Origin: Bacteroidota bacterium
Lineage (GTDB): Bacteria > Bacteroidota > Bacteroidia > Flavobacteriales_E > Vicingaceae
NCBI GenBank assembly: GCA_013112545.1
Contig: JABFGJ010000006.1
Span: 124,001 to 188,000, forward strand
Direction: 5' to 3'
DNA length: 64,000 nucleotides
Shown here: positions 1-64,000 of the stretch, one piece after another
How the letters are laid out: each line of letters opens with the position of its first letter
How positions within the stretch are numbered: position 1 is the stretch's first letter
Notes under the pieces: generated by a model
Seen by the model: only the letters and a program-made list of their open reading frames with translations
What the model was told of the DNA's origin: nothing
Databases searched by the model: none
Program-made: the position numbers and the translations under genes

Positions 1-419
1 TAGAAATTAAAGTGCATGATTTAGTTTCCGACTTTCCAGCCACAGACTTTGACGTTTTCGTAGGGGGGCCTGTTGAATCCAAAAGCTTGTTTTACATCCA
101 TAACAAACCAGATTTATTACCAGGATGTCAAAAAATTACTGAAGAACTATACTGGAATGGAGATTTTGAAATTTTAAAAGCTGCAATTCGATTTAAGCAT
201 ATTAAAAAGAATGACATTAAATTCTTTTTAGGATATTCTGGCTGGGGAAAAGAGCAATTAATCAATGAATTAAAAGCAGACTCTTGGTTTATATCTAAAA
301 TAAGCACAAATCAAGTGTTCGATATAGACTATGGTAACCTGTGGTACAAAATCATGAGCGCATCAAAAAGGGAAATCGCCATAATGGCCAATTTCCCTGA
401 AGATCCTAGTTTAAACTGA
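1..419 (+). CDS. YqgE/AlgH family protein (UPF0301), 5'-truncated by window edge
   Basis: The reading frame is open from the first base (first whole codon at 3), so the gene begins upstream of the window; the in-frame GTG at 12 need not be the start. The visible 138 or so residues carry the family signatures: VFVGGPV followed by LFYIHN near the front, then a FFLGYSGWGKEQL stretch and a tryptophan-rich SWFI segment. The YqgE/AlgH family is usually about 185 residues, so roughly a quarter is missing. The biochemical role of the family is not firmly established; Pseudomonas AlgH was linked to alginate regulation. The gene ends at a TGA only one base before the convergent stop of the giant gene on the other strand, and no terminator hairpin separates them. 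Family assignment is fairly sure; function is not. Confidence 0.8.
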   Translation, partial: EIKVHDLVSDFPATDFDVFVGGPVESKSLFYIHNKPDLLPGCQKITEELYWNGDFEILKAAIRFKHIKKNDIKFFLGYSGWGKEQLINELKADSWFISKISTNQVFDIDYGNLWYKIMSASKREIAIMANFPEDPSLN

Positions 420-420
420 T

Positions 421-3400
421 TTATTGAACGATAATCTTCTCATTAATCAATGTATTCCCTTTGTTTATTCTTAAGAAATAAACGCCTGGACTTAGATGTT
501 TCCCTTTTAAAAGATTGAATCTTATGTTACGTTGACTCAAGTCGAAACCTAATTCATTTCTAAGAACTAAACTTCCTTTTTCGTTAAACAATTCAGCGTA
601 AACACGACTATCATCAATGTTCTCTATACGAACCCATAGAACTTTTCCATTACAAGGGTTAGGATAAACTGCACGTTTAGCATCATGCCCATCAAACAAT
701 ACGGATACAACTTCAGAGTAAGAATATTCACCATTGTAATCAACCTGTTTTAAACGATAATAATTATAGCCAGTAATTGGTTTTTTATCAAAAGTGCGGT
801 AACGTATTTGCTTCCTCGATGTTCCTGCACCATCAACCTGTGCTATTGCTTCAAATTCATTCTCAACATTAAGTTTCTCAACTACAAAATAATGATTGTT
901 AATTTCTGTTTCAGTTATCCAATCTAGTTGAACTAGGTTTTCATGCTTTATACCATTGAAAGAAAGCAATTCTATAGGTAGGCTAACTTCATTATCAATA
1001 TCTCTAAAGTCGTATTCTCCATCTCCATCTTCATCAGGAGTATTAGAAGGCACTCCAAAATTATCAGTATCATATAGATTAATTAAGCCATCTCCGTCGG
1101 TATCATAATAATCATCACTATCGGGGTCTAAAAAATTAGGAACATTATCGCTATCATCATCTTCCAACCAATCTGGTATTCCATCAGTATCAGTGTCTGT
1201 AGTATTATCATAATGTAGCACATTTCCGCCAGCAGTTATATAATCCGTTGCTCGATCTTTCAAATCATCTAAGGCATCACCAGATTCATTATCATCAAAA
1301 CCCTCTGTCCAATCCCAATAGCTGTCTCCGTCTGAATCTCGATCTAAATAATCGGGTTCACCAAATCCTTCATTATTACTTAAAGTAATTGCGGTTCCCC
1401 CATCATCACTGTCATATTCATCATCCCAGCCATCACCATCAGTATCTGAACTTTGAGGCGATCTAAACCCTGCTGTAGTTTGGCCTTCTACATTATCTGT
1501 AATTCCGTCATTATCCGAATCTAAATCTAAATAGTTTTGTATTCCATCACCATCAAAATCTTTAATGGGCAAAGGAGTACCGCCATTGTCATTATCAAAA
1601 GTATTAGCTAAGCCATCTCCATCGGTATCTGAGGGGTCATCTACTTGTCCGTCATTATCACTATCAACTCCTCCTGCTTCAATTATATCTGCTATTCCAT
1701 CATCATCTGCATCTAAATCGATTCTATTTTCTAAACCATCACCATCTTGATCTTCATCAGCTAATGCAGTACCTCCATTATCAGAATCAAAATCATCAGC
1801 CCAACCGTCGCCATCTGTATCTGTTGGGTCATCTACTCTTCCGTCGCTATCTGTATCAAAACTTGAACCTCCAGCTTCTTGAATATCAGGAATACCATCA
1901 TTATCAGAGTCTAAATCATGCGAATCTGGGATTCCATCGCCATCTGTATCGGTACATAAAATAACTCCAACTGCGTCTATTTGAAAATCAGTTGAACTTG
2001 GAGGGTCATCTTTGCTTAACCTTAAATACCTGAAAGAGTTTTCAGAAACCATAGTGGTCATTATTCCGTCAGTACTATTTGTCTCTGGTAAATTTGAGTG
2101 TGTATTGTAAGTAGAGTTATTGGTAGATTCTTCTACAAGAATCGAAGCTGTTCCTGACTGACCAGTTCTTTCTCTCCAATAGATGCGATAACTTGTACCT
2201 GCAGCCCTAATGCTACCAAAGTCAATCACCATAATATCGTTATTCTCATGCCATTCTGCATAAACCTCATCTGGGGCTCCAGTAACTTCAGTATTAGAAC
2301 CAACGCCAGATTGAGAGGTAATTGTAGAAGCATAAGTAATGTATGGATCTACGGCACAGCCCTCATCAGTATCCAATACCCCATCATTATCATCATCAAT
2401 ATCATCAGAATCAACTATGCCATCATCATCAGAATCAGGCTCACATGTAGGCACTAAAACTCCAATTGCATCAATTTCAAAATCTGTAGAACTTGCACCA
2501 TTTTCTAATCTAAATCTCAAATATCTAAAATCAAATTGAGCTGTTAACGTGTCATTAAAAAGCGTTGTAGAATTCGTTGTTGGGTTCGATTGACGACCAC
2601 TAAACGTAATATTATCCTCAGATTCTGCTACTACAATTTGAGCTGTACCCGATTGCCCACTTCGCTCTCTCCATGTAATGACATACTTATATCCTGCTGG
2701 ATAAACTTGCTCAAAGTCCATGACATACTCATCATTATTGTTGTCAAATCGAGCAACACTCCCATCTGGTGTTGACAAAATATTGCCCTCATTTGTGATA
2801 CTATTTGAAGATTGGAATGCTCCTGTATAATCATTGGTATATCCAGTTCTTAAAAATCCCAAACCACATTCATCTCCATCAAATTCCAAGTAATCGGGCG
2901 TCCCGCTTCCATCAGCATCTGGGATTTCTGCTAAAGTTGGGATTCCATCATTATCATCATCGGTATCTCTAAAATCATCTTCCCCATCTAAATCAAAGTC
3001 TTGATGGGCAACATTTGATTGGCAAATGGTAAATGTAGCTGTTGTTTCAATAACAAGCCTTGGGTCGATTTCTGCAGTTCTTCTATTACCTGATGGGCCA
3101 GTTATAATAAACGACATATTATTCCCATTAACCCAGCCACCTTGATTTACAATCTCTTGCACTATAGCAGTAAGGTCAGGTGTTTGTTGAGGAGCACCAG
3201 ATTCTCCAACTGAATTCCAATTAGAAGGACTCCAAGAAACTGGAGTAGCTGTAGTAGTAGTCCTAGAAGAAACATCATAAGCTGTGGTAGTATAAAGGCT
3301 TGCCGATGAAGCGAGTTCCCCTTCAATGGTTAGAGTTATAGCTCCTGTTTGAACTTCATCAGCCTCAAACTGGATGTAAGCGGAAGTAATGGTTTGCCCT

Positions 3401-6117
3401 TGATCTATTAATACACCTGAAAATAACACTCCAACAGTTTGGTTTGTTCCACCATCATTAGGCAATTCTATATCAGAGCTACCTAAATCCATACTCCCAT
3501 CAGAATTATCTTCTTCGCCATAATCTGCAGCAATATAATTTAAGGTTGGTGTTTCGTCAAATTCTGTATTTATAATTAATACCGGATCTGTTTCTGCAAC
3601 TCTTGTGTTTCCTGTTGGACCACTAAATATAATTACCAAATCATTTCCATTAGACCATCCCCCTTGTCCAACTATTTCCTCGATAATTGGTCCAATGTTA
3701 ACAGTTCTTTGCTTAATGCCAGATTCATGAACAATAGCCCAATCATCTGGTGACCATGTTGCACTAGCTACGGTAGTTGAACGATCACTAACATCATCAT
3801 CAGATGATGAAAAAGTACTAGCATTTGTGCTTAACTCACCCTCAATTGTAATTGTAATAGGGCCACTAGAAGCCTCATCAACTTCAAACTGAATATACGC
3901 TGAAGAAATTGAAGTACCTTGATCGACGTTGACATTGGCAAAATGTAGTCCTACTAATTGATTATCACCACCATCATCTACTAATTCTAAATCACTACTA
4001 CCAGTATTCACGCTTCCGCTTGATGCGTCTTCTTCTGCATAGTCTGAGCTGTTAACGAAAATCGTTGTCTCTCCACAAAGATCATCTAGAGCATCATCAA
4101 GTCCATTGTCATCATTATCAACCCCTGACAATACAACATCAACAACACCATCTGCATTTGCATCATTTCCTTCAATTAAGTCACTAACTCCATCGTTATC
4201 CGAATCACTATCCATGTAATCTGGTATATCATCAGAATCTCTATCATATGGTATAATCGGACTTGATAAATTAGAAATATCCCAGAAATCTATAATTCCA
4301 TCCCCATCAGTATCACGAATAACAGATGGAAAATCATAATCAGCTGTACTGTAACCTTCTCGAGTATCATCAATACCATCAGAATCTGAATCAATGTCTA
4401 TGTAATTTGGTAGGTTGGTTAAACCGTTAGAATCTTCAAACGTTTTATCCGTATTTGGAATTAATAATGGAGTTGATTCTATGCGATCATCCAAGCCATT
4501 AGAATTAGCATCTATAAGTCCATCAACTTGACCATCGCTATCCGAGTCTTCTCCACCGGCTTCAATAATATCCAGAATACCGTCATTATCAGAGTCTAAA
4601 TCCAAATAATCTGGATTTCCATCATTGTCCGAATCGGGGTTGGGTGAAACCATTACACCAGTACCGGCACCAGTTTCTCTTGAGTCAACAATACCGTTGC
4701 CATCAGAATCTGTTCCCGCAATATTTCCTTCAGTTGAATTATAACCGCTTGGCTCAGCCCCTTGATTCGCTTCAATTGCATCAGGAATTCCATCATCATC
4801 AGAATCTCTATCTCTGTAGTTTGGAATACCGTCACTATCAAAATCTTCTATTCCCTCGACGCTATCTAGGATTCCATCATTATCAGAATCTAAATCGCAG
4901 CTATCGAGAATAGCATCTAGATCAGAGTTAAGAGCACCTTCATAAAAGTTAGGTAAGCCATCTCCATCACAATCAGGGCCAGTACCAATTCCAAAATTAT
5001 TATTGGCATCAACTTCGGCGAAATTTACATTGTCTGTAAAAGTGGCTGTTTCAATGTTATCGGTTGTTAATGCAGAGCTAGCAGGATAAGAGCTAAATTG
5101 AGTCGTAACAAGTAAATTGGCAGTAGAAGCATAATAAAACACATATTCTCCATTTACATCGGAAACAGCAGTTTGGATTCTTGAATCTCCTGGATCAAGC
5201 AAACCATCTGCATTGTTATCGATGTATAAATAAACAGTTACTCCTTGAATTCCTGATTCTCCTCCATCTAAAACACCATCTAAATCATTGTCATTATAAA
5301 TAGTACCGGAAACTGTATTAGCATCTGCAACTAAACTAGCAAAACACTCAACGTCACCACCCGAAAGTGAAAATTGATTGGTCATTGCACCTGTGCTAAT
5401 GTTAATAACACTAAATCGGTCATCGTCACCTTCAGAACCATATAAAACACCATCATTATGAAATGCCAAACCTTCTACATCGTCTTCATCTAAAGTAGTT
5501 GTAACAGAATATGTTGCATTAAATTTATTAATCTCAATCAAATTATCACCAGTACCTCCATCATTGTTGGAGGCGTACATTCTACCAGTAACAGGTGAAA
5601 TGGCCAAGTCATCAACATCTACATTAATCCCAGGCCCTGTAATTACAACATAATCGATACCAGGTCCAAAGGCACTTTTTACATATTGACCTGTGGTTAC
5701 ATCAATTTGAAATAATAAGTCATTTCCTGAATTACGCTGAGTTGCCCATAATTTAAACGTTTGACCGTCGAGCATCATTCCATCAACATTATCTAAATCT
5801 TGAAGCCCTAATGCTCCGTTTCCTGGACCAGCAGCATCAACAGTACCAATATAAGTAAAAGCCCCTGTACTTAAATTTAAGGTTCCAAAATCATCTAAAT
5901 TTACTGCATATAAAACATTTGCCCCTGGTATTGGATAATAGGCAATTGCCTCAATATCAGAAACTCCTGTAGCGCCAATTTCAGTACTTACTCCAGTATT
6001 TTTATTGACAGAATACAGTTTATTGTCAGAATCTGCTACATAATAGAAAATATTAACATTTCCTGCAAAGGTTCCTATACTTAAAAAAAGAGATAAGAAG
6101 GTGATAAATATTTTCAT
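421..6117 (-). CDS. Giant T9SS-secreted TSP3-repeat protein A (about 1,898 aa)
   Basis: Secreted modular protein. The start is taken as the ATG at 6117, because the upstream TTG at 6126 only adds MKY before the signal peptide (MKIFITFLSLFLSIGTFAG). Residues 22-265 form a propeller-like domain also found in giant C. Residues 272-380 are an SdrD-B/Cna-B-like domain. From about 385 come acidic thrombospondin type-3-like repeats (DSDNDGI type). Two similar CBM/DNRLRE-like modules sit at about 682-855 and 856-1030, and two discoidin-like modules (RERxGQSGTA, FRYLR) at about 1085-1228 and 1255-1391. More repeats follow. A fibronectin-like segment (NYYRLKQVDYNGEYSYSE) precedes a T9SS type A sorting domain (YPNPCNG, GVYFLRI). 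Known family behaviour predicts calcium-dependent stiffening and export through the T9SS to the surface. Ligand is unknown; adhesion or matrix function is inference. Confidence 0.85.
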   Translation of the reverse strand: MKIFITFLSLFLSIGTFAGNVNIFYYVADSDNKLYSVNKNTGVSTEIGATGVSDIEAIAYYPIPGANVLYAVNLDDFGTLNLSTGAFTYIGTVDAAGPGNGALGLQDLDNVDGMMLDGQTFKLWATQRNSGNDLLFQIDVTTGQYVKSAFGPGIDYVVITGPGINVDVDDLAISPVTGRMYASNNDGGTGDNLIEINKFNATYSVTTTLDEDDVEGLAFHNDGVLYGSEGDDDRFSVINISTGAMTNQFSLSGGDVECFASLVADANTVSGTIYNDNDLDGVLDGGESGIQGVTVYLYIDNNADGLLDPGDSRIQTAVSDVNGEYVFYYASTANLLVTTQFSSYPASSALTTDNIETATFTDNVNFAEVDANNNFGIGTGPDCDGDGLPNFYEGALNSDLDAILDSCDLDSDNDGILDSVEGIEDFDSDGIPNYRDRDSDDDGIPDAIEANQGAEPSGYNSTEGNIAGTDSDGNGIVDSRETGAGTGVMVSPNPDSDNDGNPDYLDLDSDNDGILDIIEAGGEDSDSDGQVDGLIDANSNGLDDRIESTPLLIPNTDKTFEDSNGLTNLPNYIDIDSDSDGIDDTREGYSTADYDFPSVIRDTDGDGIIDFWDISNLSSPIIPYDRDSDDIPDYMDSDSDNDGVSDLIEGNDANADGVVDVVLSGVDNDDNGLDDALDDLCGETTIFVNSSDYAEEDASSGSVNTGSSDLELVDDGGDNQLVGLHFANVNVDQGTSISSAYIQFEVDEASSGPITITIEGELSTNASTFSSSDDDVSDRSTTVASATWSPDDWAIVHESGIKQRTVNIGPIIEEIVGQGGWSNGNDLVIIFSGPTGNTRVAETDPVLIINTEFDETPTLNYIAADYGEEDNSDGSMDLGSSDIELPNDGGTNQTVGVLFSGVLIDQGQTITSAYIQFEADEVQTGAITLTIEGELASSASLYTTTAYDVSSRTTTTATPVSWSPSNWNSVGESGAPQQTPDLTAIVQEIVNQGGWVNGNNMSFIITGPSGNRRTAEIDPRLVIETTATFTICQSNVAHQDFDLDGEDDFRDTDDDNDGIPTLAEIPDADGSGTPDYLEFDGDECGLGFLRTGYTNDYTGAFQSSNSITNEGNILSTPDGSVARFDNNNDEYVMDFEQVYPAGYKYVITWRERSGQSGTAQIVVAESEDNITFSGRQSNPTTNSTTLFNDTLTAQFDFRYLRFRLENGASSTDFEIDAIGVLVPTCEPDSDDDGIVDSDDIDDDNDGVLDTDEGCAVDPYITYASTITSQSGVGSNTEVTGAPDEVYAEWHENNDIMVIDFGSIRAAGTSYRIYWRERTGQSGTASILVEESTNNSTYNTHSNLPETNSTDGIMTTMVSENSFRYLRLSKDDPPSSTDFQIDAVGVILCTDTDGDGIPDSHDLDSDNDGIPDIQEAGGSSFDTDSDGRVDDPTDTDGDGWADDFDSDNGGTALADEDQDGDGLENRIDLDADDDGIADIIEAGGVDSDNDGQVDDPSDTDGDGLANTFDNDNGGTPLPIKDFDGDGIQNYLDLDSDNDGITDNVEGQTTAGFRSPQSSDTDGDGWDDEYDSDDGGTAITLSNNEGFGEPDYLDRDSDGDSYWDWTEGFDDNESGDALDDLKDRATDYITAGGNVLHYDNTTDTDTDGIPDWLEDDDSDNVPNFLDPDSDDYYDTDGDGLINLYDTDNFGVPSNTPDEDGDGEYDFRDIDNEVSLPIELLSFNGIKHENLVQLDWITETEINNHYFVVEKLNVENEFEAIAQVDGAGTSRKQIRYRTFDKKPITGYNYYRLKQVDYNGEYSYSEVVSVLFDGHDAKRAVYPNPCNGKVLWVRIENIDDSRVYAELFNEKGSLVLRNELGFDLSQRNIRFNLLKGKHLSPGVYFLRINKGNTLINEKIIVQ

Positions 6118-6290
6118 ATATTTCAATAGCCTATTTTGTTTAACTAATCATTTCGTTGAAAGAGTACAACATACGAAGTTAACATTTTAAACTATTAACT
6201 TAGCAAAAGGTTAGATAAATATTAAAAATATATAGATAAACTAGTTAAAAATTATTCGATTTTTAATTCAAATAAAAGCTAGAGTAGAAA

Positions 6291-6923
6291 TTATTGCAGT
6301 AGTTTATTAATTTCATCGAGCGTTTCTTTGTTATTAACCCCCAATCCTTCTTGCTGGTGAGCTAACTCTCCTTCTTGATTAAAAACGCTAATGATGTTTG
6401 AGTGAGAGAAATCCATGGGTGATATTTTTTTGTAATTAACAGCTAAAACCGCAGCAAATTCACGAGTATCTTCTTCTGTACCTCTCAAAAACATCCAATG
6501 CTCTTTTTCCATTTGATTTTCTATTGCAAATTCTTTTAAACGTTTTGGAGTATCTGTTTCGGGGTCTATGCTAACCAACACTAGTTTTATATGGCTTAAT
6601 TTGTCTTTTGGGATTTTAGATTCAATGTCGCGCATATCAGCCACTAATCGAGGGCATGCTGCTTTGCAAGTGGTATATATCATAACCATTACAACCACCT
6701 CTCCCCTTAAATCTTTTAGTTCTATTTGAACGCTGTCTTGATTTGTCCAAATTGAAGGCAATTGATAAATTGACATATCTGACAAACTTTCTTTTTCTGA
6801 AATACTATTTACTACTTCATTCTCTTCTGATGATTCACTGCTTTTATAACTGTCGCATGAAATTAAAAGTAAGCTAATAATTAGTAAAAACAGTCCGTAC
6901 TTAATTGGATTAAATTGAAACAT
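6291..6923 (-). CDS. SCO1/SenC family copper-chaperone lipoprotein
   Basis: Thioredoxin-fold protein of the SCO family, which delivers copper to or reduces cuproenzymes in the periplasm. The N-terminus is a lipoprotein signal (lipobox LLIS-C23). The copper/redox pair is visible as C86 and C90 in a TTCKAAC context, and the partner histidine is H174 in SHSN. The segment LVLVSIDPETDTP is typical of the family. At 210 aa it has normal length. It is the last gene of a four-gene minus-strand operon, 13 bp after the SUMF1-like gene. Next to a copper nitrite reductase, the simplest inference is copper loading of NirK rather than of cytochrome oxidase. The motif CxxxC is intact, so it is probably active. 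Confidence 0.88.
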   Translation of the reverse strand: MFQFNPIKYGLFLLIISLLLISCDSYKSSESSEENEVVNSISEKESLSDMSIYQLPSIWTNQDSVQIELKDLRGEVVVMVMIYTTCKAACPRLVADMRDIESKIPKDKLSHIKLVLVSIDPETDTPKRLKEFAIENQMEKEHWMFLRGTEEDTREFAAVLAVNYKKISPMDFSHSNIISVFNQEGELAHQQEGLGVNNKETLDEINKLLQ

Positions 6924-6936
6924 ATTGATATTTTAA

Positions 6937-7710
6937 TTAGTTGACATCAATGTCCTTAGCGCATCTAAACCCTAAGTTCTTAACTGAATAACTTGCTTTC
7001 ATACTTCCTCTAAAGGCATATCGCATAAAGGCAGCATAATTCATTAAATCAGAAGCTCCAACTGCAGCACTTCCACAAAACAGTTTACTATCTTTATCTA
7101 CATCTTGACGAGACTCACCTGAAATAAGAACCGAGTTAAAATCACTTGTCCATTCCCAAACTAATCCATGTAAATCGTATATGCCATAAAAATTTTTAAA
7201 GGTACTTCCTATTGGTTTGTTGAAGCTATTAGGCGTCTCATACCATTCTAAAATAAATTGATTGTATGATTCCATTTTACGAGCGTCTGCAGAGTTTTGG
7301 TCTGCCATTGCAGCAAACTCCCACTCATCAACTGTAGGAAGGCGTTTTCCCTTCGACTCGCAATAATTTTTGGCTGCAAACCAAGAAATATTTGTAACAG
7401 GAGCATTGGGTAGGAGATATTCAGCTAACTGAACATCTCCTTTCCAATCCTTTAAATAATTACCGTCTGCAAAAAGCTTAGGAACTTCACTCTTTCTCCA
7501 CTTTGGATTTTGAACAACAAATTCTAAAAAAGCTTCATTGCTGACTGGATAGGTATCCAATAAAAAAGCATCAATTTTTACTTGCAAAGAATCAACTCCA
7601 TATAAAGGAGTAAATACACCTCCTTTTACTTTTTGCATATCATCAAATTGTGCAAATAGGCCTGAGCTGATTGTAAGACACCATAAAAAAACAAATAGAT
7701 ACTTTTTCAT
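6937..7710 (-). CDS. SUMF1/formylglycine-generating-enzyme-like secreted protein
   Basis: The protein has a cleavable signal peptide (MKKYLFVFLWCLTISSGLFAQ) and the FGE-sulfatase/SUMF1 fold: VKGGVFTPLYG at the front, LDTYPVSNEAFLEF, NAPVTNISWFAAKNYCESKGKRLPT, EWEFAA, GLVWEWTSDF and a terminal GFRCAKD. At 257 aa it is a normal small member. Real formylglycine-generating enzymes bind copper through two cysteines; only a careful alignment would show whether these are kept, and many bacterial relatives are structural rather than catalytic. It lies 8 bp after nirK and 13 bp before the SCO-like gene, so its role is probably in maturation or function of the nitrite reductase. Substrate unknown. Confidence 0.85.
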   Translation of the reverse strand: MKKYLFVFLWCLTISSGLFAQFDDMQKVKGGVFTPLYGVDSLQVKIDAFLLDTYPVSNEAFLEFVVQNPKWRKSEVPKLFADGNYLKDWKGDVQLAEYLLPNAPVTNISWFAAKNYCESKGKRLPTVDEWEFAAMADQNSADARKMESYNQFILEWYETPNSFNKPIGSTFKNFYGIYDLHGLVWEWTSDFNSVLISGESRQDVDKDSKLFCGSAAVGASDLMNYAAFMRYAFRGSMKASYSVKNLGFRCAKDIDVN

Positions 7711-7718
7711 TTAGTTTA

Positions 7719-9182
7719 TTAATGTGCGCTTCTTCTTTTTGTAACCATCATTGGAGTAACGTCTGATTTATTATTACCCCAGCTGTCGTAAACATAAGTC
7801 AATACATTTGCAATTTCTTCATCAGTTAATGTTTGACTAGTCATTACAGAGTTGTATTTCACTCCATTTACAGTGATTTCTCCTGACAATCCATGCAATA
7901 CAATATCAATTGCTCTATCAACATCTGCATTTAAATAATCAGAATTTGCCAATGGAGGAAAAGCATTTGGAACTCCTTGACCTTCACCTTGGTGACAAGC
8001 AAAGCATGTCTGCATGTATATTTCTCTACCAAATTTTATTTTTTCTTCTCTAGATTTTGCAGCAACAACTTCCATTGGCTTACTATCACCTGGCATACTC
8101 TGAATACCACCACCTTCTGGTAAATAAATACCCTCTTCAATAGTTCCAGAATAGATTTGTTTATTTTCTTCCCCTTCAACATTTAGCATACCTAAAGCTC
8201 CTTTATTAAAAGCTCGGAAAATAGAATGATCAACCAATACTAATGTTCCGGGTACATCTACTTTAAATTCAACTATTGCTGCACCACCTGCAGGAATAAG
8301 TGTAGTTTGTACATTTTCATTTACCATTGAACCACCTTCAACATATACTGCATCGAATATTTCACCTATTACATGAAATGAAGAAACTAAGTTTGGTCCA
8401 CCGTTACCAACATATAAACGAACTGTTTCGCCAACTTTTGCAGTCAAAGCATTGTTTCCAGTTAATGCACTTACACTTCCATTGAATACTACATAATCAG
8501 CGTCTTCATCAACAGCTTTTTGCATATCAAAAGGTTGTAGCCCTCTTTCTCCATTTGCTCCTTTAGTATAAAAGTCACCTTGCATTACATAGTATTCACG
8601 ATCTACTTTTGGCAATCCGCCTTCTGGTTCAACCAAGATTAATCCGTACATACCATTTGCAATGTGCATACCAACAGGTGCAGTAGCACAATGATAAACA
8701 TACAAGCCTGGGTTTAATACTTTAAATGAAAATTTAGCTTTATGACCTGGTGCTACAAAAGAAGAAGATGCTCCACCACCTGGGCCAGTTACTGCATGTA
8801 AATCAATGTTATGTGGTAATTTATTGTTAGGATGATTTTCTAAATGAAATTCTACTTCATCTCCGACTCTAGTTCTTATAAAACTTCCTGGAACAGTTCC
8901 ACCAAAAGTCCAATAAACATATTCTACACCACCAGTCATCTCACCAACTTGTTCTAATACCTCCATATGAACTATTAGTTTTTTTGCAGGTCTTTTCCCT
9001 ACTGGTTTTGGAACATTGGGTGGAGATGTTAATTCGGCTTCCATTTCTCCATTTACTACTATTTCTGCTGCTGATTTAGCAATTACTTCCTCTTTCTGTT
9101 GATTGCAAGAATATAAAGTTGCCACAATACCTACAGTTAATGTTGCAATAAAAATATTTTTAAATCTATTAGTCCTCATCAT
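7719..9182 (-). CDS. nirK: Copper nitrite reductase fused to C-terminal cytochrome c
   Basis: Reduces nitrite to nitric oxide in the periplasm (denitrification). A lipobox (LYS-C26) suggests a lipoprotein. Two cupredoxin domains carry all expected ligands: type 1 copper H124, C165, H173, M178; type 2 copper H129, H164, H319; catalytic D127 and H270. The [15 protein letters not shown] and [13 protein letters not shown] motifs are diagnostic. Residues about 375-470 are a class I cytochrome c domain with haem site C393-F-A-C396-H397 and M447 as likely axial ligand. This fused form is longer (487 aa) than simple NirK (about 340-380) and can take electrons directly into the enzyme. It lies 46 bp downstream of a porin-like gene and 8 bp before the SUMF1-like gene. 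Assignment is very secure. Confidence 0.96.
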
Positions 9183-9228
9183 GTTGTTTTTAATTCTTAA
9201 TTGTTTTATGTTAATTATTGATTACTTT

Positions 9229-10503
9229 TTATTTTTTCTCACTTATAAATAGATTGGGTTTGAAGGCAACAATTAAATAAGCAAAATGGTTTAATTGATT
9301 ATTCTTTGAATTTTTAATCCACTCCATCCCTTCTTGTGCAAAAAGGTGAGAATACCCTATTTTAATGTTCAAATCTTTATCAAATTCATAGCTATATAAT
9401 ATATCTATTTCAGTTCCTAGAGCTTCAAAATCATTTCCTTTTAACTCTGCGGGTGCATTAAATTGATGAAGGTCAAAACTAACAATTGATTTATCATTTA
9501 TCTTCGTTTTGGTTTTAAAATATAAATCCAAAAGCCCCACGCTATTCATGTGATTTCCAACGTAGAAGTAATCCATGTAACCATTAAACTTGTGATTTGT
9601 TCCGTAAAGCGGACTAAAAGCAGTATTCTTTTTGTTTTTTACACCACCTTCATCGTTTCCACTTTGCAATTCTCCACCTAGTGTAAATTCAAGTTTTCCT
9701 GTCTTAGAATACACCCCCTCTAAACCTAAGAGATAGGCCGAAATTTGATTTTTATTTAGGTCATTTCCAAACTGGTAATAGATATTGGAATTTAATTTAA
9801 ATTTATTCTTTTTATACTTTATGTGTGAGCCTGCAGTTTGGCTATATCTTACTTCATTTTTAGAAAAATCTACATGATCAATATGCTGCAAACCATTATT
9901 TAAAAACAATAAACTTGCACTTATATTCTTCCATGTTTTATTCATCCATAATAATTGCATGTTCTTATAATTCCCCTGCTGAATATATGTTCTTCCAGTT
10001 AAAGAATCGGCATCTTGGTTCATGGCTGCTCCAAAGTCTAATTTAAAATCACCTTTAGAAAACTTCAACAATGCAAGTTCATGGCTTCTACCTTGTACTG
10101 CCCAATCAACATTTCCTAAAAAACGTTGGTCGTCATACACCAATTCTTGCCTTCCTAAGCGTAACAATAAATTTGGTTTAAATTTAATTTCTCCATAACC
10201 TTCATGTAGCACAAATCCATTCTTATCATTTACATTCAAGTGAGGAACATTCCCCCATACTCGAATGTTTTGGATACTTACAAATACCTTCATCTTATTT
10301 GTAGAATAAGATGAAATTAAGCGTGTTCTTTGTGACACAAATGAAGCGTAATCAGTTTGATCAGGAAAAAGTGTTTTGTACCCATTCCTAAATTCATATT
10401 GAGGCCTTATTTCAGCATCGAGTTGAAATTGCGCATGAAGTGAGTGAGTCGCAAACATTAGTATAAATAATGCCGCTGTACTTTTGAGAATAATAGTTTT
10501 CAT
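9229..10503 (-). CDS. Alginate-export-like outer-membrane beta-barrel porin
   Basis: 424-residue protein with a signal peptide (ending near SLHAQFQLDAEIRPQYEFR) and a C-terminal region rich in alternating beta strands. The start matches the alginate-export/OprE-type barrel family: RPQYEFRNGYK, SFVSQRTRL, FVSIQNIRVWG, LLLRLGRQELVYDDQRFLG and WAVQGRSHELALLKF. Members are outer-membrane channels; the substrate of this one is unknown and alginate is not implied. It is the first gene of the nir operon, followed after 46 bp by nirK. An inferred role is nitrite or small-anion passage across the outer membrane for NirK, but this is context only. A -7 box and a Crp/Fnr-like site lie just upstream. Confidence 0.8.
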   Translation of the reverse strand: MKTIILKSTAALFILMFATHSLHAQFQLDAEIRPQYEFRNGYKTLFPDQTDYASFVSQRTRLISSYSTNKMKVFVSIQNIRVWGNVPHLNVNDKNGFVLHEGYGEIKFKPNLLLRLGRQELVYDDQRFLGNVDWAVQGRSHELALLKFSKGDFKLDFGAAMNQDADSLTGRTYIQQGNYKNMQLLWMNKTWKNISASLLFLNNGLQHIDHVDFSKNEVRYSQTAGSHIKYKKNKFKLNSNIYYQFGNDLNKNQISAYLLGLEGVYSKTGKLEFTLGGELQSGNDEGGVKNKKNTAFSPLYGTNHKFNGYMDYFYVGNHMNSVGLLDLYFKTKTKINDKSIVSFDLHQFNAPAELKGNDFEALGTEIDILYSYEFDKDLNIKIGYSHLFAQEGMEWIKNSKNNQLNHFAYLIVAFKPNLFISEKK

Positions 10504-10523
10504 TGTATATCGTTTTTATTTTT

Positions 10524-10550
10524 CAAATTTAATTGGATGAACATATCCAA
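10524..10550 (-). promoter_or_regulatory. Candidate promoter of the nir operon
   Basis: On the minus strand a perfect Bacteroidota -7 box (TAAATTTG, 10524-10531) lies about 20 bp before the ATG at 10503. A TTG that could serve as the -33 element sits 16 bp upstream (10548-10550), slightly shorter than the usual spacing. It would drive porin-nirK-SUMF1-SCO. Confidence 0.55.
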
Positions 10551-10554
10551 AAAA

Positions 10555-10566
10555 TGACAGATATCA
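10555..10566. promoter_or_regulatory. Crp/Fnr-type operator candidate upstream of the nir operon
   Basis: The sequence TGACAGATATCA has the TGA-N6-TCA form of Crp/Fnr-family sites and matches seven of ten fixed positions of the Fnr consensus. It lies 4 bp upstream of the -33 TTG. If transcription starts about five bases after the -7 box, its centre falls near -41.5, the class II activator position. Denitrification genes are commonly controlled by Fnr/Dnr/Nnr proteins, so the position makes biological sense. The half sites are imperfect. Confidence 0.4.
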
Positions 10567-10574
10567 CTTTAATA

Positions 10575-10606
10575 AAAAAAGAGCCTCAACTATGAGACTC
10601 TTTTTT
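10575..10606 (-). terminator. Rho-independent terminator after giant gene B
   Basis: A hairpin with arms AGAGCCTCA and TGAGACTCT (one mismatch, four-base loop ACTA) is flanked by A and T runs. Read on the minus strand it ends in a seven-base T run, 36 bp after the stop of giant gene B. The flanking runs would also allow weak bidirectional use. It sits immediately upstream of the nir promoter and insulates it. Confidence 0.8.
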
Positions 10607-10641
10607 CTATTTCCAAGGAAATTTAATTCCACAATTACTGT

Positions 10642-13600
10642 TTATTCGACAATAATTTTATAATTATTTATTGATGAATTATTCTTAACTTTTAGATAAT
10701 AAACACCTTTAGCAATCCTTAAACCTTGGAGCAATTCCATTCTAACTAATTTTTGTCGGCCTCCAATTTCAACTTCCTTCGTAAGAATCAATTTGCCATT
10801 AGATTCAACTAAATCAATTAAATAACTACCCGCTTTTGGACTTTTTAATTCTAAATATAATGCTCCATTTCTAACAGGGTTTGGAAAAACATTTATAAAA
10901 CCTCCACCTTGGATTTCGTTAAAATAGACCACCTTACTATTGTAAGTTTTAGATTTACCATCAAAATCTACTTGTTTTAAACGGTAATAATTATATCCAA
11001 ATTCTGGAGTTTGATGAATTGCAGTATATGACAATTCAGTATTAGAATTTCCAGCTCCTTTCACAAGAGCTATTTTTTTAAACTCTACCCCATTGGCAGC
11101 ATGTTCAATTTCGAAATAATCATTGTTTATTTCACTACTCGTTTTCCAATCAATTTGAACTTTATCTTCTATTTTAACAACAGTAAAATCCAATAAAACA
11201 ATCGGCAAAGTAATTTCATCATCTATATCTCTAAAATCGTACTCTCCATCTCCGTCAGAGTCGGGAGTAATAGAAGGAACTCCGCCATTATCAGTGTCAT
11301 ACAAATCAATTAACCCATCGTCATCTTGATCAGAATAAAAAGTATTATCTGAGTCTAAGAAATTTGGAACATTATCAGCATCGTCATCCTCTAACCAATC
11401 TGGGATTCCATCACCATCATTTGTTCCATTTACATCAATGGCATTTACATATAACAATGGATTGCCATTACTCGATTCATAGGTAGCAGCTCTAGCTAAT
11501 AAATCGTTTAGGGCGTCACCATCTTCATCATCATCAAATCCTTCAATCCAATCAGGAAAAGTATCTCCATCTGAATCATCGTCTAAATAATCGGGATTGC
11601 CAACACCATCTTTGTTGCTTAGTGTAATCGCTGTTCCACCATTATCTGAATCGTAGGAATTATCCCAACCATCTCCATCGGTATCGCTACCAGTGGGAGC
11701 AACAAAACCAACAGTAGTTTGAGCTTCAACATGATCTGTTATTCCATCTGAATCTGAGTCTAAATCTAAATAATCATTAAACCCATCGCCATCATTGTCA
11801 GCAATAGTTAGAACAGTTCCTCCATTATCTTCATCAAAAGTATTATCCCAACCATCATTATCAGAATCTTGTGGTGTATCAACTTTAGCATCTCCATCAC
11901 TATCAACACCGCCTGCTTCAATGATGTCAGCTACACCATCTCCGTCAGCATCTAAATCAATTCGGTTTGGAAGCCCATCTCCGTCTTTATCTTCGTCAGC
12001 TAGAATTACACCTAAATTATCTGGATCAAATGTATTTGCCCATCCATCTCCATCTGTATCTGTATCATCTTCAACTCTTCCATCTTCATTTGGATCAACT
12101 CCTCCTGCTTCAATAATATCTGGAATACCATCATTATCCGAATCTAAGTCCAAATGATCAGCAATTTCATCTCCATCTGTATCACAAAAACGTTGAGCCT
12201 CAAAACCTATTCTTCCTAAAGTCCAAACGGCTGAATTATCATAACGAACGGCATCCATCAAGCCGGCATAATTACCTGAAACACCATTTGAAGTTCCACC
12301 ATGTGCTCCACCTAGCCCACCATCACTCCCATGAGTACCAATAGTCACGTCACCTGCAGCTGTAGAATTAGGAATTCCATCAACATACACGAGGATAGTT
12401 CCATTATCAAAAACAGCTGCAACATGATGCCATAATCCATCAACCGATAGTGTAAAGTCAGAAGCGATTGAGGCTTCTGAACCAGCACCTGAAGTTCTTA
12501 CTGTAACTGTTGGTGTGCCATCATCTAACCACAATATAAGCCCTTTGGTTCCACCACCTTCTTCATAAACAACTCTATCACCTGATAAATCACTTGGTTT
12601 TATCCAAGCAGAAAAACTTATTTCCGTATAAGCTTCTTCCATAAATACACCATTTTGGCTATATCTTATTTGATTACTAGTTCCATTAAAGCTTGCTGAA
12701 TGTGTTCCTTGAATGGCATCAGTTGAGAAACCTGGCGTATTTCCATCCGTTCTTTCATTGTGTCCATTTCCAGAAACATCGTTCGTATTATTGTCCATCG
12801 TCCAATACGCTTCTGGTGTTTCTCTAAATCTAATTTCTGGAGTAGGACAAGGTGCTTCATTAATATCTAGAACACCATCATTATCGTCATCTATATCATC
12901 AGAATCAACAATGCCATCCCCATCTGAATCAGGATTTGAAACTTCTCTCCAATCTCTTTCAGTAGTAATAAGTAAAACTAAATTAGGATGAGAAGTACCT
13001 TGAAGACTAGAATTTGTAGGATCTGTGCTGCTCGTATTGTTGTCATAGCCATCTAATAAACCATCGTTATCTACATCTGTTGTTCCCCCTGGCAATCCAG
13101 TATTTGCTGGGCTGCCTGCATCGGCAACTCCATCACCATCAGTATCGTGACCCTCTATGACATCATTAATTCCATCACCATCTGTATCTAAATCTAAATA
13201 ATCAGGAGAGTCAGCATCAGTAGCAGAATCGATATCAGATAATTCAAAACTTGAATTTATTCCACCAAAGTTAGCATCATCACTATCATAAGCATCGTCA
13301 ATCCCATCGCCGTCAGCATCGGAGTTTGCAGGAGCAATATATGTTTTAGTTCCTTGACCTTCAGTATTGTCAACGATACCATCATTATCTGCATCAATAT
13401 CAATAAAGTTGTACAAATCATCTCCATCAAAATCACCATTTGGGAAACTATCTGGAGCGCCATCATTATCTCCGTCAACACCTGTAACAATGGTAACATT
13501 GGCTATGTTGGTATCATCTGAATCATCTCCGGCTGCTAATGAATTATTTGGATCTCCATCAACATTGTCATTAAATCCATCATTATCAACATCGACATAA

Positions 13601-16600
13601 GCATCCTCAATTCCATCTCTATCTGTATCTGCTCCTCCGGCTTCTATTACATCAAGAATTCCATCGTCATCGGAATCTAAATCAAGAAAATTGTAAACAT
13701 TATCGCCATCTTTATCATCGTTTGGAAAACTGTTTGGTGCCCCATCATTATTAGTATCTGAACCAGTTAAAGTTAGAGCATTGGCAGTGTTCGAATCAGA
13801 AGCATCGCTACCAACAGCCAATGAGTTATCGGGATCACCGTCAACATCATCATTAAAACCATCGTTATCTGCATCTGAATAATTATCTGCTCTACCATCA
13901 CCATTTACATCCGTGCCGCCAGCTTCAACAACATCGGGTATCCCATCATTATCTGCGTCTAAATCTAAGAAATTCAGTATTCCATCACCATCATGATCTC
14001 CATTTGGATAAGAATCCGGAGCACCATCGTTGTCTGAATCGACACTCGTTAATATTAATGCATTATTTGTATTTGTATCGTCAGAATCATCTCCAACAGC
14101 TAAAGAGTTGTTAGGGTCTCCATCAACATCGTCATTAAATCCATCGTTGTCTGAATCTGTATAATTATCAGCTCTTCCATCTCCATTTACATCCGTGCCG
14201 CCAGCTTCAACAACATCAGGTATTCCATCATTATCGGCATCTAAATCAATATAATTTAAAATTCCGTCCTTGTCGTTATCATCATTTGGATATGAGTTTG
14301 GTGCGCCATCATTATCAGTATCTGTACCGGTCAAGGTTAATGCATTTGCTGAATTTTCTGCAGTCCCATCATTTCCAACATCTCCATCCACATCATCATT
14401 AAACCCATCATTATCCGAGTCAGTATAATTATCTGCTCTGCCATCACCATTCTTGTCTGTTCCTCCTGCTTCAACCACATCGGGTATTCCATCATTATCT
14501 GCGTCTAAATCCAGTTGGTCTGTTATTCCATCCTTATCGGCATCATTATATGGATAAGAATTTGGAACTCCATCATCATCCGTATCTGCTCCGGTTAATA
14601 ATAAAGCATTAGAAGAGTTTTCTGCAGTTCCATTATTGCCTACATCTCCATCTACTTTATCATTAAACCCATCATTATCTGTATCAACATAATTGTCGGC
14701 TCTTCCGTCTCCGTCTGAATCTGTCCCACCTGCCTCAACAACATCAGGAATACCATCATTATCGGCATCTAAATCTAAATGATCTAAAACACCATCACCA
14801 TCCGTATCATCAGTTGGGTAACTATCCGGCTCTCCATCATTGTTACCATCAACTCCAGTTACTAAAATTGGATTCCCTGCAACACACTGTTCTTCATTGT
14901 AAAAATACTTAACGGCATCTAGGTCAAAATCATCATTGGAACCAGAAACCAAACTTAATTTCAGGTATCTCAAGCTATTTTCTGCTTGCATTAAAGTGGA
15001 AACTACATCGTTTTCAGAATTTGTAGATGGACTAACAGAGTGAGTTGAATATCCTGATCCTGGGCTAGTTGATTCTTCAACAACCATGTCAGAAGTAAAA
15101 CTATCATCTCCATAGTTTTTCCTTTTCCAATAAATGATATAGTCAGTTCCCACAGGAAGGGTTACGCCAAAATCCATTACTATATAATCTCCAAAAGAAT
15201 ACAATTCTGCTAATGTGCCATTTGGTTGTCCATTGGCATTAGTTCCATTATCTACACTATTTGATGAACCAGGAATATAAGTTGAAGTACCTATATCAGT
15301 CGAATCAGTACAAATTTGTCCATCGGTAATATCGTTAAATCCATCGTTGTCTGAATCTATATAATTATCAGCAAAACCATCACCATCTTCATCGGTACCA
15401 CCCACCTCAACTACATCAGGAATACCATCATTGTCTGAATCCAAATCAATGTAATCTGGAAAGCCATCTCCATCTGTATCTCTTTCATTATCCGTTGAGC
15501 CATCATTATCAGAATCTAATAATGGATTAGTTGAAACTCCTTGAAGGCATCCAGGTTGGTTTACACAAGGGCTTGAACCAGTTGGACCATCGGTGTCATC
15601 GTTATCATAATCATCTGCTAATCCGTCACCATCGGTATCAGTCAGGTCATCAATTACTCCGTCTCCATCGGTGTCAACCCCTCCAATCTCAATTAAATCG
15701 GAAATTCCGTCATTATCCGAATCTCGATCTAAATAATCTGGAATTCCATCTAAGTCAGAATCATAATTACTACAGGCACCTGTAAGCGTACTTCCGCAAC
15801 CTGGAAAATCAGAGTCTAATGCATTTCTTATTCCATCTCCGTCTAAATCATCACTAGGGTCAGGCAAGCCATCGGCACAATCCCAGCCATTAACACCATG
15901 AAAAGTAGCTAAACAAAAATCAGCATCTTCATAATCTGGAGTCCCATCTCCATCATGGTCACCATTATACATTTCAACTATATCAGGAATACCATCGTTG
16001 TCGTCGTCAATATCCAATACATCAGATAAGCCATCATCATCCTTGTCACAAGTATTAAAAGTAACAATCAAGGTATCTCTTAACTCTGCAAAAGAAAACC
16101 AAGTATTTAAATAAAGCTGATTACCATCATCAGGAGACCAAACATTTCCATTGCTCGTTACCCCTTCAAAATCATAATCAGATGCTCCAAAAGCTCCGCC
16201 TGCTTGTGTGTGATCATAATAAATTCTTCCGGGGTCAGTTGCTACAACAAAAGAAAGCGGTCTGACTAATGTTCGATTAAAACCATTTGGATTAGCTTCT
16301 ACATCACCTAAAGGCATGTGAAAGATTCCTGCCTGGTATTTTATAACCGCTTGAGCTTGACCTGCAACAACTAAGTCACCTAAACCATCTAAATCATCCC
16401 AAGCTAAACAATGAGTCCCTGCTGGCTTATTATCAACCAACAATCGATCTGAAGTCCCTGGATCAAATGTCCCATTTTCATTCATGTCAATTAGAATTTC
16501 TACTTGCCCTCCTTTTGTGATATTATATAAGAAACAAGTAGAGCCAGAACATCTATCATATTCTAAAAAATTCAATCTAGGCAATTCCCCAGCTGAAGGA

Positions 16601-17520
16601 TAAATATTGGTGTCAGGGTTATTTACAAAGATTGGGAATTCTCCATCTACACTTCCTTTTCCTATAGTAGAATAGGGTAAAGATTGTCGGTCAACTTTAT
16701 AGTCGCCAGTGTTTTGAATTCCATATCTGGTAAAAGCGATATTCCAGCCACCTGCTTTTACCTGATCCCACTGAACTGCAAGCACAAGACTATCATCAGA
16801 TTGATATAAAAAGAATTCAGCGTCAACATCATTAAAACCAGTTCCACTGGTTTTGTTATACAAAGACCATTGTAGCGCGTTTAATCGACCATTTATGGCA
16901 GTGTGGTTTCCAGAACCTTCGGGCAATCCATTTGTATTTGCTACAGTTACATCAAAATATGAGATTTGATGTTTAGAGCCTTTAGAGTATGTTGTAGAAT
17001 TTGTCCCATTAAATTCGATGTAGTAATTACCAGCCATTGCTGGTGTGATAGAAATTGCATCATAACCTCCTGCGCCATACACTTCAATTGGGCCATTTCT
17101 AGCTTCAGTTAAGGTTGCTATATACCCTTCACCTGTATGCCCTGTCCCACTACTTAAAACTGCTTGTAAAGTTCCTGGAGTGGTTGGATAAACCTGAGTT
17201 CCGTTAGGATCCATCACTCTAAAATAAGAAGCAGAACTCGAAAACTTATTCATCCCTATGTAAATGCGCTCATTTGCAAAATCGGAAGAAACAGTAATAA
17301 AAATACGCTCATCTGCATTACATCCAGTTGTACCCAAACGGTCATTTCCATCCGGTGTATTAAAAACACATAAAGACATTTCTTGTCCGGACACCATTCC
17401 AACTGGCATCCATTGTGCTGTACCTTCAGAATAAATATTGCTTGTTTTAACAAGTAGTAGAAATAACATCATTAATCTACCACTAAATACTAAGAGATCC
17501 TTAATAGTTTTATTTAACAT
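10642..17520 (-). CDS. Giant T9SS-secreted TSP3-repeat protein B with LamG domain (2,292 aa)
   Basis: Secreted modular protein; ATG start with a signal peptide of about 33 residues. The first 500 or so residues are unlike the other three giants and include a DUF-type beta region of unknown function. Acidic TSP3-like repeats follow. A discoidin-like module lies at about 733-880. Next are five nearly identical tandem units of 88-94 aa (described separately), an ERDWRE boundary motif, and a LamG/concanavalin-like domain at about 1560-1773 (AYWTMDN, ISFSAWIKPSDL, GLWHHVAAVFDNG). More repeats, a conserved EGFDDDEDGDALNDL block, a fibronectin-like segment and a T9SS sorting domain (NVFPNPVRNG, GVYYLKVKNN) end the protein. 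LamG domains often bind glycans, so carbohydrate or matrix adhesion is a reasonable inference. A -7 box ends only four bases before the start codon. Confidence 0.85.
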   Translation of the reverse strand: MLNKTIKDLLVFSGRLMMLFLLLVKTSNIYSEGTAQWMPVGMVSGQEMSLCVFNTPDGNDRLGTTGCNADERIFITVSSDFANERIYIGMNKFSSSASYFRVMDPNGTQVYPTTPGTLQAVLSSGTGHTGEGYIATLTEARNGPIEVYGAGGYDAISITPAMAGNYYIEFNGTNSTTYSKGSKHQISYFDVTVANTNGLPEGSGNHTAINGRLNALQWSLYNKTSGTGFNDVDAEFFLYQSDDSLVLAVQWDQVKAGGWNIAFTRYGIQNTGDYKVDRQSLPYSTIGKGSVDGEFPIFVNNPDTNIYPSAGELPRLNFLEYDRCSGSTCFLYNITKGGQVEILIDMNENGTFDPGTSDRLLVDNKPAGTHCLAWDDLDGLGDLVVAGQAQAVIKYQAGIFHMPLGDVEANPNGFNRTLVRPLSFVVATDPGRIYYDHTQAGGAFGASDYDFEGVTSNGNVWSPDDGNQLYLNTWFSFAELRDTLIVTFNTCDKDDDGLSDVLDIDDDNDGIPDIVEMYNGDHDGDGTPDYEDADFCLATFHGVNGWDCADGLPDPSDDLDGDGIRNALDSDFPGCGSTLTGACSNYDSDLDGIPDYLDRDSDNDGISDLIEIGGVDTDGDGVIDDLTDTDGDGLADDYDNDDTDGPTGSSPCVNQPGCLQGVSTNPLLDSDNDGSTDNERDTDGDGFPDYIDLDSDNDGIPDVVEVGGTDEDGDGFADNYIDSDNDGFNDITDGQICTDSTDIGTSTYIPGSSNSVDNGTNANGQPNGTLAELYSFGDYIVMDFGVTLPVGTDYIIYWKRKNYGDDSFTSDMVVEESTSPGSGYSTHSVSPSTNSENDVVSTLMQAENSLRYLKLSLVSGSNDDFDLDAVKYFYNEEQCVAGNPILVTGVDGNNDGEPDSYPTDDTDGDGVLDHLDLDADNDGIPDVVEAGGTDSDGDGRADNYVDTDNDGFNDKVDGDVGNNGTAENSSNALLLTGADTDDDGVPNSYPYNDADKDGITDQLDLDADNDGIPDVVEAGGTDKNGDGRADNYTDSDNDGFNDDVDGDVGNDGTAENSANALTLTGTDTDNDGAPNSYPNDDNDKDGILNYIDLDADNDGIPDVVEAGGTDVNGDGRADNYTDSDNDGFNDDVDGDPNNSLAVGDDSDDTNTNNALILTSVDSDNDGAPDSYPNGDHDGDGILNFLDLDADNDGIPDVVEAGGTDVNGDGRADNYSDADNDGFNDDVDGDPDNSLAVGSDASDSNTANALTLTGSDTNNDGAPNSFPNDDKDGDNVYNFLDLDSDDDGILDVIEAGGADTDRDGIEDAYVDVDNDGFNDNVDGDPNNSLAAGDDSDDTNIANVTIVTGVDGDNDGAPDSFPNGDFDGDDLYNFIDIDADNDGIVDNTEGQGTKTYIAPANSDADGDGIDDAYDSDDANFGGINSSFELSDIDSATDADSPDYLDLDTDGDGINDVIEGHDTDGDGVADAGSPANTGLPGGTTDVDNDGLLDGYDNNTSSTDPTNSSLQGTSHPNLVLLITTERDWREVSNPDSDGDGIVDSDDIDDDNDGVLDINEAPCPTPEIRFRETPEAYWTMDNNTNDVSGNGHNERTDGNTPGFSTDAIQGTHSASFNGTSNQIRYSQNGVFMEEAYTEISFSAWIKPSDLSGDRVVYEEGGGTKGLILWLDDGTPTVTVRTSGAGSEASIASDFTLSVDGLWHHVAAVFDNGTILVYVDGIPNSTAAGDVTIGTHGSDGGLGGAHGGTSNGVSGNYAGLMDAVRYDNSAVWTLGRIGFEAQRFCDTDGDEIADHLDLDSDNDGIPDIIEAGGVDPNEDGRVEDDTDTDGDGWANTFDPDNLGVILADEDKDGDGLPNRIDLDADGDGVADIIEAGGVDSDGDAKVDTPQDSDNDGWDNTFDEDNGGTVLTIADNDGDGFNDYLDLDSDSDGITDHVEAQTTVGFVAPTGSDTDGDGWDNSYDSDNGGTAITLSNKDGVGNPDYLDDDSDGDTFPDWIEGFDDDEDGDALNDLLARAATYESSNGNPLLYVNAIDVNGTNDGDGIPDWLEDDDADNVPNFLDSDNTFYSDQDDDGLIDLYDTDNGGVPSITPDSDGDGEYDFRDIDDEITLPIVLLDFTVVKIEDKVQIDWKTSSEINNDYFEIEHAANGVEFKKIALVKGAGNSNTELSYTAIHQTPEFGYNYYRLKQVDFDGKSKTYNSKVVYFNEIQGGGFINVFPNPVRNGALYLELKSPKAGSYLIDLVESNGKLILTKEVEIGGRQKLVRMELLQGLRIAKGVYYLKVKNNSSINNYKIIVE
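13495..14868 (-). repeat. Five tandem 264/282-bp repeats inside giant gene B
   Basis: Five consecutive in-frame units of 88, 88, 94, 94 and 94 codons, each containing DLDADNDGIPDVVEAGGTD or a near variant, then GDGRADNY and DNDGFND. The first two end in a TAENSxNA tail; the last three carry a longer NSLAxGxDxxDxN tail, so two subfamilies were amplified. A partial sixth unit follows on the C-terminal side (from 13494 downwards). Each unit holds several calcium-type DxDxDG loops. Confidence 0.9.
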
Positions 17521-17524
17521 TCGA

Positions 17525-17532
17525 CAAAATTA
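17525..17532 (-). promoter_or_regulatory. Candidate -7 box for giant gene B
   Basis: Perfect TAATTTTG on the minus strand ends four bases (TCGA) before the ATG at 17520. This implies a leaderless or nearly leaderless transcript. No clear -33 TTG is seen. Confidence 0.45.
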
Positions 17533-17693
17533 GTTAAACTATAAACTTTATCGACTAAAATTATAATTTAACATATGAATCTTAAAATAAATGATATGAA
17601 CAGCTTAATTATTGTTACTAATACGTGTTCTTTTGATTTCTGATGTTAATACATCTATTGAATCGTTTCAAGTTTTATAGCAGAAAAAGTACT

Positions 17694-17718
17694 AGGACTT
17701 ATCAATTGATAAAATCCT
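17694..17718 (-). terminator. Possible terminator after giant gene C
   Basis: A 14-bp perfect palindrome (TTATCAATTGATAA) is flanked by AGGA and TCCT, forming a longer imperfect hairpin 29 bp after the stop of giant gene C. On the minus strand it is followed by AGTACTTTTTC, a weak T tract. The rest of the 226-bp gap between giants B and C shows nothing recognisable. Confidence 0.35.
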
Positions 17719-17746
17719 AATTTCTGATGTTCTAGCAATAAAAATA

Positions 17747-20700
17747 TTAAAGAATAATAAATGGAAGATTTACGACATCCTGATTGAAATAAACTTTTAG
17801 AATATAAGCACCTGAGTCTAAAACAGACTTTTCTAATACATCGATTTGAAAGTTTTCCATTTCTTCGCTAATCACTAAACTCTTATAAAATAGTTGCTTT
17901 CCATCGGTAGCTAATATTTCATAACTAAAACTCCCTTTTCTAATTAAATCTATAACTAATCTTAATTGTTCTCCATTAGTTGGATTAGGATATATTCCAA
18001 TTCCTTTTGAAGAATAATCTGAAGTATTCCCTTTTTTGAAATTAACCATTTGAACTTTAAAATACTTATAATCTCCATTAAAATCCGTTTGTTTTAAACG
18101 ATAATAATTTGAACCCGTAATTGGGTTTTTATCAAATCTTTGGTAAACTATGGGTTTATTAGAATTTCCTGCACCTTTCTCTATCAATAATGTTTCGAAG
18201 TCTATTCCATTTATAGATCGCTCAATCGTAAAATAATCATTGTTTATCTCGGTAGAAGTTTCCCAATCTAAACGAACGAAAGCATCTTCTTTAATCGCTG
18301 TAAAATACACTAATTCTATAGGCAAAGTAACCTCATTATCCGTGTCTCTAAAATCATATTCTCCGTCACCGTCTTGATCTGACAAACCTGCTGGAATTCC
18401 TCCATTATCAGTATCAAACAAGTCAATCAATCCATCCAAATCTTGATCTGAATAACCGGCATAATCTGGGTCTAAGTAATTTGGGATTCCATCCAAATCA
18501 TCATCTTCTAACCAATCTGGGATTCCATCTCCATCATTTGTTCCGTTTGCATCAAAGGCATTTACATACAACAAAGGATTTCCATTACTCGATTCATAGG
18601 TGTCGGCTCTAGCTAATAAATCATTTAAAGCATCGCCATCTTCATCATCATCAAAGCCTTCTATCCAGTCAGGGAATGTATCTCCATCAGAGTCATCGTC
18701 CATGTAGTCAGGATTGCCAGTAGCGTCATTATTGCTTAATGTAATTGCTGTTCCTCCATCATCAGAATCATAACGATTATCCCAACCATCTTGATCAGTG
18801 TCTAAACCGAGTGGAGCTAAAAATCCTGCTGTCGTCTGACCTTCAACATTGTCATTAATTCCATCAGAATCAGAATCTAAGTCTAAGTAATTTGATATTC
18901 CATCGCCATCGGTATCTACAATTGGTAGGTTTTCACCAGCCTCAGTATGGTCATACGTATTTGCCCAACCGTTAAAGTTATCATCAGTGTTGCTGTCTGC
19001 CATACCATTTCCATCTGCATCAATTCCTCCAGCCTCAATGATGTCGGCTATCCCATCATTATCAGCATCTAAATCTATTCTGTTTTTATAACCATCCCCA
19101 TCTTGGTCTGGATCCGCTAATGGAGTACCACCACTTCCGTCTTGGTCATCAAATACATTTGACCAGCCATCATTGTTGTTGCCATCATTAAACTCTCCGT
19201 CAACCCTTCCATCTCCATCGATGTCAACTCCTCCAGCTTCAATTATATCAGGAATTCCATCATTGTCAGAATCGAGGTCGATTTGATTTGGAATTCCGTC
19301 TCCATCAGTATCACATTGACTAACTTCAGAAAATACAGAAAAAGGAATTGTTGTTTTAGCAATAGAGCCTGAAGAATAAGATACACTTAAAAACTCGCCA
19401 CCTCCATCTTCATAAAACAAAATAGTAATCGGATATGTACCTTTAGTTAATGCTACTGTTCCAGATCTTTCTTGTACTCCATGATTTCCATCATTATTCA
19501 CAATTTGGTTTCCGTCAATGTACAGCTTTGAGCCATCGTCAGAAGTTGTATAAAAAGTATAAGTTTCATTGGTTGAAATTGTAATAAACCCAGTATATCT
19601 AATCGAGAATAAATTTCCATCGCCAGGAGTTTCAATCGCATAAAGTGCGTCAACATCAATGGATGTGACACTTCCTGTTCCAGTGGCTCCAGAAGTTGGA
19701 ATATTATCAACTGTATTGCCTGAAGGTTTTACATCATAAAACTCGTAATATAAAGATTGCGTAATGCCGCTAAGGCAACCAAGGTTTTCATCGACATCAA
19801 GAATACCATCATTATCATCATCGATGTCATATTTGTTTGCTATTCCATCATTATCTGAATCTAAAAATTCTCTCCAATCTCTTTCTGGTGTGAAGGGATT
19901 ATCTAAATCGGGGAAAGAATCTGAGGTCTGGTTATTATTTGAAACATTGCTTGACGAATTCAAGCCTACGACATCATCAAAGCTATCATCTAATCCATCA
20001 TTATCTGAATCAACTCCCGATGGGTTTGTATTGGCTATTCCATCATTGTTTGTATCCCAAGCTTCAAGTATATCAAGATCTCCGTCATTATCTGAATCGG
20101 TGTCTATATAATCAGGATTATCAGCACCATCAGTATTTACTGGAACCAATAAATTAGCTCCTAAATCCATATCAAAATTATCGTCGATACCGTCGCCATC
20201 TGAGTCTGTTCCTGATGGAAGTATCGGATTTGAAGAAGATACTTGCGCTTCAATTACATCAACAATACCATCATCATCAGCATCAATATCTATTCTATCT
20301 TGCAGGTTATCAACATCAGTATCAGGATCTGTTAATGCTGTTCCTCCATTATCGGAGTCAAAAGTATTTGCCCACCCATCATTATCTCCATCTGCATAAG
20401 AATCTACTCTGCCATTATTATCTAAATCAACTCCTCCTGCCTCAATAATATCGGCAATTCCATCATTGTCTGAATCTAAATCAAGTCTATTCTCAACACC
20501 ATCTTTATCTGTATCACAAGCCGAATTTGAGTTTGATAGAACACTAAATGGCAATAGCATTTTAGAAATTGAAGGACTAGAATAAGAAACACTTAAATTA
20601 TCATCTCCAGTATTTTCAAAAAATTCAACTACAAAAGAGTATGTCCCTGGAGTTAATGCAATCGTTCCAGACACTTCAGTTGATGAATGTAGCCCATCAT

Positions 20701-23700
20701 TATCGACTACTTCTGTGCCATTCACATATAGTTTTGAACCATCATCAGAAGTAGTATAGAAGGTATATGTTTCTGAAGTAGAAATAGTAATATATCCTGA
20801 AAATCTAATCCCATAAGTATCTGCATCTCCAGGGTCTGATGAGTTTTGAATAGCATCTACATCAAAATTACTTACTGTTCCTGAAGCTAATTCCCCAGAA
20901 GTTGGAATATTATCTACTGTATATCCAGATGGAGTTCCATCGTAAAAATCATAGTCTAAAAACCCACGACAACTTGCTGCTTCATCTGTATCTAAAATAC
21001 CATCATTATCATCATCAATATCATCTGCATCCAGTATGCCATCATTGTCAGAATCTGTATCGCAAATTGGTTCTAAAACCCCAACAGCATCAATTTCGAA
21101 ATGAGTTGAGCTTGTCGTATTCTCCAACCTGAATCTCAAATACCTAAAATTGTTTAGTGAAGTAATCGTGTCGTTAAATAATGTTGTAGAATTAGTTGCC
21201 GGAAAAACGGGGCGATTATTAAACGTTGAATTATCTTCAGATTCAGCCAATACAATAGTTGCAGTTCCAGTTCGTCCTGTTCGCTCTCTCCACGTTATAA
21301 TGTATTTATATCCTGCTGGAAAAATTTCACCAAAATCCATAACGTATTCATCGTTATTTGAGTCAAAACGTGCAACAGTATTGTTTGGCGTTGATAAAAT
21401 ATTTCCAGAATTAGTAACTCCACTTTGAGATTGCAATGCACCAGTATAATTATTTGTATATCCAGTGCGAAGTAATCCTAAGCCACATTCATCTCCATCA
21501 AACTCTAAATAATCAGGTGTTCCACTTCCATCATTATCAGGTATTTCAGCAATTGTAGGAATTCCATCTGCATCATCATCAACATCTCGAAAATCATCTT
21601 CTCCGTCACCGTCAAAGTCTTGGTGTGCAACATTGGAAACACAAACTATTGCATCAGTATTAATTATTAAAGTAGGATCAACTTCAGCAATTCTAGTGTT
21701 GCCTGACGGTCCTGTAAAAATAAAGACCATATTATTTCCACTTGTCCAAGCTCCTTGATTTACAATTTCTTGAACTATACTAGAAATATCAACTGTTAAT
21801 TGAGCAGCACCTGCTTCTCCAACAGTATTCCAGTTTGCAGGATTCCAAGTTACATTTGCTGTTGTTCTAGGTCTAGTTGAAACATTATAAGCAGTGGAAG
21901 TAAATAAAGAAGGATTACTGCTGAGTTGCCCTTCAATTTTAATGGCAATTGCACCAGTAGAAGTTTCATCAGTTTCAAATTGAATATATGCGGAATTAAC
22001 AGTTACACCTTGATCTATATCCACATTGCCAAACAAAACCCCTACCGTTTGATTTGCACTTTCATTAACTAACTCTAAATCACTACTAGAAAGATTTATT
22101 GAACCATTCGTATTATTTTGTTCTGCGTAGTCTCCTGTTGCAGCATAAATTACATTAGCGCAGCCTGAATCAAAGGCATCATCTAAACCATTTCCATTAT
22201 CATCATTCCCAGAGTTGGCTAGATCTGCCACTCCATTGGCATCTGCATCATTCCCTTCAATAAAATCTGATACCCCGTCATTATCTGAATCTAAATCAAT
22301 ATAATCGGGAATACCATCACCATCTCTATCATAGGGAGTTATTGGGCTAGAAAAAGTAGATACATCCCAAAAATCAATAATACCATCTTCATCGGAATCC
22401 ATAATTAAAGTAGGAAAATTGTAATTCGCAGTACTATATCCTTCACGGGTATCGTCTATGCCATCTGCATCTGAGTCAATGTCTATATAGTTTGGTTTTA
22501 AGCTTAATCCATTAGTAGTTTCATAAGTTGCATCCGTATTTGGTATTGACAAAGGATTATTTGAAAGTAAATCTGAATATCCATCATTATTTAAATCAGT
22601 AACGCCATCTACTTGGCCATCATAATCAGTATCAACACCACCAGCCTCAATAATGTCTAAAATACCATCATTATCCGAATCTAAATCTCTATAGTCTTTA
22701 TGACCATCGTTGTCAGAGTCAGGATTTGGTGAAAGCATAATACCACTTCCTGAAAATGTTTCTCGGGTATCAATTATACCATTTCCGTCAACATCTGCTC
22801 CCGAAATATTTCCATCATTTGCATTATATCCTGAAGGAGCTATACCTGCATTGGCTTCTATTGCATCTGGAATACCGTCATCATCAGAGTCTCGATCTCG
22901 ATAATCGGGAATTCCATCATCGTCAAAATCTTCAATTCCTTCAATGTCATCTCTAATTCCATCATTATCAGAGTCTAAATCACAACTATCAGGAATCATA
23001 TCTAAATCAGAATCTCTACCTGTTTCAAAAAAGTTTGGAATTCCGTCTCCATCACAATCTGGACCTGAAGCGATTCCAAAGTTGTTGCCTGTATCTGTTT
23101 CTCCAAAATTTACATCATCAGTAAAAGAGCTTGTTTCAACATTATCTGTAGTTAAAGCATAACCATATGGATAAGAAGAATACTGAGTAGAAGTTAATAG
23201 ATTACCAGTTGATGCAAAATAGAAACTATAGTCTCCGTTTCCATCTGTTAAAGCACTTTGAATTCGGGTGTCTTCTGGATCAACCAATCCGTTTGAATTA
23301 TTATCCATATACAAATAGACTCTAACGTTTGCAACACCTAGCTCACCTCCTTCTTTAATTCCATTATAATTTACATCATTATAAACAGTACCAGACAATG
23401 TGTTCGCATCTGCTACAAGACTTGCTAAGCCTTCAACATCTGAACCTGGTGAAAAAGAATGAAAATTAGAAACAACACCTGTATTTATATTTATCTCACC
23501 CAATCGATTATCACCATCCCCTTCAGAACCATATAAAGTTCCATCATTGCTAAAAGCTAAGCCCTCAATGTCGTCTTCAGTTAAGACTACCTGTACTGAA
23601 AAAACGCCAGTAAATTTATTTATAGCTATTAGTTGATCGTTAGTTCCATTAAAATTCGAAGAGGCATACATTCTCCCTGTTACAGGTGAAATTGCAATGT

Positions 23701-24220
23701 CGTCAACATCCACTTCGATACCTGGTCCAGCAACTTCTAGGTAATCGATTCCAGGTCCAAAAGCATTTGGCACAAAACGACCAGTATTTGGGTTAATCTG
23801 AAAAATTAAATCGGGTGTTGAGCCACTGTTTCGCTCAGAAGCCCATAATTTAAATGTTCTTCCATCCAACATTAAACCATCAATATCATTTAGAGTTTGT
23901 GGTCCTGCTGATCCGTTAGCAGTTCCACCACCATCAACTTCTGCAATCAGGGTGAATGCACCTGTACTCATATTCAAAGTACCAAAGTCTCCCCCATTGG
24001 TTGCAAACAATTTATTTGCAGATGGGATTGGATAGTATGCAATGGCTTCAATATTGGTAACTCCAGTTGATCCAATAAGTGTTACAGTTCCAGTTGTCCT
24101 ATTTATTGAATACAAACGATCGTTTGCATCTGAAATAAAGTAAAACAAATCTGGATTACCTGCTCTAATTGAAAGAGCTGATATAAAAGATAATAAGAAA
24201 ACTAATCGCTTCAGCACCAA
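17747..24220 (-). CDS. Giant T9SS-secreted TSP3-repeat protein C with two PA14 domains (about 2,157 aa)
   Basis: A paralogue of giant A: signal peptide ending near SIRAG, the same propeller-like N-terminal domain (about 22-270), an SdrD-B-like domain and a collinear first block of TSP3-like repeats. A single CBM/DNRLRE-like module and a discoidin-like module follow. Two PA14 domains (TFYTTSDDGSKLYVNG and TFYTTSDDGSKLYIDG) lie at about 1083-1233 and 1483-1633, separated by a repeat cassette carrying an ERDWRE motif. The conserved EGFDDDEDGDALNDL block, a fibronectin-like segment and a C-terminal T9SS-type domain (IYPNPTNGEQLRL) close it. The start is TTG at 24220 or GTG at 24217; there is no ATG and an in-frame TAA lies just upstream. 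PA14 domains in adhesins often bind glycans; that role here is inference. Confidence 0.83.
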   Translation of the reverse strand: MVLKRLVFLLSFISALSIRAGNPDLFYFISDANDRLYSINRTTGTVTLIGSTGVTNIEAIAYYPIPSANKLFATNGGDFGTLNMSTGAFTLIAEVDGGGTANGSAGPQTLNDIDGLMLDGRTFKLWASERNSGSTPDLIFQINPNTGRFVPNAFGPGIDYLEVAGPGIEVDVDDIAISPVTGRMYASSNFNGTNDQLIAINKFTGVFSVQVVLTEDDIEGLAFSNDGTLYGSEGDGDNRLGEININTGVVSNFHSFSPGSDVEGLASLVADANTLSGTVYNDVNYNGIKEGGELGVANVRVYLYMDNNSNGLVDPEDTRIQSALTDGNGDYSFYFASTGNLLTSTQYSSYPYGYALTTDNVETSSFTDDVNFGETDTGNNFGIASGPDCDGDGIPNFFETGRDSDLDMIPDSCDLDSDNDGIRDDIEGIEDFDDDGIPDYRDRDSDDDGIPDAIEANAGIAPSGYNANDGNISGADVDGNGIIDTRETFSGSGIMLSPNPDSDNDGHKDYRDLDSDNDGILDIIEAGGVDTDYDGQVDGVTDLNNDGYSDLLSNNPLSIPNTDATYETTNGLSLKPNYIDIDSDADGIDDTREGYSTANYNFPTLIMDSDEDGIIDFWDVSTFSSPITPYDRDGDGIPDYIDLDSDNDGVSDFIEGNDADANGVADLANSGNDDNGNGLDDAFDSGCANVIYAATGDYAEQNNTNGSINLSSSDLELVNESANQTVGVLFGNVDIDQGVTVNSAYIQFETDETSTGAIAIKIEGQLSSNPSLFTSTAYNVSTRPRTTANVTWNPANWNTVGEAGAAQLTVDISSIVQEIVNQGAWTSGNNMVFIFTGPSGNTRIAEVDPTLIINTDAIVCVSNVAHQDFDGDGEDDFRDVDDDADGIPTIAEIPDNDGSGTPDYLEFDGDECGLGLLRTGYTNNYTGALQSQSGVTNSGNILSTPNNTVARFDSNNDEYVMDFGEIFPAGYKYIITWRERTGRTGTATIVLAESEDNSTFNNRPVFPATNSTTLFNDTITSLNNFRYLRFRLENTTSSTHFEIDAVGVLEPICDTDSDNDGILDADDIDDDNDGILDTDEAASCRGFLDYDFYDGTPSGYTVDNIPTSGELASGTVSNFDVDAIQNSSDPGDADTYGIRFSGYITISTSETYTFYTTSDDGSKLYVNGTEVVDNDGLHSSTEVSGTIALTPGTYSFVVEFFENTGDDNLSVSYSSPSISKMLLPFSVLSNSNSACDTDKDGVENRLDLDSDNDGIADIIEAGGVDLDNNGRVDSYADGDNDGWANTFDSDNGGTALTDPDTDVDNLQDRIDIDADDDGIVDVIEAQVSSSNPILPSGTDSDGDGIDDNFDMDLGANLLVPVNTDGADNPDYIDTDSDNDGDLDILEAWDTNNDGIANTNPSGVDSDNDGLDDSFDDVVGLNSSSNVSNNNQTSDSFPDLDNPFTPERDWREFLDSDNDGIANKYDIDDDNDGILDVDENLGCLSGITQSLYYEFYDVKPSGNTVDNIPTSGATGTGSVTSIDVDALYAIETPGDGNLFSIRYTGFITISTNETYTFYTTSDDGSKLYIDGNQIVNNDGNHGVQERSGTVALTKGTYPITILFYEDGGGEFLSVSYSSGSIAKTTIPFSVFSEVSQCDTDGDGIPNQIDLDSDNDGIPDIIEAGGVDIDGDGRVDGEFNDGNNNDGWSNVFDDQDGSGGTPLADPDQDGDGYKNRIDLDADNDGIADIIEAGGIDADGNGMADSNTDDNFNGWANTYDHTEAGENLPIVDTDGDGISNYLDLDSDSDGINDNVEGQTTAGFLAPLGLDTDQDGWDNRYDSDDGGTAITLSNNDATGNPDYMDDDSDGDTFPDWIEGFDDDEDGDALNDLLARADTYESSNGNPLLYVNAFDANGTNDGDGIPDWLEDDDLDGIPNYLDPDYAGYSDQDLDGLIDLFDTDNGGIPAGLSDQDGDGEYDFRDTDNEVTLPIELVYFTAIKEDAFVRLDWETSTEINNDYFTIERSINGIDFETLLIEKGAGNSNKPIVYQRFDKNPITGSNYYRLKQTDFNGDYKYFKVQMVNFKKGNTSDYSSKGIGIYPNPTNGEQLRLVIDLIRKGSFSYEILATDGKQLFYKSLVISEEMENFQIDVLEKSVLDSGAYILKVYFNQDVVNLPFIIL

Positions 24221-24233
24221 TTTATTTTTTTAG

Positions 24234-24241
24234 CAAAATTA
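24234..24241 (-). promoter_or_regulatory. Candidate -7 box for giant gene C
   Basis: Perfect TAATTTTG on the minus strand, 13 bp before the TTG start at 24220, in the 56-bp gap after giant gene D. No obvious -33 TTG. Confidence 0.4.
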
Positions 24242-24276
24242 TACTAATTAGTGCATATTAGAATGACTTCGATTGA

Positions 24277-27200
24277 TTAATGAAAAATAATTATTTCAGT
24301 AGTATTTTTCGTACCATAAATTACCTTTAAAGTATATAAGCCAGGATTTATACGCATGCCATTTAATACTTCAATTCTACTCTTTTCAGAGTTAGTTATA
24401 TTTCTTTCTAACACAATTCTACCCATTTCATCAAAGATGAATACTTGAATAATTTGATTTATGAAATCGTCTGTTTCAAGATATAAAACCCCATGTCTAT
24501 TAGGATTTGGATATATTCGTAAAACTTTGTTAGTAGCCTCATTAAAACTTACTTGTCGAATTTCTGAATATGTATATTCCCCATTAAAATCAGTTTGTTT
24601 TAATCGATAATAATTGTCCCCTTTTAATGGATTTTCATCATAAGCTCTATATTCTAGTTTTGTGTTAGAATTGCCTGCTCCTTCCACTCTAATCAATTCA
24701 ATGAATTCTCGATTTTCATTTAATCGCTCTATTGTAAAATATGCATTGTTTATTTCTGATTCAGTTTTCCAATCCAATTGAACAAATTGACCAGATTTTA
24801 TTGCTTCAAACGAAATTAATGTTATTGGTAAAGACACTTTATTGTCCGTATCTCTAAAATCATATTCTCCATCTCCATCGCCATCAGGAAGTAAACTTGG
24901 CACTCCTCCATCATCTGGATCAACAAAATCACTCAAGCCATCATTATCTGTATCGTGGAAAAAAGCACTGGCTGGATCAGCAAAATTTGGAATTCCATTT
25001 AAGTTATCATCTTCTAGAAAGTTTGGTATTCCATCTGCATCTGTGTCATCTGTAGATACATAATACAATGGGTTTCCTTCAGCTAATTCAAATGCATCTG
25101 CTCTAGCAATAAAATCGTCTAAAGCATCTTCTGAATTGTTATCATCAAATCCTTCCATCCAATCTACTAAGCCATCGCCATCAGTATCTGCATCTAAATA
25201 ATCAGGTTCTCCAACAGCATCATTATTACTTAGAGTGATGGCAGTCCCTCCATTGTCAGAGTCATATTCATCGTCCCAACCGTCTCCATCGGTATCTGAG
25301 TTTTGGGGAGATCTATATCCAATAGTAGTCTGACCTTCAACATTGTCTAAAATTCCATCGGTATCCGAATCAATATCTAAATAGTTTTCTAATCCATCTC
25401 CATCGGTATCTGCTACTGAAAGCGCAGTTCCACCATTATTACTATCGAATGTATCTGCCCATCCATCATTATCTGTGTCAGTATTGTTATCTACTCTACC
25501 ATCTCCATTAGCGTCAACTCCATCAGCTTCTATTATGTCGGCAATCCCATCATCATCTGAATCTAAATCATAATAATTTTGAACCCCATCACCATCTTGA
25601 TCACAATCAGAGAAAACATAGGCAGTTCCACTTATTCCGTCAGCTCCACCACCATTTGGGTTAATTACGTTAATCGTATTTGAACCAGCATTAAAAGAGA
25701 TTACATTAAATGATGAACCGTCTCTTGTATTCATTAATTCTAAAGCTGTAGAAGTTGTGGCTCTTGTTCCGTAAATAGAAACCACCCCTACTTCGTCAAT
25801 GAAGATCCTCAACCTAGGAAGTCCATTTGAATTTGCAAGCCATGGCTGAGAAATGTTAGAATTATCGGATTCAAACTGGATAAAAACTTCTCCAGCACCT
25901 GCTGTTCCTTCTAACTGAAATTCATTATTTGTATTTAATCCCCCTCCATTTACTGTAATGGTAACTTCATTATCTACATAATCAATATCGAAATAAGCCC
26001 ATGTTACAGCAGACTGGGTTATGCTTTTCGTGCTTCCTCCATTTCCTCCAATAAAACTGTTTATAGTGGCTCCACATTCTATATAATCAAGAATCCCATC
26101 GTTATCCTTATCTATATCATTTTCATCTGCAATTCCATCTGCGTCCTTATCTTCAATCTCCCTCCAATCTCTTTCAGAGGTATTACCATTGTCTAAATTG
26201 GGGAATGAATTTGAATTTTGTCCATTATTTGTAACATTCGTCGTGTTATTTGGTCCAACTACATCATCAAAATTATCATCTAATCCGTCGTTATCAGAAT
26301 CTGACCCAGAAGGTAAAGTATTCGCTACACCATCATTATCAGTATCCCATCCTTCTATCAAGTCATTTTGTGAATCGTTATCTGAGTTTGTGTCTGTATA
26401 GTCTGGATTAGAATCTCCATCTGTGTCAGTAGGAACAGTTAAAGAACCTGTTAAATCTGGATCAAAATTATCATCAATTCCATCTCCATCTGTATCAGTA
26501 CCGCTAGGAGCAATTAATGTACCTGACACTTGAGATTCTATAATATCTATTATTCCATCATCATCTGCATCAATATCAATTCTATTTTTCAGCCCATCGT
26601 CATCGGTATCTGGGTCTGTTAGGATTGTTCCTCCATTGTTCGGATCAAATGTATTAGACCAACCATCATTGTCTGTATCAGTAAAAGCACCATCTACAAT
26701 ACCATCGCCATCATTATCAACACCTCCTGCTTCAATAATATCGGCTATACCATCCCCATCTGAATCTAAGTCAAATTGATTTGGAGTTCCATCATTGTCT
26801 GTATCACATACAGTACCTATAATAAAGTAAACTGTTCCTGCTATAGCATCTGGCCCACTACCATCTGGATTGATGATTTGAACCGTGTTAGAACCTCCAA
26901 CATAAGATATGGTATTATAAGATGAAGCATCCCCAGTTTCCATCAATTCAAGACTTGTTGACGTTGTTGACCTTGATCCATAAATTGCAACATTTCCACC
27001 TGCATCAATGATTACTCTTACACGTGGCAATCCATTAGAATTAGCACTCCATGGTGTTGAAAGTGCCGCATTATCAGAAGCAATTTGCATAAAAACCTGT
27101 CCAGCTCCTGCAGGACTTTGAAATTGCATTTCATTTGCATTCAAGCTAGTGCCATTTATAATAACTTCAAACTCATTGTCAACGGTTGTAAAATCAATTC

Positions 27201-30200
27201 TTATGGCATCAGGGTCATTTGAATTTAAATTCGAAGTACTTCCGCCATCACCACCAGAAAAAGCCTGTGATGTTTCTGAACCAACGCACTCATCAACATC
27301 TAATATTCCATCATTATCATCATCAATATCGATATCATCGGCAATTCCATCATTATCATTGTCTTTATCCTCTCTCCAGTCTCGTTCAGGGGTAGCTGTT
27401 CGATCCAAGTCAGGGTAAGATGATGATGTTTTCCCATTGTCTGTAATATTTGTGGTATTGTTTGGTCCTACTACATTGTCATAATTATCGTCTAAACCAT
27501 CATTGTCTGTATCAGATCCTGCAGGGCTTGTGTCTGCTGTTCCATCATTGTCGGTATCCCAACCTTCTAACGCATCTAAATCCCCATCATTATCTGAATC
27601 AGTATCTGTATAGTCTGGATTGTCAGCTCCATCTGTATTAACTGGACTGGTTAATGTGTTTCCTTCGTTAACATCAAAATTATCGTCTATTCCATCGCCA
27701 TCACTATCACTCCCACTTGGTGATATTAACGTTCCTGTGGCTTGAGATTCAACTATGTCTATTATTCCATCACCATCTGAATCTAAATCAATTCGATTCT
27801 CTAAGCCATCTCCATCAGTATCTGCATCGGTTAATGCTGTACCACCATTATCGGAGTCAAATGTATTTGCCCATCCATCTCCATCGGTATCTACATATGT
27901 ATCAACTATTCCATTTCCATCGGTATCTAATCCTCCAGCTTCTATGATATCTGCTATGCCATCTCCATCACTATCTGGGTCGTATTGATCTATTACTCCA
28001 TCATTATCGGTATCTCGTGTAGCACAAAATTCTATCGTTACAAACCCAGCTGCTCCTGCAGAATTGATAGCTCCTCCTCCTCCAGTTACTCCTGCAGTTA
28101 TGCTACCACTAATATATGTTGCTGCTCCTGTATTCAAGTATGAGCCACCGCCGCCGGCTCCACCATTTCCACCGGCTGCTCCACCGCCTGAGTAGCCACC
28201 GCCGCCGCCTGAATAGGCACCTGATGAACCGCCACCACCGCCAGTAAATCCTCCGCCACCAGCTGAATAACTTCCTCCGCCACTCGATGCTCCTCCTGAT
28301 ACAAAGGTGACTCCATTTCCAGGTACTAAGTCTGCTGCTGTCCCGCCGCCGGCACTTGAACTTCCTCCATTTGAGTTTATTCCTCCTCCAGCTCCTGCAC
28401 TACTTCCTCCTACTGTCCCGCCTGCTCCGCCTGCTCCTCCTGATCCAGGTGATGTTCCATTTCCATTTACTCCACTTGTTGTGGCGCTTGCTCCTAATCC
28501 TACTCCTCCTCCACTATTGTCTCCTCCGGCTCCTCCTCCGGCAACCATCATTAAGGTATTGTTTATAAATAGTCCTGTACTTCCAGCGCCTCCTGCTGAT
28601 CCTCCGCTTGCAGCTCCACTTCCTGCTCCTACTACAAACCGAATTATATCTCCATTCGATACATTATATGAAGCATTTATTGTTGCGCCACTTCCACCTC
28701 GTGTGGCTGCACCGCCTCCATCTCCTCCATTTACAGATATGATTACTATTCCATCGGAGGTTGCTGTGTAAGATCCTATTCCTCCAGATGTTGCATTAAT
28801 TACTGAAGAACAATCACTTTCATCTACATCCAATATCCCGTCATTGTCATCATCTATGTCGTCTGCATTTAAAACTCCATCTCCATCATTGTCATTGGTA
28901 TTGTTTATCTCTCGCCAATCTCGCTCTGCTGTTCCTGGTAAATCTAAATTTGGAAAACTACTTGATGTTTGTCCATTGTTTGTAATGTTTGTGGTGGAGT
29001 TTTGTCCTACTACATTGTCAAAATTATCATCTAAACCATCATTGTCGCTATCGGTGCCAGATGGAACGGTATTGGCTGATCCATCATTGTTCGTATCCCA
29101 ACCTTCTATTAAATCTGAATCTACATCATTGTCCGAATTGGTATCTAAATAATCGGGTTGGTCAACTCCATCTGTATTGGTTGGTGTGCTTAAACTATTG
29201 CCTTGGTCGGTGTCAAAATTATCGTCTATTCCATCATTGTCGGTATCTAATCCACTTGGGCTTATCAATGCTCCACTTACTTGCGATTCGATTATGTCAA
29301 CGATTCCATCATCATCGGCATCGATGTCTAAATGATTTTGTATCCCATCTCCATCTTGATCTACGTCTGTTAATGCTGTTCCGCCATTGTCAGAATCAAA
29401 TGTGTTGGACCATCCATCGCCATCGGTATCTGTAAATGCTCCATCTACTATTCCATTGCCGTCTGAATCTACTCCTCCAGCTTCTATTAGGTCTGCGATG
29501 CCATCTCCGTCTGAATCCGGATCGTGATGATTCGGTATTCCGTCATTATCAACATCATACACATCTGGCAATCCATCCCCATTGCTGTCTATATAACTGG
29601 TGATGCTTCCATCTCCTCCATTTCCATCATCATTCGTATCATTCCAATTTTGTATGCCATCTCCATCTTCATCGCCATTTGGATTATTGCTGCCTCTTCC
29701 TTCATTGACATCTAATATTCCATCGTTATCATCGTCAATGTCATCATAGTCTTGAATTCCATCATCATCAACGTCTCCGTCTTCTCGCCAATCGCGCTCA
29801 GGGGTTAGCCCTTCATCTAAGTTCGGAAAATCATCTGAGTCTTGTCCATTGTTGGTGATGTTGGTGGTTGAATTAAACCCTGCTTGGTTGTCAAATGCAT
29901 CATCTAATCCATCACCGTCGGTATCTGTTCCTGATGGTACTGTGTTGGCTACCCCGTCATTGTCCGTATCCCATGCTTCTAATATGTCTAAGTCGCCATC
30001 ATTATCGGAGTCTGGGTCTTGAAAGTCAGGTATCCCATCTCCATCGGTGTCGATTGGGCTAGGTACCACTTCAAAGTTATCATCTATTCCATCACTGTCG
30101 GCATCAGTACCGGCAGGTGATATTGGTGTTGATGTAGAGCCTTGCCATTCTATATAATCTACTATTCCATCATTGTCGGCATCTATGTCTAAATAGTCAG

Positions 30201-31614
30201 GCACTCCATCTCCATCGCTGTCAACTGAACCGCAATCACCTATATAGGTGAAATCCCATATCGTTATCCACTGATTGCCCGGGGCTGCTGGAGCATTTGA
30301 GCCATTTCCGTAATAAACAACCATGCTGTCTATTGGCTCGCTAAATGCTACATCCACATTGGCGGTAGCTAAGTTATCGGCCGTGCTTACATCGCCTACT
30401 GCTCGATTTTGGGTTACAGTATTGTTGGCACTGGATGTCATGGTGGGAAAAACAACAAATCCATTGTAGAATCCAATGATCATCACTGAATCTACATATT
30501 GCCCTCCTAATTGATCTACATCAAATATGGTATAGGATAAATCACTTATGGCTTGATCCCATTTAAAACTGACATCGATGCTGTTTACTTGTAGGTTCTG
30601 ATTCCCATTTAAAAATAAACCTACGGTTCCTCCTCCATTACCGCCTGTTAAATCTGAATTGGTCTCGCCTGCTACTATAGATGCTCCATTGGAACTGACA
30701 TATACCGTCATGTTGGTGCCATCAGGGAGGTTATAAGTGTTTGAGGGGTCGCCATTGGTATAGCTCATGTTGTCCCATTCTGCGGTCACTGGTGCTGAAG
30801 CAGGACATTTCTCAATGACATCATAAATCCCATCATTGTCATCGTCTTCATCTTGGGTGTCTGCTATTCCGTCTTGGTCGGTATCGGGTGTTAAACAAAT
30901 ATCGATATCTCCTAATGCAAATTCAGTATTGGCGGCGTTTGCGCATCCAGAACACCTTCTTAAAATGACTGTTATTGTTGAGATATCAGAAATACTCTTG
31001 AAATTTATTCCAACTTGATCATTGGTTCCTGTATTACTACTCGCATTTCCATCTATTACTCCAGGTCCTTCTAATTCCCATGAAGGTGTACCATTATCGG
31101 TTAATTCGGGTACTATGGCATATCCGCCTGTGGTTAACCCGTAAACTTCCATCTGCTGTCCGCCTGCTCCTCCTCCTGAAAGTTCTCTAATGTTATATAA
31201 ATCAAAAGAGATGTTTCCCGCTAAGGCAGGAGTAAAGGTCATGGTCAACTTTATTTCTTGTGTGGAACTTAAACCTAAGGTTGAAATGTGTAATCCATCC
31301 ACATTGCCACTGCGTGATGAGCTGGTTACTCCAGGTGTATTGATTCCAGCGTCTGAGGTTAAACGGGCTGTTGCTCCTGTTACGGCAAATCCTATTTGAT
31401 AGCCGCTACCTTGTATATTTGATGCTGTAAATGTGGTAGCTCCTTGGGGTGTCCAATTAAACTGGTTGGCTGTTGGTGTGGCATCCCAATCGAGGGTGAA
31501 GTTTGTGCTTATTGATGAACAAGAATTATCATGGAGGATTTGGGAGTAGATTTTGTTTGTGATAGAAAACAAAAAAAACAGAAAGATAAACAGAAAACGT
31601 TTAGTTATTTGCAC
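24277..31614 (-). CDS. Giant T9SS-secreted TSP3-repeat protein D with glycine-rich domain (2,445 aa)
   Basis: The longest of the four giants; GTG start with signal peptide ([19 protein letters not shown]). The N-terminal 250 residues form an unassigned beta domain with a CSGCAN motif. The rest alternates TSP3-like repeat cassettes with globular modules: an unassigned domain at about 275-450, a glycine-rich domain at about 935-1198, and two homologous modules at about 1441-1601 and 1845-2005 (shared [26 protein letters not shown]). Four cassettes end with an ERDWRE motif followed by [11 protein letters not shown]-type repeats. The [15 protein letters not shown] block, a fibronectin-like segment and a T9SS sorting domain ([16 protein letters not shown]) close it. 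Predicted extracellular and calcium-binding. No ligand can be named from sequence. Confidence 0.83.
28020..28810 (-). other. Glycine-rich ALK/LTK-type domain encoded within giant gene D
   Basis: About 260 codons (residues about 935-1198) rich in Gly, Ala and Ser, with runs such as [14 protein letters not shown]. The front has the logic of the ALK/LTK glycine-rich family: a beta strand ending in [13 protein letters not shown], then [16 protein letters not shown], and a last strand GFVTIEFC. The DNA is clearly richer in G+C than the surrounding AT-rich repeats. It sits between two TSP3 cassettes exactly where other globular modules sit. Confidence 0.6.
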
Positions 31615-31639
31615 TTTATTTCTATAAAAATTATAGTAT

Positions 31640-31647
31640 CAAAGATA
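31640..31647 (-). promoter_or_regulatory. Candidate -7 box for giant gene D
   Basis: Perfect TATCTTTG on the minus strand, 25 bp upstream of the GTG start at 31614. No clear -33 TTG. The rest of the 142-bp gap shows nothing else. Confidence 0.45.
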
Positions 31648-31756
31648 AAAGTAATTGGGCTTGAAATGATTGAAAAGCTAAGAATTGTTCCGAACAGCTA
31701 AAATACTGGTATAAATTAAGAAATTTTATCGATGAATAATTCTACTAAGCTAATAT

Positions 31757-32596
31757 TCAGCTGATGTTGTTATTAAAAATAGCAATAATCTCGTTCGCTT
31801 TTCGATGAAAATAACGACTTTTTTTATAGAATCCAACCCAACGAACACCATGAATAGAATTCAATAAAAGAAGTTCGTCGGCAGCCTCAATTTGTTTAGT
31901 TGTGATGCTTGTTTCATACACTTTATAAGTCCTTTCTTTTAAAAATTTTAACAGCTTATTTCTAGTCACACTATTTAAGGCTCCAGCAGATAATTTAGGG
32001 GTATAAAAACTATTGTTCTTAACTAAAAACACAGCTGAAGAGCAAGAATCAATTATAGAACCAGAAGTGTTTTTAATTAATAAGTCATCAAACCCTCGTT
32101 TGGTTTTTTCAATAGAGGCTCTTATATAAGGTATTTTATTTAACGATTTAAATGCAAGGTCCTCTGAAGGAGAAATATGTACAGTTTCTGAAATGTCAAC
32201 TTTTAAGCCCTTTTTGTTTAATTCAAAAAAATTGTTTTCTAAATCATCAGACTCAATTATATAATCAAAATCATAGTTTGTAGGTGTATAACCTGCGCTT
32301 CCTTTTCGATATATTAAAATCCTTAAAATACCTCCACCTTTCAATTGGTTTCTATTTAAAACACTTAATGCATCAACAAGCAGTTCTTCTGAAAATAAAT
32401 CTGGAATTTTGATTGAAAGGTATTCTAAGCCAGACTTTAATCGAAAGTAGTGTTCATCCCACCAAACAGGTTTTCCATTAATCACACGGATGGTTTCAAA
32501 CATACCATCACCGAATCGCATTGCACGATTGAGCTTTAAAGAAATTTCTTTCTCTAAAATTAATTGGCCGTTATAATTTATATAGTTTGCTTTCAA
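31757..32596 (-). CDS. Aminotransferase class IV (PabC/Dat/BCAT-fold PLP enzyme)
   Basis: 279-residue fold-type IV PLP enzyme. The front shows the class pattern NRAMRFGDGMFETIRVINGKP and a conserved HYFRL segment; K150 in FKSLNKIPYI is the likely PLP lysine. The usual glutamate in the later ExxxxN motif appears replaced (IIDSCSSAVF), so the exact reaction cannot be fixed. Candidates are 4-amino-4-deoxychorismate lyase (folate), a D-amino-acid or a branched-chain transaminase. The start is a TTG at 32596; the preceding codon is a stop, so no earlier start exists. It is the last gene of a tight operon, 6 bp after the rhomboid gene. Confidence 0.82.
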   Translation of the reverse strand: MKANYINYNGQLILEKEISLKLNRAMRFGDGMFETIRVINGKPVWWDEHYFRLKSGLEYLSIKIPDLFSEELLVDALSVLNRNQLKGGGILRILIYRKGSAGYTPTNYDFDYIIESDDLENNFFELNKKGLKVDISETVHISPSEDLAFKSLNKIPYIRASIEKTKRGFDDLLIKNTSGSIIDSCSSAVFLVKNNSFYTPKLSAGALNSVTRNKLLKFLKERTYKVYETSITTKQIEAADELLLLNSIHGVRWVGFYKKSRYFHRKANEIIAIFNNNIS

Positions 32597-32602
32597 TTAT
32601 AA

Positions 32603-33229
32603 TCAAAAAGGCAAAAGTCCTGAAATTTGATTAATAAATGCTGGGATTGTTTCAGGAATTGAAATAATGGTAAAAACCACTCCAAATATGGCTCCCCAAA
32701 AATGGGCGTCATGATTGATATGGTCATTGCTTTTTTTACTTTTTTGATAGGAGTAAACAAGGTAAACAATAGCCCAAACAATTCCTGGAAAGCATAAAAA
32801 AGGAATTCCATATAAGCATAGTTCAGTACCTGGACTAAATATTACGGATGAAAAAACCAAAGCTGAAACAGCCCCTGACGCACCAACAGAATGATAATTA
32901 TAATCGTGTCGATGTTTCTTAAATGTAGGTATCGTTGCAAATACAATTCCTCCAAAATAGAGCAATAAAAAATACATTATTCCCTTAGTTCCAAGATAAG
33001 CTTCAAAGTAATATTGGCTAACATCTCCAAACATCCACAAGACAAACATATTAATCCCTAAGTGCCACCAATCGCCATGTAAAAAAGCGTGAGTTACAAA
33101 GCGGTACCACTCTTTATTGCTGTCGATTGCAGTTGGAGAAAAATCGAAACGATAAAACAAAGATGGGTTGCTAAATGCAGGAATTGAAACTGCCGCCGTT
33201 AATAGAATAATAATGAGGCTTATCGACAT
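32603..33229 (-). CDS. Rhomboid family intramembrane serine protease
   Basis: A 208-residue membrane protein with about six hydrophobic segments. The catalytic pair is visible: S118 in GASGAVSA (transmembrane segment 4) and H176 in AHFWGAIFG (segment 6); the HxxxN-type motif HGDWWHLGINM supplies N60 for the oxyanion hole. Rhomboids cleave single-pass membrane proteins within the bilayer. It starts 2 bp after parC and is followed after 6 bp by the aminotransferase, so it is translated as part of the parE-parC operon. Substrate unknown; catalytic residues are intact. Confidence 0.92.
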   Translation of the reverse strand: MSISLIIILLTAAVSIPAFSNPSLFYRFDFSPTAIDSNKEWYRFVTHAFLHGDWWHLGINMFVLWMFGDVSQYYFEAYLGTKGIMYFLLLYFGGIVFATIPTFKKHRHDYNYHSVGASGAVSALVFSSVIFSPGTELCLYGIPFLCFPGIVWAIVYLVYSYQKSKKSNDHINHDAHFWGAIFGVVFTIISIPETIPAFINQISGLLPF

Positions 33230-33231
33230 GT

Positions 33232-35982
33232 TTAAAACAATTGCATTTGAGGGGTTCCTGAGCCATTATCTGGTTTTGATTGATCATCATCACCATCATC
33301 TTCTTCATCGTCTCCTTTGTTTCCACCATCCTCATTCTTTAATGCATCGTCTGCTTCGGTAGCATCTTTTTTTATTGACTCTTTAACCTCGGGTTTATCA
33401 AATGGATTTTCATTCAATTCTTCAAGTGAAATACCAATAGACTCAGCAGCAACCTCATCAGTTAAGCGATCTATAGATTTTATTTTATCATAACTTAATT
33501 TATTGCCTAGTGCCTTGAAACCTTTTACTGCAATAAATTCCTTTAAATTAAATACCTCATTGGGTTTAACGTCTTTCCCTTTGGGTTTTACAAAACTGAG
33601 GTCAACAACTGTATTAAAGTCAGTAGAAGCAAGTTCAAGGTAACTTGATTCATGCTCAGATATAAAAAGTACTTTTTTATCGGAATCTTCGATTAAAAAT
33701 CGCTTGACATAAAAATCTTCTTTTTCTCCGTCATAATAAATAACAGTGATTGGTTTTTCAGGCTGCCATTTTTCAATAATTATTAAATCTTCTTCAAAAT
33801 GTGTAGAAATATTTGTTCCTGTTAATTTATAATGCCCAGATTGTGTAATGGTTAAGATTTTGTCTTCGGCTTTAAATTGCCCTAAAAGCTCGCCTCTACC
33901 TTCCGTATTTATGCGTTGTACCGTATCGTCAAACCATATTTTACGAGCGCTTAAAGTAGAGCTTCCTTCCTCCTTGAGTTTTACCTTATTAATCACATGT
34001 TTTGTTAAGGTATTTCCTTTTGCTGCTCGACCTTTTATTGCCAAATCTGCAAAATCCATATCAAATTTTAATTTTTTCAGTTTGGCTTTAGCTCTTAACA
34101 AAACGGTAACAACCTCTGCTTCACCGTTAGGATTTGCCGTAAAATATAAAATTTTTGAACCAGGAGTTCCAGATGTAATGTCGTATTCTTTATCACGTGT
34201 AATGGAAGTAACTGGGAAACGCTTCATCATGGCTTTACCTGCCTTTCCATCTTGATAGATTAAATTATAAATGGTTCGTTTGTCCCCTTTTTTCCAAACT
34301 CCAACATGTATGATGTTTTTACCTACAAATGATTTTGCTTGAATTTTCTGAACAAGCATTACTCCATCCTCTCTAAATACAATAATATCATCAATATCAG
34401 CACAATCGGCTACATATTCAGCTTCTGATTTACGTAAACCATGCCCAATAAATCCTTCTTCTCGATTGACATAAAGTTTTGTGTTTGCTACAGCTACTTT
34501 AGTCGCATCGATGTTCTCAAATGATTTTATTTCCGTTCTACGCTCTCTTCCTTTCCCATGTTTTTCCTTAATTCTTTTGAAATAAGCAATTGCGTAATCA
34601 GTAAGGTGCTCTAAATCATATTTAATTTGATCTATTTCATCCTCAATTCTCTTTATCAGTTCATCCGCTTTATAGCTGTCGAATTTAGAAATTCGCTTTA
34701 TTTTAATTTCTAACAAACGATTGATATCATCGTCATTTATCGCTCTTAATAAATGTTTAATATGTGGCTTTAAGCCATCATAAACAGCTTTATATATCCC
34801 TTCTAGCGTTTCTTGCTCCTCAATGTCTCGATAAATTCTATTTTCAATAAAAATCTTTTCAAGTGAAGAAAAATGCCATTGTTCTTCGAGTTCTCCTTTT
34901 CGAATTTCTAACTCTAATTTTAGAAGCCCTTTGGTTTGTTCAGTATTAATTTTAAGAATTTCATTAACTCCTAAAAATTTTGGTTTATCATCTTGAATTA
35001 CCCCAGAATTAGGAGAAATAGAAATTTCACAGTCTGTAAAAGCATAGAGTGCATCCATGGTTTTATCGGGCGAAACATTGGGTGGTAATTGGATGTTTAT
35101 TTCTACAAATTCGGCTGTATTATCTTCAATCTTTTTGATTTTAATTTTCCCTTTATCATTCGCTTTAAGAATAGAGTCAATTAAATTAGATGTTGTAGTA
35201 CCATAAGGTATCTCTGTGATTTGCAAGGTTTTTTTATCCAATGCGGCAATCTTTGCTCTCACCCTTACTTTTCCACCCCTTATGCCATCGTTATAGTTGC
35301 TAAAATCAGCCATCCCTCCAGTAAGAAAATCTGGTAGTATGTTGGTTTTTTTCCCTTTTAAAACATTGATTGAACCATCAATAAGTTCATTGAAATTATG
35401 TGGCAACATCTTACATGCCAAACCAACTGCAATTCCTTCAACTCCCTGAGCAAGAAGCAATGGAAATTTCATTGGAAGCGTTACTGGTTCTTTACCTCTA
35501 CTGTCATAAGAAGAAACCCAATTAGTAGTTTTGGCATTAAAAGCAACATCTAAAGCGAATTTAGAGAGTCTTACTTCAATGTATCGTGGGGCAGCAGCTC
35601 GGTCGCCAGTTAAAATATTTCCCCAGTTACCCTGCATGTCCAAAAGCAATTCTTTCTGACCTAGCTGAACCATTGCATCACCAATAGAAGCATCACCATG
35701 TGGGTGATACTTCATGGTATTACCAATTACATTTGCTACCTTATGATACCTTCCGTCATCCAATTCCTTTAAAGAATGTAAAATTCTTCGCTGAACCGGT
35801 TTCATCCCGTCATTTACATGAGGAACAGCTCTTTCTAAAATGACATAAGAAGCATAATCTAAAAACCATTCATTGTACATGCCAGAGACTTGAATAACGT
35901 TTTCAAGCCCCTCTGAGTTTTCGCCAACTGGTAGCATTTCTTCGTCTCTTTCTTCTATATTATCTTCTTCTTGATCTGCCAT
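33232..35982 (-). CDS. parC: DNA topoisomerase IV subunit A
   Basis: The DNA-cleaving subunit of a type IIA topoisomerase that decatenates daughter chromosomes. The front shows YASYVILERAVPHVNDGMKPVQRRIL, the HPHGD motif and the catalytic tyrosine Y134 in AAAPRYIEVRLS. The C-terminal part is a degenerate beta-pinwheel region typical of ParC, followed by an acidic low-complexity tail (GDDEEDDGDDDQ). It lies 14 bp after parE, and the pairing with ParE in one operon favours topoisomerase IV over gyrase A. At 916 aa the length is normal for the Bacteroidota form. Confidence 0.95.
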   Translation of the reverse strand: MADQEEDNIEERDEEMLPVGENSEGLENVIQVSGMYNEWFLDYASYVILERAVPHVNDGMKPVQRRILHSLKELDDGRYHKVANVIGNTMKYHPHGDASIGDAMVQLGQKELLLDMQGNWGNILTGDRAAAPRYIEVRLSKFALDVAFNAKTTNWVSSYDSRGKEPVTLPMKFPLLLAQGVEGIAVGLACKMLPHNFNELIDGSINVLKGKKTNILPDFLTGGMADFSNYNDGIRGGKVRVRAKIAALDKKTLQITEIPYGTTTSNLIDSILKANDKGKIKIKKIEDNTAEFVEINIQLPPNVSPDKTMDALYAFTDCEISISPNSGVIQDDKPKFLGVNEILKINTEQTKGLLKLELEIRKGELEEQWHFSSLEKIFIENRIYRDIEEQETLEGIYKAVYDGLKPHIKHLLRAINDDDINRLLEIKIKRISKFDSYKADELIKRIEDEIDQIKYDLEHLTDYAIAYFKRIKEKHGKGRERRTEIKSFENIDATKVAVANTKLYVNREEGFIGHGLRKSEAEYVADCADIDDIIVFREDGVMLVQKIQAKSFVGKNIIHVGVWKKGDKRTIYNLIYQDGKAGKAMMKRFPVTSITRDKEYDITSGTPGSKILYFTANPNGEAEVVTVLLRAKAKLKKLKFDMDFADLAIKGRAAKGNTLTKHVINKVKLKEEGSSTLSARKIWFDDTVQRINTEGRGELLGQFKAEDKILTITQSGHYKLTGTNISTHFEEDLIIIEKWQPEKPITVIYYDGEKEDFYVKRFLIEDSDKKVLFISEHESSYLELASTDFNTVVDLSFVKPKGKDVKPNEVFNLKEFIAVKGFKALGNKLSYDKIKSIDRLTDEVAAESIGISLEELNENPFDKPEVKESIKKDATEADDALKNEDGGNKGDDEEDDGDDDQSKPDNGSGTPQMQLF

Positions 35983-35996
35983 TATTTATTCGTAAA

Positions 35997-37847
35997 CTAT
36001 TCCACAACATCAATTACACTTTCTTCAATTTTCAAATTTTCGATAATAAACTTTTGTCGATCAGGTGTATTTTTTCCCATATAAAAAGAAAGCAAATCAT
36101 TGACTGATTTATCTTTCCCAATCACAACTGGTTCCAGCCTCATGTCTTCACCAATAAAATTTTTAAACTCATCAGGCGAAATCTCTCCAAGTCCTTTAAA
36201 TCGAGTTATTTCAGGCTTACCTTTTAAAGCATTAATTGCATCTACTCTTTCTTGGTCTGAATAACAATAAAAAGTTTGTTTTTTATCTCTAACTCTAAAC
36301 AATGGAGTTGCTAAAACATATAAATGTCCATTTTTCACCAAATCAGGAAAAAATTGCAAAAAGAAGGTTATTAAAAGCAATCGAATGTGCATTCCGTCAA
36401 CATCGGCATCGGTAGCTAAAACAACATTATTATACCTTAAATCGTCCAAACCATCTTCAATATTTAGCGCTGCTTGAAGCAGATTAAACTCTTCATTTTC
36501 GTAAACAATCTTTTTTGTTAAACCATACGAATTTAAAGGCTTTCCTTTCAGGCTAAATACCGCTTGAGTATTTACATCTCTTACTTTAGTGATAGAGCCA
36601 GAAGCAGAATCTCCTTCGGTTATAAACAAAGTTGTTTCTTCCGATCTTTCTTTGCTGTCATTAAAATGGACTCTGCAATCTCTGAGTTTTTTATTGTGAA
36701 GACTAACTTCTTTTGCTCTTTTTCGAGCTAATTTTTTAATCCCTGCTAAATCTTTTCGCTCTCTTTCTGATTGCAGTATTTTAGATTGAACAGCAGCAGC
36801 TACTTCAGGATTTTTATGTAAAAAATTATCTAAGTATTTCTTTAAAAAATCGCCAACAAACGCACGCATAGATGGCCCATCTGGACCAACATCATTTGAG
36901 CCGAGTTTCGTTTTTGTTTGAGACTCAAAAACTGGCTCCATTACTTTTACACTTACTGCAGCCACAATTGAAGAACGAATATCAATTGCATCGTAATCTT
37001 TTTGAAAATGCTCTCTTATGGTTTTTACATAAGCTTCTCGAAAAGCACCTTGATGAGTACCGCCTTGCGTCGTGTGTTGCCCATTTACAAAAGAATAATA
37101 TTCTTCTCCATAAGAATTTGTATGTGTAATCGCCACTTCAATATCCTCACCTTCTAAATGAATAATGGGATACAAAGGCGTATCTGACATGTTTTTTTCG
37201 AGGAGATCATAAAGCCCTCTTTCAGAATAATACTTTTCGCCATTAAAAATAATGGTTAAACCGCGATTTAAATAAACGTAATTCCAAAGTAAGCGCTCAA
37301 CGTGCTGAGTTCTATAGTGAAAGTCTTTAAAAATTGTCTCATCAGGAGTGAAAATCACTTTAGTCCCTTTTCGCTTTGTCGAAGCTTCAATAGGGCCATC
37401 TAAAGTCAGCTCACCCCGTTGAAATTCAGCAGCTTTGGTTTTGTCATCTCTGCTTGATTCAATTCTAAAATAAGTTGAAAGTGCATTAACCGCCTTAGTT
37501 CCAACCCCATTTAAACCTACTGATTTTTTAAATGCCTTAGAATCATACTTACCCCCAGTGTTAATTTTTGAAACTACATCAACTACTTTTCCTAATGGAA
37601 CTCCCCTACCATAATCTCTAACTTTTACGGTCTTGTCTTTAATGGATACTTCTATCGTTCTTCCATTCCCCATGACAAATTCATCGATCGAGTTATCAAG
37701 AACCTCTTTTAAGAGCACGTAAATCCCATCATCAAAAGCAGTTCCATCTCCCAATTTCCCAATGTACATTCCTGGACGCATTCTAATGTGTTCCTTCCAG
37801 TCGAGGGAGCGAATATTGTCTTCGGTATATTGTACTTCTTCTGCCAT
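35997..37847 (-). CDS. parE: DNA topoisomerase IV subunit B
   Basis: The ATPase subunit of topoisomerase IV. The start is taken as the ATG at 37847 ([10 protein letters not shown]); the upstream in-frame TTG at 37901 adds an 18-residue stretch unlike the family. The GHKL ATP site is seen in [10 protein letters not shown] and DYGRGVPLG and in [13 protein letters not shown]. The Toprim domain shows EGDSASG and [12 protein letters not shown]. It is the first gene of parE-parC-rhomboid-aminotransferase, with 14 bp before parC. It is divergent from the YfiR-like gene, with 123 bp between the two starts; a near-consensus -7 box (GAGATTTG) is the best promoter seen there. Confidence 0.95.
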
Positions 37848-37970
37848 AAATTTTCTTGAAAGCCTAAAAGTACCCAAATCTCTATGGCTATTTAGTTGCA
37901 TTTAGTTGGACTTATTAACAGAGCTTTTAACAAAAAAAATAGCTACATTGCGAGCTTAAAACTACTACAT

Positions 37971-38501
37971 ATGAAAAACATTTTAAAAATTTCAATTTTA
38001 CTATTTATAAGCTCTATTCATTTTGCAACTTTTGCCCAAAAAAAAGAAGATAAATCAGCTAAAATAAAAACTGTATTTACTTATAATTTCACTAATTATA
38101 TTACATGGCCAACGGAATCAAGTTCAGGAACTTTTAAGATTGGAGTAATAAATAATATCACTCTGTTTGAAGAACTAAAAAAAATGGAGAAAGTAAAAAA
38201 AATTGCAAATCGAGAAATTGAAGTTACTCATTTAAAGAATCTAGATGAGATAACAAATTTCCATATTGTTTATGTTAGTGATAAAAACACGTTCCCACTT
38301 AATGATATTTATAAAATTCTTGGCAATAAACCCGTTTTGTTAGTTACTGATGAATATAATCAAAACGAAGTAATGATTGATTTTAGAAAAAAAGGCAAAG
38401 AACAAAAGTTTGCCTTAAATGAAGAAGAATTTAAAAATCGAAATTTACAAGTTGACCCTATACTTTCAAACTTAGCAATTCCTATTAAAAGCGATAAATA
38501 A
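37971..38501 (+). CDS. YfiR-like (DUF4154) secreted protein
   Basis: The start is taken as ATG 37971 (MKNILKISILLFISSIHFATFAQ), which begins a normal signal peptide; the earlier in-frame start at 37896 adds an unlikely 25-residue extension. The mature protein (about 154 aa) shows the YfiR pattern: TVFTYNFTNYITWP at the front, FKIGVINN, then a lone HIVYVSD strand. In Pseudomonas YfiR is a periplasmic repressor of a diguanylate cyclase, but in Bacteroidota these proteins are usually orphans. It is a single gene between divergent parE and the convergent hydroxylase gene. The 213 bp downstream hold only a small hairpin (38646-38671) with no T tract. Confidence 0.7.
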   Translation: MKNILKISILLFISSIHFATFAQKKEDKSAKIKTVFTYNFTNYITWPTESSSGTFKIGVINNITLFEELKKMEKVKKIANREIEVTHLKNLDEITNFHIVYVSDKNTFPLNDIYKILGNKPVLLVTDEYNQNEVMIDFRKKGKEQKFALNEEEFKNRNLQVDPILSNLAIPIKSDK

Positions 38502-38714
38502 TAGTTAGAATATAATAAGCAGTTTATTCCATAATGATACCATAGAGAATAAATCTTTAACAATTAATACATTTAGCATCATTGTAATTTCTTGATTGTT
38601 ACTTGCCGAACTTATTAAACTCAAGTTCATCAAGTTCAATCATTTAATGTTTCGTCTTTCAAGGAAACATTAGATGAGATTTGCGTAATAGGATTTAATG
38701 CTTAACCCAATAAT

Positions 38715-39626
38715 TTAAGCCCTTTTTCGAGTTACATTTCGAGGCTCTTGCTTTAGCTTAGCCATATCTTCTTTGTGTTTATCGACAGGGCTTCCAAACA
38801 AAATAATCCAAGCATCTTTTAGTGATTTAGCTTTAAGAATATCTTTCCCCACTTCTATCCATTCGTGAAAAACCAAAAAGACTGGATTGTAAGAATTAAC
38901 CGGTTTTGTAATTCCATAAACAGCTTGTTCATCTTCCTCCACAAAGGTTCCAAACATTCTATCCCAAATAATAAAGGTTGAGCCGTAATTTTTATCAATG
39001 TATTTTTCATTTACTGAATGATGCACTCGGTGATGAGATGGTGTTGTAAAAATGTATTCGATTGGCTTTGGCAACTTGCGAATCAATTCAGTATGAATCC
39101 AAAATTGGTACAAGACTTCAATTTGGTGTACAATAAAAAAAACAAATGGATTAAAGCCCATCAAAACAACAGGGAGGAAAAATATAATTTTTAAATTTTG
39201 AGTCCAAGATAAGCGAAAAGCTACCGAAAGGTTGTAATGTTCTGACGAGTGGTGAACTACATGCGTTGACCACCAAAATCTTTGTTCATGTGCAATTCGA
39301 TGCGCCCAATATCTAAAAAAATCAAGTATAATTAAACACAAGACAAATGACCACCAAGTTGGAGGAATTCGAAAGGGAGCTAAATTGAAAAAAAATAAAA
39401 AAACAATAAACACACCTGTTTTCATAAAACCATTAAGAATTAAATTACCAATTCCTATAGATAATGATGCTAAAAAATCTTTTCCGGTATAAAGCGGTTT
39501 CTTTTGTTTTCGTCCAATTAAATATTCAATCAGAACCATTAAAAACATAAATGGAGCTGCAATCCAAATAACAGTAGTAAAATCTAAACTAGTAATGTCT
39601 TCTAAAACAAGTTTTTTATGGGTCAT
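38715..39626 (-). CDS. Sterol desaturase/fatty acid hydroxylase family protein
   Basis: Integral membrane di-iron hydroxylase with four or so hydrophobic segments. The three histidine boxes are visible: HRIAHE, HVVHHSSEHYN and HHRVHHS, followed by DKNYGSTFIIWDRMFGTF. The ATG at 39626 is chosen over the TTG at 39680. These enzymes use O2 to hydroxylate or desaturate lipids, carotenoids or sterol-like substrates; the substrate here cannot be told. The C-terminal tail is basic (NVTRKRA). It is a single minus-strand gene, divergent from the MaoC-like gene. Confidence 0.88.
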   Translation of the reverse strand: MTHKKLVLEDITSLDFTTVIWIAAPFMFLMVLIEYLIGRKQKKPLYTGKDFLASLSIGIGNLILNGFMKTGVFIVFLFFFNLAPFRIPPTWWSFVLCLIILDFFRYWAHRIAHEQRFWWSTHVVHHSSEHYNLSVAFRLSWTQNLKIIFFLPVVLMGFNPFVFFIVHQIEVLYQFWIHTELIRKLPKPIEYIFTTPSHHRVHHSVNEKYIDKNYGSTFIIWDRMFGTFVEEDEQAVYGITKPVNSYNPVFLVFHEWIEVGKDILKAKSLKDAWIILFGSPVDKHKEDMAKLKQEPRNVTRKRA

Positions 39627-39776
39627 AAAGTTTAATCCAAAATGTAAGGCGGCGAAGTTAATTTTAAAAATATGATTCAACTAACAAATCAAGCAATTCA
39701 ATAGAATCAAGTTTTTCTATCCATTCATTAACATTTTTTCGCAAATAGCTAGCTAAAAAACTACAATCTTTGCAAC

Positions 39777-40205
39777 ATGCAAACAAGTAATTTGGTAAAA
39801 GGGCAAGAATTTAAATTGGGAACCAAACAGTTTTCTAAAAAAGAAGTTATCGATTTTGCACTTTTATTTGATCCTTTGGATTTTCATATTAACGAGGAAA
39901 AAGCCAAAAAGAGCATTTTTAAAGGATTAGTTTGTAGTGGATCTCAAGCCTTCAATTATTTTTATGCAACACACTGGATACCACTGTTTGGTCATTCCGT
40001 AGTTGCAGGACTTTCTGTCAACAATTGGTTATTCAAACTTCCAATCTATGCCGAAGACAAAATAACCTGTAGTTGCAAAATTGATGAGATATCAATGCTC
40101 TCTGATGAAAATAAAATGGTGATAACTTGGTTTTTTGAGATTTTCAATTCTAAAGGAGAACTAGCCCAAAGCTTAGAACTAAAAATATTACATCGAAAAA
40201 ATTAA
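39777..40205 (+). CDS. MaoC-like hot-dog dehydratase
   Basis: 142 residues of the single-domain MaoC/hydratase fold. The diagnostic hot-dog helix region reads LLFDPLDFHINEEKA followed by FKGLVCSGSQAF, with D52 and H57 in the positions of the catalytic pair. Family members hydrate enoyl-CoA or a related acyl thioester, but many are of unknown substrate. A near-consensus -7 box ends four bases before the ATG. The thioredoxin-like gene starts 9 bp downstream, so the two are probably co-transcribed. Confidence 0.82.
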   Translation: MQTSNLVKGQEFKLGTKQFSKKEVIDFALLFDPLDFHINEEKAKKSIFKGLVCSGSQAFNYFYATHWIPLFGHSVVAGLSVNNWLFKLPIYAEDKITCSCKIDEISMLSDENKMVITWFFEIFNSKGELAQSLELKILHRKN

Positions 40206-40214
40206 CTTAGTCAC

Positions 40215-40754
40215 ATGAAATTTATAATTAGCCTCATAATCCTTTTTACTTCATATTCACTTAGTCTTGCTCAAGATGTTTCCAAAAACAACCACGAAAT
40301 TAAATGGTTGAGTTTTGAGGAAGCAATTAAAAAAAATGAAACCGAACCCAAAAAGTTTTTAATTGATGTATGGACAACATGGTGTGGCTGGTGTAAAAAA
40401 ATGGATGCGACTACTTTTCAAGACCCCAAAATTATTGAGCTAATCAATAAAAATTTTCATCCGGTAAAGTTAAATGCAGAACGCAAAGACTCCGTTTTTA
40501 TTGGTGGTCAACTATTTATAAATGAAAATCCTACTGCTAGGCGCAGCGCACATCAATTGGCTATTTCCCTTTTAAATGGAAAAATGACATATCCATCTAT
40601 CGTTTATTTAGATGAACAAGTCAATATGCTTCAACCAATTGCAGGCTATCAAGACCCCAAAAGCATAGAGCCAATATTGTTATTTTTTGGTGAAGACATT
40701 TATAAAACTACAGATTGGGCAACATATCAAACTCAGTTCAAAAGTTCATATTAA
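40215..40754 (+). CDS. Secreted thioredoxin-like protein (DUF255-type)
   Basis: Signal peptide ending near LSLAQ, then a thioredoxin fold with active site C57-G-W-C60 in DVWTTWCGWCKKMD and the cis-proline region YPSIVYLD. The sequence resembles the thioredoxin-fold proteins of Bacteroidota that act as periplasmic disulfide reductants. It is 9 bp after the MaoC-like gene. A weak hairpin with T run (40787-40810) follows. Confidence 0.85.
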   Translation: MKFIISLIILFTSYSLSLAQDVSKNNHEIKWLSFEEAIKKNETEPKKFLIDVWTTWCGWCKKMDATTFQDPKIIELINKNFHPVKLNAERKDSVFIGGQLFINENPTARRSAHQLAISLLNGKMTYPSIVYLDEQVNMLQPIAGYQDPKSIEPILLFFGEDIYKTTDWATYQTQFKSSY

Positions 40755-40786
40755 AAATTAAAAAAACAGCTTCATCTAATTAGTCA

Positions 40787-40810
40787 ACAATATTTTTATT
40801 GTTTTTTTTA
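40787..40810 (+). terminator. Weak terminator after the thioredoxin-like gene
   Basis: A seven-base A/T-rich stem (AACAATA/TATTGTT) is followed by an eight-base T run. The stem is weak, so this is only a candidate. Confidence 0.45.
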
Positions 40811-40872
40811 CTGAATCCTAGATATTTAAGGATTTATTGCTTTCTTTGTTATTGTACTAATTATTATTTATC

Positions 40873-41121
40873 ATGAACATTTATGTTGGCAACATTTCTT
40901 ACAAATCAACTGTTGACGATTTAGGAAATTTATTCGCTGAATATGGCGATGTAACATCAGTAAAAATTATTGAAGACAAATTTACCGGAAGGTCTAAAGG
41001 CTTTGGATTCGTTGAAATGGGCGACGAAGGTGGCCAAGCAGCAATCGAAGCTCTAGATGGTTTTGACCACTTAGGAAGAAACTTAAGAGTAAGTAAAGCA
41101 AACCCAAAAGAAGAAAAGTAA
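40873..41121 (+). CDS. RRM RNA-binding protein
   Basis: A single 82-residue RNA recognition motif. RNP2 is IYVGNI (residues 3-8) and RNP1 is KGFGFVEM (42-49). There is no glycine-rich tail, and the C-terminus is short and charged (ANPKEEK). Small one-RRM proteins of this kind are common in Bacteroidota and cyanobacteria and bind RNA, often linked to cold or post-transcriptional control. It is a single gene with its own strong terminator. Confidence 0.93.
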   Translation: MNIYVGNISYKSTVDDLGNLFAEYGDVTSVKIIEDKFTGRSKGFGFVEMGDEGGQAAIEALDGFDHLGRNLRVSKANPKEEK

Positions 41122-41133
41122 TTGAATAATTTG

Positions 41134-41180
41134 AAACTCCTCCAATTTGAACTATTTTCATTTTTGGAGGAGTTTTTTTT
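41134..41180 (+). terminator. Rho-independent terminator after the RRM gene
   Basis: A perfect 12-bp stem (AAACTCCTCCAA with TTGGAGGAGTTT, 18-base loop) runs into a T tract. It serves the plus strand; the minus-strand side, facing folD, lacks a good T tract. Confidence 0.9.
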
Positions 41181-41242
41181 GCTTTTTTGTGCTTTAGAAT
41201 TTGTATTCTTAAGCTAATTTCTATCTTTCAGTAGTATCTGGC

Positions 41243-42115
41243 TTATTTATCTTTAGCCGCCAAAAGGGTGTTTTTCAACAATGACACAATAGTCATTGGC
41301 CCTACTCCTCCAGGAACAGGTGTAATAAATGAAGCCTTATCTTTTACTGCTTCAAAGTCAACGTCGCCATAAAGTTTATATCCCGATTTCTTAGATTTAT
41401 CGGCAATTCGAGTAATGCCTACATCAAAAATAACAACTCCATCTTTTACCATCTCAGGTTTGATGAAATGAGGCTTTCCAAGTGCAACAATTAGAATATC
41501 AGCAGTTTTAGTAATCTCAGCTAAATTCACTGTTCTACTGTGAGTTAATGTTACCGTGCAATTTCCAGGATATGAATTTCGTGACATTAAATTGGCAATT
41601 GGAGAACCAACAATAGAACTACGTCCAATTACAACACAATGCTTACCGTTCGTCTCTATGTTGTAGCGCTCTATTAATTGCAGTATGCCAAATGGTGTTG
41701 CCGGTAAAAAAGTTGGCAAATTCAACATCATCTTTCCAATATTCGAAGGATGAAATCCATCGACGTCTTTCGTTGGGCGTATTGCTTCAGTTACTTTTTT
41801 CTCGTTGATGTGTTTTGGAAGGGGCAGCTGCACTATAAAACCATCGACATCTTTGTCCTTATTGAGCTCATCTACCTTTTTAAGCAATTCCTTTTCGGTA
41901 ACAGTATCGTTTAAGCGGACAATAGTACTTTTCATTCCAACCAATTTGCAGGCTGCTATTTTAGCATCTACATACGTGATGCTTGCACCATTATTTCCCA
42001 CTAAAACCGCAACTAAATGTGGTATTTTACCTCCATTTGACTTTAGCCTTTTGATTTCTTCAGCAACTTCAATTTTAATTTCTGCAGCTGTTTTTTTACC
42101 GTCTAATAATTGCAT
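41243..42115 (-). CDS. folD: Bifunctional methylenetetrahydrofolate dehydrogenase/cyclohydrolase
   Basis: 290-residue FolD, which interconverts 5,10-methylene-, methenyl- and 10-formyl-tetrahydrofolate in the cytoplasm. Family marks are clear: [11 protein letters not shown] (catalytic Y and K), VQLPLPKH, the NADP-binding [15 protein letters not shown] and the terminal [10 protein letters not shown]. Length is normal. It is 5 bp after ffh and probably co-transcribed with it. Confidence 0.97.
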
Positions 42116-42120
42116 AATTT

Positions 42121-43467
42121 CTATTTTCCAAATCCGCCTGGCATTTTTGGCATATTACTCATCATTTTAGCCATATTCTTTTTGTTACCCATCATTTTCA
42201 TCATTTTACTTGTATCTGAAAATTGCTTGATGAGTTTATTTAAATCTTGTATGGTTCTTCCACTTCCTGCGGCTATTCTTTTTCTTCTAGAGCCATTTAT
42301 AATGCTTGGATTGCTTCTCTCTTCGGGTGTCATCGAGTGAATTAAAGCTTCTATGTGTTTAAAAGCATCATCATCTATGTCAACATCTTTAATGGCTTTA
42401 CCAACTCCAGGTATCATGCCCATTAAATCTTTCACATTACCCATCTTCTTTATTTGATTGATTTGATCTAAGAAATCATTAAAATCAAATTGATTTTTGG
42501 CTATTCGTTTTTGTAACCTTCTTGCGTTTTCTTCATCAAATTGCTCTTGCGCTCTTTCAACTAAAGAAACAACATCCCCCATTCCTAAAATACGGTCGGC
42601 CATTCTTGAAGGATAGAAAATATCTAAAGCCTCCATTTTTTCGCCAGTTCCAACAAACTTGATGGGCTTATCAACCACCGAACGAATTGAAAGGGCTGCT
42701 CCACCGCGTGTATCACCGTCTAATTTTGTAAGCACTACGCCATCAAAATCAATACGCTCATTAAAAGCCTTAGCCGTATTTACAGCATCTTGCCCAGTCA
42801 TGGAATCAACTACAAACAAAGTTTCTGAAGGATTAATCGCTGATTTCACAGCAGCAATTTCATTCATCATCGTTTCGTCAACCGCCAATCGACCAGCAGT
42901 ATCTACAATCACAACATCATATCCTTTAGACTTGGCATGATTAATCGCTGCTTTTGCAATTTCTACCGGGTTTTTATTTTCTTTATCTGAATAAACCTCA
43001 ACTCCAACCTGCTCTCCTAAAACATGCAATTGGTCAATGGCTGCAGGTCTATATACATCGGCTGCAACCAACATTGGATTTTTCTTTTTCTTGTTTTTAA
43101 GTAAGTAAGCCAATTTTCCAGTAAAAGTTGTTTTACCAGAACCTTGCAAACCTGCAATTAAAATAACTGCTGGACTACCAACTAAAGAGATTTCTTCTTG
43201 TTCGCCACCCATTAATTTGGCTAGCTCATCGTGGGTAATTTTAGTAAATAACTGACCAGGAGAAAGTGAGGTTAATACATTTTGCCCTATCGCTTTTTCT
43301 TTAACAGAGTCAGAAAAACTTTTTGCAGTTTTATAGTTCACATCGGCATCTAAAAGCGCCCTGCGAATTTCTTTTGTTGTTTCGGCTACATTTACTTCAG
43401 TTATTTGACCTTGACCTTTTAATACTTTAAAGGCCCTGTCTAATTTATCGGATAAATTCTCAAACAT
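42121..43467 (-). CDS. ffh: Signal recognition particle protein
   Basis: The SRP54 GTPase that targets nascent membrane and secreted proteins. The NG domain shows [26 protein letters not shown] and GTGEK; the methionine-rich M domain begins around residue 300 and ends in [18 protein letters not shown] start at 43467, with a candidate -7 box (TAATTTTG, forward 43489-43496) upstream. folD follows after 5 bp. No SRP RNA gene was seen nearby. Confidence 0.97.
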
Positions 43468-43631
43468 TTACTTAGGATATTAGGTGGGCAAAATTAAGAA
43501 TTATACTCTTTAAACCTAAGTCCGATTTGCAATTAGAAAATCAAAGCAATAACACTCCAAGTCATTTATTAAATGCTGAATATTTTTAGTTTTATCTGTG
43601 TCAACTACTGGAGAAATTTAAGTTTGAAGAG

Positions 43632-43750
43632 TTTCCCGCTGATCCTCCTCGGCGGACAAGTTCTCGCGAATCTTCGCAGATTTTATGTTGTTAATCGGGT
43701 TAAGTTATTGCAATAATTATCAGCGTCAATCAGCGCAATCTGCGGGAGAA
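43632..43750 (+). repeat. 119-bp dispersed repeat, copy A
   Basis: Begins TTTCCCGCTGATCCTCC and ends ATCTGCGGGAGAA. The ends are imperfect inverted repeats of each other, and internal arms (TCTCGCGAATCTTCGCAGATT against the 3' half) can also pair. About 91% identical to copy C at 45490-45608, same length, same orientation. It is far richer in G+C than its surroundings. The 377-bp gene-free gap from 43468 to 43844 otherwise holds only copy B. Confidence 0.85.
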
Positions 43751-43766
43751 AAATTAGTTGGATTAA

Positions 43767-43823
43767 TTTCCCGCGAATCCTCCTCGGCGGGCAAGTTCTC
43801 ACAAATCTTCGCAGATTTTATAT
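43767..43823 (+). repeat. 119-bp dispersed repeat, copy B (5' half only)
   Basis: The first 57 or so bases of the element (TTTCCCGCGAATCCTCC to GCAGATTTTATAT) start 16 bp after copy A and then diverge. It ends about 21 bp before the stop of the 225-aa T9SS gene. Confidence 0.75.
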
Positions 43824-43844
43824 CACTATCCGAATTGGGTTTTG

Positions 43845-44522
43845 CTAACGATTTATAATTAGTTTTTTGGTTTTACGATCTTGATTCGTTTTAATCTCCA
43901 CAAAGTAGATGCCGTTTGGTAATTCTGAAACTTGTATTTGCGAACTAGGATTAGAATGAATCGCAATTAACTTTCCATTTAAATCATAGATTTTTATGCT
44001 TTCTATTGGATTGTTATTTTGCGTACGAAAGTTAACTGTAGTTTTGGCTGGGTTAGGCCAAATGTCTATAGTTAACTTCTGTTTGTGTTTGTCAATTCTT
44101 GTTACTTGGCAAGAATCATAAATATAGGTATCCATTATTATTTTTGGGAATGGAGGAAATGATACTGAAGCGGTATCCCAAGAAGCTTTTAAACTCAAGT
44201 ATTTTGTAACTACAGTATCTGGCCCTCTATAACCAATTAAAAGAGTTGTATCATAAGTAATCGGTGACGTTGTTAAAGAACCTTTAAATTCCATATACCC
44301 TTGGTGAAATACACAACCATAATTGTGGTTGTAAAAAATTACATATCTATGGGTAAAAGCCTTACCTAGATAGGAAGTATATCTCACTTGTACAGAATCA
44401 TTTCCAGCAGAATCGATTTTGACAACAACTTGATCAAAGCTAACCTGAGCTTGCACTTGCGTTGCAACTAAAAAGAATAGTCCAAGCAAAACTTGTTTTA
44501 TGTTTACTACTAAGGTGTTCAT
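43845..44522 (-). CDS. Small T9SS-secreted protein, function unknown (225 aa)
   Basis: Signal peptide (MNTLVVNIKQVLLGLFFLVATQVQAQ), a beta-rich central region of about 120 residues that I do not recognise, and a T9SS type A sorting domain (IWPNPAKTTVNF, IYDLNGKLIA, LPNGIYFVEIK). Two cysteines (C70 and C138) might form a disulfide. It is flanked by copies of the 119-bp repeat and sits next to a broken T9SS gene. It looks intact and has its own candidate -7 box (44553-44560). Confidence 0.8.
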   Translation of the reverse strand: MNTLVVNIKQVLLGLFFLVATQVQAQVSFDQVVVKIDSAGNDSVQVRYTSYLGKAFTHRYVIFYNHNYGCVFHQGYMEFKGSLTTSPITYDTTLLIGYRGPDTVVTKYLSLKASWDTASVSFPPFPKIIMDTYIYDSCQVTRIDKHKQKLTIDIWPNPAKTTVNFRTQNNNPIESIKIYDLNGKLIAIHSNPSSQIQVSELPNGIYFVEIKTNQDRKTKKLIINR

Positions 44523-44552
44523 TTTTAGACTAAATTTAGTGTTTTATTTATA

Positions 44553-44560
44553 CAAACTTA
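44553..44560 (-). promoter_or_regulatory. Candidate -7 box for the 225-aa T9SS gene
   Basis: Perfect TAAGTTTG on the minus strand, 30 bp before the ATG at 44522 and directly after the stop of the broken upstream gene. Confidence 0.4.
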
Positions 44561-44564
44561 TTCT

Positions 44565-45489
44565 TTATTCTATTATAATTTGCTCGCTTTCTTGAATTAA
44601 TCCATCAACAAAAAGTAGTAATGCATAATTACCGTTTTGCAAATTGCTTGTATTTAATTGTATCTGTTGCAATAATGGATCTATTAAATATTGATTAGAG
44701 GCATTTGTTTGTAAATTCAGCAATACTAGAAATGCACTTTGTGCGTTTAACGTTTTGTATTCTACATTTAGGTAATTGTCTGCAGGATTGGGTGAGTAAC
44801 TTTTAATATAATTTTCTTTTACTTTAATTTCAATTTCATCATAATCTTTAAAGCCATCTTCAAGTGCTATAACTTCTAATTTAAACCGAGTAGAAATTTC
44901 AGCAGAAACCTTAAAATCTTTTCCAGTATGAAGTAAATTTCCTTCATTATCGTACCAGTTATAAATAGCAGATTCAAAAATAGGTTCTGCACTTATAGTT
45001 ACAGAATCAGTATTTATTACCTCTATGTCATCACCAGCATCTGCATCAAAATTATTTCTGTCTGGCGCTTGTATTTCAAATGTTTCGCCGCCAACAATAG
45101 TTTCGTCTATCGAACGTTTTTGAAAAATACTAAAATGAAACTTCTTTTCTTCATCAATATTATCCGTTAAAAAATTAAAACTGGCATGAATAACATAGGT
45201 TTCATAATCAGAGAAAATTAAATTATCTAGGCTAGCGCAATTCTCAACCAGTATGATTTGTTTCTTCTCATCATTAATTATTTCAATGCCTGTTCCGTTA
45301 AATCCAGCCGCTTCCCACTTACTCTATAAAGCATCATCTAGTGTGATTTTAATTTCAGCGAAATCCATCACTAAATCCTCGCCTGCATTGGGTAGGTCGC
45401 AAAAACTTAAAGTAAACTCTTCATTATCATTCCCTGTTCCGCCTACAATAACATTAGCACCAAAAGGCTTATCATCTATGGTTGCATCA
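44565..45489 (-). pseudogene. 5'-truncated, stop-interrupted T9SS-protein gene
   Basis: One reading frame runs on the minus strand from the edge of repeat copy C (45489) to a TAA at 44565, broken by an in-frame TAG at 45324-45326. Translation before the stop gives DDKPFGANVIVGGTGNDNEE and FCDLPNAGEDLVMDFAEI; after it, 252 more codons run without any ATG, including a PKD/Ig-like segment (DAGDDIEVINTDSVTISAEP) and a T9SS sorting domain (SYSPNPADNYLNVEY). The 5' end, including any signal peptide, is missing: the frame enters the repeat and argS lies immediately beyond. It is best read as a remnant of a larger secreted protein gene. Confidence 0.8.
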
Positions 45490-45608
45490 TTTCCCGCGAA
45501 TCCTCCTCGGCGGACAAGTTCTCGCAAATACTCGCAGATTTTATATTGTTAATCGGGTTAAGTTATTACAATAATTATCAGCGCCAATTAGCGTTATCTG
45601 CGGGAGAA
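45490..45608 (+). repeat. 119-bp dispersed repeat, copy C
   Basis: Full-length copy (TTTCCCGCGAATCCTCC to ATCTGCGGGAGAA), same orientation as copies A and B. It lies between the truncated T9SS gene and the argS stop and marks the point where the T9SS gene has lost its 5' part. Confidence 0.85.
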
Positions 45609-45623
45609 GAATACAAGTATCAA

Positions 45624-47411
45624 CTACATCCGATTAGGTACATTAATACCCAACAAGCCCATACCAGATTTTATAACATTGCCTGTTAATTCACACAAAG
45701 CCAGTCTAAATGACTTTAATTCAACATCTTCTTCCTTAATAATAGCAGGTGAATTTTGATAGAAATGGTTAAACTCTTTTACCAAATCATAAATATAATT
45801 CGCAATTACTGCAGGACTTTTGTTTGCCCCTGCTTCAAATATAATTTGCGGATACTCGTGTAACTTCTTAACAACTTGCAAATCCAAGTCTTCAATTTTT
45901 TCGATGCTTAGGTTTTCAAATGAACCGCCCGCATTATTCTTAGTCAAAATAGATTGTATTCTCGCATGTGCATATTGAATAAATGGCCCAGTATTTCCAT
46001 TAAAATCAATCGATTCTTTGGGGTCAAACAACATGCGTTTTTTAGGATCGACTTTTAAAATAAAATACTTTAAGGCTCCCAATCCGATGTTGTGAAACAA
46101 TTCTTTTTGCTCAGCAACTGGCATATCATTTAACTTTCCCAATTCTTTGGAAATTTCTTCAGCAGTATTCTCCATTTGCTCCATCAAATCGTCGGCATCA
46201 ACAACCGTCCCTTCTCTAGATTTCATTTTACCACTAGGCAAATCAACCATACCATAAGAAAGATGCTCAATTCCATCAGCCCATTGCATTCCCATTCGTT
46301 TCAAAATGATGGCCAAAACCTTAAAGTGATAATCCTGCTCGTTTCCAACAACATATAAATAATTCTGACAAGCAAATTCTTCATGTCGAATAATCGCTGT
46401 GCCTATATCTTGTGTCATGTAAACAGAAGTGCCATCGGAGCGAAGCAAAAGTTTGTTATCTAATTTATCTTTTTCAAGATTAATCCATATTGAACCGTCT
46501 TCTTTCTGATAAAAGTCTTCTGCATTTTTATAATCCAGCACTTTTTCTTTTCCTTGAATGTAAGTGTTCGATTCATAATACAACTTATCAAAATCAACAC
46601 CCATGGTTTCGTAAGTTAATTTAAAACCATCGTAAACCCAAGTATTCATTTTCTGCCAAAGTGCTCTAACTTCTTCATCTCCAGCCTCCCATTTTTGTAG
46701 CATTTCTTGTGCTTCCAGCATCAATGGTGCTTTCTTTTTGGCCTCTTCTTCTTCCATTCCAGAATCTAGCAATGTAGAAATCTCGGCTTTATATTGCTTG
46801 TCAAATTCCACATAATACTTACCAACCAAATGATCTCCTTTTAATCCGCTACTTTCTGGTGTTTCACTGTTTCCAAACTTCAGCCAAGCCAACATCGATT
46901 TGCAAATGTGAATACCTCGGTCATTTATAATTTGAACTTTATAGACTTCGTGCCCATTTGCTTTTAAAATTTCAGCAACTGAATATCCTAAAAAATTATT
47001 TCTTAAATGTCCTAAATGCAGCGGCTTATTTGTGTTTGGTGATGAATACTCAACCATCATTTTTTTTCCACTTGCTTTAGCGGCAAACCCAAATTTATTG
47101 TTTAAATAATTATCTCTAAAGAAGTTCAACCAATACTTTTTGCTGACAACTAAATTCAAAAAGCCTTTAACGACATTGTAGTTTGTTATCCAATCTAGTT
47201 TTGAAAGTAATTCATCTCCAATTTCATTAGCAGTTTGTTCAGGAGATTTTCTTGAAATTTTAGTTAGCGGAAAAACGACCAAAGTCAAATCACCAACAAA
47301 GTCTTTTCGGGTTTGCTGAATTTGAATTTGACCTGAATCAATTTCTTGATTAAAGATTTGAGGCAAAATGGTTTGAAGCTCACCTATTAACTTACTTTCT
47401 AAAGGATTCAT
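45624..47411 (-). CDS. argS: Arginyl-tRNA synthetase
   Basis: 595-residue class I synthetase charging tRNA-Arg. The HIGH motif is HLGH (132-135) within YSSPNTNKPLHLGHLRNN, and the KMSKS-like region reads GKMKSREGTVVD. The N-terminal additional domain and the C-terminal DALR anticodon-binding domain (ALKYFILKVDPKK, GPFIQYAHARIQSIL) are present. It overlaps the arginase stop/start region by 4 bp (arginase is upstream on the minus strand), so the two genes are translationally coupled. Confidence 0.97.
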   Translation of the reverse strand: MNPLESKLIGELQTILPQIFNQEIDSGQIQIQQTRKDFVGDLTLVVFPLTKISRKSPEQTANEIGDELLSKLDWITNYNVVKGFLNLVVSKKYWLNFFRDNYLNNKFGFAAKASGKKMMVEYSSPNTNKPLHLGHLRNNFLGYSVAEILKANGHEVYKVQIINDRGIHICKSMLAWLKFGNSETPESSGLKGDHLVGKYYVEFDKQYKAEISTLLDSGMEEEEAKKKAPLMLEAQEMLQKWEAGDEEVRALWQKMNTWVYDGFKLTYETMGVDFDKLYYESNTYIQGKEKVLDYKNAEDFYQKEDGSIWINLEKDKLDNKLLLRSDGTSVYMTQDIGTAIIRHEEFACQNYLYVVGNEQDYHFKVLAIILKRMGMQWADGIEHLSYGMVDLPSGKMKSREGTVVDADDLMEQMENTAEEISKELGKLNDMPVAEQKELFHNIGLGALKYFILKVDPKKRMLFDPKESIDFNGNTGPFIQYAHARIQSILTKNNAGGSFENLSIEKIEDLDLQVVKKLHEYPQIIFEAGANKSPAVIANYIYDLVKEFNHFYQNSPAIIKEEDVELKSFRLALCELTGNVIKSGMGLLGINVPNRM

Positions 47412-48367
47412 TTACTATACTTTTCGATTGCATCAACTGTTTTTTCAAGAATATGAAAAGCAGTTTCTGCCATTAAATTTATTTTGTTATCGAGTGTTGG
47501 ATTGACTTCCACCATCTCAAAGCAAGCTACCTTGCCACTTTTTATTATTTCTTCAATTATTTGAAAAGCCTCTTCAGGTGTATAACCATTCGGCACTGGA
47601 GTTCCTGTTCCTCTCGATACCAAATCACAATCCATGCTATCCACATCAAAAGAAATATAAATTAAATCACAATGCTGAAGCCTTTTTAAAGCATCTTTCA
47701 CCGCTTGTTGAATGCCTAGTGCTCTTGTTTCAGCAACAGTATAGTTTTTTAGATTTAATTTTTCGATTAACTTGTCTTCCGGTTCTTCGGTATCTCTAAC
47801 TCCAAAAAAGATTAAATCTTCAGGTTTTATCTTGGGTGAAAATCCCTGACAGTTTTTCAAAGCATCCCAGCCAATTTTGGCTTCATCTTTAATTTCCTTT
47901 ATTTGAAAATCTAAATTATCTTCTCCAAGTGCTGTAGCCAAGGGCATTCCATGTATATTTCCTGTAGGAGAAGTATAAGGTGAATGAAGATCGCCATGTG
48001 CGTCTATCCAAATCACGCCTAAGCTTTTGTCAGGATTTGCAGCTCTAACTCCCGCTATTGTTCCTCCAGCAGATGCATGGTCTCCAGAAAGCACCAAGGG
48101 AAACTTATTATTCTTGAAAACTTCTTTAACTGCTTCAGATGTAGCCTCATAAACTTTTACAATACCCTCTATCCGAATAGCAGTAGGTGTTCTGTTTTCT
48201 TCATACAATAAATGATTTTGATGAGCTATCTTTTGAGTTTTGTATTTTAAAAAGAACATATTGTTCTGATTCAAAGAAGCTACTTTTAAAGCATCAATGC
48301 CTAAACTTGCCCCTCTTGTACCTGCCCCAATCTCAGATTTTTGTTCTAACAGTTGAATTGTTTTCAT
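47408..48367 (-). CDS. Arginase/agmatinase family ureohydrolase, probably arginase
   Basis: 319 residues with the binuclear manganese ligands: GDH (H97), IDAHGD (D122, H124, D126) with HGDLH, and SFDVDSMD near residue 230-240. The early GAGTRGASLGIDAL is typical of Bacteroidota arginases, which hydrolyse arginine to ornithine and urea. It overlaps argS by 4 bp. Arginine supply for protein synthesis and its breakdown are thus co-transcribed. Agmatinase or formiminoglutamase cannot be fully ruled out. Confidence 0.9.
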   Translation of the reverse strand: MKTIQLLEQKSEIGAGTRGASLGIDALKVASLNQNNMFFLKYKTQKIAHQNHLLYEENRTPTAIRIEGIVKVYEATSEAVKEVFKNNKFPLVLSGDHASAGGTIAGVRAANPDKSLGVIWIDAHGDLHSPYTSPTGNIHGMPLATALGEDNLDFQIKEIKDEAKIGWDALKNCQGFSPKIKPEDLIFFGVRDTEEPEDKLIEKLNLKNYTVAETRALGIQQAVKDALKRLQHCDLIYISFDVDSMDCDLVSRGTGTPVPNGYTPEEAFQIIEEIIKSGKVACFEMVEVNPTLDNKINLMAETAFHILEKTVDAIEKYSK

Positions 48368-48504
48368 TTATTTTAATACTTTGTATTTGCGCCAAAATTA
48401 ACGAGATTATAACATTACCCATGCATGAAATTAGATTATATTCAACAAATCAGGATTTTACTTAATCGAAATATTTATTAAGTTTATCCAAAGAATTACA
48501 CATT

Positions 48505-48537
48505 TTGTCGTTCTTTTAAAAAAATATGATACATTTG
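48505..48537 (+). promoter_or_regulatory. Promoter of the DUF4412-like lipoprotein gene
   Basis: Perfect -7 box TACATTTG (48530-48537) with a TTG -33 element (48505-48507) 22 bp upstream, within the usual spacing. On the opposite strand a TAATTTTG box (48393-48400) may serve arginase. Confidence 0.6.
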
Positions 48538-48574
48538 TTCACTTAACCACTGTATAAATTACTACTTAAACAAA

Positions 48575-49282
48575 ATGAAAGTAACATTTCATAAAAATAA
48601 ACTTACTAGCCTGCTTTTTTTAGCTTTAAGTTTACTATTAGTAGGGTGTTTTGAAAACCCATTCACAGATTATGTTAAAGAAGGGGTAATTACCTATAAA
48701 ATTGAATATCCCGGCATTAGTGAAGACAATGTTATGTTTGATTTAATGCCAAGAAGAATGGAGATGTCATTTAAAGATGACAACTACAGAACTGATATTA
48801 TTGCAGGAATGGGCTTATTTAAAACTTCGATTATCAGTGAAGCAGACAACAACCAGTTGACCCATACAGTCAAAATGCTCAATAAGAAATTTGCAAGCAA
48901 ATTATCGCATCAAGATATATCTCAAATGCAGCCAGAACTAGCTGGAATTGAAATAGAATATACAGGAAATAAAAAAGATATTGCTGGTTTTAAATGCAAA
49001 GAAGCAAAGCTTTTAAAAGATGGTGAAACGTTATACACTGTATATTACACCGATAAGATAAAAATTAAAAATCCAAATAATGCAACTCCTTTTGAAGGAA
49101 TCCCAGGAGTGCTTATGGAATATGAAATGGTAAATTACGACACTCACATGAAGTTTACCGTAGAGGGAGTAGTAAAAAAGGACATTAATCCTAATGATTT
49201 GAAATTAGAGGATGGTTATGAAATGATTTCAGCTGCTAAACTCGAAAATGAAATACAATCTATTTTTGATAAAGTCAAATAG
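48575..49282 (+). CDS. DUF4412-like lipoprotein
   Basis: A lipoprotein signal (LLLVG-C25) precedes about 210 residues. The pattern (VITYKIEYPG, MEMSFKDDNYRTDIIAGMGLFKTSII, an IEIEYTGNKKDIAGFKCKEAKLL segment, then FEGIPGVLMEYEM) matches DUF4412/GLPGLI-like Bacteroidota proteins, which are predicted to be exported and have no known function. Nothing catalytic is recognisable. Single gene with a good promoter. Confidence 0.65.
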   Translation: MKVTFHKNKLTSLLFLALSLLLVGCFENPFTDYVKEGVITYKIEYPGISEDNVMFDLMPRRMEMSFKDDNYRTDIIAGMGLFKTSIISEADNNQLTHTVKMLNKKFASKLSHQDISQMQPELAGIEIEYTGNKKDIAGFKCKEAKLLKDGETLYTVYYTDKIKIKNPNNATPFEGIPGVLMEYEMVNYDTHMKFTVEGVVKKDINPNDLKLEDGYEMISAAKLENEIQSIFDKVK

Positions 49283-49424
49283 TTGTAAATCTTTCCAATT
49301 CTTTTCCAAAGTTCATTTTTCTTTAATTTCATTTTTCTAGTTCGTAGAAGTATTATTTTTGTTGAGCTCAATCTTGTATTGATAATACGTTCCTAATTCA
49401 TCACCCAACAAATTAAAAAATTCA

Positions 49425-50525
49425 ATGTCTTTTAAAAGAATCTTCTTTTTCATATTTTTTACATGTTTCACTTTATTATTACATCATGCTAATCTACATG
49501 CCCAAAATCAATTAGGTAAAAACGGCACTGATACCATATTAGTCGGAATTACAGGAAGTGAACCCTTTTTAATTTATAATAATGGAAATTACAAAGGAAT
49601 TGCCCCTGAAATCTGGGATGATATTGCATATAAAAAAGCATGGAATTATAAATACATTCCTTTTAAAACTGTTGAAGGAGCTATTCAAGCTTTAACAAAT
49701 CTTCAATTAGATCTAATTGTTGGTCCCATTAGTATTACTTCAAACAGATTAGAAGAAATGAGGTTTTCTCAACCCTTTTACAATTCTAGTTTGGCTATTG
49801 TTTCAAGAACTGACGAACTAAGTCTTTGGCAAAAGATTAAACCCATTTTTAGTTTAAAACTATTCATGGCAGTTGGACTTTTTTTAATCATACTCGGAAT
49901 TGTTGGCACCTTATTTTGGATTGCAGAGCATAAAAAGTCACCAGATCAATTTCCTAAAAACCCTGTAGATGGCATTGCAAATGGAATGTGGCTTGCAATT
50001 GTTACCATGAGTACAACAGGCTATGGCGACAAAGCACCAATCACACTATGGGGCAGAATCATTGCAGGTGCTTGGATGGTGATTTCCATCATTTTTGCTA
50101 CTTCAATGGTTGCAGGCATTGCAAGCACATTAACCATTTCTTCTCTTGGTTCATCAACTGTTACTAACATTGAGCAGCTATCAAATCAAAAAGTGGCTAC
50201 CATCAGTGATTCTCCATCCATCGAATTTCTACAAGAACATCAAGCTAAAGTAATTGAAACAAATAAGCTTAATGAAGCAATCGATTTATTAAAAGAAAAA
50301 TCGGTAAAAGCGGTGGTTTATGATCGTCCACAATTGTTGCATTATTTGAATAAAAAACATGATGACGAATTGTATATTGCTAAAGCAGAATATTATAAAC
50401 AAGGATATGGTTTTGCCTTTCCGTTAAACTCTAACTTAGTTTATGAAGTGAATAGAGCATTGCTTGAGCATGCAGAGGAACTTGAAACGGAAAGAATAAT
50501 CAATTTTTATTTACAAAAGGATTAA
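49425..50525 (+). CDS. GluR0-type ligand-gated potassium channel
   Basis: The architecture is that of a prokaryotic ionotropic glutamate receptor. After a signal peptide (ending near NLHAQ) comes the first half of a periplasmic amino-acid-binding domain (S1, about 38-130, with the carboxylate-binding R108 in SNRLEEMRFSQPFY). A transmembrane helix (147-166), a pore loop with potassium filter TTGYGD (197-202) and a second helix (211-232) follow. The second half of the binding domain (S2, about 246-366) contains VVYDRPQLLHYL. The family is known from Synechocystis GluR0, where glutamate opens a K+ pore. The ligand here is unknown, but the amino-acid-binding fold makes an amino acid likely. Possible -7 box TATTTTTG at 49354. 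Confidence 0.85.
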   Translation: MSFKRIFFFIFFTCFTLLLHHANLHAQNQLGKNGTDTILVGITGSEPFLIYNNGNYKGIAPEIWDDIAYKKAWNYKYIPFKTVEGAIQALTNLQLDLIVGPISITSNRLEEMRFSQPFYNSSLAIVSRTDELSLWQKIKPIFSLKLFMAVGLFLIILGIVGTLFWIAEHKKSPDQFPKNPVDGIANGMWLAIVTMSTTGYGDKAPITLWGRIIAGAWMVISIIFATSMVAGIASTLTISSLGSSTVTNIEQLSNQKVATISDSPSIEFLQEHQAKVIETNKLNEAIDLLKEKSVKAVVYDRPQLLHYLNKKHDDELYIAKAEYYKQGYGFAFPLNSNLVYEVNRALLEHAEELETERIINFYLQKD

Positions 50526-50621
50526 CTAGCGTCTAGAACATTTGTCGCTTATAATAGAAAATGAACAGCATTAAATTCTAAATTTGCTAACCATGTTTTA
50601 TTTCAACTTAAATATAAGCTT

Positions 50622-51152
50622 TTGAAGGCCAAGTTTTTTGGCATATTACTGCTCATTTGCTTTATAGCTCCTGTTACTACAGCTTATTTTGTTTTAAAAA
50701 TTCAAAAAAAGCAAGTTCGTAAAGAAGTAAAGTGGAAAATGATTTCGGGATTAGATGATTCTGAGCTTGTCTTGTTGAAAATAGCTGAGAAAGATAAAAA
50801 AGCGCTAAAATGGAAACATTCTAAAGAATTTGAGCTTAAGGGAGAAATGTATGACATTGTAAAGTCAGAAGAAAGAAATGACACCACATACTATTGGTGC
50901 TGGTGGGATTATGAAGAAACAAAACTCAACAAGCAACTGGACGGCTTGTTAGTAAACACTTTGGGAAACAACCCTCATCATCAGAAAAATCAAAAGAACT
51001 TGCTACAATTTTTTAAATCACTTTTCTTTGTAGAAAAAGTAGAGCAAGACTCATTTATCGAAATAGAGAAAACACAGTATTCAATTTGTGTTTTAAGCTT
51101 TTATAAAACCTTAAAATACAGCCCACCAACGCCCCCACCAGAGTTTATTTAA
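50622..51152 (+). CDS. Small membrane-anchored protein next to a TonB receptor, unknown
   Basis: 176 residues; the only plausible start is a TTG (upstream ATG is in another frame and stops at once). An N-terminal hydrophobic helix (FFGILLLICFIAPVTTAYFVL) anchors the protein; the rest is a basic soluble domain with conserved-looking motifs WKMISGLDDSELVLL, KHSKEFELKGEMYDI and a tryptophan/aromatic cluster TTYYWCWWDYEET, ending in a proline run. Its function is unknown to me. It starts 84 bp upstream of a TonB-dependent receptor and is probably in the same unit, suggesting an accessory part in that uptake system. Confidence 0.6.
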   Translation: MKAKFFGILLLICFIAPVTTAYFVLKIQKKQVRKEVKWKMISGLDDSELVLLKIAEKDKKALKWKHSKEFELKGEMYDIVKSEERNDTTYYWCWWDYEETKLNKQLDGLLVNTLGNNPHHQKNQKNLLQFFKSLFFVEKVEQDSFIEIEKTQYSICVLSFYKTLKYSPPTPPPEFI

Positions 51153-51235
51153 TTTACATTTTAAACAATTAATCGTCTGCTTCTTAATTAATTAAAAGCG
51201 GACTAAACTTATTTTATTAATTTAAAAAAATTATA

Positions 51236-53650
51236 ATGAAAAAAATTATAATGCTTTTTTGGTTAATGGTGGGACTGCTATTTTATGCACAATCTCAAAC
51301 AATAACTATTAAAGATAGCGAAACAGCAGAACCACTAGAGATGGTATCGCTAATTAGCAATTCGCCAAAAGCATTTATCTCGACAAATGGTGAAGGACAA
51401 GCGAATATAGATGCATTAAAAAATGCAGAATTAATACACATTCGCTTATTGGGCTATGAAACCATGATTGTAAGTTATCATCAACTTGAAGAATTAGGGT
51501 TCAAAATTCAGTTGAAACAAACGAATATAACTTTAGACCAAGTCGTGGTTTCTGCAACTAGGTGGCAACAAGCGACTAACAATGTACCTTCAAAAATTGT
51601 GAGCATTACGCCCAAAGATGTAGCATTTCAGAATCCTCAAACTGCTGCTGACCTTTTAAGCCTTTCTGGTAAAGTTTATATACAGAAAAGTCAACAAGGT
51701 GGCGGAAGTCCAATGATTAGAGGTTTTGCAACAAATCGGCTTTTATATTCAGTTGATGGAGTTCGCATGAATTCAGCTATTTTTAGAGGTGGAAACCTTC
51801 AAAATGTCATAAATTTAGACCCATTTGTCATGGAAAGCACTGAGGTTCTTTTTGGACCAGGCTCAGTAATTTATGGTAGTGATGCCATTGGTGGGGTCAT
51901 GAGTTTTCAAACGTTAACACCTCAGCTCTCCTTGAATGACAAACCTTTAATTACTGGTAAAGCCTTGGCTCGGTATTCAAGTGCAAACAAGGAACAAACT
52001 GGACATTTTAATGTTAACATTGGTTGGAAAAAATGGGCACTTGTAACAAGCTTTAGTTCTTGGGATTATGATCATTTAAAACAAGGAAGCCATGGTTCTG
52101 AAGATTACATTAAATCCTCTTATGTGCAAAGGCAAGATAGTGTTGACCGTATTGTAAGCCAAGAAGACCCTTTGCTGCAAATCCCCTCGGCCTATTCACA
52201 AATAAATATGATGCAAAAAATCCGATTTAAGCCCAATGAACAATGGGATTTTCAATATGGATTTCACTATTCAGAAACTTCTCCTTATGGCCGATATGAT
52301 AGAAATAATCGCTATAAAAATGGGAAGCTTCGATATGCCGAATGGTATTATGGTCCTCAAAGCTGGATGATGAATAATTTATCTATAAATCACAAAGGAG
52401 ACAATGCCTTGTATGACGAGATGACCATGAGAATAGCAAATCAATCCTTTGGTGAAAGCAGAATGGATCGTTCCTTAAATAAAGCTGATCGGACTGTAAA
52501 TGAAGAAAAAGTTGAAGCTTATTCTATCAACTTAGACTTCACTAAAACTTTAAGTGAAAAAAACAAGCTGTATTATGGTGCTGAATACATTTTGAATGAT
52601 GTAGTTTCTGTAGGATCAATTACCGATATTGAAATGGATACTTCAGCTGTTGGCCCTTCTAGATATCCAGATTCTAAATGGAGTTCTATGGCTGTTTACC
52701 TCAATGACGAATACAAAGTTTCAGATAAATTCACAGCTTTAGCAGGCATACGCTTTAACAAGTATGCGATTGATGCTGATTTTACGAAAAACATCGAGTT
52801 TTATCCATTGCCATTCAACAATGTGAAGCTGGACAAAAGTTCTGTTACTGGAAGCATCGGCGGTGTATATAGACCAACAAAATCATGGGTTTTAAATGCC
52901 AATATTGGAACTGCATTTCGCTCGCCTAATGTGGATGATGTAGGAAAGATTTTTGATTCAGAAGCTGGTGGAGTTACTGTGCCCAACCCAAAACTAGAAG
53001 CAGAGTATGCTTATAATGTTGATTTTGGGATTGCAAAAATCTTTAATGATGTAGTTAAAGTTGATGTTACTGCTTACTATACCCTACTTGAAAATGCCTT
53101 AGTGAAAAGAGATTATCAATTAGACGGTCAAGACAGTATCATGTACAAAGGCGTATTAAGCAGTGTGCAAGCTATACAAAACGCAGCAGAAGCTCATGTT
53201 TATGGAGTTCAAGCGGGACTTGAAATAAAACTTCCAGCAGGTTTTAGCATTTCTTCTGACTTCAACTACCAAGTAGGAGAAGAAGAGCTCGACGATGGAA
53301 GTAAAAGCCCTTCGAGACATGCTCCTCCATTGTTTGGAGTTGCCCGACTTAACTACAAAGCCAACAAATTGCATTTGCAGTTTTATGCGAATTATATGGC
53401 TGAGCGTAAGCACAAAGATTTGCCTTTTGGAGAAAAAACAAAAGTTGAGCTGTATGCAAAAGATGCCAATGGAGAAACTTATGCTCCTGCATGGTTTACA
53501 TTTAATTTAAAAGCTTCTTATGAATTTTCTACAACTTTTATACTGAATACAGGTATAGAAAACCTAGCAGATCAACGCTATCGCCCTTATAGTTCAGGGA
53601 TATCAGCAGCGGGAAGAAATTTCATGCTTTCAATAACTGCCAAATTCTAA
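51236..53650 (+). CDS. TonB-dependent outer-membrane receptor
   Basis: 804 residues: signal peptide, a carboxypeptidase-regulatory-like beta domain (about 22-95), a plug domain (VSATRWQQATNNVPSKIVSI, GGGSPMIRGFATNRLLYSVDGVR, FGPGSVIYGSDAIGGVMSF) and a 22-strand barrel ending in an aromatic residue (NFMLSITAKF). The plug resembles haem- or siderophore-type receptors of the HmuR/FepA group, but the substrate cannot be read from sequence. It is followed by a strong terminator. Confidence 0.93.
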   Translation: MKKIIMLFWLMVGLLFYAQSQTITIKDSETAEPLEMVSLISNSPKAFISTNGEGQANIDALKNAELIHIRLLGYETMIVSYHQLEELGFKIQLKQTNITLDQVVVSATRWQQATNNVPSKIVSITPKDVAFQNPQTAADLLSLSGKVYIQKSQQGGGSPMIRGFATNRLLYSVDGVRMNSAIFRGGNLQNVINLDPFVMESTEVLFGPGSVIYGSDAIGGVMSFQTLTPQLSLNDKPLITGKALARYSSANKEQTGHFNVNIGWKKWALVTSFSSWDYDHLKQGSHGSEDYIKSSYVQRQDSVDRIVSQEDPLLQIPSAYSQINMMQKIRFKPNEQWDFQYGFHYSETSPYGRYDRNNRYKNGKLRYAEWYYGPQSWMMNNLSINHKGDNALYDEMTMRIANQSFGESRMDRSLNKADRTVNEEKVEAYSINLDFTKTLSEKNKLYYGAEYILNDVVSVGSITDIEMDTSAVGPSRYPDSKWSSMAVYLNDEYKVSDKFTALAGIRFNKYAIDADFTKNIEFYPLPFNNVKLDKSSVTGSIGGVYRPTKSWVLNANIGTAFRSPNVDDVGKIFDSEAGGVTVPNPKLEAEYAYNVDFGIAKIFNDVVKVDVTAYYTLLENALVKRDYQLDGQDSIMYKGVLSSVQAIQNAAEAHVYGVQAGLEIKLPAGFSISSDFNYQVGEEELDDGSKSPSRHAPPLFGVARLNYKANKLHLQFYANYMAERKHKDLPFGEKTKVELYAKDANGETYAPAWFTFNLKASYEFSTTFILNTGIENLADQRYRPYSSGISAAGRNFMLSITAKF

Positions 53651-53658
53651 ATCTATCT

Positions 53659-53694
53659 GTCAGTCGCTTCAAATTGAAGCGACTGACTTTTTTT
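53659..53694 (+). terminator. Rho-independent terminator after the TonB receptor
   Basis: A near-perfect 13-bp stem (GTCAGTCGCTTCA with TGAAGCGACTGAC, three-base loop) followed by seven T residues, 8 bp after the stop codon. Confidence 0.92.
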
Positions 53695-53764
53695 ATAAAA
53701 GGTCAACTATATTTTATGAAATTTACAGCCCTTTTTCAGAAACGAATATTCAAATCCAAAAGCA

Positions 53765-55039
53765 TTGAAAGTTAAAAACAAAAAGAAGCTAATTAAGTAT
53801 CTAAATGTATTGGATCAGCCAATACGGTTAAGTCCTTTTTTATTTAGTCGTTCCTTTTTACTCTGGGCTTTACTTGGTTTAATGGGGGGACTTATAGCTG
53901 GAGTTTATTGGGTATGCTTAGAGTTTTTAACTGAGAAAATTGCACATTATAGCGGATGGCTTACTATCGTAGCAATGACTATATGCGGACTATTAGCTGG
54001 TTTAGTGATACATTTTATTGGAAACCCTGGCGAGATTCAATTAATTGTAAACAATATTCGATTCAATAAAGGGAAACTAGATCCAAAAAACAATCCCTCA
54101 ATGATTTTATCTTCTTTGCTATGCGTTGCTTCTGGTGGGAGTCTTGGCCCTGAAGCGCCTTTGGTGCAAATCACTGGATCAACTGGCTCTTGGTTAGGGA
54201 TAATATTTCGCATAAAAGGCGAAGAGTTAAGGTCTTTAAGCATTGCTGGCATGGCTTCTGGTTTTACAGCTTTGTTTGGCGCTCCATTGGGTGGCAGTTT
54301 ATTTTCTTTAGAGATTTTACATCATAAACATGCAGTGGAATACTACAAAGCAATAATACCAGCTTTAGTGGCTAGTTGTTTTAGTTATGTTGTTTTTGCA
54401 TTTATAATTGAATTGGGCTTAGGTGCAACCTGGGATTTGCCAACTTATGAGTTCGTAAGCCCTTTTGATTTTGGATTAGTAATACTATTTGCTATTGCTG
54501 CAGCGATTTTAGGCTGGGGATTTATCTTTTGTACAAAATTTTTAAAGTTACTTTTCGAAAAGTATCCTCTCCCGATTTATGTTAAAACTACAATTGGAGG
54601 ACTTCTTTTAGGTATTATTTCATATTACCTTCCCATTACACGTTACTTTGGGCACTACCAGATAAATGAACTCCTCATTGCCGACTTTTCGTTTCAATTT
54701 CTTATTTTGATTCTTATATTTAAAATAATAGCAATTTCAGTTACAGTAACTTCAGGCTGGAGGGGTGGGTTTATAATTCCCCTCTTTTTTGTTGGTGTAA
54801 CTTTAGGTTTAATCATTCATCATCTTTTTCCAAGCATCGACGTCTCACTTGCGATAATAAGCTGCATGGCTAGCATCAATGCATGTGTTACTCGCACACC
54901 CATGAGTTCTACTATCTTATTGGCCACACTTACAGGGTTCTCATATTTTATTCCCATTTTATTTGCAAGTTTAACAGGCTATTTCCTTGCTCCAAGAATT
55001 CCTTTTATCAGCTCTCAAATGGATAAAGCCGATACCTAA
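53765..55039 (+). CDS. ClC-family chloride channel/transporter
   Basis: 424 residues with about 10 membrane helices. The GxExP selectivity motif is GPEAP (G128-P132) with gating glutamate E130, and the GxFxP-type motif appears as RGGFIIPLFF near residue 345. The GAPLGGSLFSLE segment is typical. The start codon is TTG at 53765; an ATG 49 bp upstream is out of frame. These proteins move chloride, often in exchange for protons, and help in acid resistance. No partner is obvious beside it. Confidence 0.9.
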   Translation: MKVKNKKKLIKYLNVLDQPIRLSPFLFSRSFLLWALLGLMGGLIAGVYWVCLEFLTEKIAHYSGWLTIVAMTICGLLAGLVIHFIGNPGEIQLIVNNIRFNKGKLDPKNNPSMILSSLLCVASGGSLGPEAPLVQITGSTGSWLGIIFRIKGEELRSLSIAGMASGFTALFGAPLGGSLFSLEILHHKHAVEYYKAIIPALVASCFSYVVFAFIIELGLGATWDLPTYEFVSPFDFGLVILFAIAAAILGWGFIFCTKFLKLLFEKYPLPIYVKTTIGGLLLGIISYYLPITRYFGHYQINELLIADFSFQFLILILIFKIIAISVTVTSGWRGGFIIPLFFVGVTLGLIIHHLFPSIDVSLAIISCMASINACVTRTPMSSTILLATLTGFSYFIPILFASLTGYFLAPRIPFISSQMDKADT

Positions 55040-55102
55040 AATATAAACAATACAGTGTTACTTTAAAGCGAAATATATTTTCATTCCTCCAATTAATCCA
55101 CT

Positions 55103-55110
55103 TAAATTTG
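55103..55110 (+). promoter_or_regulatory. Candidate -7 box for ftsK-lolA
   Basis: Perfect TAAATTTG, 32 bp before the ATG of ftsK. A clear -33 TTG is missing. Confidence 0.4.
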
Positions 55111-55142
55111 TAAGCTTGTAACAATTAATGAGCAAAATCTGA

Positions 55143-57644
55143 ATGATTCAAAACCGCTTTAAGTCTGATAAAGAAGAAGTGCCCAAGGCTGAAAAATCGA
55201 CTAAAAAAAAGAAAGAAAAATCTTTAAAGTCGAATAAGATCTCTAAGCCTTTCAAAAAAGTTATATCATTCTTTAAAAATGAAAAAACCCATCAAATAAG
55301 TGGTTTATTTTTCATCTTGTTCTCTGCTTATCTACTCATCGCATTTACCTCCTTTATTTTCACATGGAAAATTGATCAAAGTAAAGTTGAGCTAGGCTTA
55401 TGGGAGTATTTGTTTAATTCAGATATCCTTGTGGAAAATTGGCTGGGAAAAATTGGCGCTTATCTTTCTCATTTGTTTATTACTGATTGGTTTGGTATTT
55501 CTTCTTTTATTTTTGTTGGTCTGTTTTTTCTATTTGGATTTAGAATCTTATTCAAAATCAATTTACTACCTCCAAAGAAAACGATTAAAACAAGTGCTTT
55601 TATCATCCTGTGGTCTTCTCTATTCTTTGGTTATTTCTTTAAAGACAATTTATATTTTCTAGGTGGAGCGGTTGGTTACGAATCAAATTTGTTTTTAGGA
55701 AGTCTGTTGGGCTCTATTGGAAGTGGCATTTTCATCTTTTTTGTACTTGCTGTCTTTTTACTTTTAAATTTTAATTTCTCTGATATAATAAAGGCTGCCA
55801 TTTCAAAAATTGAGCGAAAAGAAAATGAAGCGAACCTGACAATTCAAGATGATAATACCAATGAGCTTGAAGATTTGTCAAGTCAAGTAGATGACGAAAA
55901 CGAAGACAGTTTAGAATCATCGATTGACTTATCCATAGAAGATTCTAATCTAGATGATGACTTAGCAGATGAATTAGAAGATGAGGATTTATCGATAGAA
56001 CTAAAAGATACAGCTAATGAAACCCCCAAAGCAGAAATAGCTGATGACTTATCACTCGAAATTGAAGAGCCAATTGAAAAAGAAGTTACACTTTCCGATA
56101 ATGAAATAAACCAAAAATTAAAAGACTTTGGTGAGTATGACCCCAAATTAGATTTATCAGAATTTAAAATGCCAAACATTGACATCCTGGTAGATCATGG
56201 GGATGGAAAAATAAAAGTGGATAAGGAAGAATTAGAAGCAAACAAAAACAGAATTGTAAACACCTTAGAGAATTATAACATTAAAATTCAGACCATTAAA
56301 GCAACCATTGGTCCAACAGTTACTTTATATGAAATTGTTCCTGCGCCAGGAGTTCGAATTTCGAAAATTAAAAACTTAGAAGACGATATCGCATTAAGTT
56401 TAGCAGCCTTGGGAATTCGTATCATAGCTCCAATTCCCGGAAAAGGAACTATCGGTATAGAAGTGCCAAACCAAAACCCCGACATCGTTTCTATGCGCAC
56501 GGTGATTGCTTCAGAGAAGTTTCAAAATTCAAAGTTTGACTTACCCATTGTTTTGGGCAAAACCATCTCGAATGAAACTTATATTTTTGACTTAGCTAAA
56601 ATGCCACACCTGTTGATGGCAGGAGCTACAGGACAAGGAAAATCTGTCGGTTTAAATGCTATACTCACCTCATTATTATACAAGAAACATCCTGCCCAAT
56701 TAAAGTTTGTATTGGTAGATCCCAAAAAAGTTGAGCTAACACTTTTTAATAAAATAGAGCGTCATTATTTAGCTAAATTACCCGATACTGAAGAAGCAAT
56801 CATTACAGATAATCAAAAGGTAATCAATACACTAAATTCCTTGTGTATAGAAATGGACAATCGCTATGAATTACTGAAGGATGCTTTTGTTAGAAATATA
56901 AAAGAATACAATGCCAAATTTATTGCACGAAAGTTAAATCCAGAAAACGGACATAAATACCTACCATACATTGTGCTAATCATAGATGAGTTTGCCGATT
57001 TAATTATGACAGCAGGGAAAGAGGTAGAAACTCCTATTGCTCGATTGGCTCAATTAGCTCGTGCTATTGGTATTCATTTAATTATTGCAACACAAAGGCC
57101 TTCTACCAACATTATCACAGGCTCTATCAAAGCAAATTTCCCAGCTCGTATTGCCTTTAGGGTAACTTCTGGAATTGACTCAAGAACCATTTTAGATACT
57201 GGCGGTGGAGAACAATTAATTGGCCGAGGAGATATGCTAATGTCAACAGGAAGCGATTTAATTCGTTTGCAATGCGCATTTGTTGACACACCAGAAGTAG
57301 AAGAATTAACTGAATTTATCGGTTCTCAAAGGGCTTATCCCGATGCTTATTTACTTCCAGAATACATAGACGAAAACAGCAAAGCAGCTGGCGAGGTTGA
57401 CCTAGCAGACCGCGATGCATTATTTGAAGATGCCGCAAGAATAATTGTGCAGCATCAACAAGGTTCAGCATCTTTGTTGCAAAGAAGATTAAAGCTAGGA
57501 TACAACAGAGCAGGGCGAATTATCGATCAATTAGAAGCGGCTGGAATAATTGGGCAATTTGAAGGAAGCAAAGCGAGACAAGTATTAATCACCGATGAAA
57601 TGAGTTTGGAACAATTCTTGAAAGAAATCAATGAAATTAATTAA
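55143..57644 (+). CDS. ftsK: DNA translocase FtsK
   Basis: 833 residues. The N-terminal segment (about 55-220) contains four hydrophobic helices that anchor it at the septum. An acidic linker (about 225-320, runs such as DLADELEDEDLS) follows, then the motor domain with Walker A GATGQGKSVGLN (near 494) and Walker B VLIIDEFADLI. The C-terminal gamma winged-helix (QQGSASLLQRRLKLGYNRAGRIIDQLE) reads polar DNA motifs. FtsK clears chromosome termini and loads XerCD at dif. The lolA-like gene begins 1 bp after its stop. Confidence 0.97.
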   Translation: MIQNRFKSDKEEVPKAEKSTKKKKEKSLKSNKISKPFKKVISFFKNEKTHQISGLFFILFSAYLLIAFTSFIFTWKIDQSKVELGLWEYLFNSDILVENWLGKIGAYLSHLFITDWFGISSFIFVGLFFLFGFRILFKINLLPPKKTIKTSAFIILWSSLFFGYFFKDNLYFLGGAVGYESNLFLGSLLGSIGSGIFIFFVLAVFLLLNFNFSDIIKAAISKIERKENEANLTIQDDNTNELEDLSSQVDDENEDSLESSIDLSIEDSNLDDDLADELEDEDLSIELKDTANETPKAEIADDLSLEIEEPIEKEVTLSDNEINQKLKDFGEYDPKLDLSEFKMPNIDILVDHGDGKIKVDKEELEANKNRIVNTLENYNIKIQTIKATIGPTVTLYEIVPAPGVRISKIKNLEDDIALSLAALGIRIIAPIPGKGTIGIEVPNQNPDIVSMRTVIASEKFQNSKFDLPIVLGKTISNETYIFDLAKMPHLLMAGATGQGKSVGLNAILTSLLYKKHPAQLKFVLVDPKKVELTLFNKIERHYLAKLPDTEEAIITDNQKVINTLNSLCIEMDNRYELLKDAFVRNIKEYNAKFIARKLNPENGHKYLPYIVLIIDEFADLIMTAGKEVETPIARLAQLARAIGIHLIIATQRPSTNIITGSIKANFPARIAFRVTSGIDSRTILDTGGGEQLIGRGDMLMSTGSDLIRLQCAFVDTPEVEELTEFIGSQRAYPDAYLLPEYIDENSKAAGEVDLADRDALFEDAARIIVQHQQGSASLLQRRLKLGYNRAGRIIDQLEAAGIIGQFEGSKARQVLITDEMSLEQFLKEINEIN

Positions 57645-57645
57645 C

Positions 57646-58305
57646 ATGAGAAAAATAAAAACCTTATTAATGGGAGCCATTCTTGTTGCTTCTACCCTAT
57701 CGGCTAAAGCACAAGATGCCAAAGCAAAAACCATCTTAGATAAACTAAGTAAGAAGACAGAAAGCTATACCAGCATGCACGCTGATTTTGAGTATAAAAT
57801 GCTAAACAAAGAAGAAGGAATAAATGAAACTCAAAAAGGTTCTTTATTAACTCAAGGTAAAAAATACAAATTTGACATAGCAGGGCAAGTGATTATTTCA
57901 GATGGTAAAACCGTTTGGACTGTGTTAGAAGATGCCGAGGAAGTGCAAATCAATGAAGTACCGCAAGGAGAAGATAATGAAGACTATATAAATCCTGTAA
58001 GCATTTTGACTATGTGGGAAAAAGGATTTAAATACAAATATGACTCTAAAGTTACTTTAGACGGAGTTGAACTTGATGTGGTTAATTTATATCCTGAGAA
58101 ACCAGACGAGAAAAGTTTTCACACAGTAAAACTTTACATCAACCAGACTAAAATGGTGGTTTCAAAAATAGAAATTAAAGGAAAAGATGGAACGGATTTT
58201 ACTTATAATATTAAAACATTTACACCAAACGAATCCATCGCACCAAGTAAATTTACTTTTAAGCAAGCTGACCACCCCGATTTCGAAGTGATTGATTTAA
58301 GATAA
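57646..58305 (+). CDS. LolA-like outer-membrane lipoprotein carrier
   Basis: The start is taken as ATG 57646 (MRKIKTLLMGAILVASTLSAKAQ), 1 bp after ftsK, because it gives a clean signal peptide; the ATG at 57631 would overlap ftsK. The mature protein (about 197 aa) has the LolA fold pattern: SYTSMHADFEYKM, GSLLTQGKKYKFDI, VIISDGKTVWTVLE and DPFTYN-like end. LolA carries lipoproteins through the periplasm to the outer membrane. Convergent with the secreted-protein gene; the shared hairpin lies just beyond. Confidence 0.88.
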   Translation: MRKIKTLLMGAILVASTLSAKAQDAKAKTILDKLSKKTESYTSMHADFEYKMLNKEEGINETQKGSLLTQGKKYKFDIAGQVIISDGKTVWTVLEDAEEVQINEVPQGEDNEDYINPVSILTMWEKGFKYKYDSKVTLDGVELDVVNLYPEKPDEKSFHTVKLYINQTKMVVSKIEIKGKDGTDFTYNIKTFTPNESIAPSKFTFKQADHPDFEVIDLR

Positions 58306-58306
58306 T

Positions 58307-58771
58307 TTATAAAAGAGCTAAGCCCAAAAATCTTAGCTCTTCCATTTCCACCTTTTCGATTAAAGAGGACTCAATTCCATTTGCTGCTATTTTAAAATTG
58401 ACAGGAAAAGAATCTCCTTTGCAGTTATAGTATAATCCATTCAAGTTATTGTTTTCGTCAATCACAAAATTAAACTTGATGTCTCCCCGATGCCAAAATG
58501 GATTTTCAGCTGAAACAACAACCCCAATAAAATCATGAGTCTTTTCGCTGTTTTTTATAATAGCAATTAAATATCGACTGTCTTCCGTTCTATATAGCCC
58601 CTCAGCTACATGTGGATTTCCATCTTTTAAATACTTCCCAAATTGAGCTAAATCTACATTTACCTCAGCTTGCAATTTAATTTTTATGTTTTTTACCTCT
58701 TTTGCAATTGTTGCAGAACTTGTTAGGAATAATAAGCCTAAAGCAAGTGACCATGTTTTTATAGTTTTCAT
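58307..58771 (-). CDS. Secreted protein of unknown function (154 aa)
   Basis: Signal peptide (MKTIKTWSLALGLLFLTSSATIA) and about 130 beta-rich residues with GLYRTEDSRYLIAIIKN, DFIGVVVSAENPFWHRGDIKFNF and a single cysteine (C119). I do not recognise the family; lipocalin-like or DUF2147-like folds are possible. It ends 1 bp from lolA, and its last codons form the stem of its own terminator. A perfect -7 box (TAAATTTG, forward 58796-58803) lies 24 bp before the ATG. Confidence 0.6.
   Translation of the reverse strand: MKTIKTWSLALGLLFLTSSATIAKEVKNIKIKLQAEVNVDLAQFGKYLKDGNPHVAEGLYRTEDSRYLIAIIKNSEKTHDFIGVVVSAENPFWHRGDIKFNFVIDENNNLNGLYYNCKGDSFPVNFKIAANGIESSLIEKVEMEELRFLGLALL
58313..58341 (-). terminator. 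Terminator overlapping the 3' end of the 58307 gene
   Basis: A perfect 10-bp stem (AAGAGCTAAG with CTTAGCTCTT, nine-base loop) lies inside the last 11 codons. On the minus strand it is followed by a short T run (TTTTATAAATTAT) that includes the stop codon region. Plus-strand use after lolA is weaker. Confidence 0.6.
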
Positions 58772-58795
58772 ATTATTGTTTTTTAAATGTTAGGA

Positions 58796-58803
58796 CAAAT
58801 TTA
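58796..58803 (-). promoter_or_regulatory. Candidate -7 box for the 58307 gene
   Basis: Perfect TAAATTTG on the minus strand. The 251 bp between this gene and the decayed oxidoreductase gene hold nothing else recognisable. Confidence 0.4.
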
Positions 58804-59022
58804 GATAAATATAGTATCTTGCATAGCATAGTAGTATAAGCGCAACGCAATAAAAAGACATATCACTAATAATCTACACTTTACATAGTTATTGATTTTA
58901 AAAAAATTGGATGAGCGGCAAATGATTTGAGAAGAAAAATGTCAAACAGCATATTCATTTAATGCGCTAAACAAGGTTGATAGTTAGCACATTGAAAAAA
59001 CCTTTTGCCAGCTGTGAAGAAA

Positions 59023-59811
59023 TTACATCTTATCGGGCTGACTTAGTTTATCTTTTTCTCGTTCAATGAATTCCTGTAAAGTAGTTGGAACTTTTCCAGT
59101 CAATTTTTGATAGTTGTCTGATATTTTAGGTTCAGCTTGAAGGCGAGGTAAAAAGTGAAGGATAGTGATAACCATAGCAAATGCATTTTGAACTCCTTCT
59201 CTTCTCTTTCGGAAATAAAAGCTTATTGGGTTAATGCTAAAAAACCTTATTTTTTCTCCCAAAACACTAGAAATAATTCTTGCAACCTCACCGAAATTCT
59301 TGTTTTCCCTTCCAGTAACTTCATAAGATTGGTCTCGATAATTGTCAAATTTTAGGATAAGATTCGCAGTTACTTCACTGATGTTTTTAACGTCAATCCA
59401 ATTAAATTTTGCACTTCCAGATGGTAATGTAATACTCCTTTTATTTATAAGCTCAGGTAGTAAAGTGCTGGTTAAGTTTTGCATAAAATAACTTGGTCGC
59501 ACAAAAATAGAGTTGAACTGAAACTCTTGGATTAATCGCTCTATCTTGTTATGAGGAATTACCTTGCTTTTTTCTGCACCTTGAACCGACAAGAAAACGA
59601 CCTTGTTTATTCCATTTTGCTAAGCTGATTTTAAAAGTGGTCGAAATACTTTTTCAATGTCTGAAATGTTTGGCGGTCTCAATAAGAAAAGAATATCAAT
59701 TTGGTCAAAGGCTTCCGAAAAGGAGCTTGCATTTTGAAAATCAAACTGTCGATAATGAAGATCAGGGTAATCTTTAAAAGTCTTTTTTGCAGTTTCAATA
59801 TTTCGGGGAGC
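59023..59811 (-). pseudogene. Decayed NmrA-like NAD(P)-binding oxidoreductase gene
   Basis: A continuous minus-strand frame encodes an NmrA-like short-chain dehydrogenase lacking its N-terminal Rossmann GxxGxxG strand. Before the break it reads FDQIDILFLLRPPNISDIEK; an in-frame TAG at 59620-59622 then interrupts it, and the frame goes on with QNGINKVVFLSVQGAEKS, RPSYFMQNL and FNWIDVKNISEVTA. The last open segment (from the TTG at 59592) is 189 codons and could still be translated, but without a cofactor-binding front it is unlikely to be active. Upstream of 59812 the frame holds a separate 49-codon peptide (ending ENNIWTL) without a start codon, which may be the tail of another lost gene. Nothing else is seen between 59965 and 60028. 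Confidence 0.75.
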
Positions 59812-60028
59812 TTACAATGTCCAAATGTTATTTTCTACTCTCAAATATATGGTATCTAACGGATTTTTAATACCTAAACGATATTTTGTTGAGTCGATGT
59901 GTTTTCTGTAATCTTTAATCCTTTTAGGCAATAGTAAAGAAGATGCTAAGCCATCAAGGTATTATTACATAATAGCGATTTGCATTGTATATCTCAGTTA
60001 CAGAAAGTACTCTATGGCTTTTAAAGGC

Positions 60029-61846
60029 TTATTTGTTTTTTAGCTGCAAGCTATAATCTTTATAATGCACTAAAAAAACACTGTGGTTTTCATAACCACT
60101 TTCTATACCCGTTTTAAAGAATTCAAATTTTCGACTCAGCAATTGATCTTGTATTCCCAAAAACATCACCTCGAAGTTTAGGCCAAAATCATTCAACAAT
60201 TTCAAATAATACATCCCTACATCATAGCCAAGGTAAGAAAACTTTTCAGGTAAAAATTGATACTGCTCGTAGAATTTTTTATCAAATGCTTTTACAGCCG
60301 GCGATCCGTAATCGATAAATTCAGAAACCACTAAATTGATGTTTAAATGGTGCAAGTATTCTACTTCTATGTTGTCGAAATTTTGCCAAGATTCTAAACC
60401 GATAATTTTAATTTTATACTCATCGTGAAGCGGGCTCATCATGGTTAAAAACTGAGTGATAAACGCCTGATCATCTGATGGTATGACGATGGTATTTTGC
60501 TTATCTTTTACCAATCTTGACTTAACAGCAAAAAACATGGATGGATTCCACAAGACTTCTTTTGGAAAACTGACCCGAACCGAATCGCCAGTTTGCTCTA
60601 TTGTTTTTATAAAATACTTTTGAATGTTTTCAACGCGCTTGCGCTCTGAAAAATGATCGGGATAAACCAAAAATAAATTATCGTGTTTTAGAGAATCAGC
60701 CATGTATTGACCCAAAAATTTTAACCTCACAGGCTCACTTGTAGCTACTTTGCTGACATAATTGTTACCCAACAATATTTTATTGCTTTGTTTAACTGGA
60801 GATACAATATTGATTTTGTGTTTTTTCGCAAAATCCGCCACCAGCATAAATTCATCTAAATAAAGCGGACCTATGATTAAATCCAATTCATTCAATCGGC
60901 CTGATGCCAAAAGTTTTTTAACATGTTCAAGGTCGTTTTTAGTATCTATAACTTCTAACTTTAGGTTTAATCCCATTTTTAACAGGGAATCCACTGCGAT
61001 TTTAAACCCTTGATAAAATTCTATTCCATACTTCGATTTATTAAACAAATCTTTAAAAATAGCTTCAGACTCTTTATAACTTGTGTCTTGAACAGAATTT
61101 AATAAATCTAAATACAAGGGCATTAACAAAGCAACTTTGTAGCGCTCTTTCACTGCAGTGCTATCAAATTCCACTTTTACTACACTTGTATCTTCATAAG
61201 TTTTTATAATCGGAATGTTTATCAACTGCCCTACTTTTAAGCCTTCTATTAAGCCATTATTGACTTCTAAAATTGAATCTACCGTTACATTATAAAATTT
61301 CGATAAACTGTATAGAGTTTCTTTGGCAAGCACTAAATGGGTTACATAAGGGTTGGTACTTGCAGGAACAATGTATTTCGCGTTTTCTGGTTTGCTTTTA
61401 ATTTTTGCAACCGGAATTTTTATCTTCATTCCCTTTTTTAATCCTTCTTCAATTTCAGGGTTTACTGCTATGATTTCATTTATTTCTACATTGTATTCTT
61501 TGGCTATAGAGTATAAGGTATTCTTTCTTTGAACTTCATGAATCAAAAAATTACCGTCAATTTCCAAACCTTCGCTTAGGTCTTTACGAATTACTTCTTT
61601 TACTGGAATTAATAAACGATCGCCAATGGTTAGCTCTTGTGAAAGCCTCGGATTTTCTGTTTTTAATACCTCAACTGGCACTGCATATTTTCGACTAATG
61701 GCATACAAGGTATTTCCTGGTTCAACTACATGTATGTAGTATTCCTTACCATTAATTTTATGTACTTCTAATTCATTATTTACTTCCTGAGCGTTTATCG
61801 AAATTGTCAATAAACATGCAATGATTCCAATGATGTATTTCTTCAT
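60029..61846 (-). CDS. LysM and type 1 periplasmic-binding-protein domain protein
   Basis: Signal peptide from ATG 61846 (MKKYIIGIIACLLTISINAQ); the ATG at 61858 would overlap guaA by 10 bp. Three LysM domains (GNTLYAISRKY, KNTLYSIAKEY, KETLYSLSKFY; about residues 30-210) bind peptidoglycan. The C-terminal 350 residues (YKVALLMPLYLDLLNSV onwards) have the type 1 periplasmic-binding fold also found in LpoA-like regulators and ABC substrate-binding proteins. It is 2 bp after guaA. A cell-wall role is likely; the ligand is unknown. This pairing with guaA recurs in Bacteroidota as far as I know. Confidence 0.88.
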   Translation of the reverse strand: MKKYIIGIIACLLTISINAQEVNNELEVHKINGKEYYIHVVEPGNTLYAISRKYAVPVEVLKTENPRLSQELTIGDRLLIPVKEVIRKDLSEGLEIDGNFLIHEVQRKNTLYSIAKEYNVEINEIIAVNPEIEEGLKKGMKIKIPVAKIKSKPENAKYIVPASTNPYVTHLVLAKETLYSLSKFYNVTVDSILEVNNGLIEGLKVGQLINIPIIKTYEDTSVVKVEFDSTAVKERYKVALLMPLYLDLLNSVQDTSYKESEAIFKDLFNKSKYGIEFYQGFKIAVDSLLKMGLNLKLEVIDTKNDLEHVKKLLASGRLNELDLIIGPLYLDEFMLVADFAKKHKINIVSPVKQSNKILLGNNYVSKVATSEPVRLKFLGQYMADSLKHDNLFLVYPDHFSERKRVENIQKYFIKTIEQTGDSVRVSFPKEVLWNPSMFFAVKSRLVKDKQNTIVIPSDDQAFITQFLTMMSPLHDEYKIKIIGLESWQNFDNIEVEYLHHLNINLVVSEFIDYGSPAVKAFDKKFYEQYQFLPEKFSYLGYDVGMYYLKLLNDFGLNFEVMFLGIQDQLLSRKFEFFKTGIESGYENHSVFLVHYKDYSLQLKNK

Positions 61847-61848
61847 AA

Positions 61849-63381
61849 TTATTCCCATTCTATTGTAGCAGGTGGCTTGCTGCTGATGTCATAAACAACA
61901 CGGTTTACTCCTTTTACTTTGTTAATAATTTGATTCGATGTTTTTGCTAAAAACTCATAAGGCAAATGACACCAATCGGCTGTCATTCCATCGGTTGAGC
62001 TAACTGCTCTTAAGGCAACTGCCGATTCGTAGGTGCGTTCATCTCCCATTACTCCTACCGATTTCACTGGCAATAAAATTGCGCCAGCTTGCCAAACATC
62101 ACCGTATAATCCTTCTTTTTTTAATCCGTCTATAAACACAGCGTCCACCTCTTGCAATATCCGTACCTTTTCGGCCGTAATGTCTCCAAGAATACGAATT
62201 CCCAAGCCTGGCCCTGGAAAAGGATGACGACCTAACAATTCTTCATTCAAACCCAATGAACGACCAACTCGCCTGACTTCATCTTTAAATAGTAAGCGCA
62301 AAGGCTCAACCACTTTTAATTTCATAAAATCTGGCAATCCACCAACATTGTGATGCGATTTTATAGTAGCCGAAGGGCCACCAGTGGCCGATACCGATTC
62401 TATCACATCTGGATAAATGGTTCCTTGCGCAAGCCATTTTACATCTTCAACTAAATGGGCTTCATCGTCAAATACTTCTATAAAGGTTTTGCCAATTGCT
62501 TTTCGTTTTTCTTCTGGCTCTGTTATTCCAGCCAAAGCATCATAAAATCGCTGTTTTGCATCTACTCCTTTGATGTTTAAACCCAAATGTTTGTATTGCT
62601 CTAAAACAGATTCAAATTCGTTTTTTCGAAGTAAACCATTGTCAACAAAAATGCAGTACAAATTTTTTCCTATTGCTTGATGCAATAACAAAGAAGCAAC
62701 TGTTGAGTCCACACCTCCACTTAATCCTAACACTACTTTGTCGCTGCCAATTTTATCTTTTAATTCTTGAATAGTTGTTTCTGCAAAAGCAGAAGGAGTC
62801 CAATTCTGCTGACAAGCACAAACATGGACGATAAAGTTTTTCAACAATTCTAAGCCTTCTGTGCTATGATAAACTTCTGGGTGAAATTGAATTCCGAAAG
62901 TGTTTTCCCCTTGTATGTGATACGCTGCAACCTCAACATCTTCAGTACTTGCAATGAGTTCAAAATTATTGGGCACTTCAGAAATGGTATCTCCATGAGA
63001 CATCCAGACTTGTGAGTACAATGTAAGGCCTTTTGTTAATACATTTTTTTGACTCACTGTGCTTAAATTGGCCCTGCCGTATTCTCTAATTTTTGAAGGC
63101 ATAACTGCGCCCCCATAGTGATGCGCCATGTATTGAGCACCATAACAAACGCCTAATAAAGGCAATTTCCCTTTAATGGCTGAAAGATCAAATTGTGGTG
63201 CATTTTGTTCTAGTACAGAATGTGGGCTTCCCGATAAAATAACACCTTTCACTGTTTCGTCAATTTCAGGTGGATTGTTATAAGGATGTATTTCCGAATA
63301 AACATTCAATTCTCTAACTCTACGCCCAATTAATTGCGTGTATTGAGAACCAAAATCAATGATGATAATCTTTTCTTTCAT
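61849..63381 (-). CDS. guaA: GMP synthase (glutamine-hydrolysing)
   Basis: 510 residues converting XMP to GMP. The glutaminase domain has the nucleophile C79 in [11 protein letters not shown] and the HPE triad end ([12 protein letters not shown]). The ATP-pyrophosphatase P-loop reads [15 protein letters not shown], and the dimerisation domain ends in [11 protein letters not shown] full promoter lies directly upstream. Confidence 0.98.
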
Positions 63382-63385
63382 TTCG

Positions 63386-63415
63386 CAAAGATAAAATTAA
63401 AGTATAGGGAACAAA
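63386..63415 (-). promoter_or_regulatory. Promoter of guaA
   Basis: Perfect -7 box TATCTTTG (forward 63386-63393) ending four bases before the ATG, with a TTTG -33 element (63412-63415) 18 bp further upstream. The spacing fits the Bacteroidota consensus well. The transcript would start at or very near the A of the ATG, so it is probably leaderless. No purine riboswitch is possible in so short a leader. Confidence 0.65.
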
Positions 63416-63494
63416 GGGCTTTGGCTAAGAAATATTAACACTAATTTCTTGGCTTTTTAATTCTGTTTTAATGCGAATTTTAATCAAAAAACTT

Positions 63495-64000
63495 CTATTT
63501 TATTTCTACTTCACAGTTTTCCTCAAAAACCGTGATAAAAAGCGGGTAATTATCTCCTAGTTTGTTGTAATCTGCCGATGCTTGGCTAAGTCGATGTTTG
63601 GTAATGTTAACCGACAAACTCAATTTCTCTTTTTTATTTGCTTGATAAGAAAAAGTAAAAACTCTTTCTTCTTCGGGTTTTAGATTATTGTCTGATAGTT
63701 TCTTGGCCTCGGGATACCACTGCCACTCTTCACCTATCTTTTCTGTTTGTGTCGATAAGATAGAATCCTTATCATTTCTAAGCACAAAAGTGACATTGTA
63801 AAACCGCTCAGGATCGCCAGTCGGAACATTATGGCCAGCAAATTCATTAACTATTTTCATTGTATAGTTGATGCTATCATGCAAGGAATATGATTTTTGA
63901 AGTTTAGAAGGATAAAACCCAAGCCCATGAAGCTGCTTAGATTCAAGATGACTCAGCTTTGGAATTCCCGAGCCTGCAAAGTAATGTAAGCGGCTTGGCC
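63495..64000 (-). CDS. C-terminal part of a possible multihaem cytochrome c-type protein (truncated by window edge)
   Basis: The frame is open to the window edge, so the gene begins beyond 64000; the in-frame TTG at 63884 is not the true start. The visible 168 residues contain no CxxCH motif but show the beta-domain pattern seen at the end of some multihaem cytochromes: NEFAGHNVPTGDPERFYNV, EEWQWYPEAKKLSDNNLKPEEERVFTF. Function is uncertain without the rest of the gene. Confidence 0.5.
   Translation of the reverse strand, partial: PSRLHYFAGSGIPKLSHLESKQLHGLGFYPSKLQKSYSLHDSINYTMKIVNEFAGHNVPTGDPERFYNVTFVLRNDKDSILSTQTEKIGEEWQWYPEAKKLSDNNLKPEEERVFTFSYQANKKEKLSLSVNITKHRLSQASADYNKLGDNYPLFITVFEENCEVEIK

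Follow-up and report, generated by a model that had tools for sequence, protein, structure and literature searches.

The ERDWRE motif of three giant Bacteroidota surface proteins is probably a TSP3-like calcium-loop corner lying upstream of cysteine-bracketed module grafts

The window analysed here, a stretch of 64,000 nucleotides from a Vicingaceae bacterium (Bacteroidota; contig JABFGJ010000006.1 of assembly GCA_013112545.1), encodes the giant proteins A to D on its minus strand; B, C and D are adjacent giant ORFs and A resembles them in architecture (Table 1). All four carry a C-terminal T9SS type A sorting domain that scores above the curated TIGR04183 cut-off of 23 bits (A 34.3, B 26.9, C 25.3 and D 32.3 bits), and hydrophobic N termini are visible in their sequences. 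The bodies of these proteins consist of DxDxDG loop arrays into which modules are grafted: a LamG domain in B, two PA14 domains in C, and in D a Gly-rich stretch together with an unnamed module in two copies. Scanning the whole window for Rfam families and tRNAs gave no match.

Table 1. Giant proteins, ERDWRE copies, their cassettes and selected modules in the window; cysteines and residues are numbered within each protein.
Feature	Position	Strand	Remarks
Giant protein A	421..6126	-	Cys pairs 684/1035, 1087/1228, 1257/1391
Giant protein B	10642..17520	-	T9SS type A sorting domain, TIGR04183 above cut-off; Cys pairs 737/879, 1558/1779
Giant protein C	17747..24220	-	T9SS type A sorting domain, TIGR04183 above cut-off; Cys pairs 687/860, 912/1053, 1084/1235, 1482/1636
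Giant protein D	24277..31614	-	T9SS type A sorting domain, TIGR04183 above cut-off; Cys pairs 270/461, 935/1197, 1443/1603, 1847/2004
ERDWRE copy in B	12943..12960	-	Residues 1521-1526
ERDWRE copy in C	19868..19885	-	Residues 1446-1451
ERDWRE copy 1 in D	29782..29799	-	Residues 606-611; more repeats next, no module, no Cys
ERDWRE copy 2 in D	28909..28926	-	Residues 897-902
ERDWRE copy 3 in D	27370..27387	-	Residues 1410-1415
ERDWRE copy 4 in D	26158..26175	-	Residues 1814-1819
Cassette of B	12856..13206	-	TSP3-like unit, insert, ERDWRE, double calcium-loop unit
Cassette of C	19787..20116	-	Cassette homology
Cassette 1 of D	29701..30027	-	Cassette homology
Cassette 2 of D	28819..29157	-	Cassette homology
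Cassette 3 of D	27289..27618	-	Cassette homology; AlphaFold2 target
Cassette 4 of D	26077..26406	-	Cassette homology
LamG (PF13385) module of B	12184..12849	-	Between Cys 1558 and Cys 1779
Second PA14 module of C	19313..19777	-	Between Cys 1482 and Cys 1636; ERDWRE upstream
First PA14 module of C	20516..20971	-	Between Cys 1084 and Cys 1235; no ERDWRE upstream; 57% identical to second
Gly-rich module of D	28024..28812	-	Between Cys 935 and Cys 1197
Unnamed beta-rich module of D	26806..27288	-	Between Cys 1443 and Cys 1603
Second copy of unnamed D module	25603..26076	-	51% identical; between Cys 1847 and Cys 2004
D module without ERDWRE upstream	30232..30807	-	Between Cys 270 and Cys 461

In a six-frame translation of the window the hexapeptide ERDWRE occurs exactly six times, always on the minus strand (once in B, once in C and four times in D) and at precisely the positions given by an earlier sequence-only reading; A has no copy. 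Amino-acid composition predicts 6.6e-6 copies in the 6894 residues of B, C and D, and this figure is to be read in the light of the six copies not being independent events, because they are housed in homologous cassettes. Five codon versions encode the six copies, with third positions no more alike than elsewhere; ERDWRE is conserved at the protein level. The surroundings are also as that reading described them. An acidic segment ending in DLD or NLD precedes five of the copies (B has NLV instead); its D(I)D(D)DNDG(I/V)LD-type repeat follows all six in the form D-x-D-x-DG..D..DI-D-[DK]-D-N-D-G-[IV]-L-D; and of the globular module or new cassette expected next, a non-repeat module begins approximately 30–36 residues after the motif in B, in C and in copies 2–4 of D (a LamG, a PA14, a Gly-rich stretch and the unnamed module twice), with further repeats after copy 1 of D.

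No further ERDWRE in this cassette context was found in the rest of the genome, and a degenerate-DNA search of 394 other Bacteroidota genomes, with a pattern that also lets Ser stand for Arg, gave no match inside a DxDxDG repeat among those whose context was read. Across the 395 Bacteroidota genomes, matches outside the genome of origin that were read in context were chance matches or unrelated proteins; these are all listed matches but two that lack a locus, the second in G164 and the one in G365. The motif was not found described in literature searches on it and on bacterial TSP3 arrays.

Each copy lies inside a homologous cassette of approximately 95–110 residues, with 56–73% identity to the fourth cassette of D. 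The order of elements is an E[GA]WDTDNDG..PSG. start, an Asn-rich insert, FPNLD....ERDWRE and then a double loop. Between ERDWRE and the following loop these cassettes have 1–3 residues more than canonical units do, and the corner may therefore be structurally specialised. A PDB sequence search with the cassette profile returned no match.

The tandem DxDxDGxxDxxD calcium-loop consensus is present in the sequences of A to D, and the sequence-only reading had held ERDWRE to be no part of it. This proved incorrect: ERDWRE fills the xxDxxD/E tail, its six letters being residues 7–12 of the unit DxDxDGxxDxxD/E; position 9 is D, position 10 the aromatic, position 11 Arg and position 12 the acid. Relatives carry an intact calcium-loop unit at the position of ERDWRE (DTDGDATRDWRD and DTDADGTPDWRD), and DWR stands at the equal position in intact units of further relatives (DTDGDATRDWRDDDDDGDG, DTDADGTPDWRDVDDD and DTDNDGEPDWRDVDDD). 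After a DGLDDAYD-type unit like that of the cassette, relatives likewise have an intact unit in this place (QDTDGDATRDWRDDDDDGDG in L029, PDTDMDGTQDWRDPDDDGDG in L041 and QDTDNDGEPDWRDVDDDGDG in L061); and in the array of L152/L189, DTDGDGTGDWRDLDSDNDG, which contains DWRD, alternates with a DYLD-type (PDYLD) unit. When the six cassettes were aligned with the L029 stretch using hhalign, ERDWRE fell on TRDWRD (93% probability, E 3e-7). The part of the unit that is lost appears to be its first half, the DxDxDG loop, which would have worn down and given way to the Asn-rich insert ahead of the motif (PNLD.....ERDWRE). An HMM of the canonical unit aligned with the ERDWRE segments on the double loop and not on ERDWRE, and therefore could not decide the register.

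The extent of conservation was assessed in 103 long-loop cassettes gathered by flank anchors and not by the motif. D[WYF] stands near the end of 84 of these, with Arg as the next residue in 79 of the 84; the aromatic is W in 42, F in 27 and Y in 15. The acids vary among the hexapeptides of these cassettes (ERDWRE, EVDFRS, DVDYRD, ELDWRE and DRDWRD); the conserved core is D-[WYF]-R. Alignment A3 was selected on DW[RK], so that D-W-R is invariant there by construction, and it was left out as evidence.

Among known systems, the thrombospondin TSP3 repeats (PF02412/PF18884) are similar in their tandem DxDxDGxxDxxD consensus and near lack of regular secondary structure. However, the arrays described here stay below the curated Pfam cut-offs: PF02412 scores 17.2 bits on D and PF18884 7 bits on the ERDWRE segment, each against a cut-off of 25, and of 44 cassette relatives 13 match PF02412 and 12 match PF18884, all weakly. 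The repeats are for this reason termed TSP3-like and not members of either Pfam family. They differ further from TSP3 in that the cysteines of the giants lie at module ends and not in each C-type repeat, and in having long arrays with grafted modules and an aromatic D[WYF]R corner.

An AlphaFold2 model of cassette 3 of D, built with 43 relatives, had a mean pLDDT of 78.6 and a pTM of 0.58, and placed a three-residue helical turn at residues 100–102 (W, R and E). Only five PDB structures matched its fold at E <= 10. Four were TSP3 structures of thrombospondin and COMP, the top matches (E 0.03–2.2, TM-scores 0.20–0.24), and the fifth was 9n2d chain D; all five are weak and none is significant alone, the best being at E 0.03. 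The model of the unnamed D module was of low confidence (pLDDT 56) and its fold matches were consequently left unused. Chain D of 9n2d is BamM of the Flavobacterium johnsoniae BAM complex (NF053691); by sequence, too, no PDB entry matches the array better (E 0.016; the NCBIfam match is weak). Like the arrays, the C-terminal domain of BamM is from Bacteroidota, extracellular and without regular secondary structure, and seven ions, assigned as calcium, give it order (PMC12611786). Its YDFRN precedes the double loop TDKDGIADFLDSDDDGDG, a resemblance to ERDWRE noted solely by visual inspection of the printed alignment. BamM is, however, a BAM-complex lipoprotein and not a T9SS giant, with no grafted modules noted. 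In their sorting domain the giants resemble T9SS type A cargo giants (TIGR04183), whereas SprB, the gliding adhesin that has been studied, belongs to the type B substrates (PMC12635249).

Two roles had been suggested for ERDWRE from the sequence, that of a structural hinge and that of a recombination boundary through which modules are swapped. The motif lies between the Asn-rich stretch and the next pair of loops, where the chain could bend, and a pTM of 0.58 leaves relative orientation uncertain; a flexible hinge joining segments of a rod is nevertheless very improbable, given that residues 91–110, the ERDWRE block, are modelled with the same pLDDT as their surroundings (approximately 81–82), that confidence inside the model is lowest (59) in the Asn-rich stretch, residues 71–80, and that a conserved D-aromatic-R core is unusual in a flexible linker. 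A boundary for module swapping might be expected from the proximity of ERDWRE to many module entries, but the homology profile of five cassettes aligned with their flanks makes this very improbable too. Homology begins approximately 228 residues before ERDWRE at CDTDxDG, continues through the motif with identities mostly of 0.4–0.8, peaks at 0.84 at the double loop and ends approximately 30 residues downstream of ERDWRE at D..E/C, with identity down to 0.19 approximately 37 columns from the start of the motif. In addition, the hexapeptide is coded differently among the six copies, and third-base identity at identical residues is approximately 0.5 throughout the cassettes and 0.54 at ERDWRE; agreement at about half of third positions everywhere gives no sign of recent DNA exchange or of homogenisation at the DNA level.

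A further alternative is that D-[WYF]-R and its double loop form a dedicated cap ahead of modules, an adaptor selected to carry a grafted domain. Five of the six ERDWRE double loops in A to D lead to a module; in a first set of loci, 15 of the 32 DWR double loops run straight into one. In that set, modules followed 40 of 82 D[WYF]R double loops compared with 76 of 579 others (odds ratio 6.3), and the excess survived shuffling of modules within proteins (40 observed versus 15.0 expected). To this extent the earlier expectation, that the motif precedes modules far more often than chance, held in this genome and in the first sample. It failed in a held-out second set, collected by a search that made no use of D[WYF]R, where the figures were 1 of 9 versus 14 of 108 (odds ratio 0.84); sequences within both sets are related, so p-values for these comparisons are nominal. 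The generalised rule that D[WYF]R precedes modules, strong in the first set, was dropped after this test. In relatives such as L012, L017, L018, L029 and L177, what the earlier reading had named as speaking against it, a motif placed at random with respect to modules or lacking conservation, is largely the case. Within A to D, five other module-bearing double loops have no ERDWRE and eight of the 13 large modules are without it. The two PA14 modules of C are similar to each other and only one has ERDWRE, and another genome (L169) has the unnamed D module with no ERDWRE before it. Taken with the held-out result, these modules make a dedicated cap unlikely.

The sites of module insertion are better marked by a flanking pair of cysteines than by ERDWRE. 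A Cys pair stands at both ends of all 13 large modules in A to D, including the eight without ERDWRE, with pairing taken from the residue list as the fixed windows of the script miss a few. This is informative for the two PA14 modules of C, which differ in upstream ERDWRE and share the Cys pair. Among DWR double loops, a Cys within 15 residues was found in 20/20 with a module and in 0/25 without one: 5/5 and 0/1 in the proteins of the window, 15/15 and 0/17 in the first set, and 0/7 without a module in the second set, which has none with a module. Taken over all double loops, the first set gave an odds ratio of 54 for the link between Cys and module and the second set one of 24.5; in the latter, 10 of 18 double loops with Cys had a module, compared with 5 of 103 that lacked it. 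The Cys rule arose from the window and the first set before it was tried on the second, part of whose rows had been seen earlier. In 225 modules of other proteins the entry Cys peaks at +12 to +15 and the exit Cys at -1 to -5, and both are present in 66 compared with approximately 1.5 expected; with about a third of these wider modules having both, the staple is not universal. A Cys-bracketed graft of this kind was not found described in the open-licence literature, which was searched non-exhaustively.

We consider it likely that ERDWRE is an ordinary calcium-loop corner of a TSP3-like unit, and that modules are grafted one unit downstream of it, each fixed by a disulfide staple; on this reading the motif is a known kind of repeat corner in a form specific to the lineage. 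The calcium loops, whose ion binding is predicted, would form a semi-rigid rod on a T9SS-secreted protein, which may have an adhesive role. ERDWRE would close one stretch of this calcium-stiffened rod ahead of the next double loop. The corner may have been kept because its D and E can still act as calcium ligands or charge partners, and because W would pack on the neighbouring loop and the Args pair with acidic loops. Globular modules would be grafted after the double loop that follows ERDWRE, at points given by a Cys 12–15 residues after the start of the last loop and a Cys 1–5 residues before the next array. This boundary pair probably forms a disulfide that staples the two ends of the module into the rod.

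Extended to giant Bacteroidota surface proteins, this suggests a plug-in rule, the truth of which we regard as evenly balanced: any globular module could be set into the calcium-loop rod behind a closing double loop, one disulfide stapling its two ends (DNDGILDxxE..C ... C-DTDGDG), and its exchange would leave the path of the rod and its resistance to pulling undisturbed. A proposed hinge or recombination motif is thereby replaced by a testable seating rule for domain insertions, that of Cys-bracketed grafts, which may provide domain boundaries in proteins that family libraries barely annotate, and with them the boundaries for module-by-module expression.

In the giant T9SS type A proteins encoded in the window, sequence places a Cys pair at the ends of all large modules; the entry Cys lies past the final calcium loop, and its exit partner sits immediately ahead of the next array. 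Giant B also has three short Cys pairs (536/548, 575/583 and 652/658; window 15547-15915) in the short inserts separating loops, as if bracketing here extended to small inserts.

Cys-bracketed modules of the giants (asterisk, copy of the ~160-residue beta-rich module)
Giant	Window positions
B	12184-12849
C	19313-19777
C	20516-20971
D	25603-26076*
D	26806-27288*
D	28024-28812
D	30232-30807

The beta-rich module present twice in giant D has no Pfam family and is also found in three other genomes (loci L008, L009 and L169); the entry Cys is present in every copy, and the L169 copy has no DWR upstream. On the plus strand, a 154-aa ORF (28307-28771) overlaps D's Gly-rich module in antisense and is most likely spurious. 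The interval between giants A and B (6291-10503) encodes an SCO1/SenC protein, a formylglycine-generating-enzyme-like protein, an alginate-export-type porin and a copper nitrite reductase that scores 348 bits on TIGR02376 (cut-off 296) and carries a cytochrome c domain at its C terminus.

BamM, a BAM-complex lipoprotein of F. johnsoniae, carries YDFRN ahead of a double loop, similar to the D[WYF]R corner, which may already be visible in a solved structure (PDB 9n2d chain D).
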